Origin: Platerodrilus igneus | Taxonomy: Eukaryota; Arthropoda; Insecta; Coleoptera; Lycidae | Length of the DNA stretch: 64,000 nucleotides | Assembly: GCA_036346225.1 (NCBI GenBank) | Contig: JARFIW010001750.1 | Coordinates: 3,658,001-3,722,000, forward strand | Direction of reading: 5' to 3' | In this document: positions 1 to 64,000 of the stretch, in pieces | Numbering within the stretch: position 1 is the first letter of the stretch | Layout of the letters: each line of letters opens with the position of its first letter | Notes under the pieces: generated by a model | Database searches by the model: none | What the model saw: only the letters and a program-made list of their open reading frames with translations | What the model was told of the DNA's origin: nothing | Made by a program: the position numbers and the translations under genes

Positions 1-680
1 GATTTGGAATAGGACGGCAGTATAGATTGGAGATTGAATACGGAAAGGCGAGAGGACTGATTGGAGCACGAAGAAGGAAGAGAGGAGAGCAGCATATTAC
101 AAGGAAGAATTAACGCAGGGGAAGTAGATACAACGGTTTATTCAAAATTCTAAAATTAGGGTAAATTATTTCAGATTTGGGGTCAGCAAAATTGTTAAGA
201 ACACCTGGAGGCGATACGCAAGTGAACATCGATTGTGAATCCTTGTGAAGGTGCGTACGGTGAATAAGATCTAGAGCCAGAAACATTTAAAGAAGGCATT
301 CATCGAGTATAATTCAGGTAAGTACCGTGTAATATCTTAAAACGTCAAAATTAAAGTCAGAAATAGTATACATAAATTAATTTGGCACCAAGCAACATTG
401 ATCAGTAAAATTTGGCCTACACAGTAAATAATTCCATATAAAAAGTGGTAAAACAAACGAGTGTGCAGTTTGGTTGGGCAGTGCACATCTACTCACGATT
501 GAACTCACGATGAGTAGGTGAACGCCCTGAGATAAAGGTTTCATATAGTCGAGGCATAAAATATAGTGAACAGTAAATAGATAACCAACCAAACTTTGCT
601 AAAAGCACATCATATAGAAGTCATATTATTGAATACTAAAAATTAGGGGCGACGACAAAAGTCGTGTATCAGAATTTATA
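1..680 (+). repeat. Gypsy A 5' LTR, 3' portion only
   Basis: Direct repeat of 9324-10003. The few differences include single-base indels near 328 and 443 and a handful of substitutions, giving roughly 1% divergence and so a recent insertion. The shared sequence ends at TTTATA, just before the primer-binding site. Confidence 0.93.
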
Positions 681-683
681 AAT

Positions 684-700
684 TGGCAAACCCAACGTGG
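684..700 (+). other. Gypsy A putative tRNA primer-binding site
   Basis: Immediately downstream of the 5' LTR lies TGGCAAACCCAACGTGG. It has the TGG start and the CCCAACGTGG core common to LTR-retrotransposon primer-binding sites. The tRNA was not identified. Confidence 0.6.
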
Positions 701-828
701 AGGCTCGAAAAAAGGCTAGAAAAGTACTAGAGTGAAAGATAGTAAGATACAGGATCCCGAGATTAGGTGGGGCCCGTAGTTTTTTTTTATTATTTTGCAG
801 AAAACGAGTTCAAAACTAGGAAGCAGAG

Positions 829-2688
829 ATGACGGACGCGGACACGAAAAGGATCACGAGATCGGGACGGATATACGGTGTTGAAATGGAATTAGGGACA
901 CAGGACATGGAGCTAGACGCAGGGGGAGACATACAGGAGATGGACGTGAGGCAGACAGAGCCGGAGGTGACAGGCATGGACACGGACCAGGCGACGGTAC
1001 CGGAGGTTAGGGTAGCAGAACCCGACGGAACCCAGAACATTATGAGATTTCTGATGAGTATGAAAGATGATTTAAAGACAATGGCAGCATCACACACAAA
1101 ATTGCAGACAAATTTAACGAACAAAATGGAAAAGTCACAGACGGAACTACAAACGAATTTAACGAAAAAAATGGAAGAATCACGTACGGAACAAAAAGAA
1201 GCGAATGCAGCGTTAGCTAACAAAATTACGGAATCACAAGCCGAACTAAAAACGGAACTGACGGATAGAATCACAGAATCACATAACGAATTAAGGAACG
1301 AGTTTAGGACGGCGCACGCGGAACTGACGGCAAAAATGAACTACACGCAGGACTATCTACTAACACAAATACAAATTGTAAAGGACGACATGCGGACAGA
1401 GGTACAACAACAAGTAGACAGGGTTGTCGACAAGTTGGAACACACACGGGTACATTTTCAGGGAGACTTGAACGCGACACGGACGGACCTAAGAACGGAA
1501 TTTAAGACACGTGTGGATACGGTAGAAGAGACAATGATTAGCGGGTTTTCGACACTTAATACGGAAATACAGACATGTGACAAAAGACATACGACACACT
1601 ACCGAAATTTAGGACAGACGTTGGAGACTATACAAAATGAAAACGTAAACGTTAGGACGCAACTGGACGCAAAACTGATAGACAACGCGACAGTATTGGA
1701 AAATAGGGTCGGACAGGAAGTTAGACAGATACAGGACAAGTTGGACGAACTAGAAAGAAGGCGCGTTGGACTAGACTACGGACAGCACGTTAGATTAAAC
1801 CGGGACGCATTGCCAAAGTTTGAGGGACGAAGGACAGAACAGCCCATGGGATTTTTGGACCGACTAGACGAGATCGTAGGGACTGAAAATGAGAGAACAA
1901 AACTACAGATAGTGGGGGCGACTTTGACGGGCAACGCCGAAAAATGGCATAATATTATCCGCAGACAATACGACACGTACGCCGATTTTAGAAGACTTTT
2001 TATAGAGCAATTTTGGAGCAATACACACCAGACTGACATACGGACGAATTTAATTACCGGACATTACAGCAGGACTCACGGCACACGCGAAGAATACGCG
2101 ATTGACAAGTTTAATCAGGCGCAACACTTGACACAAAAATCGGGCGAGGACGACATTGTACTACTACTAGCAGGACATATGGAACCGGAAGTTACAAAGG
2201 TGGTAGTGGTACAGAACGTCAAGACATTGAAGGAATTCTTAGGGGTAATGAGAAACTTTGATTTAGCGACAGCACTGGAGGCGAAAACGCGGACAAACTA
2301 TTGGGAGCAAAACAGGGGTTATAGGGAAGACAGCTGACGACAACCGTACCACGAAAACCGACCTAATTATAGACAGGACAACTTCAACCAAGGACATCGG
2401 AATCAATGGGGACACGAAGGACATAGACGACCGTATTACAATAGGGATCACAGGGCAAATGAATACAATGGACAAAACAGATATCAGCACAGCAACGACG
2501 AGGATGACGGCCGGACTACTGGGGGCGGAATACACAATGGAAACAGCCGGACGGACAGGGACGTAAACGTTCAGCATATGACGACGAGCGCGATGACGAC
2601 GGACCCAGATAGGATTGAGGTGGTGCAGATTCACGAGGCGCCACAGGAACAAAAAAAAACGCGAATTTTTGGACGACCGACCGCTTAG
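829..2688 (+). pseudogene. gag: Gypsy A gag, interrupted by one in-frame TGA
   Basis: A 502-residue frame opens at ATG 829 and stops at TGA 2335-2337. The same frame then stays open to TAG 2686-2688. Residues ~70-320 form a long heptad-rich coiled coil with repeated Thr-Glu-Leu segments (KMEKSQTELQTNLTKKMEES). Residues ~330-480 resemble the capsid of Ty3/Gypsy Gag (LPKFEG, GNAEKWHN, FRRLFIEQFW). The part after the TGA is rich in Arg, Gln, Asn, Tyr and Gly (RQDNFNQGHRNQWGHEGH), a basic nucleocapsid-like tail without a CCHC knuckle. TGA is one transition from CGA, so a point mutation is the simplest explanation; readthrough is possible but unproven. Confidence 0.85.
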
Positions 2689-2702
2689 GAATAAATATCG
2701 AC

Positions 2703-3299
2703 GTGTGTTATAGTATAAGGGATTTATTGTTAAATAGTTATATCTTTAATAAAAAGAATTTGTTGTTTATAAATATTAGTTTAAGGGATTGTTTATATGT
2801 TGCTTTAGTTGATAGTGGTTCACAGTTGTCGCTGGTAAATGAGAATGTGGTAGTAAAACATGAAGAATTTTTAAAGGGACGAATAGGAACAATTGATGGG
2901 GTTAACTTATGGTCAGCGATGAACAAAAAGCTAACGACGATTTATAGTGTTATCCGTGTACCGATGTACATAGGGAATAAAGAAGCAGGAGATGCAGAGT
3001 TTTTAATTACAAAGGGGTTGCAGCTAGATTTCATATTAGGAATGGATTTTATAGAGGATTTTGGGTTGAATATAGATGGAAAGGATAGGTCAATTAGGAT
3101 ATTTGATAAAGATAGGTTATGGGTGGTGCCTACGGTTAGTTCAGAATATAGGAATGGAAATGATATAGATAGTACAGGATTAGGAATGATTAAAGAGGAT
3201 AATTATGGACGGATTGAAGTGAGATTATGTAATATGTTTGCGAGATTAATTAATGATGAACAGATAGGGAAAGTGAGTAATGAAATTAGGGGAAGCTAG
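2703..3299 (+). pseudogene. Gypsy A aspartic protease region
   Basis: Retropepsin-like domain. The catalytic triplet appears in ALVDSGSQLSLV and the second hallmark in LDFILGMDFIEDFG, with about 85 residues between. The ATG at 2703 need not be the true start because protease normally follows gag by frameshift or processing. The frame differs from both gag and the downstream RT segment, so frame changes occur on both sides. Confidence 0.82.
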
Positions 3300-3304
3300 A
3301 GGAA

Positions 3305-4122
3305 TTGTTTAATAAATATATAGGCTTGTTTAATGAAGAGCCAAGATTTGCGAGGCGGTATATGCATAAGTTGGAGGTCACGGAAGACAACGGGTTTAAT
3401 ACAAGGGTGTATCCAATTCCGTTTGCCATAAGAAATAGGGTTAAAGCCGAGATTAACAAAATGTTAAAAGAAGGTATTATAGAACCAGCGAAAACTCCAT
3501 ATGTGAACCCGGTTGTTATTGTACCTAAACCCAACAAAAGGGATATAAGGATTTGTTTGGATGCGAGGAAGTTGAATGCGATTACGAAACCGCAGTACGA
3601 ACAACCACAAGGGTTGGATAATTTGTTGTATAAAGTGTATGAGATGAAGATTTTCAGTAAATTAGATTTAAAAAATTCATTTTGGTTAATTCCGTTGCAT
3701 GAAGACAGTAAAAAGTTTACGGGGTGTAGTATCGAAGGGGGAGATTTATATGTTTTCTGTAGTTCCGTTTGGTTTAAGTAGTTCTTCAGCAGCACTTGTA
3801 AGGGCCATGCAGAAGCTGTTTAACGAGTATGAATGTGTCTGTTCGCATTATGTGGACGATTTGTTGATTTTTTCAAGGAACGAGCAAGAACACCTGGAGC
3901 ATTTAGAAAAGGTGATCCAACGACTGACGACGGGGTTTGAAGTTGAGCATTGGAGAAATGCAAGTTGTTTAAGAGCAAGGTTACGTATTTAGGGTTTGAA
4001 ATTAGCGAACAAGGGATGAAAATTTGTAATAAAAGATTGGACGAGTTGAAAATATTACGCAACCGAAAAATGTAAGAGGATTGCGAGGATTTTTAGGGGT
4101 TCTAAATTATTACAAAAGGTTT
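3305..4122 (+). pseudogene. pol: Gypsy A reverse transcriptase, frameshifted, then split by an insertion
   Basis: RT fingers and palm in two frames. Bases 3305-3781 carry EGIIEPAKTPYVNPVVIVPK, ICLDARKLN and FSKLDLKNSFW. Bases ~3699-3992 carry VVPFGLSSSSAALVRAMQ and the active-site box YVDDLLIFS. A frameshift lies near 3725-3750. A third frame from ~3975 has TYLGFEISEQGMKI and FLGVLNYYKR, after which the gene is cut by the Jockey-like insertion at 4123. RNase H resumes at 5999. Confidence 0.9.
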
Positions 4123-4139
4123 TTTTTTTTTTTTTTTTT

Positions 4140-4552
4140 ATTTTCACTTTCATCCGCTTCCACCTTTACAGTTATTAGCGGAGGTTGGAAGTATTATTTA
4201 TAATCTATGGTACAATATATGTTTATCTTTTATATATTTTATATACGATGTTGGATTTCTATGTCTTTAAGATAGTTCAGCAGTGGTTCAATATTGGATG
4301 TGTCTCTCAGGATAGTTTGTACATCTTGTTGTATGTTGTTTGTTGTTTACTAGAATTGCCACCCTCCGCTAGCTATATGTGTGTTTAGTCTGTCCTTGCG
4401 ATATTGTATAAAATTGTATGTATTTATGTTTTGATGTTCTTTGAAGTGTGTTTCTTGTAAGCATATGTAATGAGGTTGTGTTTCTTCAATTAGTTTTGGA
4501 ATTCAGCTTTATGGGATTGAAGTCCATTACAATTCCATTGAATGATGTTCAT
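4140..4552 (-). pseudogene. Start of ORF2 (AP-type endonuclease) of the nested Jockey-like element
   Basis: Translation from the ATG at 4552 begins MNIIQWNCNGLQSHKAEFQ, the N-terminal signature of Jockey-superfamily apurinic endonucleases. Further on, in shifted frames, come the QETH-like catalytic region and the SGGVAIL-like region. The gene ends after roughly 130 codons in a 3' untranslated stretch and the A-tail. No RT sequence follows. Confidence 0.75.
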
Positions 4553-4553
4553 G

Positions 4554-5760
4554 TTATTGATTATCGACTGAGGAATCAGACATTTCTGACTCAATTTGTT
4601 GTTCCTCCATTTTTTTAGTTATTCTTGTTATTGTTGTTTTTATTTTTTTGTCATCAGTATTGTTTTGGATTTCATGCATCATTTGTATGAGTTGGTTTGT
4701 ATCTTTGGTATAGTTTTTACTTAATTCTAGTATTTTTTGTTCGATCGTGTTTTCTAGAAAGTCCTGAAATTCGTCGAATGAGATAATGTATTTGGCTGGA
4801 TCACTTTCTATGATTTCCTTTATTGTATTGTGTTTTGGGGATTCAGTTTGTTCCAAGTTCTTCTTTTAATTGTAGGATCCTTTTTTTGGTTTTTGTTTGT
4901 CCGTTTGGTTTGTGATAAATTCGACAGGGTTGATTCTTGGTTGGTTTCTTGTTTTTTCTTTTGTGTTGCTTCTCTTATTTGATGTTCAATGTAAGTTTCA
5001 TTTAGTTCTTCTGTAGGTGTACTTTCAGGTGACTGATTTGGTCTTTTATTTCTTATTGTTTCATTTAGGTTTGTTATTTGTTCAGGTTGTTTTGTTTCAC
5101 TCTGTATATTATGTTCCTCGCAGCTTGAGGTTGAATGGCCGTTTGTTTACATGTATAGCAGTATGTTTCTGTAGATAAAAATAGTCTGTAGGGGTTTCTT
5201 CAAATAATACTATTATTGATTCTGGGATGTTTAAATTTGCAGTTTGTTTAACATAGATTTGTCTCTGAAAGCTAAGTATGTGTTTAAATTTTATTTCTGA
5301 TAATGCAGCTTTTATAAATGACATCTTGCCTGTTAAAGTTATATTTAGCTTAATAAGTGCGTTTTCTATTACATTGTGTGGTATGGATGGGCTAACATTT
5401 GAAATAACCACTCTTATGGTCGGCGTTAGTAATTTACGTATTTCCACTTCTGTGTTATTTACTGTTATATTAGGATGGTTGTTTACAAACTGGTCAGCAT
5501 CTTCTTTTGTAGATAAATAAATACAGATCCGGTTGTTTGCTATTCTTGATGCAAAGGTTATATTTTTAGGATCTATTATTTCCGTGATTGCATTTAGATA
5601 ATCTTCTAACTTCGTGTTTGGCAATGAATTTAATATCATCGCATTTTCTTTTGACGGAAACTGCTTGCAGATGTTTGTTCATTTGGTGCTTTGCTTTTTA
5701 CTGCATTCGAATATGTCCCTTCTTTTATTGTCTGATGGGCCAGTGGGTTTTTTGTTTGGC
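4554..5760 (-). pseudogene. ORF1 (Gag-like) of the nested Jockey-like element
   Basis: Three frame segments make up ORF1. Bases 5639-5109 hold an RRM-like region (VVISNVSPSIPHNVIENALI, a Jockey-type ORF1 feature). Near 5170-5115 a CX2CX4HX4C zinc knuckle is visible only if the frame shifts once: CYTCKQ in one frame and GHSTSSC in the next. Bases 4856-4554 hold a charged Gln/Glu/Lys-rich tail ending in TAA. Residues upstream of 5639 continue in another frame to about 5760 (KKPTGPSDNKRRDIFECSKK). The stop is followed by a single C and then the ATG of ORF2. Confidence 0.75.
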
Positions 5761-5998
5761 TGGTTGAATGATTTATGGTTGAGGCTGTTATTGTTGGTAA
5801 AGGATACATTTCAGGTAGTTTTGGTAAGTGGTTTGGGTTAGGTTTATTTAATGTAGCTGTAATAAAAGGAAGAGGAATGTTTAGAAAACAATACCTGTTT
5901 TGGTTTTATCACTTGTTAATTTGTTATTTCCGAGGTCGTATTTTATTATCAACGAATTAACTTAGAACTGTACTGTTGAACATACGGTCGCGGAATGC

Positions 5999-6560
5999 AC
6001 AAAAGGTTTATACCAAGGTATTCTGAATTGTGTGTGCCGTTGGTGAGTTTGTTAAAGAAAAAAGAAAGATGGAAATGGACTGTTGAACGAGAAAAAGCGT
6101 TCCAGGATTTAAAAAGTGCGTTTTATACGGAGTTGGCGTTAAAATATCCAAATTTTAAAGACGATTTTATTTTGAGGACGGATGCGTCGAAATATGCAAT
6201 CGGGGCTGAGTTGGTGCAGATTCAGGACGGAGCTGAAGTACCAATTGTATTCATTTCAGGGTATTAAAAGACTGCGAAACCAGGTATGCGACGGCAGAGA
6301 AGGAGATGTTGGCAATCGTATATGCAGTGAAAAGTTGCGTTTTATTTATTAGGTAAGAAATTTTAATAGAATCCGACAACACGGTGGTAAGCGTTGATGA
6401 AGAAAAAGGAGTTTTAAACAGTAGGTTGTATAGGTGGGCATTGGTGTTACAGGAATACGACTTTGAAATTAAGCATAAACCAGGAAAGGAAAATGTGACG
6501 GCGGATTTTCTAAGCAGACCGCAGGTGGAAGCGCGAATCAAAACGTCAAGGGTTGTTTAA
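5999..6560 (+). pseudogene. pol: Gypsy A RNase H
   Basis: Resumes right after the nested element. Bases ~6000-6267 carry RFIPRYSELCVPLVSLLKKK (the RT connection) and FILRTDASKYAIGAELVQ, with the first RNase H Asp. Shifted frames then give ATAEKEMLAIVYAVK (the Glu-bearing helix), ESDNTVV and the C-terminal EYDFEIKHKPGKENVTADFL. At least two single-base frame changes occur between 6260 and 6370. Confidence 0.85.
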
Positions 6561-6689
6561 TTGCTTTGCAGGAGTTCAGGGATGTTGGTCGGTGGACGAA
6601 CGCCAAGCTTATAGAGACAGAGGCATAGTGAGGTGAGCTCGATCTGCGAGAAATTAACAAGAGAAAATATGGAAGAGTACCGGGATTTA

Positions 6690-8086
6690 CCATCGTAGGG
6701 CAGTTTGTGGTAAAAGGATAGGGGATGCAGAGCTGGTAGTGTTATCCAGAGATGCGGCTGTTGAAATTATAGACGAAATTCATTTAAAATTTGGACATAT
6801 AGGCATCAGAAAAACATTTTTGGTATTTAGAGGCGTTTTATGCAAGAAATGATATCACGGTGGTTAAAGAGAGGATCAATCGATGTGAAATTTGTATTCT
6901 AGGTAAAGACAAGAACGTTGTGTTGCAGAATATACCGATGAGCGTGGCGTAAATGGACCGTTAGAATTGTTAGCTATTGATTACTTGAGCAACCTGATTA
7001 CGAGTGAACAGGGGTATCGACACATATTGGTGATGGTAGACGTTTTTTCGAAATTTGTCAAATTATTTCCATTACATGTGATTTTCCAATGCTCCACTCG
7101 AAGGTACTACATTGGCCAGGAAGCGAGTTTTTGTTACCTGGAAAATTTTGAATTTTGCCGAACCCTTGCTGTTCCAAGCAAGGTAGGGATCTTTAAAGTC
7201 GTGACAACACTCACACGGGACCTCCATTTACCTCTCATCCGAGCGAGGGTGTATTTTTGTGAAAAATGCTCGCCTAACATTTTCAAGCGGACCGTGTCGG
7301 GATTCGAACCCGGGACCTTGGGCGTAGTAGTCACACACATACCACTACGCCACGGAGCCGCCCAAATTATTTCCAGCAAGACGAAGTAACACGGTGCATG
7401 CATTGCAGTCGATTAGAGAATTTGAAAGCCAGGTCGGGAAGATGGAAAGGATTTTGGTGAACAGCATAGCGTATTTAAACAATCAAAGATTCAGGAAGCG
7501 GGTTAAATAGGGCAAATATTAAAGTATCATTTAGCAGTATACGGCATCCGAAAGCAAATCCATGCGAACGTTATATACGTGAGGTAATAAAATATCTACG
7601 GTTGGCGACACAAGAGCATCACGACAGATGGATTAGACATCTGCCACAAATTGAAAATTTTATGAATTGCGTAGCGAGTTCGGTTACAAAACATGTCCGG
7701 TAACATTGATGCGAAGGATTATACCAGCTAGACCATGGAGGGAGGAAGTCGAGATACAAGACATCACAGAGTGGTTGGGTAGTGCTAGGCGTAGAATTGA
7801 AAGGATGCAGCGTAGGGACATCGAGCGAAGGTGTAGGAAAATTAAAAAAAGAACGACTTTTGAAATAGGGGATCTGGTAGTAGTAAAACGATTAAGGGTT
7901 TCAAACCGCGACAGAAACATTTCTTGTGAAGTTGTTGTTTCCTTATGAAGGGCGTACAAGATCACGCGTATTTTGCGAAGGAAATACGTTTGAGCTAGAT
8001 AATATGACAGGGGGATATCACGGGCGTTTTCACTTGGAGAATTTATACCCATATAGAATTGTACAGGAAGAGGGTTTAGTAGCATA
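6690..8086 (+). pseudogene. pol: Gypsy A integrase, split by a SINE
   Basis: The zinc-binding HH-CC part is near 6780-6905 (HLKFGHIG, CEICIL). The catalytic core opens at 6961 (LELLAIDYLSNL, first Asp). The core is broken at 7071/7363 by the SINE. Beyond it ILVNSIAYLNNQRF matches the region of the second catalytic Asp but shows Asn. HPKANPCERYIREVIKYLRL contains the third residue (Glu). The C-terminal basic domain runs 7667-8086 (FEIGDLVVVKRL, HLENLYPYRIVQ) and ends at TAG. Several frameshifts make it non-functional here. Confidence 0.85.
7072..7362 (-). mobile_element. tRNA-derived SINE in the Gypsy A integrase
   Basis: A 291-bp insert flanked by the 13-bp duplication CAAATTATTTCCA at 7059-7071 and 7363-7375. 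On the minus strand its 5' end is tRNA-like. It has a box-A-like GTGGCGTAGTGG and a B-box GGTTCGAATCC next to a CCCGG/CCCGA stem. A tRNA-unrelated body and a short TGTAA-like 3' end follow. The preserved pol III boxes and duplication indicate a recent LINE-mobilised copy. Confidence 0.9.
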
Positions 8087-8230
8087 GTTTATTATGTAGT
8101 TCATGCAACGGAAAGTTTAGTTTTTTGTTTTTTTTTTGTTGTTTTTTGTTTATAGTATAGGTTAGTATATAGCGTAGTAAGATAGATGTGAGAGAAAGGC
8201 GAACAGGGGTTGACTAATTGAGATGTAAAA

Positions 8231-8248
8231 AAAAAAAATGCGGGAGGG
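8231..8248 (+). other. Gypsy A polypurine tract
   Basis: An A-run followed by GCGGGAGGG directly precedes the TG that starts the 3' LTR. It is the expected plus-strand primer position. The 8087-8230 stretch between the integrase stop and this tract has no recognisable coding. Confidence 0.7.
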
Positions 8249-9998
8249 TGATTTTAAATAAAAATTAGAAATTTATGCACACCAGGGGAAGAGAAAAAAA
8301 AACATACAAAATTCCCAATTTCATTAAAAATCAGTGGGGCCAATGTAATGAAAGGGGGTACAAGGCTTCTAAGGGTAGATTTGTGTTAAAAAGGGTGTAT
8401 GCCAAACGACATAATTCATATATCAGATCCAGTAAGTTAAAAAAACTATATTTTGCTGTACTTTACATATGCTAAAGTATTTACCATTTTAGTTTGAAAC
8501 GCATGTGCCAAAGGTAAACAAAATGACTTTATGACGTTGATACAATGCACGGTACTTGAGGTTTTATACTGAGTTGATAATTTATAAGCCATTGAAAGGA
8601 CATTTGCCGTCTGAAAACCGGACGCGTCTATGGATATCTACAATCAACCAAGCGTCCAGGTCTTGTGTGAATATTTTGGCTTTTCATTTAAATAGAATCA
8701 ACTTTGGACGAATTGTAAAATCAAAATTATAAGTGAATAGAAATATAAAATATTATTGGAGAATTGTGAAGTGTTTAGGACCAATGGTAGAAATTATGAA
8801 TGTATATAAAGACTATGGTGAAGGTATTTTGGACACTAGAGTAAAGACAATTGTTATTGGATATTGTATGCTTTTAAAATGTAATTAAGTAAGCTAAGGT
8901 TGTTATGATTATTGCTTAGTGAAGTAAATAAGGAGGATTCTTTTTCGATAATATTCAGTATAAAGACGTGTTTTGCAAACCTGCGTTAAAAGTTGTATAA
9001 ATAATTGATGAAATAAATGTTTTTTGAGTTAAATAGTCTGATTTAATCAAGTGAAAGTACAAGAAGCATCGGTAGTATAAAAGCGGCAGTATAGAAGAAT
9101 ATTTAGAGTGGTTAATAGTGCGACGGAAAGCGGACGATTTATTTAGGTTTGAGCGAGATTGATATTGGATTTGGGACGATTGGTTAAACGGCAGCAGGAG
9201 ATTCGAGTGGATATACAAAGCGACGGCGAAGCAACGACGATATTAATAATTTTGGAGTGATTTGGATAGATTAAAGGCAGTAGGACATCGAGTGGATATT
9301 GAAGGAATAGCAGGGAATAGGTTGATTTGGAATAGGACGGCAGTATAGATTGGAGATTGAATACTGAAAGGCGAGAGGACTGATTGGAGCACGAAGAAGG
9401 AAGACAGGAGAGCAGCATATTACAAGGAAGAATTAACGTAGGGGAAGTAGATACAACGGTTTATTCAAAATTCTAAAATTAGGGTAAATTATTTCAGATT
9501 TGGGGTCAGCAAAATTGTTAAGAACACCTGGAGGCGATACGCAAGTGAACATCGATTGTGAATCCTTATGAAGGTGCGTACGGTGAATAAGATCTAGAGC
9601 CAGAAACATTTAAAGAAGGCATTCATCGCAGTATAATTCAGGTAAGTACCGTGTAATATCTTAAAACGTCAAAATTAAAGTCAGAAATAGTATACATAAA
9701 TTAATTTGGCACCAAGAAACATTGATCAGTAAAATTTGGCCTACACAGTAAATAATTCCATATAAAAGTGGTAAAACAAACGAGTGTGCAGTTTGGTTGG
9801 GCAGTGCACATCTACTCACGATTGAACTCACGGTGAGTAGGTGAACGCCCTGAGATAAAGGTTTCATATAGTCGAGGCATAAAATATAGTGAACAGTAAA
9901 TAGATAACCAACCAAACTTTGCTAAAAGCACATCATATAGAAGTCATATTATTGAATACTAAAAATTAGGGGCGACGACAAAAGTCGTGTATCAGAAT

Positions 9999-10003
<5 letters not shown>
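8249..10003 (+). repeat. Gypsy A 3' LTR (1,755 bp)
   Basis: It starts with TG after the polypurine tract and ends TTTATA at the edge of a TA microsatellite. The last 680 bp are the direct repeat of window bases 1-680. The length is long for a Gypsy LTR. Short reading frames inside it show no recognisable domain. Confidence 0.85.

Positions 10004-10045
<42 letters not shown>
10004..10045. repeat. (TA)n microsatellite
   Basis: About 21 TA units directly abut the end of the Gypsy A LTR, so the element probably inserted into or beside it. Confidence 0.97.
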
Positions 10046-10047
<2 letters not shown>

Positions 10048-11184
10048 TTATATATCCTATTAAATAAAACCTAAAAACAAACAACAAATTTTTTGACATT
10101 TTATGAAAAACCCCTTTGGCGTTCAACGTGTTTTAACTAATGAAAAAGACTACAAATACAGAGAACATCTAAACATCAAGGGTGCAATTGTGCCGTGTTT
10201 TGTTTTGTGTAAAATGTTGAATATGCAGTAAGTAGTGAAAACCAAAAAGTAAGTTCCTTTTTATTTTTACAAACTTAAATTACCTACACTATTTAAAAAT
10301 TACTGTAAATAACAAAGTACAATTTCAAATAACAAAAACAAAAAATGTTAAGTTATTTTATTGGTAGCAGTTACAAGTTAGCAGTAATGTGTGTACTATA
10401 TGCATGGATTAAATACTTTTATTGGGTTATTTAGCCAGTAATATATATTTAAGTAAATAAATACCTTATGCGGATATAAACTATAAATACTATAAATATA
10501 TGAAACTAAAACCAATATAGGCACTAAATGTTATGCTTATGACTAGTTTTGCTAATGTAAGTTTATAAAGCTAATGACACACACATGTATTATGTGTCTA
10601 TTACTGTGTTAGCTTTCGGTTTTGAGCCTACTTACTTGAAGTGTTATATGCACGTTTCTATAGGGTTATGGGAACAATTATTTTCCCTATAGAATTCTCA
10701 AAGTATCCGTACTCAGTATCTGAAAAAAAGTACTTGAATACTTGTGTTCGAGTACATTTTTAGGGTAAAGTACTCAAACTTTTTTAAGAAGTATTCGAAT
10801 ACATTTTGAGTATCCGGTACTCGGTATCTGAGTACATGTTCATTGTATCCGTCCCAACTATGCCGCAACCGCACATGCACCCATCCACACGTACACATGC
10901 TTGCCTGCCCACATGCACGCATGTGCACATGCATGCATCCACACACATACCCACACATGCACCCACAAGCATGGACACACACACAAGTGCACGCAAAATG
11001 AAGCATAATGCCACTTAAAACGTAACTGTAATTTTGCTCCAAACTACAGATCTGTAAACTAATAGCAAGTTTAACCAAAAATCAAATTGAATATAAATTT
11101 AATAAACCTAACATGATTAATTTTCAAATGCAGCATTTGATATAATTTGTATAACAATCATATTACGAATAAAAGCAAACTCAC
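10046..11184. other. BIRC6 intron, non-coding, with GTAC-rich and CA-rich tracts
   Basis: No gene is recognisable. Bases 10690-10850 hold imperfect inverted copies of a GTACTC...GAGTAC motif (e.g. GTACTCGGTATCTGAGTAC), perhaps the remnant of a DNA-transposon end. Bases 10862-10992 are a CACATGCA-rich simple repeat. Confidence 0.6.
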
Positions 11185-11424
11185 CAGAGTCATTTCTTAG
11201 GTATGAACTAAGTGCTGGAAGTAATACACTATTAGCAAGTAATTGAAAAAAGCTTGGTGGCAACACTGCTTCAGAAAGTTCTTCTTTTGCCGCACCATTG
11301 GGATTGATATAGCTTGCTAATACTTGTAATAATACTGTTACATGTTCCTCTTCGCTTCGCTGCTTTAATAAAGCTTGCTCCACATTCCAACTTTGTTGGG
11401 TTGATCCAGTTCCAAACCCAGTGC
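11185..11424 (-). CDS. BIRC6: BIRC6 exon (GTGFGTGST block)
   Basis: Last exon in the window in transcription order, 240 nt. The acceptor is TTATTTCCAG before GCACTGGG and the donor is GTGAGT after GACTCTG. It encodes the highly conserved blocks GTGFGTGSTQQ, WNVEQALLKQRSEEEHVT, VLLQVLASYINP and LPALSSYLRNDS. These are typical of the region of BIRC6 well upstream of its UBC domain. It enters and leaves in phase 1. If the donor is ignored, the frame runs 20-odd codons into the intron and stops, so the splice call matters. The next exon must be left of the window. Confidence 0.92.
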
Positions 11425-11478
11425 CTGGAAATAATAGAAAACATTTTACAGCACAAAAAAATTTACAGTACAATATAC

Positions 11479-11736
11479 CTTTGGCCCAATACAGCTGTGT
11501 TCGTTCATCTTTGGTTTTAGCATCTTTCGAATCCTTGTCACTTCCTATTTGTGTTTGATGCGTGAAAACTCCCAAGCAAGCTAACAGGAGATGTACAACA
11601 CCAATATTAATACTAATTCTTCTTAATAATCGACCATCGTCTGTACTTAAAGGAGTGGAGTCATATAGTTTGCGTAAAACTTCAAAAGGTAAAGTTGGCA
11701 ATGAATCTGCTATAGAAGATTGAAATATATCACCAC
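11479..11736 (-). CDS. BIRC6: BIRC6 exon (GGDIFQ block)
   Basis: A 258-nt exon with acceptor TTAGTTTACAG and donor GTATAT. It begins GDIFQSSIADSLPTLPFEVL and includes STDDGRLLRRISINIGVVHL, conserved in BIRC6, followed by a variable linker (QIGSDKDSKDAKTKD) and LYWAKG. The flanking introns are only 54 bp (11425-11478) and 44 bp (11737-11780). The upstream and downstream exons join in phase 1. Confidence 0.93.
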
Positions 11737-11780
11737 CTGTAAACTAATAATTTAATTACTGCTTAAAATACTGAACGCAC

Positions 11781-11993
11781 CTTCTCCATCATCTGTTACG
11801 CCCAAAACCAGCCGCAACAAACAAGATGCCTTTTTCATATCTTTCAGTAGAACTTCAGCATAATTAGGCAAGCGCAAAAAGAGAGCAAATGCAGTAAGTG
11901 AATGTGTCGGTACATTTGGTGACATTCCTGTTGTCTTTGAAGGTGTACTAGAGCCTTGTAAATCTTCAATGTCTTCATACACATCATCACTTC
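11781..11993 (-). CDS. BIRC6: BIRC6 exon (SDDVYEDIEDL block)
   Basis: A 213-nt exon with acceptor TTTTAATTATAG and donor GTGCGT. The encoded sequence contains SDDVYEDIEDLQGSSTPSK, TGMSPNVPTHSLTAFALFLR and LLRLVLGVTDDGEG, all recognisable BIRC6 blocks. The donor GTGCGT is weaker than the others. The 44-bp intron after it is near the lower size limit for spliceosomal introns. Confidence 0.92.
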
Positions 11994-13971
11994 CTATAAT
12001 TAAAACATATTACAATTCGACAAAAAGCAATCATAACACAATAAAGACTATTTACTTGTTCCAAGTGTGACTTATGAAACACCTAATAGAAGTATATGCT
12101 GCACATAAATTTGTAGTACAAGGATCACTGAAAATTCACAGAAAATATAAACAAATGGACAGTACGTAGAACGCTTTATTGCTACTCAAAATATTCCCCT
12201 TTCCTGACTATACACTTTCGCATTTGCTTGTCACACAATTATTTGAATATCGAAAAAAGAAGTCATCATTGGATAATGAGTCATTATTTTGATGTTGCTA
12301 CTAGTCCAAAATATGAAGGTTTAAAAAAAATTGCGTATAACATGAGATCAACCTGATAAAAGAAAAATATGTCTTGTCGAGCTTAAAAATTACAAAATTT
12401 AGTATTTGAACATGACACACAGAGGCAACAAATTTCTAAAAATTATTTAAAATAAGGTATATTAAATAAATATACTACTTTTTTAACTTACAACTATTGT
12501 TTTTAATTGTGTATATTTTTTAATTGATATATCAAGTTGAAATTTGGATAAATATAAATTGACGCTCGACGTACATACTATATGTCGTGTATTGAACCAA
12601 CCTCCAGATCTTGCATGCTCATCTCTTAACTTTCACTGGTGGTCAAATGGCGCTTCGGTATAATCGATATGAATCATCAGTTGCTATTGACAAGTCTGAT
12701 ACAAGCTTATAATATCCATTCAAACAGGTAAGCTCGGCAAAAAAAAACAATGAAAATAGATTATTTAAATTTTTGAATGAGGAAGAGAAGCACAGATAAA
12801 GTATGTCTGCTCGAACATAATAAAAATCAACTTATTGCAATCAAATGGACAAGTTTTAAGGGTATTACTTTACAATATGCGTAAAGTTAAATCTTCGTAT
12901 GAGCACTACTTTGACTATAACAGGGGCAAACATTCCTTAGGAAAAAGCGAATATTCCAACACGATAACTTCGTCGAAGTGTTGAAAAGTTAAGAGTAGTT
13001 ATATCAGAATGAAAAGTTAGAGATTCTAAATCCAAAATAAAGTACAAATAAAATGAGAGGATGCTTTTTGGAAGAAAAAAAAATGGGATGAGCTTGATAT
13101 CTCACACAAAATGAAGGTTATGTAAAACTGCACAAAAAAAATAAGAATTACGAAAAGTCTAAGTGCTGTTCAAAGTTAGTATGTTTGTACATTTTGTATA
13201 ATAAAATTCTTTATATAAATGCAAGTTGCCATTTTTGTTGACTTTTGTAAAGGTCATTTTCTACTATTTTTTCCTCACTTCATAACATTCCAATTCTTCT
13301 CAGAGTCGTAAGACATATGCTGTCGTGGATAATTTAAGCTGCATATAGATTTGACAAGTATCAGCACATATATTGTTTGCTGCTTAAAAATGATTATTGT
13401 CTTTATAATAATAACACTTTTGTAAACAGCACGCAAGGTATCAAATCAGTATATAATTTGTAATTTAGTCATCCTAACGACTGCATGTGCCAGGGCCTCG
13501 AGAGCAACCCAAATGCTATAGAGCTGATTGTTGCAAAAATGGACAAATTACCTACAACATTAAAACATAACCCATTTGTGGTACTTGGTGCCAGAAATAG
13601 TAGCTCCATCATTTTCTAACAAATACACTACAATTGAAGCAAAGAAACCAATGGTAGTCATTGAAATTCAACGATAGCATCAACGACTCGATAAAAAAAC
13701 TAATAATAAAGGGAATAGTGGCAACGATTCTTAAATTTTTTTTTCAATATTAATGGATTTTATTGAAAAAGATCCTACTACATGGACAAGTAAAGATATG
13801 TTTTAAAACAGCGCTAGAAATTTATCAAAAAACTTAAAATCATAAATGATGCGGCAGAATGAGAAATTAAGTTTATGCATGATTATAATAAAGTTTTGTC
13901 AAAAAATGAGGAGCAAAACAACTTATTCTGCAAATCATATTACAAAATGAAACTTTTAGCATAGAAATGTA
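11994..13971. other. BIRC6 intron, no recognisable gene
   Basis: AT-rich sequence with stops in all frames. A short stretch near 12150-12290 on the plus strand is faintly reminiscent of a decayed DNA-transposon sequence, but it is too degraded to name. Confidence 0.6.
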
Positions 13972-13973
13972 TA

Positions 13974-15685
13974 CAGTGCGTCCCAAAAGTAACGGATATA
14001 TTCGATTAAATGATTATTGACAATTTCTGAGTAAAAAGCTCTGACACATCGATTTTAATTTTTAAATTGTCATTTATTTATGTAATTTTTAACCCCCCAC
14101 CCTTCAACCCCTAAGCGCTAGTATCCCCTACTTAAAAATTTTAAATAGCGATGTACCCCTTGTGATACCTCAATTAATAGCATTTTTCATGCAGAAATAG
14201 AATTTTACAAAAATTTTTAAATCCGTTGATAAACAACTGTTTTATTCAATAAAAACTAATTCACTTAAAGTGCCAATTATCGGGTATGCTTTGACAAACA
14301 AAATGATTGTAAAGTGTCAAATAAGTTTAGTGAAAGTACGTTAGTTCAGTGCGTGTTGCTTGTTCAATAATAAAATGAGACATAACAAAGCCGAAAGGAT
14401 TGAAATTTTAATGATGATTGGCTTTGGAGATAGAATTCGAACGCACAAAGATGTTCGAATTTTATTCAATGAAATTCATCCCAACCTCCCCCCCAATCTC
14501 GCATTCAACGATAAGCCGAATTGAAAATAAACTTCGGAATATTGAACACGTACGAGATAAATCTAAAGATGGACGTCCATCAGCTTTAGATCAAGATTCA
14601 GAATTGGATGTCTTGCTATTTGTGCAGTAAAATCCACATTCAAGCGTTGCGGAAGTCGCTTCACAGTTAAATGCATCAAAAAGTGCAGTTCATAGATTTC
14701 TCCGTAAGCAAAAGTTTCACCCTTACAAAGTGCAATTAGTGCAAGAGTTATCAGATGATGGTTTTGATAGGCGAGCGCAATTTTGTGAGACAATGATAGA
14801 ATTTTGCAATGAAAATCCTGGATTGGAAGGAAATATTATGTTTTCTGATGAGGCAACATTTTATTTAAATGGTACCGTTAATAAGCAGAATTCCGTTATT
14901 GGGCTGATGAAAATCCGCATTGGATGATGGAAGCAAATACATAATTTCTACAAAAGATTAATGTTTGGGCGGGGATAGTGGGTAATAAAGTTATTGGACC
15001 GTACTTTTTTGAGAGAACACTCAATGGGGAACAATATCTAAATTTTCTCCAATTTTGAATGAATTTCGGCTTTAGCGGTACTACATCCGAATGCAGAAGA
15101 TCCTGATTCAACTCATCCCAGTATTTGGTTACAGCAAGATGGTGCGCCTCCCCACTATGCACGTCCAGTACGGGAATATCTCGACCAAGTATTTCCTATG
15201 AGGTGTATTGGTAGACGAGGACAAATTGAATGGCCCGCAATGTCTCCCTTTTGGATTATGTCCTCTGAGGTTATTTAAAATCTAAAGTGTAGTAAACAAA
15301 GTTCAACAAGAGTTTGTCTCTAGATTAGGGCACTGCCTAGCCACTAACGAACAGCAGTTTGAACATTTAATTGAAATTGGGTTTGTTTTTTGCTTTTTAT
15401 TTAAGTATTGTTTATTGAATAAAACAATTATTTATCAACCGATTTAGAATTTTTGTAAAATTTTATTTCTGCATGAAAAATGCTATTAATTGAGGTATCA
15501 CAAGGGGTACATTGCTATTTAAAATTTTTAAGTAGGGGATGCTTAGGGGTTGAAGGGTGGGGGGTTAAAAATTAAAAAATAATAAATGACAATTTAAAAA
15601 TAAAAATCGATGTGTCAGAGCTTTTTACTCAGAAATTGTCAATAATTATTTAATCAAATATATCCGTTACTTTTGGGAAGCACTG
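13974..15685 (+). mobile_element. Tc1/mariner-superfamily element 1 with ~270-bp terminal inverted repeats
   Basis: Long TIRs: 13974-~14250 is the reverse complement of ~15410-15685. Tips read CAGTGCGTCCCAAAAGTAACG on the left and the near-identical CAGTGCTTCCCAAAAGTAACG on the right. TA target duplications lie at 13972-13973 and 15686-15687. The internal transposase is broken. It is related in coding style to the elements at 53627 and 55041. Located in the 3.9-kb BIRC6 intron, antisense to the gene. Confidence 0.92.
14375..15320 (+). pseudogene. Transposase of element 1 (IS630/Tc1-mariner type), degraded
   Basis: The start MRHNKAERIEILMMIG and the helix-turn-helix SHSTISRIENKLR resemble the N-terminal domain found in many insect Tc1/mariner-like transposases. 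A stop follows at ~14628; the frame then gives SSVAEVASQLNASKSAVHRF. First catalytic Asp: IMFSDEATFYLNG (~14840). After frameshifts NVWAGIVGNKVIGPYFFER and QQDGAPPHYARPVREYL carry the second Asp. Near 15255 LLDYVL keeps the third acidic residue, but the expected Trp that follows is a TGA. Three or more disabling changes. Confidence 0.88.
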
Positions 15686-15910
15686 TATATTAAAGTAGGG
15701 TATGTGCTATTACGTAACAGGAAAATGTACTTGGGAAATAAGTATTTTTACAGTCATATAAAAAACAAAATTTTCATTCACAGATCACACTGATGTGCAA
15801 CTACTAAGCACCATAGTACAGGTTCACACTTGTAGCATATATTTGGTTCTCAATGCCAGTTAATACATATTACTGTTTCACGGCTTAATAAACACAATGT
15901 GTGCCCTTAC

Positions 15911-16120
15911 CTTCCACCTTAACCCAATCCGATTCAGATTTCTCTGATGATAATTTTTCAACAGCTGGAGTTCTTACTGTTTCAGGATACACAGCAGGTA
16001 AATGTTGAGCTAATAAGGCTAGCCCACCAACTGAAGTAAACACCTGTAAGGCACTACTAATACAAGGTAGTGATAGTAATGGATGTGGCAATCCAGATTT
16101 ATCAGCTTTTTTTTCGCTTC
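15911..16120 (-). CDS. BIRC6: BIRC6 exon (GGLALLAQHLP block)
   Basis: A 210-nt exon with acceptor TATCTTTCAG and donor GTAAGG. It encodes a short linker (GSEKKADKSGLPHP), the conserved SSALQVFTSVGGLALLAQHL, then PAVYPETVRTP and SDWVKVEG. This lies just C-terminal to the ubiquitin-like insert. It is separated from the previous exon by an 80-bp intron. Confidence 0.93.
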
Positions 16121-16200
16121 CTGAAAGATAAAAATCAAAACAAAATTTTATCCGACATTCATATAAATATAAAAATTTATAAATACTAGTTAACACCAAC

Positions 16201-17704
16201 CTCTAGTAGAGATTACTAGATGAACATAGGGCCATTCTGGGTAATATCTGTGGCATTCAATGACTTTTAATATTTGTCCAAGAGTTAATTCGACAGGTAA
16301 TGCGTGTTCAGAAATTGTTCTACACCGTATAGTTCTCCCAACCAGAGACGTCTCAGATATACATTCGGGTATTGGATATTTCATTTTTTTATTTTGTGGT
16401 GCTGCAGCTGCTTGATTTTTAGCATCTTTTGTGCGTTTATCTTTAGCAGTTAAAGCTGTCGCTACAGTTATATCAGAGTCAATTGCTATTCCCCACAAAC
16501 CTTTAACAGGCTCCATCTTAGCAACCTCCTTCTTATTATTGGTAGGTGTTTCTACTTCAAATGCTGAGGAAAATGAAACATGGAATTCAATTATATCAAC
16601 TAATGATGTGTTGGTACCCAAATACAACAAAGCTTCATTATGTGTTTGTCTGTAAGCTGGATGCAAAGGAAGGTAAGAATGAGATAATACAGAATCTTTT
16701 CCAGAAATAGTTTCATCGGCTTTAACGATGACAGGTACCTTTTCATTTTCCAGTAAAAGTTGTAAAATTAACCTGCGCATAAATCCAGAAATTCCATTAC
16801 GTTGTTGAGTAATGGCATCACATAATATTTTAGCAAGAAACTCTTGATTATCAGGATGACATAGACAACACTTAGAAAGAAACCTAACACATACTTCCTC
16901 AAGTTGCATATGAGCTTCGCTTTTTAAATTTGAACGTTTGGTTAATGGCCTTTTACTTAACCACTGTAAAAGTGGTAACCAAAATAATGAACCATCCTTA
17001 GACCCTAACCAATCACGCATAATTTTTTCGTCACAAATAGTAGCAAAAAATCTTAAAATAGATATCACATTTTCAAGTTTTGCCATTGGATAAACTCCTT
17101 CACCATTGCAATTACAAAACTCTAAGATTGCAGCACATAATTTTTTAGGTAAACCTGAGTCAAGCAATTGCTGTATGGCACTTGGCGATTGACTTACTAG
17201 ACCAATTGTTTCTAAATTTTTTTCTGACAGTTCTAACTGTATAAGATTTTGAATTATCAGTCGTCCATACCACTCAGAATCACATTCAAAGGTTTGCTTG
17301 CTATCATCCGTCATGCTTTCAGGATCTTTGCGATCATCAGAAATTGATGCATCATGATCCGTCGATAAATTGGGAACCAAGACACCCATCATTTGTAACA
17401 AGGAAGAAAATAAATCTGGTTTAATAAAACATAGTGAGCATAGCAAGCAGTTCAGTGAGTGTTGTAAGGCAATGTTATTGCTTGTTAGTGTAGTTAATTT
17501 ATATACCATGTGAAAAAGATTAGTTTCGATAATAGTTGCCAAATTAAAGGATGTTTTTGATTTGTGCATTGTCCACAAAATTGAAGCAATACTTGAAATG
17601 TATGCAGCATTACACAAATTTATATTTTCAGTTGTAACAGCTTCATGGACAGTGGCCATTACCCACCTTAGTAAAATTACAATTCGGTGAAGGGTATCAT
17701 CATT
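16201..17704 (-). CDS. BIRC6: BIRC6 large exon: helical repeats and ubiquitin-like domain
   Basis: A 1,504-nt exon, fully open, with acceptor TATATATTTATAG and donor GTTGGT. It begins NDDTLHRIVILLRWV and encodes armadillo-like helical repeat sequence through ~residue 360 (FLSKCCLCHPDNQEFLAKIL, GISGFMRRLILQLLLENEKV). A Lys-rich low-complexity linker with the NLS-like DKRTKDAKNQ...NKKMKYP follows. It ends with the start of a ubiquitin-like fold (ECISETSLVGRTIRCRTISE, LTLGQILKVIECHRYYPEWP, YVHLVIST). Phase 0 in, phase 1 out. Confidence 0.95.
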
Positions 17705-17756
17705 CTATAAATATATACTATCAATTTCTCATTAAAAATAGTTGTTAAAGACCTAC

Positions 17757-18365
17757 CTCATGTGTACAAATTTGATAAAGTAGTTCGCATGCAGATTGCA
17801 TACCAGCAGAATTCATAAAAAATGGACCTTTAGAACTGATCAAACTTCCATCTAATAAATCAGTCATTGTATGTTTGCTTTCCAAAAGCATTTCTACCAC
17901 GTTAAGTCCATTTTGTCGATTATGAAGACTAAGTTCAAATAATACCTTTTCTAAATGACGCAAATATAAACTAGGTATATGTGTAGGAACTAATAAAAGA
18001 CCACAACATACTGATAACAATTCTGGCACTTGTATTGCACTTTCAATCACTTGACTTTTTAATTCAATATCAGATGATATGGTAAAACAATGACGAAGCA
18101 ATCGTAACCATCCTAAGCTGTATTTACAGTGGTATTCTTCCTCAGATAAATCAATTGCTGGTTTTATATTTCCTCCAAATGCAGATGTTCCTAAAAGTCT
18201 TATTTGAGATAATCCTATATTGTTGGCATCTCTAGGTTTGTATAAACGAAGCTGTATACAATTAATAACCTCAGGAACGGGAAGGTGTAGTCGAATAAAT
18301 GTCATTCCACTGGTAGGTAATGGAGCACATGCAGGCACCAAATGTGAAGGACCATCTGCTGAAAC
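17757..18365 (-). CDS. BIRC6: BIRC6 exon: C-terminal half of beta-sandwich domain and helical repeats
   Basis: A 609-nt exon (203 codons, phase 0 on both sides) with acceptor TTTTTGCTAACAG and donor GTAGGT. Its first ~60 residues complete a galactose-binding-like beta-sandwich (MTFIRLHLPVPEVINCIQLR, LYKPRDANNIGLSQIRLLG). Helical repeats follow (YSLGWLRLLRHCFTIS, SLYLRHLEKVLFELSLHNRQ, LLESKHTMTDLLDGSL). The exon after it is 52 bp away. The exon before it is 21.7 kb upstream because of nested retrotransposons. Confidence 0.95.
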
Positions 18366-18530
18366 CTGTTAGCAAAAATTAATATTTTTTTACAGCAAGT
18401 CATTAAGTAAATACATTTTATTTAATAATGCACTTCAGACATACATCAAGCACACAGGTAGCAATATACATACAAATATATCTGACATAATGATAATTTT
18501 CATTTGTCTTATTCAAATTATAGTTCTATC

Positions 18531-18566
18531 AAATATTATATTATATTATATTATATTATATTATAT

Positions 18567-18614
<48 letters not shown>
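18531..18614. repeat. (TTATA)n then (TA)n microsatellite
   Basis: About nine TTATA units followed by about 18 TA units, ending five bases before the left LTR of Gypsy C. A second TA array lies right after the other LTR at 34666, so Gypsy C inserted into a TA-rich simple repeat and its target duplication cannot be read. Confidence 0.95.
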
Positions 18615-18618
<4 letters not shown>

Positions 18619-19195
18619 TGAAACGAGCTACTACTACCGCGTTTCTTTAATTTAAAACAAGTAATAATAAAGGTCTTTATTACTCACTGTTCACAAGTCT
18701 AATTAACAGTATATGCCTTAATTATAGATGTTTTCAGTCCACTTAACAATGAAGCACTATTACACTAATGAATTTATAAGCACTAATTTCTTCTTAAACT
18801 AACTTCTTTGCCATAGGTCCATTAACAACACTAACACAACTATTTGTTTATACACTTCTATTTATTTATGTATACTACAAGCTGCATGTACATTAGACAC
18901 AGAATATAACATTTATGTATACTTCTAAAAGCTCAAACTACTATTACTTTACAACGTTATAATTTATATTAGACATTCTAGTATAGACTGACCCTTGCAT
19001 TTCTCAGCGGTCATATATACTCAGATATGACTCATCTTCTGGTAATTACGAGAACCTTCCCGGTCTGGCGAGAATGAACAGTGCTGGCGGCGTTTTGTGT
19101 GTTTGATTGCTAGAAGCATTCTAGAATCATGGAGACTATGCAGACCCTACAACGCTTGTATGTTTGACGGGGTTGCATAATAGTAGCTCGCAACA
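18619..19195 (-). repeat. Gypsy C 3' LTR
   Basis: Direct repeat (577 bp) of 34090-34665. On the minus strand it starts TGTTGCGAGC and ends GTTTCA, i.e. canonical TG...CA. Confidence 0.95.
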
Positions 19196-19208
19196 CTACC
19201 CCCTCTTT
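19196..19208 (-). other. Gypsy C polypurine tract
   Basis: On the minus strand AAAGAGGGGGTAG abuts the TG of the 3' LTR. The TAG at its end is also the stop of the tail frame described at 27923. Confidence 0.8.
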
Positions 19209-19280
19209 AAAACCGTTACGTCTCGTAACTGTAAATACATTTGGGCGCCAATTCGAAGAATGATGACGGTATCGGCAGCT

Positions 19281-20082
19281 TGTTACGTGCCAAATCGGCA
19301 CTTAAACATGTTTTTAGGTTAAGTTTTGATGTACGGAAGTTTCGCGCCATAATTTCAAAAGACGCGGTACGCGGGAATTTTAAATAGACTAGGCGTACTT
19401 CCGATACGTCATAGTGAGTTTGCGCAGATGGCGTGACCCTAGAGGGGTAGACGAATAACTTCGTGCGGATGTGAAAAAGACAAAGAGTGGGGACAAAGTG
19501 GTGAGAGGTTTTTCCATGACGCTCTGAAACGTGGCCTTTTTGCCTTGGTTCGTCGAGTGAAGTGGTCGTTTTTTTGGTAACGTATCGCTAGCTTTACCTA
19601 TGTAGTTCCCTTGCTTGCTTATCTTTTGTTTGTCGCACCTTATACCTTTTTCCCGTCATTCCCTGCATAGGTAGGTAATCAGCAACCTTCGGCAAACTGG
19701 ACTCCACGACCCTGATGTCCATGCCCCGCTAGCAGCTCCGGAGGAACCACCATCTTTAATCCCTCCGGGATGTAGCCGGATATCTTATGTGAGTATATTC
19801 TGTTTGTTAAAATTATTCGCTTTTATCTTTCATTGTTTAATTTTTTATATTTCCGATTATGGCGCAATATAAATTATTGGTGACGTCATGGTAGTTTGCA
19901 ACGCGGAATCTGTAATAAGGTTCGCGCTTCCGGCCGTCAGGACGTTGCATTGCTTTCCTATTCAATGCGCTCGCGCGATGTATCTTATGAACTTTGGTAA
20001 CTGTATTATCGGCTTTTAACTGTATTACCGACTTTAAAGAACTATCACCATATAAATGTATCACTAATATAGAAGTGTAATA
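19281..20082 (+). repeat. Gypsy B 5' LTR
   Basis: Starts TGTTACGTGCC and ends GTGTAATA. Direct repeat of 27120-27918 with about 15 differences, including small indels. Confidence 0.92.
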
Positions 20083-20465
20083 AGAATTGCGCCTTTAATG
20101 TGTGAGGTTAGGGTACATTGTATTAAAAGATGTTATTTAAACAGCTTTCTCACTTAAAGAACTCTACTTTTATTCATGTATGTATACAAATAAGTATTTA
20201 CCTTAATTAGATACCTTTAAACACAGTTTATTACAAAATTATCTATTAAAATATAACTTTTGTTGTTTTCTTAACTTTAAAAGACCGTTTTTTGAAACTT
20301 GAATGCACTGTCTTTTATGTTACATTCTAAAAACTGCATTATTGATTTACCTATTGAACTAATAATATCTTAATTACCTTTACAAGAAAACCTTGTGGTT
20401 AAACTTCCTGATTTACGTTAGTATTGCATATCTCATATATATCGTGTCTCAAATAGAAATCCGAG

Positions 20466-21787
20466 ATGAATGTTTCACATTTAAAATCGCTTGAGTTAAT
20501 TTACGAGATTGAGTGTAGGAATATTATTTCTGCATCAAATCAAAACGATAGGAGATCTCAGCTTAGAGCAATTTTAGCCCAGGAAATGAAGGGCGTTGCT
20601 ATCTCAAAGAAGATCGTTTCGGATTGGCCTCACAATGTATCGGAAATTAGATTGTCTTTGGACGATATATCTGGTATAATAAATAGAACAGATCCTCGTC
20701 CTAGTGATACTGAGTTAGGGCGTTTAGGTTCCAGAATAATGCATGTCAAACAGCGTATCGAATTATTATCTTTATATGACGATGAGCAAGCGACCCAAGC
20801 TAAACAAAGTTTGTTGTCCGAAATATTATTACTTGAAGGAATTGTTCTTGACAAACTCAATCCAAATGCAGACGTAGATATATCGTTACCCTTTTCAAAT
20901 CTCGTACTTGCCCAACCTAAACCATTAGGGAAATCTATACCTGTATACAAATGGGGTCTCACTTTTCAAGGGTTTGATTCGCATGTCTCTTTATCGTCTT
21001 TTCTTGACCGGATTAATGATTTCAAAATCTCTCGTGGGTGTACAGATCAGGACTTATTTGTCTCAGCAGGTGACTTGTTTTCAGACTCAGCGTTGATATG
21101 GTACAGGAACATCCGAGACCAAATTTCTACCTGGGAGGAGTTAGTTGCGTGTTTGAAACGAGATTTCCTACCTCATGGTTATATTACCGACCTTTGGAAC
21201 GAGATACGTAATCGAACCCAAGGTACTGACGAAAATGTTTTTCTTTTATTACCTCACTAGAAGCTTTATATAGCAGACTCGACAAAAAACCTTCAGAATC
21301 TGAAATTATCGATCAGTTACTTAGAAATTTAAACCCGTATTTCTCGGAACGTTTGGCATTACAGCAAATCTCTTCGTTAGCCCACTTTAAAGACCTATGT
21401 CATTCTCTCCAGGAAGTGAAGTTAAGGATTGACAAATATCGTCCGCCCCCAGAGAAACAGTCTGGCCTTTTAGAACCCGATTTAGCTTGCCAAGCTCGAG
21501 CTTCCCATAAAGTATCTACCCTTAACGTTCCTTCTACCGTAACTAATAACTCACTTACCTGTTGGAACTGTAAGAGAAGTGGACATAACTATAATGTCTG
21601 CACATACCCCAGAAATATTTTTTGTTATGGTTGTGGCCGCTCAAATATCTACAAATCTAACTGCACGAATTGTAATCCTAATGTATCGGGAAACTCTCGT
21701 CAAGATATTTCAAATCAGGGCGTGAATATCTCAAGGATCCAAAATCGTCCTCATCCCCAATCATTCAACGGACCCAGACGTCAATAA
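20466..21787 (+). pseudogene. gag: Gypsy B gag
   Basis: ATG 20466 opens a 264-codon frame: an N-terminal coiled-coil-like region, then a capsid (VYKWGLTFQGFDSHVSLSSF, SALIWYRNIRDQISTWEELV, CLKRDFLPHGY). A one-base shift near 21236 moves the gene to the next frame, which runs to 21787 (LDKKPSESEIIDQLLRNLNP, LAHFKDLCHSLQEVKLRI). The nucleocapsid has one good CX2CX4HX4C knuckle (CWNCKRSGHNYNVC) and a second with the His missing (CYGCGRSNIYKSNC). Typical of Mag/Gypsy-type Gag. Confidence 0.88.
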
Positions 21788-21829
21788 ATTCAAATCATAA
21801 AACTACTTCTAACGTTGTACCGTCATTAA

Positions 21830-23868
21830 ATTTATATAATAATAATACCGCTATTGTTAATGTACAAAATGCCTTACCTTCATTAGAGGAATTATGCTAT
21901 ACTACTCCAGCCGAGTGGTCTAAGTGGTTACAAACCGTCAATTCCTTTTATCATAAAAAGACTGTTGCCTCACAACTTGTTAAAAAACCCTTCGATAATC
22001 GTCCACACTTATCTATCTCAATTGGTTCCTTAAATGTAATTGCTTTATTGGACACAGGTTCTTCATGCTCCCTTATAAATAACGAAGGTTTACATCAATT
22101 ATCTAAACAAAATATTAATATTCAAATTATTCCCGAAAAAACTTCCATAAATTTAGCTGACGATAATCAAATACATGTAACGGGTTCCCTTAAGTTAAAA
22201 ATTCGAGTAGAATCTCTTGAACGTGATGTTTTATTTTTGATTGTGCCTGCATTAGCTAATCCCTTTCTACTAGGTGTTGATTTCTGTAAACTTTTAATGT
22301 CACTTTATTTCCAGGATTTTCATGGCAAACCTCTATTAAAACAAATTCTTGTGCATCTACAGGAATATCTAACAAAATCTCTCTTACTGATTCCCAAAAT
22401 ATAACTCTTAACGCTACAATTGACAAATTTCGCAAACTTAATACCTCCGAACTTGGTTGCGTTACAACTGCAACACACGTTATCTCTACAGGTGATGCCC
22501 TCCCTTTTAAGCAACGTCAATATCCCTTATCGCCTGCATTACAAAAGCATTTACATGCTGAAATAGATAAAATGTTAGAATCTGGTGTTATCTCTCCCTC
22601 AAATTCACCCTGGACGTCTCCCGTATTATTAGTTCGGAAAAAGAATGACGAATGGCGTGTCTGTTTTGATGGCAGGAAGTTGAATTCCGTGACTGTTCCA
22701 GATGCTTACCCTCTACCTAGAACTGACTCAATTTTAAGCCGGCTTCGTAACGCAAAATTTATCTCATCTATAGACCTTAGACAAGCTTTTTATCAGATAC
22801 CCCTCGACCTATCTTCTCGTCAAAAAAACTGCTTTTTGTGTTCCAGGCCGAGGTCTTTTCGAATATAATTTTTTGCCATTTGGTCTCTGTAACGCTCCAC
22901 AAACTTTACAACGTACTATGGATCAAACGTTAAGTCCTATCTTACATCAGGTACGTGCCTTTGTATTTTTAGATGATATCTTAGTTATCTCAAGTTCTTT
23001 CGATGAACATATCGCCACATTAAATGAAGTTGCAGAACGTTTAAACGCAGCAGGTTTTAAGATAAACTGGGAAAAGCCTCAATTTTGTTGTTCATCCCTT
23101 ACATTTCTTGGTTTTATTATCGATGGAACTGGCCTACGAGCAGATCCTGCTAAAGTCGACGCTATTACTAAATTTAAAACACCTAAAACCGTTACCGAAA
23201 TCAAACGTTTAATTGGAATGATTAGCTATTATCGCATCTTTCTACCCAACCTTTGAACTATATCTGCACCCATTACCGCTTTAATTAAAAATAAAAAGAA
23301 ATCCCAAACTATCAAGTGGAATTCAGAATCCCAACAGGCTTTCGAACAAATTAAAACATTAATCACTTCAGCACCTATCTTAATTTCACCCAATTTCGAT
23401 GAAAAGTTTTATATACAAACCGATGCCTCGCTTACTGGTTTAGGTGCAATGTTGTTCCAGGTAAGCAATGGTTTAGAACATCCTATCGCTTATGCGAGTC
23501 GTGCCTTAACTTCTGCCGAACAAAAATACTCAGCAACCGAACGAGAATTATTGGGCGTTATCTTTGGCATCGAGAAATTTAGAGGATATGTTGAAGGCAC
23601 ACACTTTACCGTAATCACTGATTGTGCAGCTCTCACGTGGCTTAATAACTTGAAACAGCCCGCAGGTCGTTTGGCAAGATGGAACTTGCGTATATCTCAA
23701 TTCACTTTTGACGTTAGGCATAGGCCTGGCAAATTAAATATCGTACCTGATGCCTTATCTCGTGATGTCGTTTCTCTTAACCTTCCAAATTTAATTCTGG
23801 ATACCTGGTACCTCAATATGATTAAAAAGTTTCCGATAATCCCGACAAATTCCCTACCTTTCGTGTAA
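21830..23868 (+). pseudogene. pol: Gypsy B protease, reverse transcriptase and RNase H
   Basis: Protease: ALLDTGSSCSLIN with the catalytic DTG at ~22050 and FLLGVDF later. A frame change follows near 22300. RT: ESGVISPSNSPWTSPVLLVR, VCFDGRKLN, FISSIDLRQAFYQIPL. Another frame change near 22850 leads to MPFGLCNAPQTLQRTMDQ and the catalytic FLDDILVIS. A TGA at ~23255 interrupts LPNL/TISAP in the same frame. RNase H: FYIQTDASLTGLGAMLFQ, YSATERELLGVIFGIEKF, VITDCAALTWL, RHRPGKLNIVPDALSR. Domain order and motifs are standard; only indels and one stop spoil it. Confidence 0.9.
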
Positions 23869-23869
23869 C

Positions 23870-25043
23870 TAATAATAGACTATATAAATTTGTATCTTCG
23901 TCTCCACATAAAATATCGAATATACCTGAATGGAAACTTGTCGTGCCTACTGCTAACCGCAGTGAGGTGCTCAAATTATGTCACGATGATCCCATTGCTG
24001 CACATCTTGGTGTTACAAAAACTCTCGCTAAAATATCTGAATTATATTACTGGCCCACACTTAAGCAATCTGTTTGTCGCTACATTAAGAGCTGTAAAAT
24101 TTGTGGCTCTCATAAGAGTTCACAAGATGCTCGTCCTGGTTTACTGGGTAACTTTAAACGTGTATCTTATCCCTTTCAATTAATATCGCTTGAATTATTA
24201 GGACCTCTCCCCCGATCGAAAAGAGGTAATCAATATCTTTTAGTTGTTACCGATTGGTTTTCTAAATTTGTTATGGTGCAACCCTTACGTAAAGCTACTT
24301 CCGCTGCCATAATTAAATTCCTAGAACAAAATGTCTTTCTTATCTTTGGTGTCCCACAGATTATTCTTTGTGACAATGGTGCACAATTGATCTCTAAAGA
24401 TTTTCAGAATTTCGTTAAAAGTTACAAAGTACAAAAAATTTGGTTTAACGCAAAATACCACCCCCCAAGTAAACCCTACCGAAAGAGTAAATAGAGTTTT
24501 AATTACCGCTATTTCGTCTATATTGATTCAGACCATACTACATGGGATGAACATATCTTTGAAATTGCTCAAGCTTTGCATACATCTAAACACGAAGCAA
24601 CCCAATTCACTCCGTCATTTCTTGTTTTTGGAAGATATACCCCAATCGATGGGAGTTACTATGGTTTAGTGCCTGACGATACTAACGTAATTGAATTTGA
24701 CGATAAAGTACGTTGGGACAAAGACCAACAATCACTACCTTCTATCTTTAACGACGTTAGAAAAAATTTGTTAAAAGCTTACGAAAAGAGCAAGGACCAC
24801 TATAACTTACGTAAACGAAATATTTCCTTCGCCTTGGGTGAACAAGTTTGGAAAAAGAATTATGTCTTATCGGATGCATCTAAGAAATTTTCCTCAAAGT
24901 TAGCCCCTAAATTCATTCTTTGTAAGGTCACTAGTGTTATTAGTCCCCTTATCTACGAACTTCAGGATGCTGAAGGAAAACGCCAAGGCAGATGGCATAT
25001 CAAAGACCTTAAGCCATTCTCTGCCGACCCAAATGCTACTTAA
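23870..25043 (+). pseudogene. pol: Gypsy B integrase
   Basis: HH-CC zinc domain: HDDPIAAHLGVTKTL and CKICGSH. Core: the first acidic residue sits in LISLELLGPLPRSKRG, where Glu replaces the usual Asp; the second is in IILCDNGAQLISKDF; the third (NPTER-like) is only reached after a one-base frame change near 24470. A second frame change precedes 24576. The C-terminal part has FALGEQVWKKNY and SSKLAPKFILCKVTSVI, a GPY/F-like module, and ends at TAA 25043. Confidence 0.88.
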
Positions 25044-27119
25044 GTTTTTCACGTTCCATTCTCGTTACTATTTACCTAATATTTTTTTGTTCTCACCACT
25101 AATTAGTTAACTTTAATTACTTATTCCTTCTCTCATATAGTATATAATTTCTTAGACGTTTAACTTTACTTATCTTAATTTAGCTATCTTTTTCTTTTGG
25201 TTGACTTTTCCTTGACCATACCGTTAGATATATATCACTTCATTCTCTACACCCTCCAATATAACCTTGTTGTTTCATTTAATCAACCCTCGAACTTTTC
25301 CTATTGCATATTATTTGGTTTTTAGCGTTTTTCTTACGTCATTTAATTTTGTGTGGTAATTGTCGTAACTTTGGTTGAAATAACTCATTGAATTTTTATG
25401 ATTGGTTCTAGCTGATGTTGAGTGAATGCTTTCTTCTTTGGGCTCACATAGGACACGCGTGATCTATGCCATTGAAAGAAATAGTTCATATTCGCAGTTG
25501 CAAAAACTAGGATTGTCTATTCCATGTGTTTTTCTTCTGAATTATTGCAGTCACCCACATTATACTACATCATTATTTCTTTCTTTTTCTACTAAATCAA
25601 CATAACTTATAAACATTTTTTTCATTGTTTTTTATTGAACTTTGTGGTAAGGTGCTATTGCTTCTTATTGTTATCTTATTAAATTCTCGGTTGTTTTAGC
25701 ATATGGGGACAGTGTACCTGTATTTAACTGCTTATAATTGGGCATTTTTGTGTGTTTAGGGTGCTACAGTTTTGAAATACTACCTTAAAACAGTTTGTTT
25801 TTGTGTGAATGTATCTGTAATGATACTTTTAAGTTGTCGTGTCAACTTTTGTCTGATTTTCTTATCGTAGTCAAAGCACTCGTTAGGAAAATGATCGTAC
25901 TAGTTCTCTTAGGAGTCTAGTGAATTTTAAAAATGTGTATACCTTATCTTGTCGGATTAATATCGCAGGTGGTCCTTCAGACTGCGCTGTGTTTAAATAG
26001 GAGCCACTCTACCTTAATTTATTCATTGTCTTGGGTAATAACTAGGCCAATACCCTTGTCTTCTTTATTATCCTTGATAATACCCTTAGTTTTAATATCG
26101 TTATCTTACTGATTACCTATAATAATAACCTTAGTTTAATATCGTTATTTTACCGACTACCGTTAGTAATAATTTTGGTTTAATTTCTCGTTATCTTACC
26201 GACTACCGTTAGGAATAACTTCGAGTTATTTCGCGTTATCTTACCGGTTATCTTTAGTAATAACTTTTGTTTAAATTCATGTTACCTTACCTACTATCTC
26301 TAATAATCACTTTAGCTTAATATCGCGTTATCTTATCTAGTATCTCAAATATAACTAAAGCTTAATACCGTTATCTTATCCATTACCTTTGAGGATAACA
26401 ACTTAAGCTTAATATCATTATCTTATCTACTATCTTTAACAACAATTTGAGATCTTGCCTTATCTTTTTATCGTCCTAACGTGTGGTATCTATGACCAGA
26501 CGTGGGAATTATTTGTTTTTGATATTTAAGTGAAAAAGCTAACTTGATATAGAAATGTAATTTGTCAGGTTAGCATATAAGGATTTAGTAGGTGGTACTT
26601 TTGGTAAATTTGTTGATTCACAACTATGTCATGGACAAGTTTTAAATGCGCATCGTTGGAAAACCAAAGTACCAGTAACAAAATTTGCTAGAGTGCAGAG
26701 TGACTCACTCTATGAACATTTTAAATTTGGGCACTTCTTGCCAAAAAGAAGAATAGTTTTGATGCAACACTCATGTGTGTTTGCACGTAAGAACTTTAAT
26801 GTTAGTTTTAGTTTAGATAGGTTTAGATAGTTTAAGCGACTTGTCGCATCCGTTTTAGTTTAAGTAGTGTTTCATGCTCCCCGACAAATTTGTGCTGTCG
26901 ATAAGTAGTGTAGTCAAAGACTATCGGGCTACCTATTCCGTTTCCTGGTACTTCGGTAGACGTGTTATCGGTCAAAAAACCAGGTGGCGCCTTATATAAA
27001 CATTTTGTAGGTTTTAAGATAGGTTTTATATAGGGTAGTTAGGATTTAGATTTTAAGCTGTTACTGTGTAACAGACTTTTTCTTTTTTTAAGTTTTTTCT
27101 TTTGTGGCTTTGTCGCGAT
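25044..27119 (+). other. Gypsy B non-coding 3' region
   Basis: About 2.1 kb between integrase and the 3' LTR without a long reading frame. No envelope-like frame is visible on either strand. It contains a 45-bp tandem array (26100-26460) and, near 26810-26960, T-rich and GTAGT-rich sequence. It ends TTGTCGCGAT before the LTR; the polypurine tract is not obvious. Confidence 0.75.
26065..26460 (+). repeat. ~45-bp tandem repeat array, about 8 diverged copies
   Basis: TTATCTTA-like cores recur at 26101, 26145, 26191, 26236, 26281, 26328, 26371 and 26419 (spacing 43-48 bp). Each is followed by ACCGACTACCGTTAGTAATA-like and TTTAATATCG-like blocks. Confidence 0.9.
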
Positions 27120-27918
27120 TGTTACGTGCCAAATCGGCACTTAAACAGTGTTTTTAGGTTAAGTTTTGATGTACGGAAGTTTCGCGCCATAATTTCAAAA
27201 GACGCGGTACGCGGGAATTTTAAATAGACTAGGCGTACTTCCGATACGTCATAGTGAGTTTGCGCAGATGGCGTGACCCTAGAGGGTGAGCGAATAACCC
27301 GTGCGGATGTGAAAAAGACAAAGAGTGGGAACAAAGTGGTGAGAGGTTTTTCCGTGACGCTCTGAAACGTGGCCTTTTTGCCTTGGTTCGTCGAGTGAAG
27401 TGGTCGTTTTTTTGGTAACGTATCGCTAGCTTTACCTATGTAGTTCCCTTGCTTGCTTATCTTTTGTTTGTCGCACCTTATACCTTTTTCCCGTCATTCC
27501 CTGCATAGGTAGGTAATCAGCAACCTTCGGCAAACTGGACTCCACGACCCTGATGTCCATGCCCCGCTAGCAGCTCCGGAGGAACCACAACCTTTAATCC
27601 CTCCGGGATGTAGCCGGATATCTTATGTGAGTATTCTGTTTGTTAAAATTATTCGCTTTTATCTTTCATTGTTTAATTTTTTATATTTCCGATTATGGCG
27701 CAATATAAATTATTGGTGACGTCATGGTAGTTTGCAACGCGGAATCTGTAATAAGGTTTGCGCTTCCGGCCACCAGGGCGTTGCATTGCTTTCCTATTCA
27801 TTGCGCTTGCGCGATGTATCTTATGAACTTTGGTAACTGTATTATCGGCTTTTAACTGTATTACCGACTTTAAAGAACTATCACCATATAAATGTATCAC
27901 TAATATAGAAGTGTAATA
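27120..27918 (+). repeat. Gypsy B 3' LTR
   Basis: Direct repeat of 19281-20082 and followed by the AGCT target duplication at 27919-27922. Confidence 0.92.
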
Positions 27919-27922
27919 AGCT

Positions 27923-28014
27923 ATCTCCTCTGGTGCATCCACCGCGTCGTTGGAAATAACAGTCAACACTCTTTTCTTGGTCTTGGTAGGCAACCAGCTG
28001 ATATCAACAAACAA
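27923..28014 (-). pseudogene. Gypsy C tail frame downstream of the macro domain (split by Gypsy B)
   Basis: An open frame on the minus strand starts near 28014 (FVDISWLPTKTKKRVLTV). It reaches the Gypsy B insertion site and continues in the same frame at 19280-19196 on the far side (TVIILRIGAQMYLQLRDV), stopping at TAG within the polypurine tract. The offset between the two parts, 8,642 bp, agrees with the frame. It is about 59 codons long. It lies one frame off the macro domain, so either an indel separates them or it is chance. No domain recognised. Confidence 0.5.
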
Positions 28015-28372
28015 GAACCTGGACGTTGGTTTCCTGGAAAACTACTTCTAGCATATTTCGGACTATCCTCCAATCTAAGCGATCCAGTCCACAACCTAGC
28101 TTGGGCACCGCAAGTTTCGTTACTCCATTTTCCATTATCTAAGCTTTAAGATTCAGCAAAGCCTCCCATAGATGTCCATAACTAGGTCTCTGCCATGAAG
28201 AATTTTTGGTGACCAGATAGTAAACATAACGATTTTTATCCTGAAGAACCAAAGCTTTTCCTACAGTTGGCTGCTGTTGTACTAATTCATCCACACATCC
28301 AAACTTTTTCTTGAAAATAACAGCTATTCCCCTTGACATTTCCAGATCTTGAGTTACGCAATGTGCTAGGTA
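28004..28372 (-). pseudogene. Macro domain (TARG1/OARD1-like ADP-ribose hydrolase) at the C-terminus of Gypsy C Pol
   Basis: Known TARG1 (OARD1/C6orf130) proteins remove ADP-ribose from acidic residues. The family blocks are visible in order: LAHCVTQDLEMSRGIAVIFK (ligand-binding loop), FGCVDELV, then GKALVLQD, RYVYYLVTK, PSYGHLWEALLNL and, past one in-frame TAG at 28139-28141, MENGVTKLAVPKLGCGLDRL (the GCGLDRL loop with the Asp used by TARG1) and DWRIVRNMLEVVF. It ends at TGA 28004-28006. The first strand of the domain (QDLFRAPED) is encoded at the end of the integrase frame at ~29155-29180, before the non-LTR insertion. The frame is identical on both sides. The Lys used by TARG1 was not assigned. 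Confidence 0.85.
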
Positions 28373-29149
28373 AGATAAGAATTTTTTTATTCAGCACTTT
28401 GCCTATATACAGGATGTGATAAGTCATTACACTCTTATTCATATTCTATTGTATATTAAAGTATTCCTTAATGCTATAGAACGACTTATCAAATAGGAAT
28501 TCTTTTAATAAATGCTTATATGTTTTAAGATTGATTGCTTCTTTTATATAATTTGGAATAGCATTGTATATTTTAATGCCAGCTTGTATCGGCGATTTTG
28601 CATAATAAACATTGTGAAATTGTTCTTGATAAAGAAGGTGTCCTTGGCGTGTTTCATGTTCATGTATAGATGAGAGAGTACGAAAATTTTTAATATTTTG
28701 TCTTACATATAACGATATTTTATATATGTATATCCCAATAACTGTCAAGATTTTTTTCTTTAAAAACTAATTTACAGCTAGCTCTGGCATTTAGGTTAAA
28801 TAGCAGCCTAATAATTCGTTTTGTGATACTAGTAATCTTTTCATTTCAGTGGCTTGCCCACAGAGAATAATATTATAGCTTAGATGCGTATATACCAATG
28901 CGTAATATCGTTTAAAGCTTGGGGTTCACTAAGTATTGCTTCATAGTTTTAACATATAATATGATTTGTTAATCTTTTGCATCGATTATCTATTTCTGCT
29001 TGCCAGTTCAATTTAGCATCTATGTAACTTCCCAAGAATAATACTTTTTCACATATTTCAACCTTTGATTTATTCAGCCTAATATCGATGGTGCCTAGAT
29101 GTCTTATTTTATAAAAGTAAACACATTTTGTTTTAGCTATATTAATAAC
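28371..29149 (-). mobile_element. 5'-truncated non-LTR retrotransposon fragment inside the Gypsy C macro domain
   Basis: Encodes the end of a CR1/L2-like RT protein. The RT thumb is VLFLGSYIDAKLNWQAEIDN, then in shifted frames the cysteine-poor C-terminal part (SIHEHETRQGHLLYQEQFHN, IKIYNAIPNYIKEAINLKTY, LLKEFLFDKSFYSIKEY). It is flanked only by a 2-bp TA microhomology (28371-28372 and 29150-29151). It splits the macro domain of Gypsy C. Similar C-terminal sequence is at 48369-48611, so both belong to related families. Confidence 0.85.
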
Positions 29150-30450
29150 TAGTCTTCTGGTGCTCTAAACAGGTCTTGCTGTTTTTCAACACCAGCGCCA
29201 AATCTCGCCTTAGCGGAACCACCATACGCTGCCATAAAACTCTCGAAATCTACATTTGGCTCATGATTAATAACTTGTCGAATGCCATTCTCTTTATTCG
29301 AGCCTTCCTGGTTGTTGCCAGCGTAGGATGTTAAACGGTCAAAGTGTACCACTTTCGGTTTACCATGGGGAGATCTGATCCGGTACACTACATCATTAAT
29401 TCTTTTCATCACTTCGTACGGGCCTTCCCATTGTCTTTGTAATTTTGACGACAACCCCCGTTTTCTTTGTGGATTATACAACCACACCAAATCTCCAGGT
29501 TGATAACCACCTTCTTGTGCTCTCGTGTCATATTGTGATTTCATTCGATCGCTTGCTGCCTGGATATTCTTTCGGACGTTTTCGTGAATGCTATTTGATC
29601 TTTCACAAAGCTTACTAACGTAATCTTCACCTGCGATCTCTTCTCCAGGTTTAAATCCAAACTGAAGATCACATGGTAGCCGCAATTCACGTCCTAGCAT
29701 TACGCAAGCGGGCGAGTATCCTGTGCTGTCATGTACCAAAGATCGGTACGCCAGTAGGAACAAATGTAAATATTGGTCCCAGTCTCGTTGATGTTCAGAG
29801 ACAACTTTGATCAGGTACTTCCCTAACGTCCTGTTCATTCTTTCAACCATTCCATCCGATTGGGGATGAAGTGGTGTGGTTCTAGTCTTCCTGATTCCAA
29901 GGTGCTTGCAGACGTTTTGAAACAACGCCGATTCGAAGTTTCGACCTTGATCGGAGTGTTATTCCAACGGAACTCCAAAACGACAAAACAACTCCCTGAC
30001 TAGTACATCTGAAACCGTCTCGGCTTCTTGGTTCAGTATAGCATATGCCTCCGGCCATTTGGTAAAATAATCCATTGCAACCAAGATGTATTTATTTCCT
30101 TTCTCTGATTCAGGAAACGGACCAGCAATATCAATGGCTACCCTCTCAAAAGGATTCCCCACGTTATACTGTCTCATTGGGGCTTTCCGTTTTGAAACCG
30201 GGCCATTTGCAGAGGCACACAATTCACATTTCCGGCACCACTCCTTCACATCATCTTTGCAGTTCAGCCAATAGAATCTTGCTCTTACTCTCTCGAGAGT
30301 TCTTTTCATGCCAAAGTGCCCTCCGGAAATACCATCGTGCAAGTGCTGCAACACTTCCGGCACTCTGCTTCTCGGCACTATCACTTGAAGTCTCTCAGTG
30401 CCATATTCAAATTCCAGGCGTCGTTTCAAGATTCTATTTTCCAGCATCAA
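29150..30450 (-). pseudogene. pol: Gypsy C integrase
   Basis: Zinc domain: HDGISGGHFGMKRTL and CRKCELC. Catalytic core: VAIDIAGPFPESEKG (first Asp). A TAA near 29957 interrupts just before HSDQGRNFES (second Asp). Then LHPQSDGMVERMNRTLGKYL (Glu). C-terminal: YQPGDLVWLYNPQRKRG and the GPY/F module WEGPYEVMKRINDVVYRI, VVHFDRLTSY. After a ~50-residue linker the frame continues into the first strand of the macro domain (QQDLFRAPED). The in-frame stop at 29149-29151 is created by the non-LTR insertion. Confidence 0.92.
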
Positions 30451-30456
30451 GGTGTC

Positions 30457-30986
30457 TTACTGTGCCCAGTATGCCTTCAGGCTCCTACTTAAAATACTAA
30501 TTTCTTCCCAAGCTGGTCGTTGTCCTCTATTTTTCCACTCAATAATATGTCCCAATTCGGCGTCATTCTCCTGGTCTTCTCGTATTCTTTCGAGTTGCCA
30601 AGTATCATCGGTTACCGTCATTCTATAGATGACACTTATTTTCTCTTCCATCTTGGAGCAATGATTGCAGTTTACTGGACAAGGTCTCCTTGACAAAGCG
30701 TCTGCATTTCGATGGCTAGTTCCTACCCGATGTTCTGTGTCAAAGTCATATTCCTGCAGCCGCTCTATCCACCTTGCAACTTGCCCTTCAGGATTTCGAA
30801 ACTGCAGTAACCATTTCAGTGCAGCATGGTCTGTTCTCAACAGGAATTTACGGCCGTATAAGTACTTATAAAAGTGCTCTACGGATTTGACGACGCCAAC
30901 AGCTCCTTCTTGTCACACAATAGTTCCTTTCTGGCGCGACAAGACCTTGCTGAAATACCCAATACTTTTTCTTGTCCGTCCTGCAC
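30457..30986 (-). pseudogene. pol: Gypsy C RNase H (C-terminal half) and linker
   Basis: Bases 30840-30457 encode LRTDHAALKWLLQFRNPEGQ, WIERLQEYDFDTEHRVG and HRNADALSRRPC, the C-terminal half of RNase H. Bases ~30986-30860 are broken by frameshifts but still show SIGYFSKVL and HFYKYLYG. The following residues up to 30457 are the linker to integrase. Confidence 0.88.
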
Positions 30987-32780
30987 TTAAGAAAGAACGC
31001 CTCCTATAACTGTGTTACTGGCATCGGTATCCAACACAAATTTCCCCTCCATCCGTGGATAACTCAAAATTGGTGCTGTAACTAGTAGCCGTTTCAGTTG
31101 TTCAAATGCACTGTGGCAGTCGTCATTCCAATCATATTCTTGTCCATCTTCAGTTAATTTTGTTAACGGTTTAGCAATGTTCGCAAACCCAAGTATAAAA
31201 CGTCGGTAATATGTGCACAATCCTAGAAAACTGCGTAGTTGGTGTAAATCTACTGGTGTAGGCCACTCTTGTACCATTTTTATTTTGTCAGGGTCAGCTC
31301 TTATTCCGGTCTGCGAAACGACATGTCCTAGGTATTTCACCTCTTTTCCAAACAGGTGACACTTCTTGGGGCTCAATGTAAGGTTTGCCCCCCGTAATCT
31401 TTGGAATATCTCCTCTAGGTTCTTAAGGTGTTCTTCAAAAGACCGGCCTAACACTATCACGTCGTCTAGGTACACCAGACAAGTCTTCCAAGACAGTCCA
31501 CACAGTATTGACTCCATCAATCGTTCAAAAGTAGCAGGGGCATTGCATAATCCAAATGGCATGACCTTGAACTGCCATAATCCAGTTCCAATTGTAAACG
31601 CAGTCTTTTCTTTATCGTTTGGCTCCAAGCCTACCTCTCAGTATCCGCTTTTCAAGTCCAAGGTCGAAAACCATTTAGATCCGGACAGAGTATCCAAAAT
31701 GTCATCAATTCTGGGCAAAGGATAGCTGTCTTTCTTTGTCATATTGTTAAGCCGCCGGTAGTGTACACAAAACCTTGTTGACCCGCCCTTTTTCTTGACA
31801 AGCACTACCGGGGATGCCCATGGACTATTCGAGGGTTCAATCACTCCCTGTTCTTCCATATCGGTGATAATTTGCTCGGCTTCCTTACGTTTTGCCAAAG
31901 GAAGCCGCCTGGGGTGTTGTCTTATCGGTTGCGCATCTCCAGTATTGATCTTGTGTTGCACAACATTCGTCCTTCCTTTCTCACTATCATCCAGTGCAAA
32001 CACACCTCGATATCGTCCGACCAGCTCTTTTACCTTGCCCAGTTGGTCGCCGTTTAATCCTTGACAAGAAGGTATTAACATATCCAGCAATTTCTGTGAG
32101 CAACCGTTGGCTGGTTTATCTTTCGTGTCGTCCACACAACGTTTAATATGGCATACTGGAATGCAACTTCCCACAATCGCGTCTTTCTTCAGGGTCACCG
32201 TATGCGGATTAATGTTCAGCACCATTACTGGTACCATATTTCGAAACTTTACCAGCGTTCTTCCAATCAGTAATCCCTCCTGACCCATGCCCGATTCAGT
32301 TGCTTCCATCATGCATACTTGTCCTTCCCGGAGCGTAGCATCCGGGCGTCCCATTACTATCATTTCCGCCTTCTCGGGTATTTTGATATCGCAAATCATT
32401 CGAACTTGAATCGTCCAGTTACTTGTACCTTGAAATGGAATCTCATCATCATCTATCCGAAGCACATTTTCTTTCATGTTTACATGAAACCCATATTCTC
32501 TCACGAGATCCATTCCCAAGATCACTTCTTCTGTAATTTCAGCTACCAACACCCGATGATTAATTAGTTTGTCCCCAATTGCCAACGTAACGACAGTCTC
32601 TCCGTGAGTACAAATTTTTTCACCACTTGCCGTTCGGAGACACACCGATACAGGTAGCACTTTTCCACGACCAACTAAATCTGGTCTCACAATAGTCCTT
32701 GTTGCTCCTGTATCCACGAGTAATCGGACAATCCTACCATTAATTCTACCATCGATATAAATGCTGTCCAGACTTCCCAT
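30987..32780 (-). pseudogene. pol: Gypsy C protease and reverse transcriptase
   Basis: Protease: VRLLVDTGATRTIVRPDLVG (DTG) and EVILGMDLVREYGF. RT: EQGVIEPSNSPWASPVVLVK, STRFCVHYRRLNNMTKKDSY, WFSTLDLKSGY. A single TGA at 31635-31637, probably from a Trp codon, interrupts the frame, which continues without shift (KEKTAFTIGTGLWQFKVMPF, CLVYLDDVIVLGRSFEEHL with the catalytic YLDD, LTLSPKKCHLFGKEVKYLGH). The RNase H start FVLDTDASNTVIGGVLS follows. Its first ~94 nt overlap gag in the -1 frame. Similar to 412/mdg1-type Pol. Confidence 0.93.
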
Positions 32781-34024
32781 TGACGATGCAGCACGGATGA
32801 TAATCTCCGAGCACTACGCTGTGCTGTCGACGTTCGCCTTACATTGACCTGCTTTAACTCAACCGGTTGTTTCTTTGGTTGAGTACAGCATCTCTGCATA
32901 TGACCAACTTCACCGCAGCTCCAGCATCGCAGACGCCATCTCCGCGGTCGTAATCTTTTCAGCCTTTCCGCTTTTCGCTTTTCAAACACACGGTTTATTA
33001 TTTCATCTATGCTGTTCTGCGATTGCTCAGGTTCTTCTAATGCAGACCGAACTTTGTAACTCATTCTGTGTGATGTCTGCTTAGCTGCTTCAAATTCAAG
33101 CGCATGAGCCAGTGCGTCATCTAACATTTTTGGCCGTGCTAATCTTAGCGCTTGCTGTATTTCACTGTCTTTAATGCCATCCACAAATGTTTGATCAGCC
33201 AGTTGTTCGAGGAAACTATCTGGTGCCGTTGGGTATGCCAATCTAACTAATCTGGCGATGTCAGCTTCGAATTCTTGCAGGCTTTCACTTGTCTTTTGCG
33301 AGCGGTTCTTAACTTGTGCGTGGTAAACCTGTTGAAGGTGAGCATCTCCATATCTCATCTCAAGCTTCGATGTTAAAAGGCCGTAATCATTCTGCTGGTG
33401 ATCAGGAATCGTTTGTAAGATGTTAAGAGCTTCCCCCCGTAGGGCCACTATTAAGGAGATAGCCTTCTCTTTGTTGCACCAACCATTGGCTATTGCCGCA
33501 GCTTCAAATTGTTTCAAATATGTGGGCCAAAGTGTTTTGCCATCAAATGTGAGTGGTTTCACTTTAAATTTAGACGGTATGGACTCGCTTCTTTCCATGG
33601 TTCTTATTTCTGGAATGTTCTCATTTACAACTTGATTTGCTATTTCAAGTGGCCGTGTTGTTAGTGAAATCACCTGTTCTTGCAGCCTCATCATATCTTC
33701 TTCCATTTTTACCAATTTACTGTCCAACTTTTGCTCAACTGTTTTTACCTGTTCAGTGAAATCTTCTTTCAATGCAATGGAGCTTTCCATTAATCTTTGT
33801 TCTAACATGGCTGTATTTTCACTTAACTTTTCTATCTTCTCAGCATTTTCACTAAGTGTCACTTCCATACCGTATTTAAACTCTTTAAGGGTCGATTCCA
33901 GTTCAACTGACCTCACTAAATTTTCATAGAGTGTCACCTGCATTTCGGATTTAAAATCCTTAAGGAAGTTCATTAAAGTTTCTGCTTTCATTTTACTTTG
34001 ATTACTTGTAACTGGCATATACAA
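32687..34024 (-). CDS. gag: Gypsy C gag
   Basis: An intact 445-codon frame. Residues ~15-130 are a coiled coil (KIEKLSENTAMLEQRLMESS). Residues ~150-330 match a Gypsy capsid (VKPLTFDGKTLWPTYLKQFE, NEK-like ALRGEALNILQTIP, LEMRYGDAHLQQVYHAQVKN, LADQTFVDGIKDSEIQQAL). A nucleocapsid CX2CX4HX4C knuckle follows (CWSCGEVGHMQRC) in a basic context. Its 3' end overlaps the protease frame by 94 nt, implying a -1 programmed frameshift. This is the only uninterrupted gene of the element. Confidence 0.9.
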   Translation of the reverse strand: MYMPVTSNQSKMKAETLMNFLKDFKSEMQVTLYENLVRSVELESTLKEFKYGMEVTLSENAEKIEKLSENTAMLEQRLMESSIALKEDFTEQVKTVEQKLDSKLVKMEEDMMRLQEQVISLTTRPLEIANQVVNENIPEIRTMERSESIPSKFKVKPLTFDGKTLWPTYLKQFEAAAIANGWCNKEKAISLIVALRGEALNILQTIPDHQQNDYGLLTSKLEMRYGDAHLQQVYHAQVKNRSQKTSESLQEFEADIARLVRLAYPTAPDSFLEQLADQTFVDGIKDSEIQQALRLARPKMLDDALAHALEFEAAKQTSHRMSYKVRSALEEPEQSQNSIDEIINRVFEKRKAERLKRLRPRRWRLRCWSCGEVGHMQRCCTQPKKQPVELKQVNVRRTSTAQRSARRLSSVLHRQWEVWTAFISMVELMVGLSDYSWIQEQQGLL

Positions 34025-34072
34025 ACTACTTAAATGTCTTTAGACTTGTGTTTTAAATTAATCACTATATAC

Positions 34073-34089
34073 CCCACATCTGACACCAG
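34073..34089 (-). other. Gypsy C putative primer-binding site
   Basis: On the minus strand TGGTGTCAGATGTGGGG directly follows the 5' LTR. It resembles the TGGTGTC-type sites of mdg1/412 elements. Confidence 0.65.
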
Positions 34090-34660
34090 TGAAACAAGCT
34101 ACTACTACCGCGTTTCTTTAATTTAAAAGAAGTAATAATAAAGGTCTTTATTACTCACTGTTCACAAGTCTAATTAACAGTATATGCCTTGTTTATAGAT
34201 GTTTTCAGTCCACTTAACAATGAAGCACTATTACACTAATGAATTTACAAGCACTAATTTCTTCTTAAACTAACTTCTTTACCATAGGTCCATTAACAAC
34301 ACTAACACAACTATTTGTTTATACACTTCTATTTACTTATGTATACTACAAGCTGCATGTACATTAGACACAGCATATAACATTTATGTATACTTCTAAA
34401 AGCTCAAACTACTATTACTTTACAACGTTATAATTTATATTAGACATTCTAGTATAGACTGACCCTTGCATTTCTCAGCGGTCATATATACTCAGATATG
34501 ACTCATCTTCTGGTAATTACAAGAACCTTCCCGGTCTGGCGAGAATGAACAGTGCTGGCGGCGTTTTGTGTGTTTGATTGCTAGAAGCATTCTAGAATCG
34601 TGGAGACTATGCAGACCCTACACCGCTTGTGTGTTTGACGGGTTGCCTAATAGTAGCTCG

Positions 34661-34665
<5 letters not shown>
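34090..34665 (-). repeat. Gypsy C 5' LTR
   Basis: 576-bp direct repeat of 18619-19195, TG...CA on the minus strand, with about 14 differences. Confidence 0.95.

Positions 34666-34698
<33 letters not shown>
34666..34698. repeat. (AT)n microsatellite
   Basis: About 16 units abutting the Gypsy C LTR; the partner of the array ending at 18614. Confidence 0.95.
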
Positions 34699-34703
<5 letters not shown>

Positions 34704-36335
34704 TGCAGTGATAAGGGTTGTTTAGGAGTGTATTGAGTAGTAAGGGTCGCGTAGTAACTGTAAATAGCAATGGGAATCAGAAAACTGCATTTATTTAGCA
34801 GAAAAATAAGTAATTCGTACATTATGTAAATAGTAAGCATTTAACACCCTGTATATAGACCGTAATTAATTTTAAGTGATGCCAGTAAGCATGTCTTTCA
34901 ACAATAGAACGCGTATTTAGCAGAGAAATAATCGTACATGTATTTAAACTACGTTGAAAAGTGTTTTACAAGTTTATAAAATAAAATACGCAGAAGATAA
35001 GATAAAACCTAACAAATCTTCATGCAATTACGCTGGAACAATAAACGCTTTGATAAGAAAACGCATAAATAAATACATGAACGAAAACAGCACTAGAGTT
35101 ACATCATTTGAGTTGTACAATTATCCAAAAGCATTATCTATACAAAACACAGACGTCAGTTAAAAGTCTGGCCACGATAACAAATAAGAAGGTATCAAAG
35201 ATCGCCATGACAGAGAAATCCGAAAGAGTTTCATCAGAAAACAGCTTAAAAATACAGGAAATATTAAAGGACAAAAGCTGGTTGGTTGAAACAATCTGTA
35301 AAACTGCTTGAAAACCCAAAACAGAGGTAGTGGGAAAAGCTATTTAACGCCCACTGGTGATAAGGCATCTCAGTTTCCACTTGAAGCAGGTTGAATCCAC
35401 ATCACTTTTAAACAGAAATCTACGCGTCAAATAAATAAAGTTTATATTATACTGAAAATAGTGCTGTGCAACAATTACGTTAAGAATACATGAAGAGTTT
35501 TTGCCATTTTCTTTAGAAAACGGTCCTAAGGCAATAATTCTAATTATGGGACAATTCTAATTCGCTGCTAATTTATGATCCGAAGTCTGGAATTTCAAGT
35601 GGTATTTAAGGGACGAGATTCAAAGCATATGCAGAGAAATATAGAATAAAGAACAAGATGATTTTTTGAAAATAAGGGGTAATCGTACTGAAATATTGGT
35701 TTGACCAAGCAGAGCATTGGTATTCGATTGAAGACAACAAGGGGGTGTTGATCCACAACACGAAACAACATATCAGGAGATCACAGGTCAGATCTACTTA
35801 ATTTTAAGGAATATTTTCAATTTAAATTTTAATACTGAATTTAATCAATTTATCCAAAACTTGTAAAGAGTCAACAAGAAAAATTGCATACGTTTAAACT
35901 TACGTAATAAATCATAAAGAGGGTTCCGAACGTTTCAGATTATTTATAGTAAAGGTGTTGTTTTTGGTGACTTTATTTTACACTAAAAGTATATAAATTT
36001 GGGGATAAATGATCCATATGATATTAATTGATTGAAGGGTGTATTTAAAGAATTTCAAAAATTGTAAATATTATTTCCTTTCATTATATGAATGTTGATT
36101 GACTTTGTTTTATCAATTCACACAGGTAATCATAAAGGGGTGAAAGAAAATTGACTATCGTAACGTTGTGCACTCTGTGTAGATTAAAAAGAGCTAGCTG
36201 TGGCATAATAATAAAAGTAAAAGATTAAAGTGAGGAAAACACAGAGCGGTGGCGTTCAGTAGAATGATTATTACACCGAGTACAGCGTCATAGCAATTTT
36301 ATATGACGCAACAACCGGAGGGGATAAATACATAG

Positions 36336-36337
<2 letters not shown>
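34699..36337. other. BIRC6 intron, no recognised gene
   Basis: AT-rich. Two short overlapping plus-strand frames at 34954-35163 and 35108-35311 are Lys/Ser/Asn-rich and resemble no family I know. I do not call them genes. Confidence 0.5.

Positions 36338-36382
<45 letters not shown>
36338..36382. repeat. (TA)n microsatellite
   Basis: About 22 TA units, directly at the 3' end of the SINE-like sequence that follows on the minus strand. Confidence 0.95.
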
Positions 36383-36386
<4 letters not shown>

Positions 36387-36546
36387 AAGATGAAATAATA
36401 ACTTAGACTTTTACGCAAAGCCCAAATGATGATTTCAAATCGAGCTAGTAATTGAAAGATGGAAAATATAAGGTCTTGGACAGGATTTGAACCTGTATCC
36501 TGGTTTTGCCGGAACCATGCGTTAACCAATTATGCCACCGAGACCG
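36383..36546 (-). mobile_element. tRNA-derived SINE or tRNA-Ala-like pseudogene
   Basis: On the minus strand 36545-36472 folds as a near-complete tRNA. Acceptor stem GTCTCGG with CCAAGAC is 6/7 paired. The D loop has AATTGGTTA. Anticodon stem TGGTT/AACCA encloses CCGGCAA, so the anticodon would be GGC (Ala), but position 33 is C instead of T. The variable loop GGATA and T arm ACAGG-TTCAAAT-CCTGT are normal. About 90 bp of unrelated body and a (TA)n tail follow, the layout of a SINE. The weak D stem (GCAT/ACGC) and C33 argue against a working tRNA. Confidence 0.75.
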
Positions 36547-36774
36547 ATGACGACAATTGGAAAATTTACTAATTTAAATCGTGTACATGACGATACATCA
36601 ACCAAACTTTCAATTACGTTCGGCATTTTTGTCAATCATATCTAACATTGTAAAGTTTTTGACTTATGTCAGTTATAGACAGAAAGCTACGCTCAAAATT
36701 ATGGCTATAAGCCAAGTATTAAATATATAAATATTTTAGGTAGTTAATTACCATGCATGCATGCTTGCGTGCAT

Positions 36775-37080
36775 GCATTGTGTCTTGTGTCTGGTGTCTT
36801 GCATCTGGTGTCTTGCGTCTGGTGTCTTACATCTGGTGTCTTGCGTCTTGCGTGTTGTGTCTTGCATCTTGTGTCTTACGTGTTGTGTCATGCATGTTGT
36901 GTCTTGCGTGTTGTGTCTTGCGTGTTGTGTCTTGTGTGTTGTGTCTTGTGTGTTGTCTTGCACGTTTGTGTTGAGTGTTTGTGTTGCGTGTGTTGTGTTG
37001 CGTGTGTGTGTGTGTGTGTGAGTATTGTGCGAGTATTGTGTGTGTGTGTGTGTGTGTTGCATGGTGCATGTTGTGCACGC
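36775..37080. repeat. Minisatellite based on TGTGTCTTGCGTGT
   Basis: About 20 imperfect units of 7/14 bp (TGTGTCTTGCGTGT and variants), grading into a (TG)n tract at 36990-37055. Long reading frames on both strands here are artefacts of the repeat. Confidence 0.93.
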
Positions 37081-37887
37081 GTGTATATATATAAGACTAG
37101 TTATTTGCAATCCGCAGTAAGGAATTATGTAAAACGATAAAAATAAGATGTATCTGTGAATAAAACTCTTATAAAAATAATAAGAGCTTTATTCACCTAT
37201 ACAAATCGGACTAATAGTTGTAAGCCATTAACAAAACAATAGCTTTATTAATTCATAAGGAGAGGAAACATCAAAATTTACGAATGTAATCATTAATGTA
37301 ATAATACTGATGGAAAATCGTTCTGGGATAAAAGCATCCGATAAAAAATTAATTATTGAATAATCATTTATTGAACATCAACGTTTCGGATATGAATTCT
37401 TAATCATGAGCTAATCATTGCAATTAACAAACAACAGAAAAACCAACAATACCATAAAGTACTTATGTTCAATGTGATTAATAAAAATAATTTATAACAA
37501 ACACTGAATAGAATATTAGAGTGTCAGTGTGACAGATAAAAACATCAAGCAGTATTAAATAAGAATAGACATGAATGATTGAATTTGAAGTCACAAAATT
37601 AAATATATCTAACCAATAAAAAGAGTACAACGAATTGATCTACTGAAAATTAATTTGTTGCATATGTTTCATGTTGTAGTTAAAATATCTAAAAGGCAAA
37701 AGCAAACAACTGGGAAAAATTCAATACTATTAGGAATATTAATAACTCATGTATATTGTGGCAAGGATTGAACAGGTGTGTAAAAATAAAAAAATGTTTC
37801 AACAAAGTCTACTAGGGTGCAGTGGCCTTGATGCGATCATCTGCCCGAAGTTTTATCGACATAGTCTACTAAGGCAATAGGGGCAAA
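37081..37887. other. BIRC6 intron, no recognised gene
   Basis: AT-rich. Near 37155-37190 a small hairpin (AATAAAGCTCTTA against TAAGAG-type sequence), and near 37380 CAACGTTTCGGATATGAATT, a string like those found beside Penelope-like copies in arthropods. Confidence 0.5.
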
Positions 37888-38003
37888 AAGGTGACTGGAG
37901 CTGAAAAGTGGCTGGGTCAGAAAGGTGATTGGAAATAAAAAGGTGACTGGGGTGAAAAGGTTACTGGGACAAAAGGGTGACTGGGATGAAAAGGTTACTG
38001 ATG
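37888..38003. repeat. ~17-bp tandem repeat AAAAGGTGACTGGGGTG, about 7 copies
   Basis: AAGGTGACTGG-type cores recur at 37888, 37906, 37922, 37940, 37957, 37974 and 37991. It lies next to the 3' end of the Penelope-like fragment. Confidence 0.88.
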
Positions 38004-38059
38004 CGTAAAGGGGCGAGGGGCATTCAAAGCAGACCCATAGGAACTGCTAAACTGCTTCT

Positions 38060-39295
38060 AGTCTAATACTATAGAAGCTGTTGCATTAACATGTGTAATT
38101 AGCAAATAAAAGGATATCTATATATTGGTGCAATGTAAATTCAAAATATTAAATTATAGTAATACTGAATCAAGTTTTCCTGATCATTTTCGGAATCAAT
38201 TGAATGAGAATCTTTTTGTATGTGTTATGGTTTCTAAATAATTTCTTTTATTGTCATTTATTTTCTTACCTAAAATTTCCACATTGTTAAAATCAAATTA
38301 ATGCATTTTATCTATTGAGTGATCTGCTAAGATGGTACATTTTTTGCTATTTATTTCAACAGAATATTTATGGAAAAATACAAATGACCTATTACCCACT
38401 ATCCTCTTCCTCTTTGTAAAATAACCAACAGATTTAATTTTCGTTCACTATACTTGAACTACTCATCTCCAGACAAAATTAGGTCACCAGAATATTTATG
38501 TTCGTAGATGTGCTTATGGAGGTACTGTTTGGAAACTTATATACACACCTGGGCCATCATCACAATTGATTTCGTAGATCATATAAGTTTTATTCTCTTC
38601 TTCTATTGTTGGTCTTAAATTGGTAAAACAAGTTTTTTAATAATTATTAAGCTTGTATCTATTTGTATATTGTGTGCTTTTAAACTTTTGTTTTATTCTT
38701 TCTGATAGTCCCAGTGTGTATTCTATTCCAAGCAAATTATCTTTTATTTTTTGTTTGTTTTTGTTTTCTGATTTATTAATAACTCATCTATTTTTGTTTT
38801 AATTAAGGGTTCCTAAAATGCTTTAGATTAATAGATATTTTTTAATATATTTTAATTTTTGTTATTTTTTGGTTTATGTTTACAATGTGAAAATTGCAGT
38901 GTTTGATCAACTAGGTTTATTTATAACGTTTCTTTTATACTGTGCCGGTACAATAGAATTATTATAAAATTAAGGTATCTACAACTTCACGCTTCTTTAT
39001 TATGTCAATTGGTGGTTATCTCTACTCTTTCGTTATGTGAAATCGACAAATCTGAAATGAAATGGTTTTGTTTATTTCTTTTTCTATCATAAATTGAAGT
39101 CAGGGGTGGTAGGAACTAAATTTATTAAGTGTTTCATCCATTTTATTTTCAGAGAGGCATTTTAAATAATCACAAGTACTTTTAAAAATATATGTTTATA
39201 ATTTAGTTGTTTTATTGTTTGTTCCTCTGGAACTAAGTTAGCAATAATGGATGATATTGAAGTTCCCCTTATGAATTCTACAAACGGTAGGTGAC
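38060..39295 (-). pseudogene. Penelope-like element: RT C-terminal part and GIY-YIG endonuclease
   Basis: Read on the minus strand in several frames from 39295. The RT block FIRGTSISSIIANLVPEE is like the G-S-P-L-S-x-I-x-A-D-L block of Penelope RTs. Then PTTPDFNL, the RT-endonuclease linker with LSERIKQKFKAH-like sequence, and CFTNLRPTIEEENKTYMIYE with GVYISFQT (GIY-YIG core). The His/Asn-rich C-terminal region ADHSIDKMH...FDFNNVEILGKKINDN ends it. Stops in every frame. Penelope-like elements are the usual source of an RT fused to GIY-YIG. Confidence 0.82.
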
Positions 39296-39299
39296 CATT

Positions 39300-39608
39300 T
39301 ATTGTTAAAACAAATAACAAAAAATGTACCGCTTTAACAGTCCACTCAATAAATAAAATGCATCAATTTGATTTTAACAATGTGGATATTTTGAATAGGG
39401 AAATAAAGGACAATAGAAGAAATTATTTAGAAACCATACACATACAAAAAGATCCTCATTCAATTAATTCCAAAAATGATCAGAAAACTTCATTCAATAT
39501 TACTATAATTTAATAATTTAAGTTTACATTGCACCAATACACAGACATCCTTTTGTTTGCTAATTATACATGTTAAATCCACCAGTTCTTATAGTATTAG
39601 ATAGTAAG
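39300..39608 (+). repeat. Inverted copy of the 3' end of the Penelope-like element
   Basis: 39300-39608 is the reverse complement of ~38060-38365 with moderate divergence. It encodes the same GIY-YIG C-terminal block (KCTALTVHSINKMHQFDFNN, VDILNREIKDNRRNYLETIH) on the plus strand. It directly abuts the upstream end of the RT fragment, as in the inverted terminal-repeat structures described for Penelope. Confidence 0.85.
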
Positions 39609-39729
39609 TTAATATAAGATAACATATCACCTAAAATAGTTCATTAGTTAAGTATAATGCTAAATATTTCAAAAATTAATGTTTATGTGTGTGGCATGGA
39701 TGATGTTTGTCTTCCTTCACTAGGGAGAC

Positions 39730-40050
39730 ATGATTTTATAACCTACAGTTCTTGGATACTATCAACAAAAACTATTCACTTGCCACAGTTCCAACAAGCA
39801 CAAGTTCTGCCTGGTGTGAAAGGGTGCCTGTAGGAGTAACATTAAGATCTTCACCTACAAGCCAGCTGATCTCAGGAAGATTAAAGTCACCAAACACAAG
39901 AAACTTTGCTAGCAAGTATTGCTTTCTTTTGCTTTCACATGTTTCTATACAAAGCTTAATACTACTCATGGGAAACTGTGGTTTTAAATACGCTGCCCCA
40001 ATAACAATTGCTAGATTACCCAATGTTATCTTTAAAAAGATTCTACAAAT
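39730..40050 (-). pseudogene. Fragment of a non-LTR retrotransposon endonuclease next to a BIRC6 splice donor
   Basis: Translation on the minus strand gives ITLGNLAIVIGAAYLKPQ, SIKLCIETCESKRKQYLLAK and FLVFGDFNLPEISW, the GDFN block of the AP-type endonuclease of RTE/CR1-type elements. It ends about 30 bp downstream of the BIRC6 donor at 40080 and is in the same orientation as the gene. No RT part is present nearby. Confidence 0.8.
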
Positions 40051-40080
40051 TAAAAATCTGCATGTAGTAATATAGCTTAC

Positions 40081-40303
40081 CTCAAGAGCAACAGCAGAAG
40101 GACAAGTAGCTAATGAGCTCAAATGCGGTTGAATATGAACCTCTCTTAGCAAAACTGCACTTGGCAATTGTAAAGTAAGCTCTGTATGGACTTCTTCAGG
40201 ATAAAAGTGATATGACCACTGTGCTGCACGTGCTCTTCTATGTGAAGTTGCTGCACTTCCTTGTATTAGTACATCAGCTGGCTGAGCTGTAACTGATTGG
40301 CAT
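40081..40303 (-). CDS. BIRC6: BIRC6 exon: first half of beta-sandwich domain
   Basis: A 223-nt exon with acceptor TTATTTTTAG and donor GTAAGC. It encodes SVTAQPADVLIQGSAATSHR, AAQWSYHFYPEEVHTELTLQ, LPSAVLLREVHIQPHLSSLA and TCPSAVALE. Together with the next exon (18365) this forms a galactose-binding-like (discoidin-type) domain. The exon starts with the last base of a codon and ends in phase 0. The intron after it is 21,715 bp. Confidence 0.94.
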
Positions 40304-41842
40304 CTAAAAATAAATAAGAGCAGATATAAAAATTAATTTCATTTTACAAGTTCCTGAAGATTAGACAAATTATAAAATTTACTAAAAACGTGAACATTTC
40401 TTAAAACTTGAGTAAGACAATATCAAAATAGGGTCTCTTTAGTATAGGGACATTATTCCAACATATTGACTTTTACAAAGCATTGCACTCACTAGAAAAA
40501 TACCACTCAAATAACAATAATAGTAAAATTGTTTCTTAACATATACATTTTTTAAGCGTCAATTCTTTGTCTCAAAAATTTTAAGCACAACGTCTGATAC
40601 AATTAAAAGCTTCGAATTTATGTCTGTGTAAAATGATTTCACCAAACTGCATTTTCAATGTATTAACTTCTTAATTGTCCTACGTTTTATACTTTGTCAC
40701 TTCCCAAAAGTTTTTAAAGATTTGAAATAATTAGGACAAAACCTAGTCTTAAGTAGACTTTCAAACTCCATCAAACAGATTGTTTGAATTTCATATTTAA
40801 TTAATACTTAAAATTATTTTAACAGAAATATTTACTTCATTAAAGAAACAATATTATACGATTCTGTGTAAATTTTTTGAGCTATTTAATTCATATCTTT
40901 ATTTCAATGATTAGTGTGTAGTAGCTGGCAATATTGTATAATATTGCCCAGCATTTTAAGTATTTTTATGTTTTATACACAAATATTGTGAGTATAAATA
41001 AACACAAATCAATTAGACGCTGTAAAGACTATATAAAAAACTGAATATGAAATTGAAATAGAGACATTATTATGCAAAACATGGAAGTGCATCACTCCAC
41101 ACTTAAATTGTGAGTTAAATAATACAAATGCGACATTATTGCATTAAAACTATAGGATATTAAAACTAAATTACAAATTAACAAATTTGAGGAGGTTTCA
41201 CATTTTTGAATACAGAAAAGATACTAATAAATTTTTAACACTATTATTATAAAAAGAAGCTATTTAAAATTAAAAGTAAAAACAATACCCATATCGTACT
41301 TGGTATTCTTTAAATTTCACATTCATATATTGTAGTTCAAATTTTGAAAGTATATTTAAGTAATTTTATTAAAGTTTTTTTAGCTCTGATAATGTTAATG
41401 AAATTAATGAAAATTCAACCTCAAATTAAGCCCTCAAAAACGATTATCGTTATTCTTTTGTGAGTATATGTATATAAAATATGAAAGTACCATAAAGATA
41501 ATGCTTTTGACAAAATAAAAATAATTCGTATTTATTAGTCGCTAAACATACTTTAGTTTTCGGATATGTTTACATATATGTTAATTGCAGATGAGACAGT
41601 GGAATTTTTCCATAAATAGACATCACTGAGGAGACGAAAACCTCTAATGAGCCACACGAACTAATCAAAATTAACTTTTTATCATGCAGTAGTGGATATA
41701 ACAATTTCAAAACTTGAAAGATTTAAGGGGTACCAGCTTAGTTGGAAATATATCCACCAATTGTCACATTAAAACCATATGGTTTGATAAAAGTTTAAAT
41801 TATAAAACCAGCACACGAAAATAATATTAAAAAAAGAAGTAT
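40304..41842. other. BIRC6 intron, no recognised feature
   Basis: AT-rich sequence with stops in all frames. Confidence 0.6.
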
Positions 41843-44640
41843 AGTACAACTTCAAAAACCCGGACGCATATGGAACCAAACTTGTTCGGGTTTGGGGATT
41901 GTTCGGATTTCCGAGCTTCTTATAAATAAGTTATATTTGCAATGTAAAAGCGGACACATATGTGTGTCCCACACACATTAACCTGCAAGCACACAAATTG
42001 CACAGAAAAAGCATATTTATTAATATCTAAAAACTTTATTATATGTATATATTTTTAAAGCATGCACTTATGTACATAAATTAGTAGGTATTGTAAGCAT
42101 AAATATATATGCCTATATATGTCTACATTTTTGACATGAAATCAGCAATAGTAGTTTGTTTTAGGTTAACAAAGCAAGCTTGGTTTGTGTATTAGGACAA
42201 CTTTTTAAAAAGGGGGGTATCTTGTGATGAAGCATCATTTTCTTCAGGCCACTGAATACAAACTGAAAATGATTTCAATGCATCTGAATGTTTTATTTTG
42301 CTATGACAGTAACTGTATTCCTCAACCTCTTCCACTTTATCTTCGTATGTTTCCCCTTCCTCGTAGTGACACTATTATTTTGACTTCCTGTTTGCCAGTT
42401 ACATTCGTATTTCATTATCTGTTAGCTGGCCCGTTTGGTCAAATTTTTGTAAATTTTCTTTAATTTCAGCTAAATCATCACTATTGTTATGTTGTGCAAG
42501 AAATGTCACGGATGGAAATTCGTCTTCTTCCTCCCAAACCTCATCTTGTGACCACAGTTTGTACAAAACTCTTTTTAATATTATTGCTGCTAATACTGCA
42601 CCAGGCCTTATTTAAATCTTCAACAGCATTTTTCAAATTACAATTTTTTAGAACTTTTGCAACATCCTCATGTTCTTGACTAATTATATCTTGGAGAAGA
42701 AATTTTATGTATCTTACTTTAATATTTTGTATTATATCCTGGTCCATTGGTTGAATTAAGGCGGTACAGTTTAGAGGAAGATAGAGCATAAGGAAATTAG
42801 GATAATCAATCAACTCCTCATCTGGTGGATGTGATGGTGCATTGTCAAGCAAGAGTAAAGTGTTTTTTGGTTTAGTAATATCCATTAAATGCCTTTTAAC
42901 AGAAGATCTAAAAGTAAGACCTAAACCATTCCGCAAATAAATCTTTTGTGATCCATCCTCTACTGGTCGATTTGTAAATAACAGGAAGTTCAGCGTTTTT
43001 AAATACTCTGGAATTAGACAATTTCCCTATCACCAACAATACGTGATGTGGCAATTAATTAAAGAGAATTTGATTCTAGCTCCTCTAGTGGTAACACTGA
43101 TATCTTGAAAATTTTTTGACGTAAAGTTCATGAGTTTATACACAAATCTACCAAGTTAGATAGTGACCAATGTTAGATTTTGTGTTCTGTGATTTTTCAA
43201 AATTAGTAGTGTAGTGTCGTGACGTACAAAAATGTGTGATGTGAAAAATGAGCAACGATTTGTCATCAAGTTTCTGCTGAAATTTGGCGAAAAACCGCCC
43301 GAAATTTTTCGTAAATTGCAACGTGTTTGGTAATGACTGCTCATCAAAACCATGTGTGTACGGTACGAATGAGCTGCACATTTTGTATCAGGCCGAGAAT
43401 CGACACATGACGATGCAAGATCAGGTGCCCTAAAATCGTGCACACTAGGCAAAACGTCGAACATTTGAGAGTGTTAGTGCAAACAGATCGACGCCTCACA
43501 CACCGAATGATGTCAAATGAACTCGGTATTAATAAAAAAACCATTCGCTAGATGCTAATTGATGATTTACTGATGTGCAAGCTATGTGGAAAGCCTGTTC
43601 CGAAAGTACTGACGGTGGAACAAAAAGAATTGCGACGATCGACTTGCAAGAACTTTTTGAACGAATTCAGAGTAAAGGGCGTGACTGGATGAATTCAATT
43701 ATCACGGCAGATGAAAGCTGGATATATCAATATGACCCTGAGACTCGTCAACAGAACAAACAGTGGGTTGAAGAAGGGGAAGAGCGTCTCGCGAAAGCAT
43801 GGATGTCTCGAAGCCAAATCAAGACAATGCTCATCCGTTTCTTCGATATTAGGGGTATTATGCATCGTGAATTTCTTCCTAATGGTCAAACAGTGACTTC
43901 GGTATTTTATATTGAAGTTCTTAAGCGATTGTGCCATAGAATGTCTCGTGTGAGGCTGAAATTAGCCAAAAACAGTTGGGATCCTTCACCATGACACTGC
44001 GCCTGCTCACACATCATTAAAAGTTAAACAGTTTTTGACCAGTAGGAACATAACAACGCTTCCCCACCTACGTACAACTCTGATCTGGCTTCACTGAACT
44101 TCTGGCTATTTCCAAAGTTGAAGGAACCTATGAAACGATATCGCTATGGGGATTTGGAGGACATTCAACGTGCCGTAACGTCGGTGTTGAAGAGTTTAAC
44201 TTCTGGAGACTTCCATGGGTGTTTCCAAAAAAAGGAAGAACGTTGGACCAAGTGTGTTAGACTCGGGGGAGAGTACTGTGAAGGCATGAGTGCATAATTC
44301 ATTGTAAATACTAAATAAATCTTTTAAAATTAAAAATTCCCGTTATTTAATTTTAACACCTCGCAGCAGTTTATGGGATCCTGACACATTGCAACAAGGC
44401 ATAAAGGTTACCCTGTCTTTAGAAATTTTACTTCCAGGAGCCACCTTAATGAACCCAAGTGTTATCTGGTAGTACTCTCCAAAATGCAGCCCAATCATCA
44501 GCATTATAGATTTGATCTGGTGTTAAGATCATTTCAAAAAAGAGTTGTAGAAATTTTTGGCAAGATGAAGCAACAAGCAGCAGCATCATCATTTGAGACA
44601 CATCCCCACAAACTTTGAAATATATTATGCCATACCTGGA
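41843..44640 (-). mobile_element. pogo/Tigger-type DNA transposon, split by a mariner
   Basis: The transposase is read on the minus strand. At ~44560-44364: FFEMILTPDQIYNADDWAAF with the first catalytic Asp, then SKDRVTFMPCC- and SGSHKLL-like sequence. It then jumps over the mariner to ~43050-42541: VFKNAELPVIYKSTSRGWIT, LLLDNAPSHPPDEELIDYPN (second Asp), LPLNCTALIQPMDQDIIQNI. A Glu/Ser-rich C-terminus runs to ~42200. The left end 41843-41920 (AACCCGGACG, TTCGGATTTCCGAG) looks like a pogo-type terminal repeat. The DNA-binding N-terminus and right TIR are not recognised. Confidence 0.85.
43050..44363 (+). mobile_element. mariner (DD34D-type) element inserted in the pogo transposase
   Basis: The transposase runs in shifted frames from ATG 43232 to TAA 44297. 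Blocks: MCDVKNEQRFVIKFLLKFGE, THRMMSNELGINKKTIR, IITADESWIYQYDPETRQQN (first Asp), LHHDTAPAHTSLKVKQFL (second Asp), SDLASLNFWLFPKLKEPM and the C-terminal VRLGGEYCEGMSA. In the third catalytic position, CDF-type in mariners, the codon at 44097-44099 is AAC (Asn). The right tip reads CGAGGTGTTAAAATTAAATA on the minus strand; the left tip is not recognisable. Confidence 0.88.
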
Positions 44641-44719
44641 TTACCCATTCCGAATGAACCTGCACCTTGAAGAAGTTCTAGATTACTAAAACGGCAGAAT
44701 GACTTGTGCGTTCCAGTGA

Positions 44720-46850
44720 TCTAAAAAAGTCAAACTACAGGTCCAACCAAAGTAGTAGGGTCTTTAGTAAGGAACCAGACTAAGACAGGTCCCCAAAAGA
44801 GGGCAGTAGCTTTATCGATACTCAGAGTAGCAGAGACCCTAGGGGTCGGTATGGCATTCTAAGACACACTACTGCGATGTGGAAGGCAACAGGAAACCAC
44901 CACATTACGTCCCAAGTACACAGCATACTTATATTGTTATTAAAAATGATGGCATCCTCTAGGGTAAAAAATTCCGGAGTTAAAATAGTCCCCCATCCGG
45001 ATCTCCGGGAGGGGACTAATTCGGAGGATGTGATCGGAGAGTATACAAAAAGAGCCGTAAACATTCTGCGAGTCAGAGCGTGGAATGTCAGAAGTATGAA
45101 GCAAGTAGGTATGCTAAGAACTCGAAACTTGAAGTGGATAGATTAGCATTAGACATAGTAGGGATCAGCAAAGTTCGGTAGGGTAATTCATACAGGAACA
45201 GAGGAAAGAAATTCGGGCGTGGCAATAGTTGTGCAAAAAAAGATAGGTGAACATGTAGAAAACTCCTTACAAAAGCACAGAAGCGTACTCATGGTTAGAT
45301 TAGAATCTAAACCGGTGAATACAGTAATAATACAAGTATACATGCCCACCTCTAGCTACAGTGAGGAAGAGGTAGAAGCGATCTACAAAGATATCGAAGA
45401 CATACCTAGATACGTAAAAGAAAGTGAAAATTTAATAATTGCAGGAGATTTTACTGCAGTGGTAGGTTAGGGTAAGGAAGGAACGATAGTGGGTTTATTT
45501 GATTTAGGCACGAGAAATGACAGGGGAAATAGACTGGTAGTATTTTGTGACAAGAACAATTTAACATCACAAACACATTATTTCAACATCATGCTAGAAG
45601 ACGATACACATGGAAGATGCTAGGAGATATAGGAAGATATCAAATAGGTTACATTCTTGTTAGAGAACCGTTTAGGAATCAAGTAAAAGACTGTAGAAGC
45701 TACCCAGAAGCAGATATAGACACTGACCACAACATCGTAATTATGAAAGCTCTTAAATTTAAAAATGTAACAAAGAAACGCAAAAGGGTCCCTTTGACTT
45801 TGAAAACTAAAAGATAAAGACATTCACGAAAGATTTGAAAAAAAGTCAAACGAATCGCTGAAAGATATCAAGAAAATTATCTTATACTAAGGGAGTAGAA
45901 ACAGAATGGAATAACATTAAATCCAGCTTAGACATGGCGGCCGGAGATATTCTGGGGTATACACAAAAAGAAAATAAGAAACCATGGATAACAAAGAATA
46001 TCCTGAATTTAATAGAAGCAAGACGAAAATTCAAAAATAGATCAGACGAAACAGGAAAATAGACATAGAAAGCCATAAAATGGGAAATTATTTGCAAATG
46101 CAGTAAAGCTAAAGAACAATGGATTGATGAAAAGTGCAAAGGGATACAAACTAAGATGGAAATAGGAAAGACAGACGAAGCATACAAACTAATTAGAATC
46201 AATTTTAGGAATATAAAACCATATAGCAAAAATATAAGGGACGCGGGAGTAAACATCATTATAGAAAATGTAGTGAAAGTGAATAAATAGCAAGAATATA
46301 TAAGGAATTTATATGCAAAGGAGGAACTAACAGTACTAGAACAGGAATCAGACATTGATAATGACTTGGGACACCCTATCCTTCGAGATGGGTTTGAATT
46401 AGCATTAAAGGGTCTGAAAAATGGTAAGGCGCCAGGTACATATAAGGAGCACACAGAAACTCTAATAGCTGCTGGACAAGCAGTAACAGAACGTCTCTTC
46501 CAACTTGTATGCTATATGTAAGAGACAGGCAAGATAAAGATTTCAAACATAACATGATAGTACTTATACCAAAAAAGAGAGGCCCGGTTAGATATGAAAT
46601 TTTCGAACAAGTTTGACAGCACACGTTTCAAAAATATTAAGTAGAATTATACAAAGACAAACGGAAAAACAAGCTGAAAAAATACAAGGAGAACATCAAT
46701 TCGAATTTAGACGTAACAGGGGAACACGGGAGGTCATTTTAGCTCTGAGAGTGATAATGGAGAAAACAACAGAAAAGGAGGAAAGCGGGTATATATGGTT
46801 TGTAGACCTGGAAAAAGCATTCGACAAACTTAATGTCGTTTGATTACGCT
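44720..46850 (+). pseudogene. RTE-like non-LTR retrotransposon, truncated within the RT
   Basis: Endonuclease blocks in several frames: VNILRVRAWNVRSMKQVGML (~45055), VIIQVYMPTSSYSEEEVEAI and ENLIIAGDFTAVVG (45330-45465), YPEADIDTDHNIVIMKALKF (45700). RT: HVSKILSRIIQRQTEKQAEK, GEHQFEFRRNRGTREVILAL and YIWFVDLEKAFDKLNVV (46620-46843), the YRPI...QFGF...DxxKAFD region. The sequence breaks off before the catalytic FADD. These blocks match RTE-type ORF2 proteins of insects. Confidence 0.85.
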
Positions 46851-48057
46851 TTGTACGTATATGAATAATGCAAGAACCTGATTATAAAAAACAACTTCAC
46901 AGCCACAAGTAGACACACATCAGCTGCCAAATGCTAGAGAAGTACGACGAGCAGTCGAATCGAATACAAAACGTCCGTTAAACAGACATCCTTAGTGGAG
47001 ATTAACAAACACTAACCAGCATTCAACTACGGAATTTATATTTATATGAATCACATCAAGGAAACGATGTAATTAACCATGCATCCGGGTTTAGGAATCT
47101 AGTGTCCGAACGAATTGCCAGTACGAATTTCTGGACGGTCCATATTATAGTGTGTCCATGTTGGCGAAGTTATACTGTAATAACTAAGTGGACAATGGAG
47201 CTTTCATGTAACAAACATCTACCAAAAAATCTACAACAAATTGCAACTATTCTATACAATAATACATACTCTAAAGCATTTTACAAGTCTCTAATCAATA
47301 ACAAAATGTATAAAAAAATAATTAATAAATTTAAAAATAAAAGAAGCTAAAAAGCATTAATAGGGTCATATAACAATTTGTTCTTTAAAAAAACAAGTCT
47401 GTATGAAGTATGAAAAAGTGAACCAATGATATAGAATACGCCTACCTTTATTTTATCGAAAAATTTGTTAATAATGACTGGTATGACAACCACAGTTTGT
47501 AAAAAAACGAACTGTGTAGTTTGATCTATATTGTGAACTGCATTGCATCACACTATAGATATGCAAATAAACCACGACAATAAAAATGCGTATATGTGGC
47601 ACATGAGTGATACGACTGTGTGCTTTCAAACGCTGTTTTCACTGTTACGTTTGTCCAGTCTAAACCTTTTCTTGATGAGTATGTGGAGGTAAGAACAAAA
47701 TTAAATGAAGTTTCGAATACGTGTGTTTAAGGGATGTTATACCTACTTAAGTAATATACATCCTAATGAAAAAATTGCAATTACTGTTTATGAAGCCTCT
47801 AAAAAACTCTATAAAAAAACTTACAAGCCTTAAACCACAAACAGCACACAAAGAATAGTAAAATATAGTAAAATATTAGCACTAAAATTCAAAAGCAGTT
47901 CATAAAAATTTTGAAAATATTTGCAATAATAGAAAATAAATAACCCACCATCAATATCTTTGTAAAATGCCCCTTTTTTGATATTCTAGTTGGTTTTTGA
48001 TTTGCTTATTAAACCAAAATGTTTATACTTTAGTTTTTGTAGCCGAAAATTTTAATT
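46851..48057. other. BIRC6 intron, no recognised gene
   Basis: A plus-strand frame at 47102-47350 of Asn/Lys-rich composition matches nothing I know. The rest is AT-rich, with A- and T-runs. Confidence 0.5.
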
Positions 48058-51000
48058 AGAATAGAATAGAAAGATTTATTCACCATTTCGGTACAAATTG
48101 CACATCTGGTAAGTCGAGAATAAGTAAAATTATAAAAAGTACATATATAAATTATCAATTACAAGAATATTAAAATTAGTTATAATGGTGCAGTAATTAT
48201 AGTTAACTATGGTCCCTAATGTTAATGTATTGTAAATTTGTATAGGTCTATCATTTACATCATTGATATATCATTGGTACGTCATTTCTTAGTAAATTAA
48301 TAGGTATAGCATGCTATGATCTAAGAACTATATGTATAATTATGCTAAGTAAATATCACAAATCTGTTTTAGTGTCTATTAGATAGATACTTCTCCAATG
48401 AATAAAATGCATGATTAATTAAAAATTCTCGTTGTAAGTTTAAAGGACTTGTAGTTACTTGTGTTTTGAGAGTATCAGGAAGGGCGTTGTAAATTACTGT
48501 ACAATTATAAAGTGGTGACTTTTTGAACAGAGTTGTTTTATGTTCAATAATACGCAATAGATGCCCATGTCGTGTATTATGTGAATGATTACTTCCTACA
48601 GTTGTGAACAAAATGCTTTATTTTTTTTTTAACAAAGAGCAGACTGGATAGAATATATATAGATGGGAATGTAAGAATTTTTCTGTCTATAAACGTATTT
48701 TTACATGTCTGCCGATATTTTAAATTATAGAGAAGTCATATGATTCGCTTTTGAGCTACAAAGACCCTATTTGCACAACTATCCTTACCCCATATAATTA
48801 TTCCATAGGACATAACTGAGTATGCAAGTCCATAATAAACTGTTAGTAACCCAGTAATATCTAAACAGTCTCTAAGTTACAATATAGCATAAAACATTTT
48901 GTTTAGTTGCTTACAAGTATGGTCAATATGATCTTCCTATTCTAAGTTACTGTTAATATATATTCCTAAAAACTTGGTTTTTGGAGCCAAATTTATAGAG
49001 GTCGATAGAGATGTTATTCTTAAGTTAGATCGTGTACTATGAAAGTTAACAATAGTAGTTTTTGATTCATTTAATATTAATTTGTTTCTTTGACACCAAG
49101 AAGTCATTTCATCAATAACTTTTTTTAGTTGCAGTTCTAAATCCTATATATTTGTTGGACATATTGTAACTGTTGTATCATCTGCAAATAAAACAGTATA
49201 TCCACTTTTAATGTAACTGGGGAGATCGTTAATGAAAATGGTAAATAACAAGGAGCCCAATGTTATTCCTTGGCCTACTTCAAGTTTGACATCCCATTCC
49301 CGGGAGTGGTGATCTAAGTATTTGACTTGATTTTTCTGTTGCTTATATAGGAAATAATCAAATCTAATGGTGTTCCACGAATTCCTACAGTTGAAAGTTT
49401 ATCTACTAAGATGAGTTTATCAACCAAGTCAAATGCTTTTGTAGGATCAAAAAATATGGTGATTACAGAGTTACCTTTATCGATTTCCTGATAAATATAA
49501 TTCGTTAATTGGAAAGCAGCACTAGTTGTTGATTTATTTTTCACAAATCCATGTTGTGAGTGGCTAAAAATGTTATACAATATAAGAAATGACATTATAC
49601 GTTGACACGTAAGTTTTTCAAGAATTTTTGAGAAGACACTAATAATACAAATCTGTCGATAATTATCGATATCTTTAGAATCTCCTTTTTTGAATACTGG
49701 AGTAACATTACCAATTTTTAAGTTTTCAGAGAATATGCTTTGTTGAAAAGATTTATTAACTAAAGTGGTAAGTGGTTGGATTATTTCTTGTGCAATTGAT
49801 TTTATAATCAAACTTGTACACTCATCATCTCCAACAGAGGCAGTATTGTTAAGGGTATTAATTGCAATAAGTATCTCATTTTTACTGATTTCATTCATGT
49901 ATATCAAATTTGGATTAACTCTGCTGGAAACTGTGTGTGGTAAAGACATATTTAAACCATACCTTACTTTTAAGGTATGCACTGCAACATTTGAGAAATT
50001 TTCCGTAAATGCTTCACTAATAAGATGTTTATCAGTAATCAAGTTTCCATCAAGATTAATTGATATAGAGTTTCCTTTTTTGTTATTGGTGTTTTTCCTA
50101 CATGAGTTTTTTATAATACTCCAAATTACTTTAGATTTATTTATGGCAAAGTGAATTTTATCACTGTAGTACTTAATCTTAGCATCCTTAATCTGTTGTT
50201 TGTATAACTTTAATTGAAATTTATAATATTCATTTGTTTTAAATGTATTATTAATTTTAGCTTGCTGTAATAAGTTTAAAATATAGTTCTTTTTAAGTAT
50301 TATATCGGTGGAAACCCATCGCGTGTCTATTTTATTTGTATTCATTTTAATTTTTCTTTTTGGACAAAGAATATTTAGATAGTAGAATAGGCTATCAATG
50401 AAGTGTTTAAATGCAAAATTAACATCCTGATTTATATATGTAGGCCAATTCATGTTATTCAACTGAAATCGAAGATTGGCAAGATTTGTAGCAGATTTTG
50501 ATCTGATGAATGATTCGACTTTAACATTATCAGGTACATGGAAATATTTAGAATTTATCTTTACTATGTGTGCAAAATGATCAGCAATTACGGGATCAAC
50601 TACCTGCACTTGGGCATAGTTATTTGAGATAGTTGTAACCAAATAATCTATGCAGCTAATAGTAATATGCCCCTCTTACATTTGTAGAAACACGAGTTGG
50701 TATGTTAATCAAAAAGCCAAAGTTAAAAGACTCAAATGTCATTCAAAATTGTTTTCTCAGGGCTATCATTAAGATAATTGATATTAAAGTCACCACATAA
50801 AACAAGATTTTTACTTTTATGGTGAGCTTGTTTTAGTGCAGTTTCTAGTATATCGAAAAATATCGAGAGATCACCATTTGGAGGCCTGTATATAGGATAA
50901 ATAACAATTTTTGTTTTATAACTAGTTATACAAATCGCAGATATTTCTATATGGCCTTCTAGAGATAGTTCAGTAATACTAGTTATATTCTGAACATTGT

Positions 51001-51060
51001 TAATTTTATTAGACACTTATTAAGGAACCACCACCTTGCATTGTTTGCCTTGCATTAAAA
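48058..51060 (-). mobile_element. CR1/L2-like non-LTR retrotransposon, 5'-truncated in the endonuclease
   Basis: Endonuclease end at 51050-50732: MQGGGSLIS, IYPIYRPPNGDLSIFFDILE and KNLVLCGDFNINYL. RT at 50642-49314, an open 442-codon frame: LKIGNVTPVFKKGDSKDIDN, FSHSQHGFVKNKSTTSAAFQ, VITIFFDPTKAFDLVDKLIL. A frame change near 49310 leads to the catalytic TVLFADDTTVTI (~49190). The C-terminal part is at 48611-48369 (NHSHNTRHGHLLRIIEHKTT, LINHAFYSLEKYLSNRH). The 3' end carries TTCTATTCTATTCT-type short repeats at ~48060-48080, as in CR1/L2 families. Confidence 0.9.
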
Positions 51061-51338
51061 GTTACAGGTAAGTAATTAGTATATAATTACTATAACAAAC
51101 AGGAACACAAACCCACATTGCAATAATGAAAATATCCTAACTATGAGTGAATCCACACAAAAGTTACTAAACCAGTGCATATCTGATTAGAAGATGTACA
51201 ATTTTACATCCCCACACCCCTGTAAATTGTTAGTTGTGTTAAAATTTAAAAAGTTTGTGTAGAATTTTCATAAGTTAATATAAACAAAATGATGTAGCTT
51301 AGCTGTTAAATAGATTTTGAATTATAAAAAATACTCAC

Positions 51339-51564
51339 TTTATTGTTCCATAAGGTGCAAAATTTACTAAAGACATTGTATTTTCTAAAGTAACTTGCTG
51401 CAGTTTCTTGGTTGCAGAAGTTGCTCCTATGGCTGTGTTAGCATCAGATCTTGTTGTAGAACCCCCAAAATGTTGCATTACCATTGATACAGTTCCAGCG
51501 TGGGATATTGTATTGGGCGCATTGCTACTTTGGACCAAGCTTTGCCCTAATATTGTTATACCAC
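51339..51564 (-). CDS. BIRC6: BIRC6 exon (first in the window in transcription order)
   Basis: A 226-nt exon with acceptor CAATTTTTTTTAG and donor GTGAGT. It encodes GGITILGQSLVQSSNAPNTI, AGTVSMVMQHFGGSTTRSDA, SATKKLQQVTLENTMSLVNF and APYGTIK. It lies just before the beta-sandwich domain and joins exon 40303 in phase 2. The 11-kb intron to the next exon holds pogo, mariner, RTE-like and CR1-like sequences. The exon preceding it must be beyond 64000. Confidence 0.9.
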
Positions 51565-51834
51565 CTAAAAAAAATTGTCCTGTTATAGAGAATACAATAT
51601 GTATCAAAATAAAATTCTAATCTAAAGTAGCACTACTTCTAATTATTATATTATATCTAACGAGAACTGAAAAATCGTAGTGAGATAAGTTATTGATTTA
51701 AATTTTGGAGTAAACTGTAAATTGTTATTATTTGTACTATATCTTGAATATTGGAGAAACTTTAAATTTTAGTTTATTCAAGGTAGTTTCGGTCTGGTTT
51801 CTGACCTTAGTCATAAGTATTAAGTAGGATTAAA
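51565..51834. other. BIRC6 intron, no recognised feature
   Basis: AT-rich non-coding sequence between the BIRC6 exon acceptor and a hairpin. Confidence 0.5.
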
Positions 51835-51912
51835 CACTAAATGGAAACTAAAATATATAAACTATTTCTATTTTGTCTTACATAGTTTATACATTTTAGT
51901 TTCCATTTAGTG
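51835..51912. repeat. Near-perfect hairpin, ~31-bp arms
   Basis: CACTAAATGGAAACTAAAAT... at the left is mirrored by the reverse complement ending ...CATTTTAGTTTCCATTTAGTG at the right, with a ~16-base loop. It directly adjoins the foldback element. Confidence 0.9.
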
Positions 51913-51914
51913 TA

Positions 51915-53525
51915 AATAAAAAAAATTTTTTTTTACATTATATGTGTGTTAATCAGACGTTTCGACCGTCGCTAGATGGTCTTTATCAATGATGTTTTTT
52001 CCCCTATAATATGATACATGTACATTATATCTTAACAAATATCTAAAATATGCTTACCCATAAACAGAGTTTTATATATTTATAACATAGTATAAATTGA
52101 GCCATTCACTGAATGATGTGGTACGGTTACTACAATTTAATTTATTTAATATAAAATTGTACAAAACATTTACGTCACAAATTAAAATATTGTTGTTATG
52201 TATAAATTATGTACACCTTGATGCGAGTGCTAAACTCTTAATCAAAATTTAAAATTCGAATTTCTTAGTAAACATATATTGTTACGTGCCAAAAAATTGG
52301 CACTAGACATTTTTAAATAAGTGCGGGAATTTCGCGCCTTAAATTTTGAAATACTTGTTGCGCGTATTTCCGGCACTATAGAGTGCGTTTGCGCCAAATC
52401 GCGCCGACGCGTGTGGGAGAAGAAAAGTGGGGAGTTTCCACAAGACGCTGGGACTTGGACTTTGCTTTTGAACATCAAGAAGAGTGGTTGGGTCTGGTAT
52501 CGTATCTTTATCTTAATTATGTAGATTCCTTTTTCTCTTGCTTATCTTTGTTTATCGTTCCCTATAAACCCGTTCCCGTAGTTACCCCTACATATAGGAA
52601 AGAAGATTAATCTGAATACAACCTGGAGCAGTCCACGCCCTGAGAACCATCGTTAAATAATCCTGAAGGACGCCCTGAGATCCATCGTTAAATAATCCCG
52701 AAGGACGCCTGAGATCCATCTTTAAATAATCCGGTAGGGAGCCCTGCAGTCGCTAGCCTTGAGCAATCCCAAAGGACGCCATGAGCCGCCATCTTTAAAT
52801 AATCCGGTAGGGAGCCACGAGCAACCCTAAAGGAAGTAATTCTGTGAGACGCTTACATATTCACGTAAGTTCCCCGTGTGTGGGGTTTTTTATAATATAC
52901 TTTTGAATTTTGCATATTTCGTCATTTACGTGTAATAATTTGCATAGTGTGTGACGTCATTGACAGATGGGCACGCTAATTTCCACATTATAGATTAGCG
53001 TTACCAACTGTCTTTGTGTCTCTTATACCTCGCTTACGGTACTATAAGAATATATTAAAATGTTTAGTACAGAGTTTGATTGGAGACTAATGCCAATAAA
53101 CTCCAATATATCAAGCGTTAGTCTCCAATCAAACTCACTAAACATTTTAATATACATGTTTACTAAGAAATTCAAATTTTAAATTTTGACTAAGAGTTTA
53201 GCAACTCGCATCAAGGTGTACATAATTTATACATAACAACAATATTTTAACTTGTTATGTACATGTTTTGTATAATTTTATATTAAATAAATTAAATTGT
53301 AGTAACTGCACCACATAATTCACTGAATGGCTCAATTTATACTACGTTATAAATATATAAAACTCCGTTTATGGGTAAGCATATTTTAGATATTTGTTAA
53401 GATATAATGTACATGTATCGTATTATAGGGGAAAAAACATCATTGATAAAGACTATCTAGGGACGGTCGAAATGTCTGATTAACACACATATAATGTAAA
53501 AAATTTTTTTTTATTTATTTAGACC
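51915..53525. mobile_element. Foldback (large inverted-repeat) element split by a solo LTR
   Basis: The arm 51915-52279 is the reverse complement of 53145-53525 over ~365 bp. Both contain TTAATCAGACGTTTCGACC-like ends (the right arm has a C-to-T type change), TTTATCAATGATGTTTTTTC and CACCTTGATGCGAGT. The core 53054-53150 is a second palindrome (AGTTTGATTGGAGACTAA twice, inverted). No coding sequence. After removing the LTR the element would be ~840 bp. Confidence 0.88.
52280..53049 (+). repeat. Solo LTR related to Gypsy B
   Basis: Starts TGTTACGTGCCAAAAAATTGG, matching the start of the Gypsy B LTR (TGTTACGTGCCAAATCGGC), and shares TTTCGCGCC and other blocks with it. Flanked by ATAT at 52276-52279 and 53050-53053, a 4-bp target duplication. 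No internal region, so it arose by LTR-LTR recombination. It contains four to five GAAGGACGCC/ATCC-type ~35-bp tandem units at 52640-52830. Confidence 0.82.
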
Positions 53526-53557
53526 TTTTTCCCAAGAAACAAAATTTCAAGTATTAT

Positions 53558-53558
<1 letters not shown>

Positions 53559-53624
<66 letters not shown>
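53559..53624. repeat. (AAT)n then (TA)n microsatellite
   Basis: About nine AAT units followed by about 20 TA units, ending at the left tip of transposon 2. Confidence 0.95.
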
Positions 53625-53626
<2 letters not shown>

Positions 53627-53629
<3 letters not shown>

Positions 53630-55036
53630 TGTGTCTACTTAAGTTGGCGGCATATGGAAAACTTTTTTATTTTTGATTTTAGGAAAAAAAGTTACTCTTT
53701 ATAAAAAGTTCTGCTTGTTCTGAAACCTAAAATAAAACCTTCACATTTCAAAATTTATTAGTCATATACAAGGTTTATCAATAAATATGAATTTGGCGCA
53801 AGAGTAAAGTACCTTTATTTTTGATAATTTCGAAAATTGTTATTATAAAATGTTGTTCAGAATGAAAAATCACCTTCAAATATGCAAAATATCCATCGAT
53901 TATAAAAAATTTTTTTTAACTTTTCTAAAATAAAAATTTATTTAAGCTTACGTGTCATTTCATTTAATCTAAGATGCACTGACAAGAACTGTCCATGAAA
54001 TGTAATTTCTCAGCATTTCGAAAGACTTTCTTTAATAATAACAATAGTTTAATAATAATGCAATAGTTTTTGTTACACATACAGATCTTATTTTTCCGTC
54101 CCTCAATTAACTACCGCTTCAACATATCCGCCTTCTCTATAACTACAGGTAATCGTTCTATCTCGAAACTCTGTCAACACTCTTCTAATCATAGTCGGCG
54201 TTATACTCTGAACGGTTTCTTTAATGGTTCGTTCTAAATGGACAACATCTGTGAATGGCCCTTGGAGGTACACCTCTTTCAAGTAGCCCTACAAAAAAAA
54301 GTCTAGTGGGATCAAAGCTGGAATGTGAGGTGGCCAACGAATTTTCAAAAACTGATGCACAACTCTTCCATTAAAACAATTTTCAAGATATTGTCTTACA
54401 TCTAACCTGCTATGGCATGGGGCACCATCCTGCTGGAACCATATCTGTTGACGTTCAAGTAGGGGTAGATCATCAAGAAAATCATCTAGTTCTTTTTGTA
54501 GAAAGAGTAAATAACGGTCTGCATTAAAAGATTGTCGAAAAAAGAAAGGTAATTAATTGAGGGACGAAATAATAAGATCCGTATGTGTAACAAAAACTAT
54601 TACATTATTATTAAACTACTGTTATTATTAAAGAAAGTCTTTCGAAATGCTGAGAAATTACATTTCATGGACAGTTCTTGTCAGTGCATCTTAGATTAAA
54701 TGAAATAACATGTAAGCTTAAATAAATTTTTAATTTAGAAAAGTTAAAAGAAAATTTTTATAATCGATGGATATTTTGCATATTTGAACGTGATTTTTCA
54801 TTCTGAACAACATTTTATAATAACAATTTTTGAAATTATCAAAAATAAAGGTACTTTACTCTTGTGCCAAATTCATATTTATTGATAGACCTCGTATATG
54901 ACTAATAAATTTAGCTATTTGAAGGTTTTATTTTAGGTTTCAGAACAAGCAGAACTTTTTATAAAGAGTGACTTTTTCTCCTAAAATTAAAAATAAAAAA
55001 GTTTTTCATATGCCGCCAACTTAAGTAGACACACTG
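53627..55036 (-). mobile_element. Tc1/mariner-superfamily element 2, ~480-bp TIRs, transposase N-terminus deleted
   Basis: 53627-~54110 is the reverse complement of ~54545-55036, with tips CAGTGTGTCTACTTAAGTTGG. The ~430-bp centre, on the minus strand, encodes the transposase C-terminus: FQQDGAPCHSRLDVRQYLEN with the second catalytic Asp, LIPLDFFL (third Asp, then a stop where Trp is expected), YLKEVYLQGPFTDVVHLER. The N-terminal half, with the first Asp, is missing. TA duplications at 53625-53626 and 55037-55038. A non-autonomous deletion derivative. Confidence 0.9.
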
Positions 55037-55040
55037 TATA

Positions 55041-57325
55041 CAGGGTGAATGGTATCGTTCGTGCAAAAATGAACTGGGAGATAGTACACTTAATTTGCAA
55101 CAAAAATTGTTAATACGACCCCTGTCCTATCTTGATTGGTTTAAGAGATATGGTTTTTTTAGTCTGTTTTTAATAACGCAACTTCTTGCAGTAAAAGTTA
55201 AATTTCTCGGCTTCTGTTTCAAATAACTAGATAAACAATCCGATTTTCATAAACTACATTAAATTTCCTATAAAAACAACTATTTCGATTTTTAATTTTA
55301 AAAGAAACATTTATTATAAAGCATTAAAGGGTAAAAATTACAAAGGAAATTTTTAACAAAGTTTAAAGTAATATTACAGCGAAATTATTTTATCTACAAA
55401 TTCGCAAATGTCACAAAAACAACCTCACTTTATAAGGTTTCCAGCTGTGCGAAATACTTTCTATTTGATTTTAATTTATTAAATTATTGCCTTTGTAATT
55501 CCGGAAAAACCTTGTTCGATTATAAGATAATCAAGACCGTGCGAATTGAAAACAAAAATGTACAGTAATTTTAAGAGCACAGATACGTTCATAGCATATA
55601 GTTGTCACATTGACAGTGTGAAGCATTGTCACTGATTAGACAGTTGTATTCAGTATAAATTTTTCGATCGTATTAAACTACTATCTAAGATGCCTGCTCG
55701 TTATAGCAATAGAGAATATACAGATATGCATTTCATATATGGTTTTTGTAATGGTATTACTACAAGAGCACGGGAGGAATATCAACGTCGGTTTCCAAAT
55801 GGTCCGATTCCTAGTCGCAACGTGTTTGCAAGAACGCACCAATGACCCCTTGATGGAGGAACATTTCAAGTACCTAATGAAAGGGGGCAAGATCTGGAGG
55901 TAGAAATTGACGAGTTTGTCTTGGATCGAATGGAACAGGACCCTACAACTTCTACACGTCAAATTGCAAGAGAGGTTGTAGTTTCGCAATGAAAAGTAGT
56001 AGATGTTCTGCACAAGAATAATATTCGTCCTTTTCACTTTACACCTGTTCAAGCTCTGGAAGGCGGAGGCGAAGATTTCCAGCGAAGGTTGATGTTCTGC
56101 CGTTGGTTATTAGCACGGGATATTGAGGGCGCCATTTCTTTTGAAAATACTGTGGTCTGATGAGTCCCTCTTTACGCACGCGGGCGTTCTAAATCTCCAC
56201 AATTACCACTATTATGCCGATGAAAACCCTCATGCAATAAGACAGAAATCGTTCCAACGCAGATTCAGCTTAAATGTGTGGGCGGCTGTGATAGGAAACA
56301 CCCTTATTGGCCCCTATATTTTCGAAAGAAACTTCAATGGAAAAGTGTATTTGGACTTTCTTCAAAATCAACTACCCTATTGTTGGAAGATGTCCCTTTA
56401 GAAGTTCGTAGAGATATCATTTTCAACATGACGGGCTCCTCCTCGATACACACGTGGTGTCCGCCAGTTTTAAACTAACAGTACGCAAGGTGGATTGGTA
56501 GAGGAAGACCAATTCATGACCAGCAAGATCACCTGACTTGAATCCCATGAATTATTTTGTATGGGGCTTTTAAAAGAATACGATACAGCACGGAGGTAGT
56601 TAGTTTGGAAAATTTGAGACAAAGGCTCGAAAATGGATGTCAACTCTTAAGAGAGAAGGTATCTATGAGCGTGGCGGTGGTAGGTATGCGGAAAAGAGCA
56701 AGAACCTGTATCAGGTGCGGTGGTCAGCATTTTGGACAATACAAATAAAATTTAATTTATCAAATTATTGCCTCTGTAATACCGGAAAAACGTTGTAGGA
56801 TCATTAAATAATCAAGGCAGTGGGCGAATTTTAATGCGAATTGGAAACAAATATTTGTTTCCATGTTTCCATACTTGATAAATTAAAAATCAAATAGAAA
56901 ATGATTTGCACTGCTGAAAACCTTATGAAGTGAGGTTGTTTTTGTGACATTTGCGAATTTGTAGAAAAAATAATTTCGCTGTAATATTACTTTAAACTTT
57001 GTTAAAAAAATTTCATTTGTACTTTTTTACCCCTTAATGCTTTATAATAAATGTTTCTTTTAAAATTAAAAAAATCGAAATAGTTGTATTTTATAGAAAA
57101 TTTAATGTAGTTTATGAAAATCGGATTGTTTATCTAGTTATTTGCAGCAGAAGCCGAGAAATTTAACTTTTACTGCAAGAAGTCGGGTTATTAAGAAACA
57201 GACTAAAATAAACCATAACTCCTAAACCAATCGAGATAGGACAGGGGTCATATTAACAATTCTTGTTGCAAATTAAGTGTACTATCTCCCAGTTCATTTT
57301 TGCACGAACAATACCATTCACCCTG
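55041..57325 (+). mobile_element. Tc1/mariner-superfamily element 3, ~590-bp TIRs
   Basis: The left end 55041 onward (CAGGGTGAATGGTATCGTTC) is mirrored by 57325 backward (CAGGGTGAATGGTATTGTTC), the similarity extending ~450-590 bp inwards. It carries a transposase from 55690. TA duplications at 55039-55040 and 57326-57327. It starts immediately after the TA of element 2. Confidence 0.92.
55690..56748 (+). pseudogene. Transposase of element 3 (IS630/Tc1-mariner type)
   Basis: Starts MPARYSNREYTDMHFIYGFC with an insect-type N-terminal helix-turn-helix domain. Two TGA stops follow (after ARTHQ at ~55842 and VVVSQ at ~55990). A frame change near 56120 leads to ILWSDESLFTHAGVLNLHNY (first Asp), FSLNVWAAVIGNTLIGPYIF and, in another frame, HDGAPPRYTRGVRQFL (second Asp). 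In the third acidic position SPDLNPMNYFVWG, the codon at 56550-56552 is AAT (Asn), where relatives have Asp. Confidence 0.88.
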
Positions 57326-57327
57326 TA

Positions 57328-59189
57328 TATATATATATTTGTGCGTGTGTGTGTGTGTGTGTTTTGAAAAATCTTCCCTAAGGGTTTCTACATCCTCTTA
57401 GGAAGTTTCACTTTGATCGTTTATCATCTGGATGTGGTGTCATTCATGTTAGTCGAGGCAATCGTTCATTCGTTTATTGTTTTACCCACCCACCACCCAG
57501 CTTAGCTCTTCTTGGCACTATCCAGCTACACCGCAAATCTTCGAGGGAAGTTCCTTTAACTTTTAACCATTCAACACCTAGTTCTACCTTGGGTTTCTAT
57601 TTATTTTCCACAGGAATTTCCATATATACTTATAAGGATATCCCAGTTAAGTTCATTATGTGTAAAAAAAGGTTTCCCAGGATGCAAAGAGAAAAATCAT
57701 TATGCTATAGCTCACAACCAGGTGAAAATTAAGGGAGGCATAATATTTCTTAATGAACAACCTTGTTCACAGTGTAAATTCTTGTTAGATATAAAAAGAA
57801 TTTCATATGCCATAGAGAATGTTTTAAATGGAAACAAGTTGTAAAGGTTTGTAACATTTAGATTTAAATCAGATTTGTATATTTATAAGATTATCTATTA
57901 TGTTATCAGACCTTGCACTGAATTGGGGAATAATTATTCAACTTGTTAAAATAGGAATTTTCCCTGTCTGTTGTAACCGCTTGTAAAATTAACTCTAGGA
58001 TGCATAAGCTGGGCCTTTTAGGCCTGGTGTAATATTTGATTACTATCAGTTTGGCTTTAAATATTTGCAAATAAATTTAGCAGAATCCAGTAGCGATGAT
58101 AATGATAGTTGTGCATCTAATGCAAAAAATATCAACGACGGTAATAACCCACATTCAAATCCTATATCTATAAATTTGTGTACTTCTCTGAGCAGTATGG
58201 AATGAAAAATAGGACCACCGGCTAGAAATAAAAGCATATGACTGCTATGGCAAAATAAGCTTTATAGTTATTTGACTGAAGTTGTTATGCAAGAATAACA
58301 ATAAGAAATGCATGTATGTTTACAGCGCTAAATAAAAAAAGAGTATTGATGTTAACTATCGATAAAGTTTATACATTTCTTGTATTACTCGTTTATGCTG
58401 GAGTTGACAGAAGCTACTTGACAAACAAAAGAAAATACCAAAATGAAACAATGTTCAATGTTCCCTTCAAATATTAATCATACGAACAAAATGGCTTGTG
58501 TTATTTGCAAAAAAAATATTTGTAACAAACACGGTGTAAAAAATGTGCACTACTTGTTATTGTAATCAATAAACAATTTTTGTCTATGATAATAATTATT
58601 ATTGTGTTTTATTTTACCAAGGCCAAACGTGTTTTTTAAATGTAACTTTATTTCAATAAACTTTGTTGGTAACATTTTATAATGTACCAATGAAGCCTGT
58701 TTTATATGAATGTAGATATGCATCCTAGGATAAAGCTGTTTAATAACCAATGATCTTCCTAATCTGATTTATGTAACAAAATTTACTATGACGAAATTCC
58801 TTTTATTATTTTTTATTTAAAATGTCCTACTATCTTATTAGCATGTTATGCCACAGGAAACCAAATATTCATTGCTGTAATGACAAATACATATAATAAT
58901 TTTATTCAATGAGCAGGGCTTTTGTTCTACAGTTAACCTTGAAATATGAAAGATTCTAATATAATCTTGTATTTGTAGTTCTAACAGTACACCAATTGTA
59001 TTACTTATAGTGGCCTTGAATCAAGAAATTTATAGCACAATAAAAGCTTATATAAATGTGGATCATGTAAATCAGCACCCTGATCCATGTAGAGTAGGTT
59101 ACCTTGATAAAACCTGAACTTATGGCAAATGTAATCAAGTTTTTTAGAATTTTTCTGTACCACATACAGCTCCCAGAAGCAAACATGAG
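57328..59189. other. Intron of BIRC6, no recognised gene
   Basis: A (TA)n/(GTGT)n tract at 57326-57362 follows transposon 3. A plus-strand Ser/Asp/Asn-rich open segment at 58070-58206 (ESSSDDNDSCASNAKNINDG) has no known match and is too short to call. The rest is AT-rich. Confidence 0.5.
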
Positions 59190-59499
59190 CCCTGGAAAAT
59201 ATGCGAACTAAAACGCGTCATCAACATATGTAGCAAATCAGAGAACCAGTCAAGTTGAATGTACATTGCGAGAGAGATGTTAGAGTTATCGGTGAATTAG
59301 TGTATAAGTTTATTGAAATAGTACAGAATTGAGAAAATATAAACACGTCTAGCTGTACTGAAGATTTATGAAGCAGCTGTAAAACAACTAACAAACAAAA
59401 GTTAAATCTATTTGTAGGTGAATGAACACTTGATATTAAAGCTTATAATCATGCATCGCCCTACTCTTCAATAACATGCAGCGCGCACAAACTTCAACA
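59190..59499 (-). repeat. Copia D putative 3' LTR (inner boundary clear, outer boundary not)
   Basis: On the minus strand TGTTGAAGTTTGTGCGCGC begins right after a purine-rich GAGTGGGAG, the layout of polypurine tract and LTR. AATAAA is present near 59310. No second LTR exists in the window because the element is cut at its 5' end, so the outer edge is a guess. Confidence 0.6.
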
Positions 59500-59518
59500 C
59501 TCCCACTCGTGACGAATG

Positions 59519-60561
59519 CTAGTTTACATTTAAACTGTTTCTGTTTTGTACAAACTTATCACGCTTTAGTGCTTTTGTAAATATATCTGCTATTTGATTT
59601 TTACTTGCAATGTGAATGACTACAATTTTTCCTTCTTGTATAGCTTGTGTGAAATGATATTTAACATCTATATGTTTAATGCGACGATGGACAATTGTAT
59701 TTGCAACTAAATTTTTTTGCTGCTTCGTTATCACAGTAAAGAACAGTTGCACTTTTCTGAGGAACATTTAGGTTCTCCAATAATCCACGACACCAAACCA
59801 CTTCTTTTGTAGCATCATGCGCAACTATGTAGACGTTGCCACTACAGTTTGTTTTCGACAACCACATTACCGGTCCGTCGTTTAATAACAACCCGTTCCC
59901 ACAAATTGATTTTCTAGTATGTGTGCATGTTGCAAAATCAGCATCTGAGTATGCGATCAGTCTGTTAGGATACTCACTGTTTCCATTGTAGGTAATACAG
60001 AGTTTCATTGTTGCTTTTAAATAACATAGGACTCGCTTTGCAGCTTTCCACTAAAGGATTTTCTAAAAATTGACTTAGATTACTTACTGCATGCGTAATA
60101 TCTGGACGCGCTTCGACAGACAGATACATCAGACTGCCAATAAGTTGGCGGTAAGGCATATCTTTTGATTTCAGGTTACTGTCAGCATCAATAGTTTGGT
60201 TTGATTCAAGTCCCGTTTGAACTTCGATTGGTGTGCTTATAGGATTACATGCTTCCATTCAAAACTTCTTTAGAACATTTCGAATATAAGACAATTGATG
60301 TAGTTTAATATTCTTCGCTTTAAGATTGTGGTCTATTTCTAAACCAACGTAGTAACCACCGTTGGAACTAACAATCTCGAATTCTGTTTTTAACTTTACC
60401 AGAAGATTTTCTATTTCGGCAACTGCTTTACCAATGACCAATCCATCATCAACGTATAGTGCTAACAGCAACAGGCCATTACCTGTTGAATATATGCATG
60501 GGTCGTAGTTTGACGAACTGAATCCAAATAACTTCAGAACTCCATCAGACTTTTTATTCAA
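59519..60561 (-). pseudogene. pol: Copia D reverse transcriptase C-terminal part and RNase H
   Basis: RT: CIYSTGNGLLLLALYVDDGL (catalytic YVDD), GGYYVGLEIDHNLKAKNIKL, YRQLIGSLMYLSVEARPDIT, with shifted frames at 60258 and ~60040. Upstream, to ~60600, the KCLYALKQALY block is visible in another frame. RNase H: RLIAYSDADFATCTHTRKSI, VMWLSKTNCSGNVYIVAHDA, then VLYCDNEAAKKF and IKHIDVKYHFTQAIQEGKIV, ADIFTKALKRDKF. Ends at TAA 59519. Confidence 0.9.
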
Positions 60562-61289
60562 CTAGTATAGTGCTTGCTTTAAAGCATAAAGACATTTCTG
60601 AAATTTACAAACACGGCCAACTATTGTCATTAAAGCACTTAGGTTGTACCATGTATATAACTTCTTCAAGATCTGCAAATAAAAATGCGGTTTTAACGTC
60701 AAATTGACGTATTGCGAAGTCATTTGCTACTGCAACAGATAATAGTAAACGGATGGAGTCAAACCTTGTAGTCTATACCTGCCTTTTGCCACTAACCGTG
60801 CCTTGTATCGATCGATTGTTCCATCGGATTTTGCCTTCCTTTATATGAAATGTTCATCTATTTTTGATAGCAATATGCCCTTTTGATAAGTCTACTAATT
60901 CCCAAGTCTTATTCTTTTCTAAAGACTTCATTTCTTCTTGCATGGCTGCCTCCCACTAATGAGCACTGAACATACATTTTGCTTCATCATACGTATTGGA
61001 AGTACATTCAACAACCAGGACGTGTGCCAATGCAATTATCTCTGAATGCTTAGTTTTACTACGGGTTCAACTAGCAATCGTATCCTTTTCCACGAATTCT
61101 GATTCTTCTAGACATTCCAAACTGACAGGAATTTCGACAGTTACGTCAAGCTTGTCATTCTGAAGTTCACTGTATGTTGATTTACAGCACCTACAAGTTT
61201 TGCTATAGATTTTGGATTAGATTCTACAATAACGATGTCGCGTGCAACAACCATTCGTTTTGTACCAGGTTCTCATAATCTGCAAGCCT
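60562..61289 (-). pseudogene. pol: Copia D RT N-terminal part, heavily broken
   Basis: Only short recognisable blocks remain (e.g. EMKSLEKNKTW-like near 60915, VCKF/KCLYALKQ near 60600). Stops occur in all frames. Confidence 0.6.
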
Positions 61290-61956
61290 TCATGCTTGAC
61301 TCATAACCAACAAGCACCATTTCACAGCATTTTTATCAAACTTTTTGCGATATTGGGCATTTATGTACATGTATGCTTTACTTTCAAATATTTTTAAGTG
61401 CGATACATCCGGTTTATTTCCGGTTGATATTTCTATAGAAGTTTTACCTTCAAGTCGTGCTAGCGGTATCCTGTTACGTATATGACCTGCAGTGCGTACG
61501 GCTTTGTGCCATAGCGACTGAGGTACGTTTGCTGCTGCTAACACAGAGCGTGCCATCTCTACAATTGTTCTATTTTGCCATTCAGCCGTAGCATTTTATG
61601 CTAGATAGTACGGTGTAGAGAACTCATGAACAATTTAATTTTGTACAAATTACTTTCTTCATATTCATCGACTTAAATTCCAATATGTTGACCGACCGTA
61701 ACCAGCACATTTTATGATGTGACGCCGATGTCAATGCCAATACTGTTTCAACCTTTTGAACAATTTCGGATTTGTGTTTTATTGGAAATATCATGACAAT
61801 CCAACTGTAATCATCCACAAACAGTGCAAATAATTTTGAACCATCCAAAACATCAACTGACATTGGACCACAAATGTCAAAATGAATCAATTCGCCTGGT
61901 GATTTTGCTCGGTGTTCAGATTCTCTAAATGGCTGTCGTGCCATTTTTCCAAACAT
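61290..61956 (-). pseudogene. pol: Copia D integrase core and C-terminal part
   Basis: Core start GELIHFDICGPMSVDVLDGS (first Asp), LFALFVDDYSWIVMIFPIKH. The second Asp region is lost in frameshifts around 61620. The C-terminal part ARSVLAAANVPQSLWHKAVR, HIRNRIPLARLEGKTSIEI and FESKAYMYINAQYRKKFD is Copia-typical. Confidence 0.88.
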
Positions 61957-63136
61957 GCAACTTTTGCAAAAGATTTTTTTATGTCTACCTTCTTGTCATT
62001 ATTAGACACTTTGATACCAGTTGCACTATCTCCAGTAACTATGTCGCAAATTGTGCGAAAATTTGTATGCCCATATCTTTCGTGCCAAGTGCTTATTGAA
62101 ACATTATATTTATCGGCAACGTTTGCTTCATGACATGCCTGCGCTTTCATGTTTATTCGATAAAGTCCACTTCCGTATCGAAACCCAGTAACAATTACGA
62201 CTCCATTCCTTATAAGTTTCAGGTCGTTTTTACCAAAACTTGCGTATGCACCATGATCAGCTGCTGAACCGATTGCAAATAAATTTTTACCAAGATTGGG
62301 TATCCAATAAGCATTGACTAATGTTTGGCAACGAGTTCTACCATAGACATAAAACTCGGCTATAATTTTACCTTTAATACGTGCGTAGACAACCTCGTTA
62401 TGTCCAATTATAACAGGAAACGAATTGTCATCGATTGGTACGAAGTCGCTAAAGAATTCGTGTCTCGGCGACATATGATTTGAGGCACCACTGTCGGCAT
62501 ACCACAACTCACCCATATTGAATTCTACTGCATATGATTTTGCCACCAGCAATTCATTATTTGATGTTGACATTCCCACTACTTTATTAGTTTTTAAGGA
62601 TTGCTGATATTTACTGCAGTCACGTTTGAATTGTCCCTTGACACCACAGAAATAGCACTTAAATTTCTTCTTCAAATTTCCGTTTTCATTTACTTTATTC
62701 TTATCGTGCACATTTTCGTGTACTAAAGCCACCGACACTTTGTCATTGAATGATGTTTCTGGCAGAGAGGTTGTAACTATCTCTTCTTTAAGCAATCGTG
62801 GCAACAAGTTTGCCATCATCTGTTCTTGGGCAGGTAAAGAATCCCAAGCAGACATTACGTGCCTATACGAAGCTGGCAAGCTGTGTAAAGTTTTGGTCAC
62901 AAATGCTATTTCTTCTTGTTTGTGCCGTATGTCAGTTTCCTTGCCATTGCTTCAATGTTTGAGAAATGTTGTGCAACGCTTGAACTTTCATCCATTCTGT
63001 ATTCATAAAACTGTTTGAGCAGGATATGAATACTTATGGCATTTTTCATTTCATACAAGGACAGTAAACGATTCCACATTTCATTCGATGATTTTAAATT
63101 CATCACTTTGCCACCTGATCTGGTTCCAGGGCACAT
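61887..63136 (-). pseudogene. gag: Copia D gag, protease and integrase zinc domain
   Basis: 63136-62906: EMWNRLLSLYEMKNAISIHI, the Copia gag core. A frameshift at ~62900 leads to a 337-codon frame: HSLPASYRHVMSAWDS; zinc knuckle CYFCGVKGQFKRDC, where Gln replaces the usual His; protease LWYADSGASNHMSPRHEFFS (Asp-Ser-Gly); integrase zinc domain STWHERYGHTNFRTI. The Cys pair of the HH-CC motif (CLEKW-type) is only partly preserved. Confidence 0.88.
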
Positions 63137-63159
63137 ATTACAGAATGCATTGAATTACA

Positions 63160-64000
63160 TGCACTATCAATTCCTGGATATGAAATAGTTTATTGTACTA
63201 ATAGCAGGCATACAGGAGTTACCATTTATGTGAGCAAATGTTATAAAATTATAAAATTTTAAAGTAAAGGATAATGTTAATAATGACTATGACTTTTGGT
63301 TTACTTCCATTCAGATGCAAATACATAGCAAAAATATTTTACTTGAGTGTGTATATAAATCTCCCAGTAGTTCATTTGGAAATTTTTTGGATTATTTTGA
63401 GTCATTATTGAATTCTGATACCTACTCGGTAAATGATGTGATTATACTAGGGGACATTAATATTAATTATAATAATAATCAAGATAGAGATACTAGAAAG
63501 TTAAAAAATATCATAAATACGGCTGGTTACACGCAGACAATTTCTCAACCTACCAGAATAGTAAAACAGTCAAAAACTTTAATTGATTTAATTGTAAAAA
63601 TTACTTTGAAATAAAACCAGTTACTAATCATAAATGACCTAAAATTACTGATCATGATATCATTGGAACATTTATTGCTAGTACTATAAGAAACTTAAAT
63701 AAGACAAAAACATACTCTGTAAGACATTGGTCGGATGTTAATATCTATAAGATTAAACAAAAATTGGCGACTTAAGATTGGCCGTATGAATCCGCTGATA
63801 TAGATATTATTTATCACAATTACAATAACAACATTACTAGTGTGATTGATCAAGTCGCGCCACAGCATGAGAAAATATTCTTAAATAAGAAAAATGAGTA
63901 GTTTGACAGTGAAATAAGAAAGGCAGAAAAAGCAAGAGATATTTCCTATAAAAGATTCACTTGAAATCAAACAAAAGAAAATTGGGATATGTATAAAATA
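63160..64000 (+). pseudogene. Non-LTR retrotransposon endonuclease, continuing beyond the window
   Basis: Plus-strand endonuclease in shifted frames: GVTIYVSKCYKII (~63210), LLECVYKSPSSSFGNFLDYF and VNDVIILGDININYNNN (63330-63475), SQPTRIVKQSKTLIDLI, ITDHDIIGTFIAS (~63640). After two frame changes the start of the linker to the RT follows. Resembles CR1/L2-type endonucleases, and is the same general group as 48058-51060 but on the opposite strand. Confidence 0.82.

What the first reader, a model, noticed from the sequence alone, without database searches (positions are those of the whole stretch)
28004..29190. A Gypsy-type Pol polyprotein ends in a TARG1/OARD1-like macro domain
Seen: the integrase frame of Gypsy C runs past its GPY/F module into QQDLFRAPED. 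After removal of the 779-bp non-LTR fragment (28371-29149) the next codons are in the same frame and give the macro-domain ligand loop LAHCVTQDLEMSRGIAV, then RYVYYLVTK and GCGLDRL. Known: these are the conserved blocks of TARG1-type ADP-ribosyl hydrolases; viral macro domains reverse host ADP-ribosylation. Inference: a Metaviridae-type element captured a host macro domain, perhaps to counter PARP-based defence or to process ADP-ribose on its own DNA or proteins. Alternative: a single processed host copy landed here by chance, but the shared frame and the position inside the LTRs argue against that.
Basis: partly seen in the sequence, partly recalled or inferred. Interest (0 to 1): 0.88.

Follow-up and report, generated by a model that had tools for sequence, protein, structure and literature searches.

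The report
Retrotransposon carrying an ADP-ribose hydrolase-like domain
A family of jumping genes, whose named relatives lie in beetles, has an enzyme-like domain resembling the human TARG1 protein, which strips ADP-ribose tags, fused to the end of its integrase, so these elements may erase a host chemical mark.

The parts
34090..34665 (-). 5' LTR (TGTTGCGAGC...) of the macro-bearing Ty3/Gypsy element
   Evidence: 97.4-97.6% identical to 18619-19195
34072..34088 (-). putative primer-binding site directly inside the 5' LTR
   Evidence: position and TGG start, read by eye; tRNA not identified
32687..34039 (-). gag-like ORF with weak zinc knuckle
   Evidence: Pfam zf-CCHC 17.7 bits, below its cut-off 20.8
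30457..32813 (-). protease, reverse transcriptase and RNase H, in three ORF pieces (31638-32813, 30987-31637, 30457-30912)
   Evidence: Pfam PF13975, PF00078, PF17919, PF17917
29194..30456 (-). integrase: H2C2, rve core, GPY/F (Integrase_p58_C), in two ORF pieces
   Evidence: Pfam PF17921 and PF22938 above cut-off; rve split over the two pieces and below cut-off in each
29152..29193 (-). first strand of the macro domain (GVEKQQDLFRAPED), fused in frame behind the integrase tail
   Evidence: corresponds to TARG1 in the profile match
28371..29149 (-).
   Evidence: gap of 779 in L031 against 2-6 nt in 29 other loci; no Pfam hit for its ORF 28446-28766
28004..28372 (-). rest of the TARG1-like macro domain; Lys84 equivalent at 28205-28207, Asp125 equivalent at 28082-28084; stops at 28139-28141 and 28004-28006
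27920..27970 (-). first part of the CCCH zinc finger (SVDCYFQRRGGCTRGDS), cut by the nested element
   Evidence: whole pattern open in 15 of 30 integrase-selected loci
19280..27920 (+). nested plus-strand LTR element (LTRs 19280-20084 and 27119-27920, 97.8% identical; AGCT at both outer flanks) inserted in the zinc finger
19196..19279 (-). rest of the CCCH finger (CRYRH...), Pol tail and polypurine tract
18619..19195 (-). 3' LTR of the macro-bearing element; in L061 and L062 the Pol frame ends inside the LTR

Best explanation
The element belongs to a Ty3/Gypsy lineage whose Pol polyprotein ends in integrase - TARG1-type macro domain - CCCH zinc finger. Shown: the architecture, many copies in the source genome, presence in beetle proteins, one origin of the macro domain within the rows used, the TARG1 fold of a relative, conservation of the catalytic Lys/Asp pair, and pN/pS below 1 in the first 77 macro codons and the finger. 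Inferred: the domain is made with Pol, travels with integrase in the particle and pre-integration complex, and hydrolyses mono-ADP-ribose from Asp/Glu of element or chromatin proteins, or from phosphorylated ends of cDNA or RNA, so undoing PARP-type host marks before or during integration. The finger most likely binds RNA and helps localisation or packaging (inferred from the Pfam class alone).
Against: No activity was or could be measured. Three related proteins (P0008 Diabrotica, P0148, P0150), a supported branch, have lost Asp125, and P0148 also Lys84, so catalysis is not needed in every branch. pN/pS of macro codons 78-114 is 0.36 with an interval that includes 1 (0.13-1.15), and the last 20 codons before the LTR give 0.81 (0.31-4.31); with frame-shifted rows left in, the C-part gave 0.55 (0.31-1.03). 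In one search rows were kept only if at least 80% alike (60% in the last test) in amino acids to the medoid copy, which dropped 11 of 29 for each macro part and 14 of 29 for the finger and pulls pN down. In the integrase-selected loci a pattern for the Lys motif was found in 24 of 30 and for the Asp motif in 22 of 30, the others being shifted, cut or changed there. One integrase relative inside the macro set (P0022) has a long tail without a recognisable macro domain, and 88 of 126 rows had tails too short to tell. Pfam's Macro model stays below its cut-off, or is not listed, in all 9 proteins scanned. No host ADP-ribosylation of such elements is known to me.
Confidence: 0.6

Rival explanations
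1. Reader, not eraser: the macro domain binds ADP-ribose on chromatin and steers integration to ADP-ribosylated sites, as the chromodomain at the same position of chromovirus integrases reads histone methylation (recalled).
For: It stands C-terminal to integrase, where chromodomains stand in chromoviruses (recalled). The ALC1-like class holds both readers and erasers (PMC7050489 passage). One branch has lost the catalytic Asp.
Against: A pure reader would not need Lys84 and Asp125, which are kept in 42 of 43 and 40 of 43 proteins.
Confidence: 0.22
2. Passenger: a cellular macro exon was trapped once and has been carried along without function.
For: Relatives without it exist: 17 integrase relatives have tails of 60 aa or more with no macro domain. 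The interval for macro codons 78-114 includes 1.
Against: pN/pS below 1 in the first macro part and the finger, conserved catalytic residues, presence in proteins of several beetle families.
Confidence: 0.08
3. Chance: one processed OARD1 copy of the host fell into this one Gypsy copy.
For: The window copy alone, with its 779-base insert, could suggest it.
Against: 30 of 30 integrase-selected loci have a macro hit; scored genomic macro copies lie in open frames of up to 1418 aa; the 30 element rows form one clade apart from the 45 other rows.
Confidence: 0.01
4. The domain clears free O-acetyl-ADP-ribose or acts on host metabolism rather than on defence marks.
For: TARG1 also cleaves O-acyl-ADP-ribose (PMC7050489 passage).
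Against: Fusion to integrase suggests action in the integration complex rather than free in the cell (inference).
Confidence: 0.09

Closest known systems
TARG1/OARD1/C6orf130 (ALC1-like macrodomain hydrolase)
   Different: Fused behind integrase in a mobile element and followed by a CCCH finger; a distinct clade with residues of its own, such as Trp, Ala and Cys fixed in the dereplicated rows at three columns where the other rows mostly differ
Ty3/Gypsy LTR retrotransposons annotated as transposon 412 or K02A2.6-like
   Same: LTRs, PR-RT-RH-IN order, H2C2 and GPY/F
   Different: Of 17 integrase relatives with tails of 60 aa or more and no macro, 14 by eye have an RRSxRxRxPPxRYG-like tail; this lineage has macro plus CCCH instead
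Fish epsilon-like endogenous retroviruses with macro-domain proteins
   Same: A retroelement that carries a macro domain (PMC4977317, one passage read, citing Basta et al. 2009, which I did not read)
   Different: There described as additional ORFs in retroviruses; here a TARG1-type domain fused to Pol of a Ty3/Gypsy element. The class of the fish macro domains was not checked
Chromoviruses (integrase with C-terminal chromodomain; recalled)
   Same: Extra chromatin-related domain at the C-terminus of integrase
   Different: Different fold and ligand; enzyme-like residues here
Viral macrodomains such as alphavirus nsP3
   Same: Macro fold in a selfish genome (PMC7050489 passages)
   Different: Only 13-18% identity to the model in the alphavirus rows shown; treated under the MacroD class in PMC7050489 (section title)
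DarG antitoxin macrodomain
   Same: ALC1-like class, next-best profile and fold match after TARG1
   Different: 22-26% identity; DarG keeps the Lys but not the dyad's acid (PMC7050489 passage)

Membership tests
Ty3/Gypsy LTR retrotransposon | Two LTRs flanking gag-pol | tested here: met
   34090-34665 and 18619-19195, 97.4-97.6%
Ty3/Gypsy LTR retrotransposon | Integrase downstream of RT-RNase H, with GPY/F module | tested here: met
   Pfam order
Ty3/Gypsy LTR retrotransposon | RT phylogeny within Metaviridae / 412-mdg1 clade | not tested
   only an integrase-region tree was made; the 412 label comes from annotation names
TARG1-type macro domain | Sequence match to TARG1 above other macrodomains | tested here: met
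   window piece: all 5 PDB sequences at E up to 0.1 are TARG1/C6orf130, best 4.8e-19; profile 7.5e-49 against 1.9e-11 for the next
TARG1-type macro domain | TARG1 fold | tested here: met
TARG1-type macro domain | Catalytic Lys84 and Asp125 | tested here: met
   present in the window; 42 of 43 and 40 of 43 in relatives
TARG1-type macro domain | Mono-ADP-ribosyl hydrolase activity | not testable with these tools
   needs an enzyme assay
CCCH zinc finger | Cys-Cys-Cys-His spacing | tested here: met
   C-x7-C-x5-C-x3-H open in 15 of 30 integrase-selected loci; PF00642 above cut-off in P0008 and P0138, below or not listed in the other 7 of 9 scanned; split by the nested element in the window
Host OARD1 retrocopy | Groups with the host's own OARD1 and is confined to one locus | tested here: not met
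   many loci and a clade apart from 45 other rows; the host's own OARD1 was not found, so the first half is tested only against those rows

The most novel reading that the evidence does not exclude
A beetle-wide lineage of Ty3/Gypsy retrotransposons has for a long time carried an active ADP-ribosyl hydrolase inside Pol to strip host PARP marks from its cDNA ends or integration complex, which would mean ADP-ribosylation is a genuine anti-transposon defence in insects; one branch then lost the catalytic acid and turned the enzyme into an ADP-ribose reader for target choice.
Probability: 0.35. Interest if true: 0.87.

Novelty: new variant of a known kind. Interest (0 to 1): 0.76.

Why it matters
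Viral macrodomains are known weapons against host ADP-ribosylation, but I know of no LTR retrotransposon family with such an enzyme inside Pol (recall, plus the searches listed). If active, it turns a vague idea, that PARPs restrain transposons, into a direct test, gives a natural set of eraser and possible reader versions to compare, and warns that a gene named OARD1-like in a beetle (P0153) can be a transposon fragment.

Tried and rejected
Single retrocopy by chance: rejected. The 27119-27920 repeat as this element's 3' LTR: rejected, it is the LTR of the nested element. IMG/VR scan with P0013: three pattern matches, none a relative. Pfam alone: the two window pieces given (28139-28390 and an overlapping ORF in another frame, 27963-28145) have no Pfam hit and relatives stay below the Macro cut-off, so Pfam-based annotation misses the domain. 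pN/pS on macro-selected loci gave 0.06 and 0.11 for the query part, but those loci were chosen by the same protein, so I rely. In one search only 3 integrase rows passed, too few to use. Host OARD1 of the source genome: query P0156 returned 150 matches and the ten loci read all had integrase next to the macro domain; inconclusive. An integrase-core query without macro residues did not complete. Host taxon of the window: not named by any search; beetle is inferred from the named relatives of the family. Literature: nine searches on this question, judged from listings (20 of 31 papers shown) and passages of one paper, showed no macro domain in a Ty3/Gypsy element; a tenth was for TARG1 residues. 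Subscription papers and Repbase were not searchable.

Full report
What is there. On the minus strand the window holds a Ty3/Gypsy-type element with 5' LTR 34665-34090, gag-like ORF, protease, reverse transcriptase, RNase H and integrase in that order. The integrase frame runs past its GPY/F module through about 45 residues (...NHEPNVDFESFMAAYGGSAKARFGA) into GVEKQQDLFRAPED, and on the far side of a 779-base insert the text continues LAHCVTQDLEMSRGIAV...YYLVTK...GCGLDRLDW...VLVC. The piece 28139-28390 alone matches human TARG1 with E=4.8e-19, and at E up to 0.1 only TARG1/C6orf130 chains are found in the PDB. A CCCH finger begins about a dozen codons after the macro domain. It is cut at 27920 by a plus-strand LTR element whose two LTRs are 19280-20084 and 27119-27920 (97.8%), with AGCT at both outer flanks; the rest of the finger, the Pol tail, the polypurine tract and the 3' LTR follow at 19279-18619.

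Not chance. In the source genome (2.71 Gb, 1723 contigs, unnamed) all 150 scored candidates match the macro piece, out of 8402 first-look candidates that were not otherwise checked, in open frames of up to 1418 aa. Of 30 loci taken by the integrase piece, 30 have a macro hit downstream (the window's own across its insert; in 10 of the 30 the hit is cut short or weak through frame shifts or deletions); of the 29 others 28 are in frame with no stop at the junction; 29 of 30 have LTR-like sequence further on; 15 of 30 keep an open CCCH pattern; the Lys motif is found in 24 of 30 and the Asp motif in 22 of 30. The query's last 14 residues belong to the macro domain, a mild bias; a query without them did not complete. 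Of 30 loci taken by the macro piece, 24 have integrase in frame, 28 an LTR downstream and 16 an open CCCH pattern.

Elsewhere. Three protein searches (120 of 2130 hits listed; 8; 120 of 353) and a profile scan of the 240 proteins they listed gave 132 with a macro match. I assigned 46 of them by eye to this family on GPY/F, CCCH or FxxFM motifs and similarity; 29 have GPY/F in the same ORF and 30 a CCCH pattern. Those of the 46 that carry an organism name are beetles: Aromia, Exocentrus, Molorchus, Gonioctena, Leptinotarsa, Diabrotica, Callosobruchus, Acanthoscelides and Brassicogethes. For Acanthoscelides and Brassicogethes the ORF shows macro plus finger (the Brassicogethes one off the pattern) but no integrase. 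I looked up three lineages (Nitidulidae, Cerambycidae, Chrysomelidae). Many rows have no named source. On a tree of 75 rows chosen from these (29 family proteins, the window piece, 45 cellular or unnamed TARG1-like rows) the 30 element rows are one side of a branch, 100/99, stem 0.55; the bootstrap had not quite settled and no known beetle OARD1 was among the rows. In an integrase-region tree of 126 rows (quick method) all 18 macro-bearing rows fall in one set of 26 (SH-aLRT 99); of the 8 without macro in it, 7 have short or cut tails and one, P0022, a long tail without it; 17 of the 126 have tails of 60 aa or more without macro, and 88 had short tails that cannot tell. Integrase and macro identities correlate among 11 distinct proteins (r=0.50, 9 of 2000 permutations as high), fair but not strong evidence of joint descent.

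How it may work. TARG1 removes mono-ADP-ribose from Asp/Glu, from O-acyl-ADP-ribose and from phosphorylated nucleic-acid ends (PMC7050489 passages); the same review suggests that RNA ADP-ribosylation might help to recognise transposon or viral RNA. A hydrolase carried by integrase would sit at cDNA ends and at the target chromatin. That is my preferred reading, inferred.

Known or new. A macro domain in retroelements has a precedent: fish epsilon-like endogenous retroviruses with macro-domain ORFs (PMC4977317, one passage). I found no report of a Pol-fused, TARG1-type, CCCH-linked form in the nine searches listed under Tried and rejected. I file it as a new variant of a known kind.

Noticed in passing
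19280-27920: A plus-strand LTR element (LTRs 97.8% identical, AGCT at both outer flanks) with a weak protease match and an integrase ORF lies nested in the zinc finger of the macro-bearing element.
   Followed up: partly
1-10004: Direct repeats 1-681 and 9324-10004 (98.8%) look like LTRs of another element; ORFs 820-2337 and 2619-3299 between them have only weak Pfam matches (apolipoprotein, aspartyl protease), below cut-off.
   Followed up: no
16190-17704 (-): A 504-aa ORF matches the BIRC6 Pfam family above its cut-off (63.9 bits against 27), the one cellular gene family above cut-off among the eight ORFs scanned.
   Followed up: no
53623-57329 and 38055-39608: Inverted repeats of 87-95% identity with arms of about 310-490 bases, possibly foldback or nested elements.
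   Followed up: no
61887-62951 (-) and 49314-50675 (-): A Ty1/Copia-type Pol piece (Pol_BBD, weak gag_pre-integrs) and an ORF with a reverse-transcriptase match.
   Followed up: no
P0153 (Leptinotarsa): NCBI names this protein ADP-ribose glycohydrolase OARD1-like isoform X2 although it carries the integrase p58 C-terminal domain.
   Followed up: partly
P0008, P0148, P0150: A supported branch of the family has lost the catalytic Asp (P0148 also the Lys), a possible switch from eraser to reader.
   Followed up: partly
L061, L062: The Pol frame runs through the polypurine tract into the 3' LTR before its stop.
   Followed up: partly
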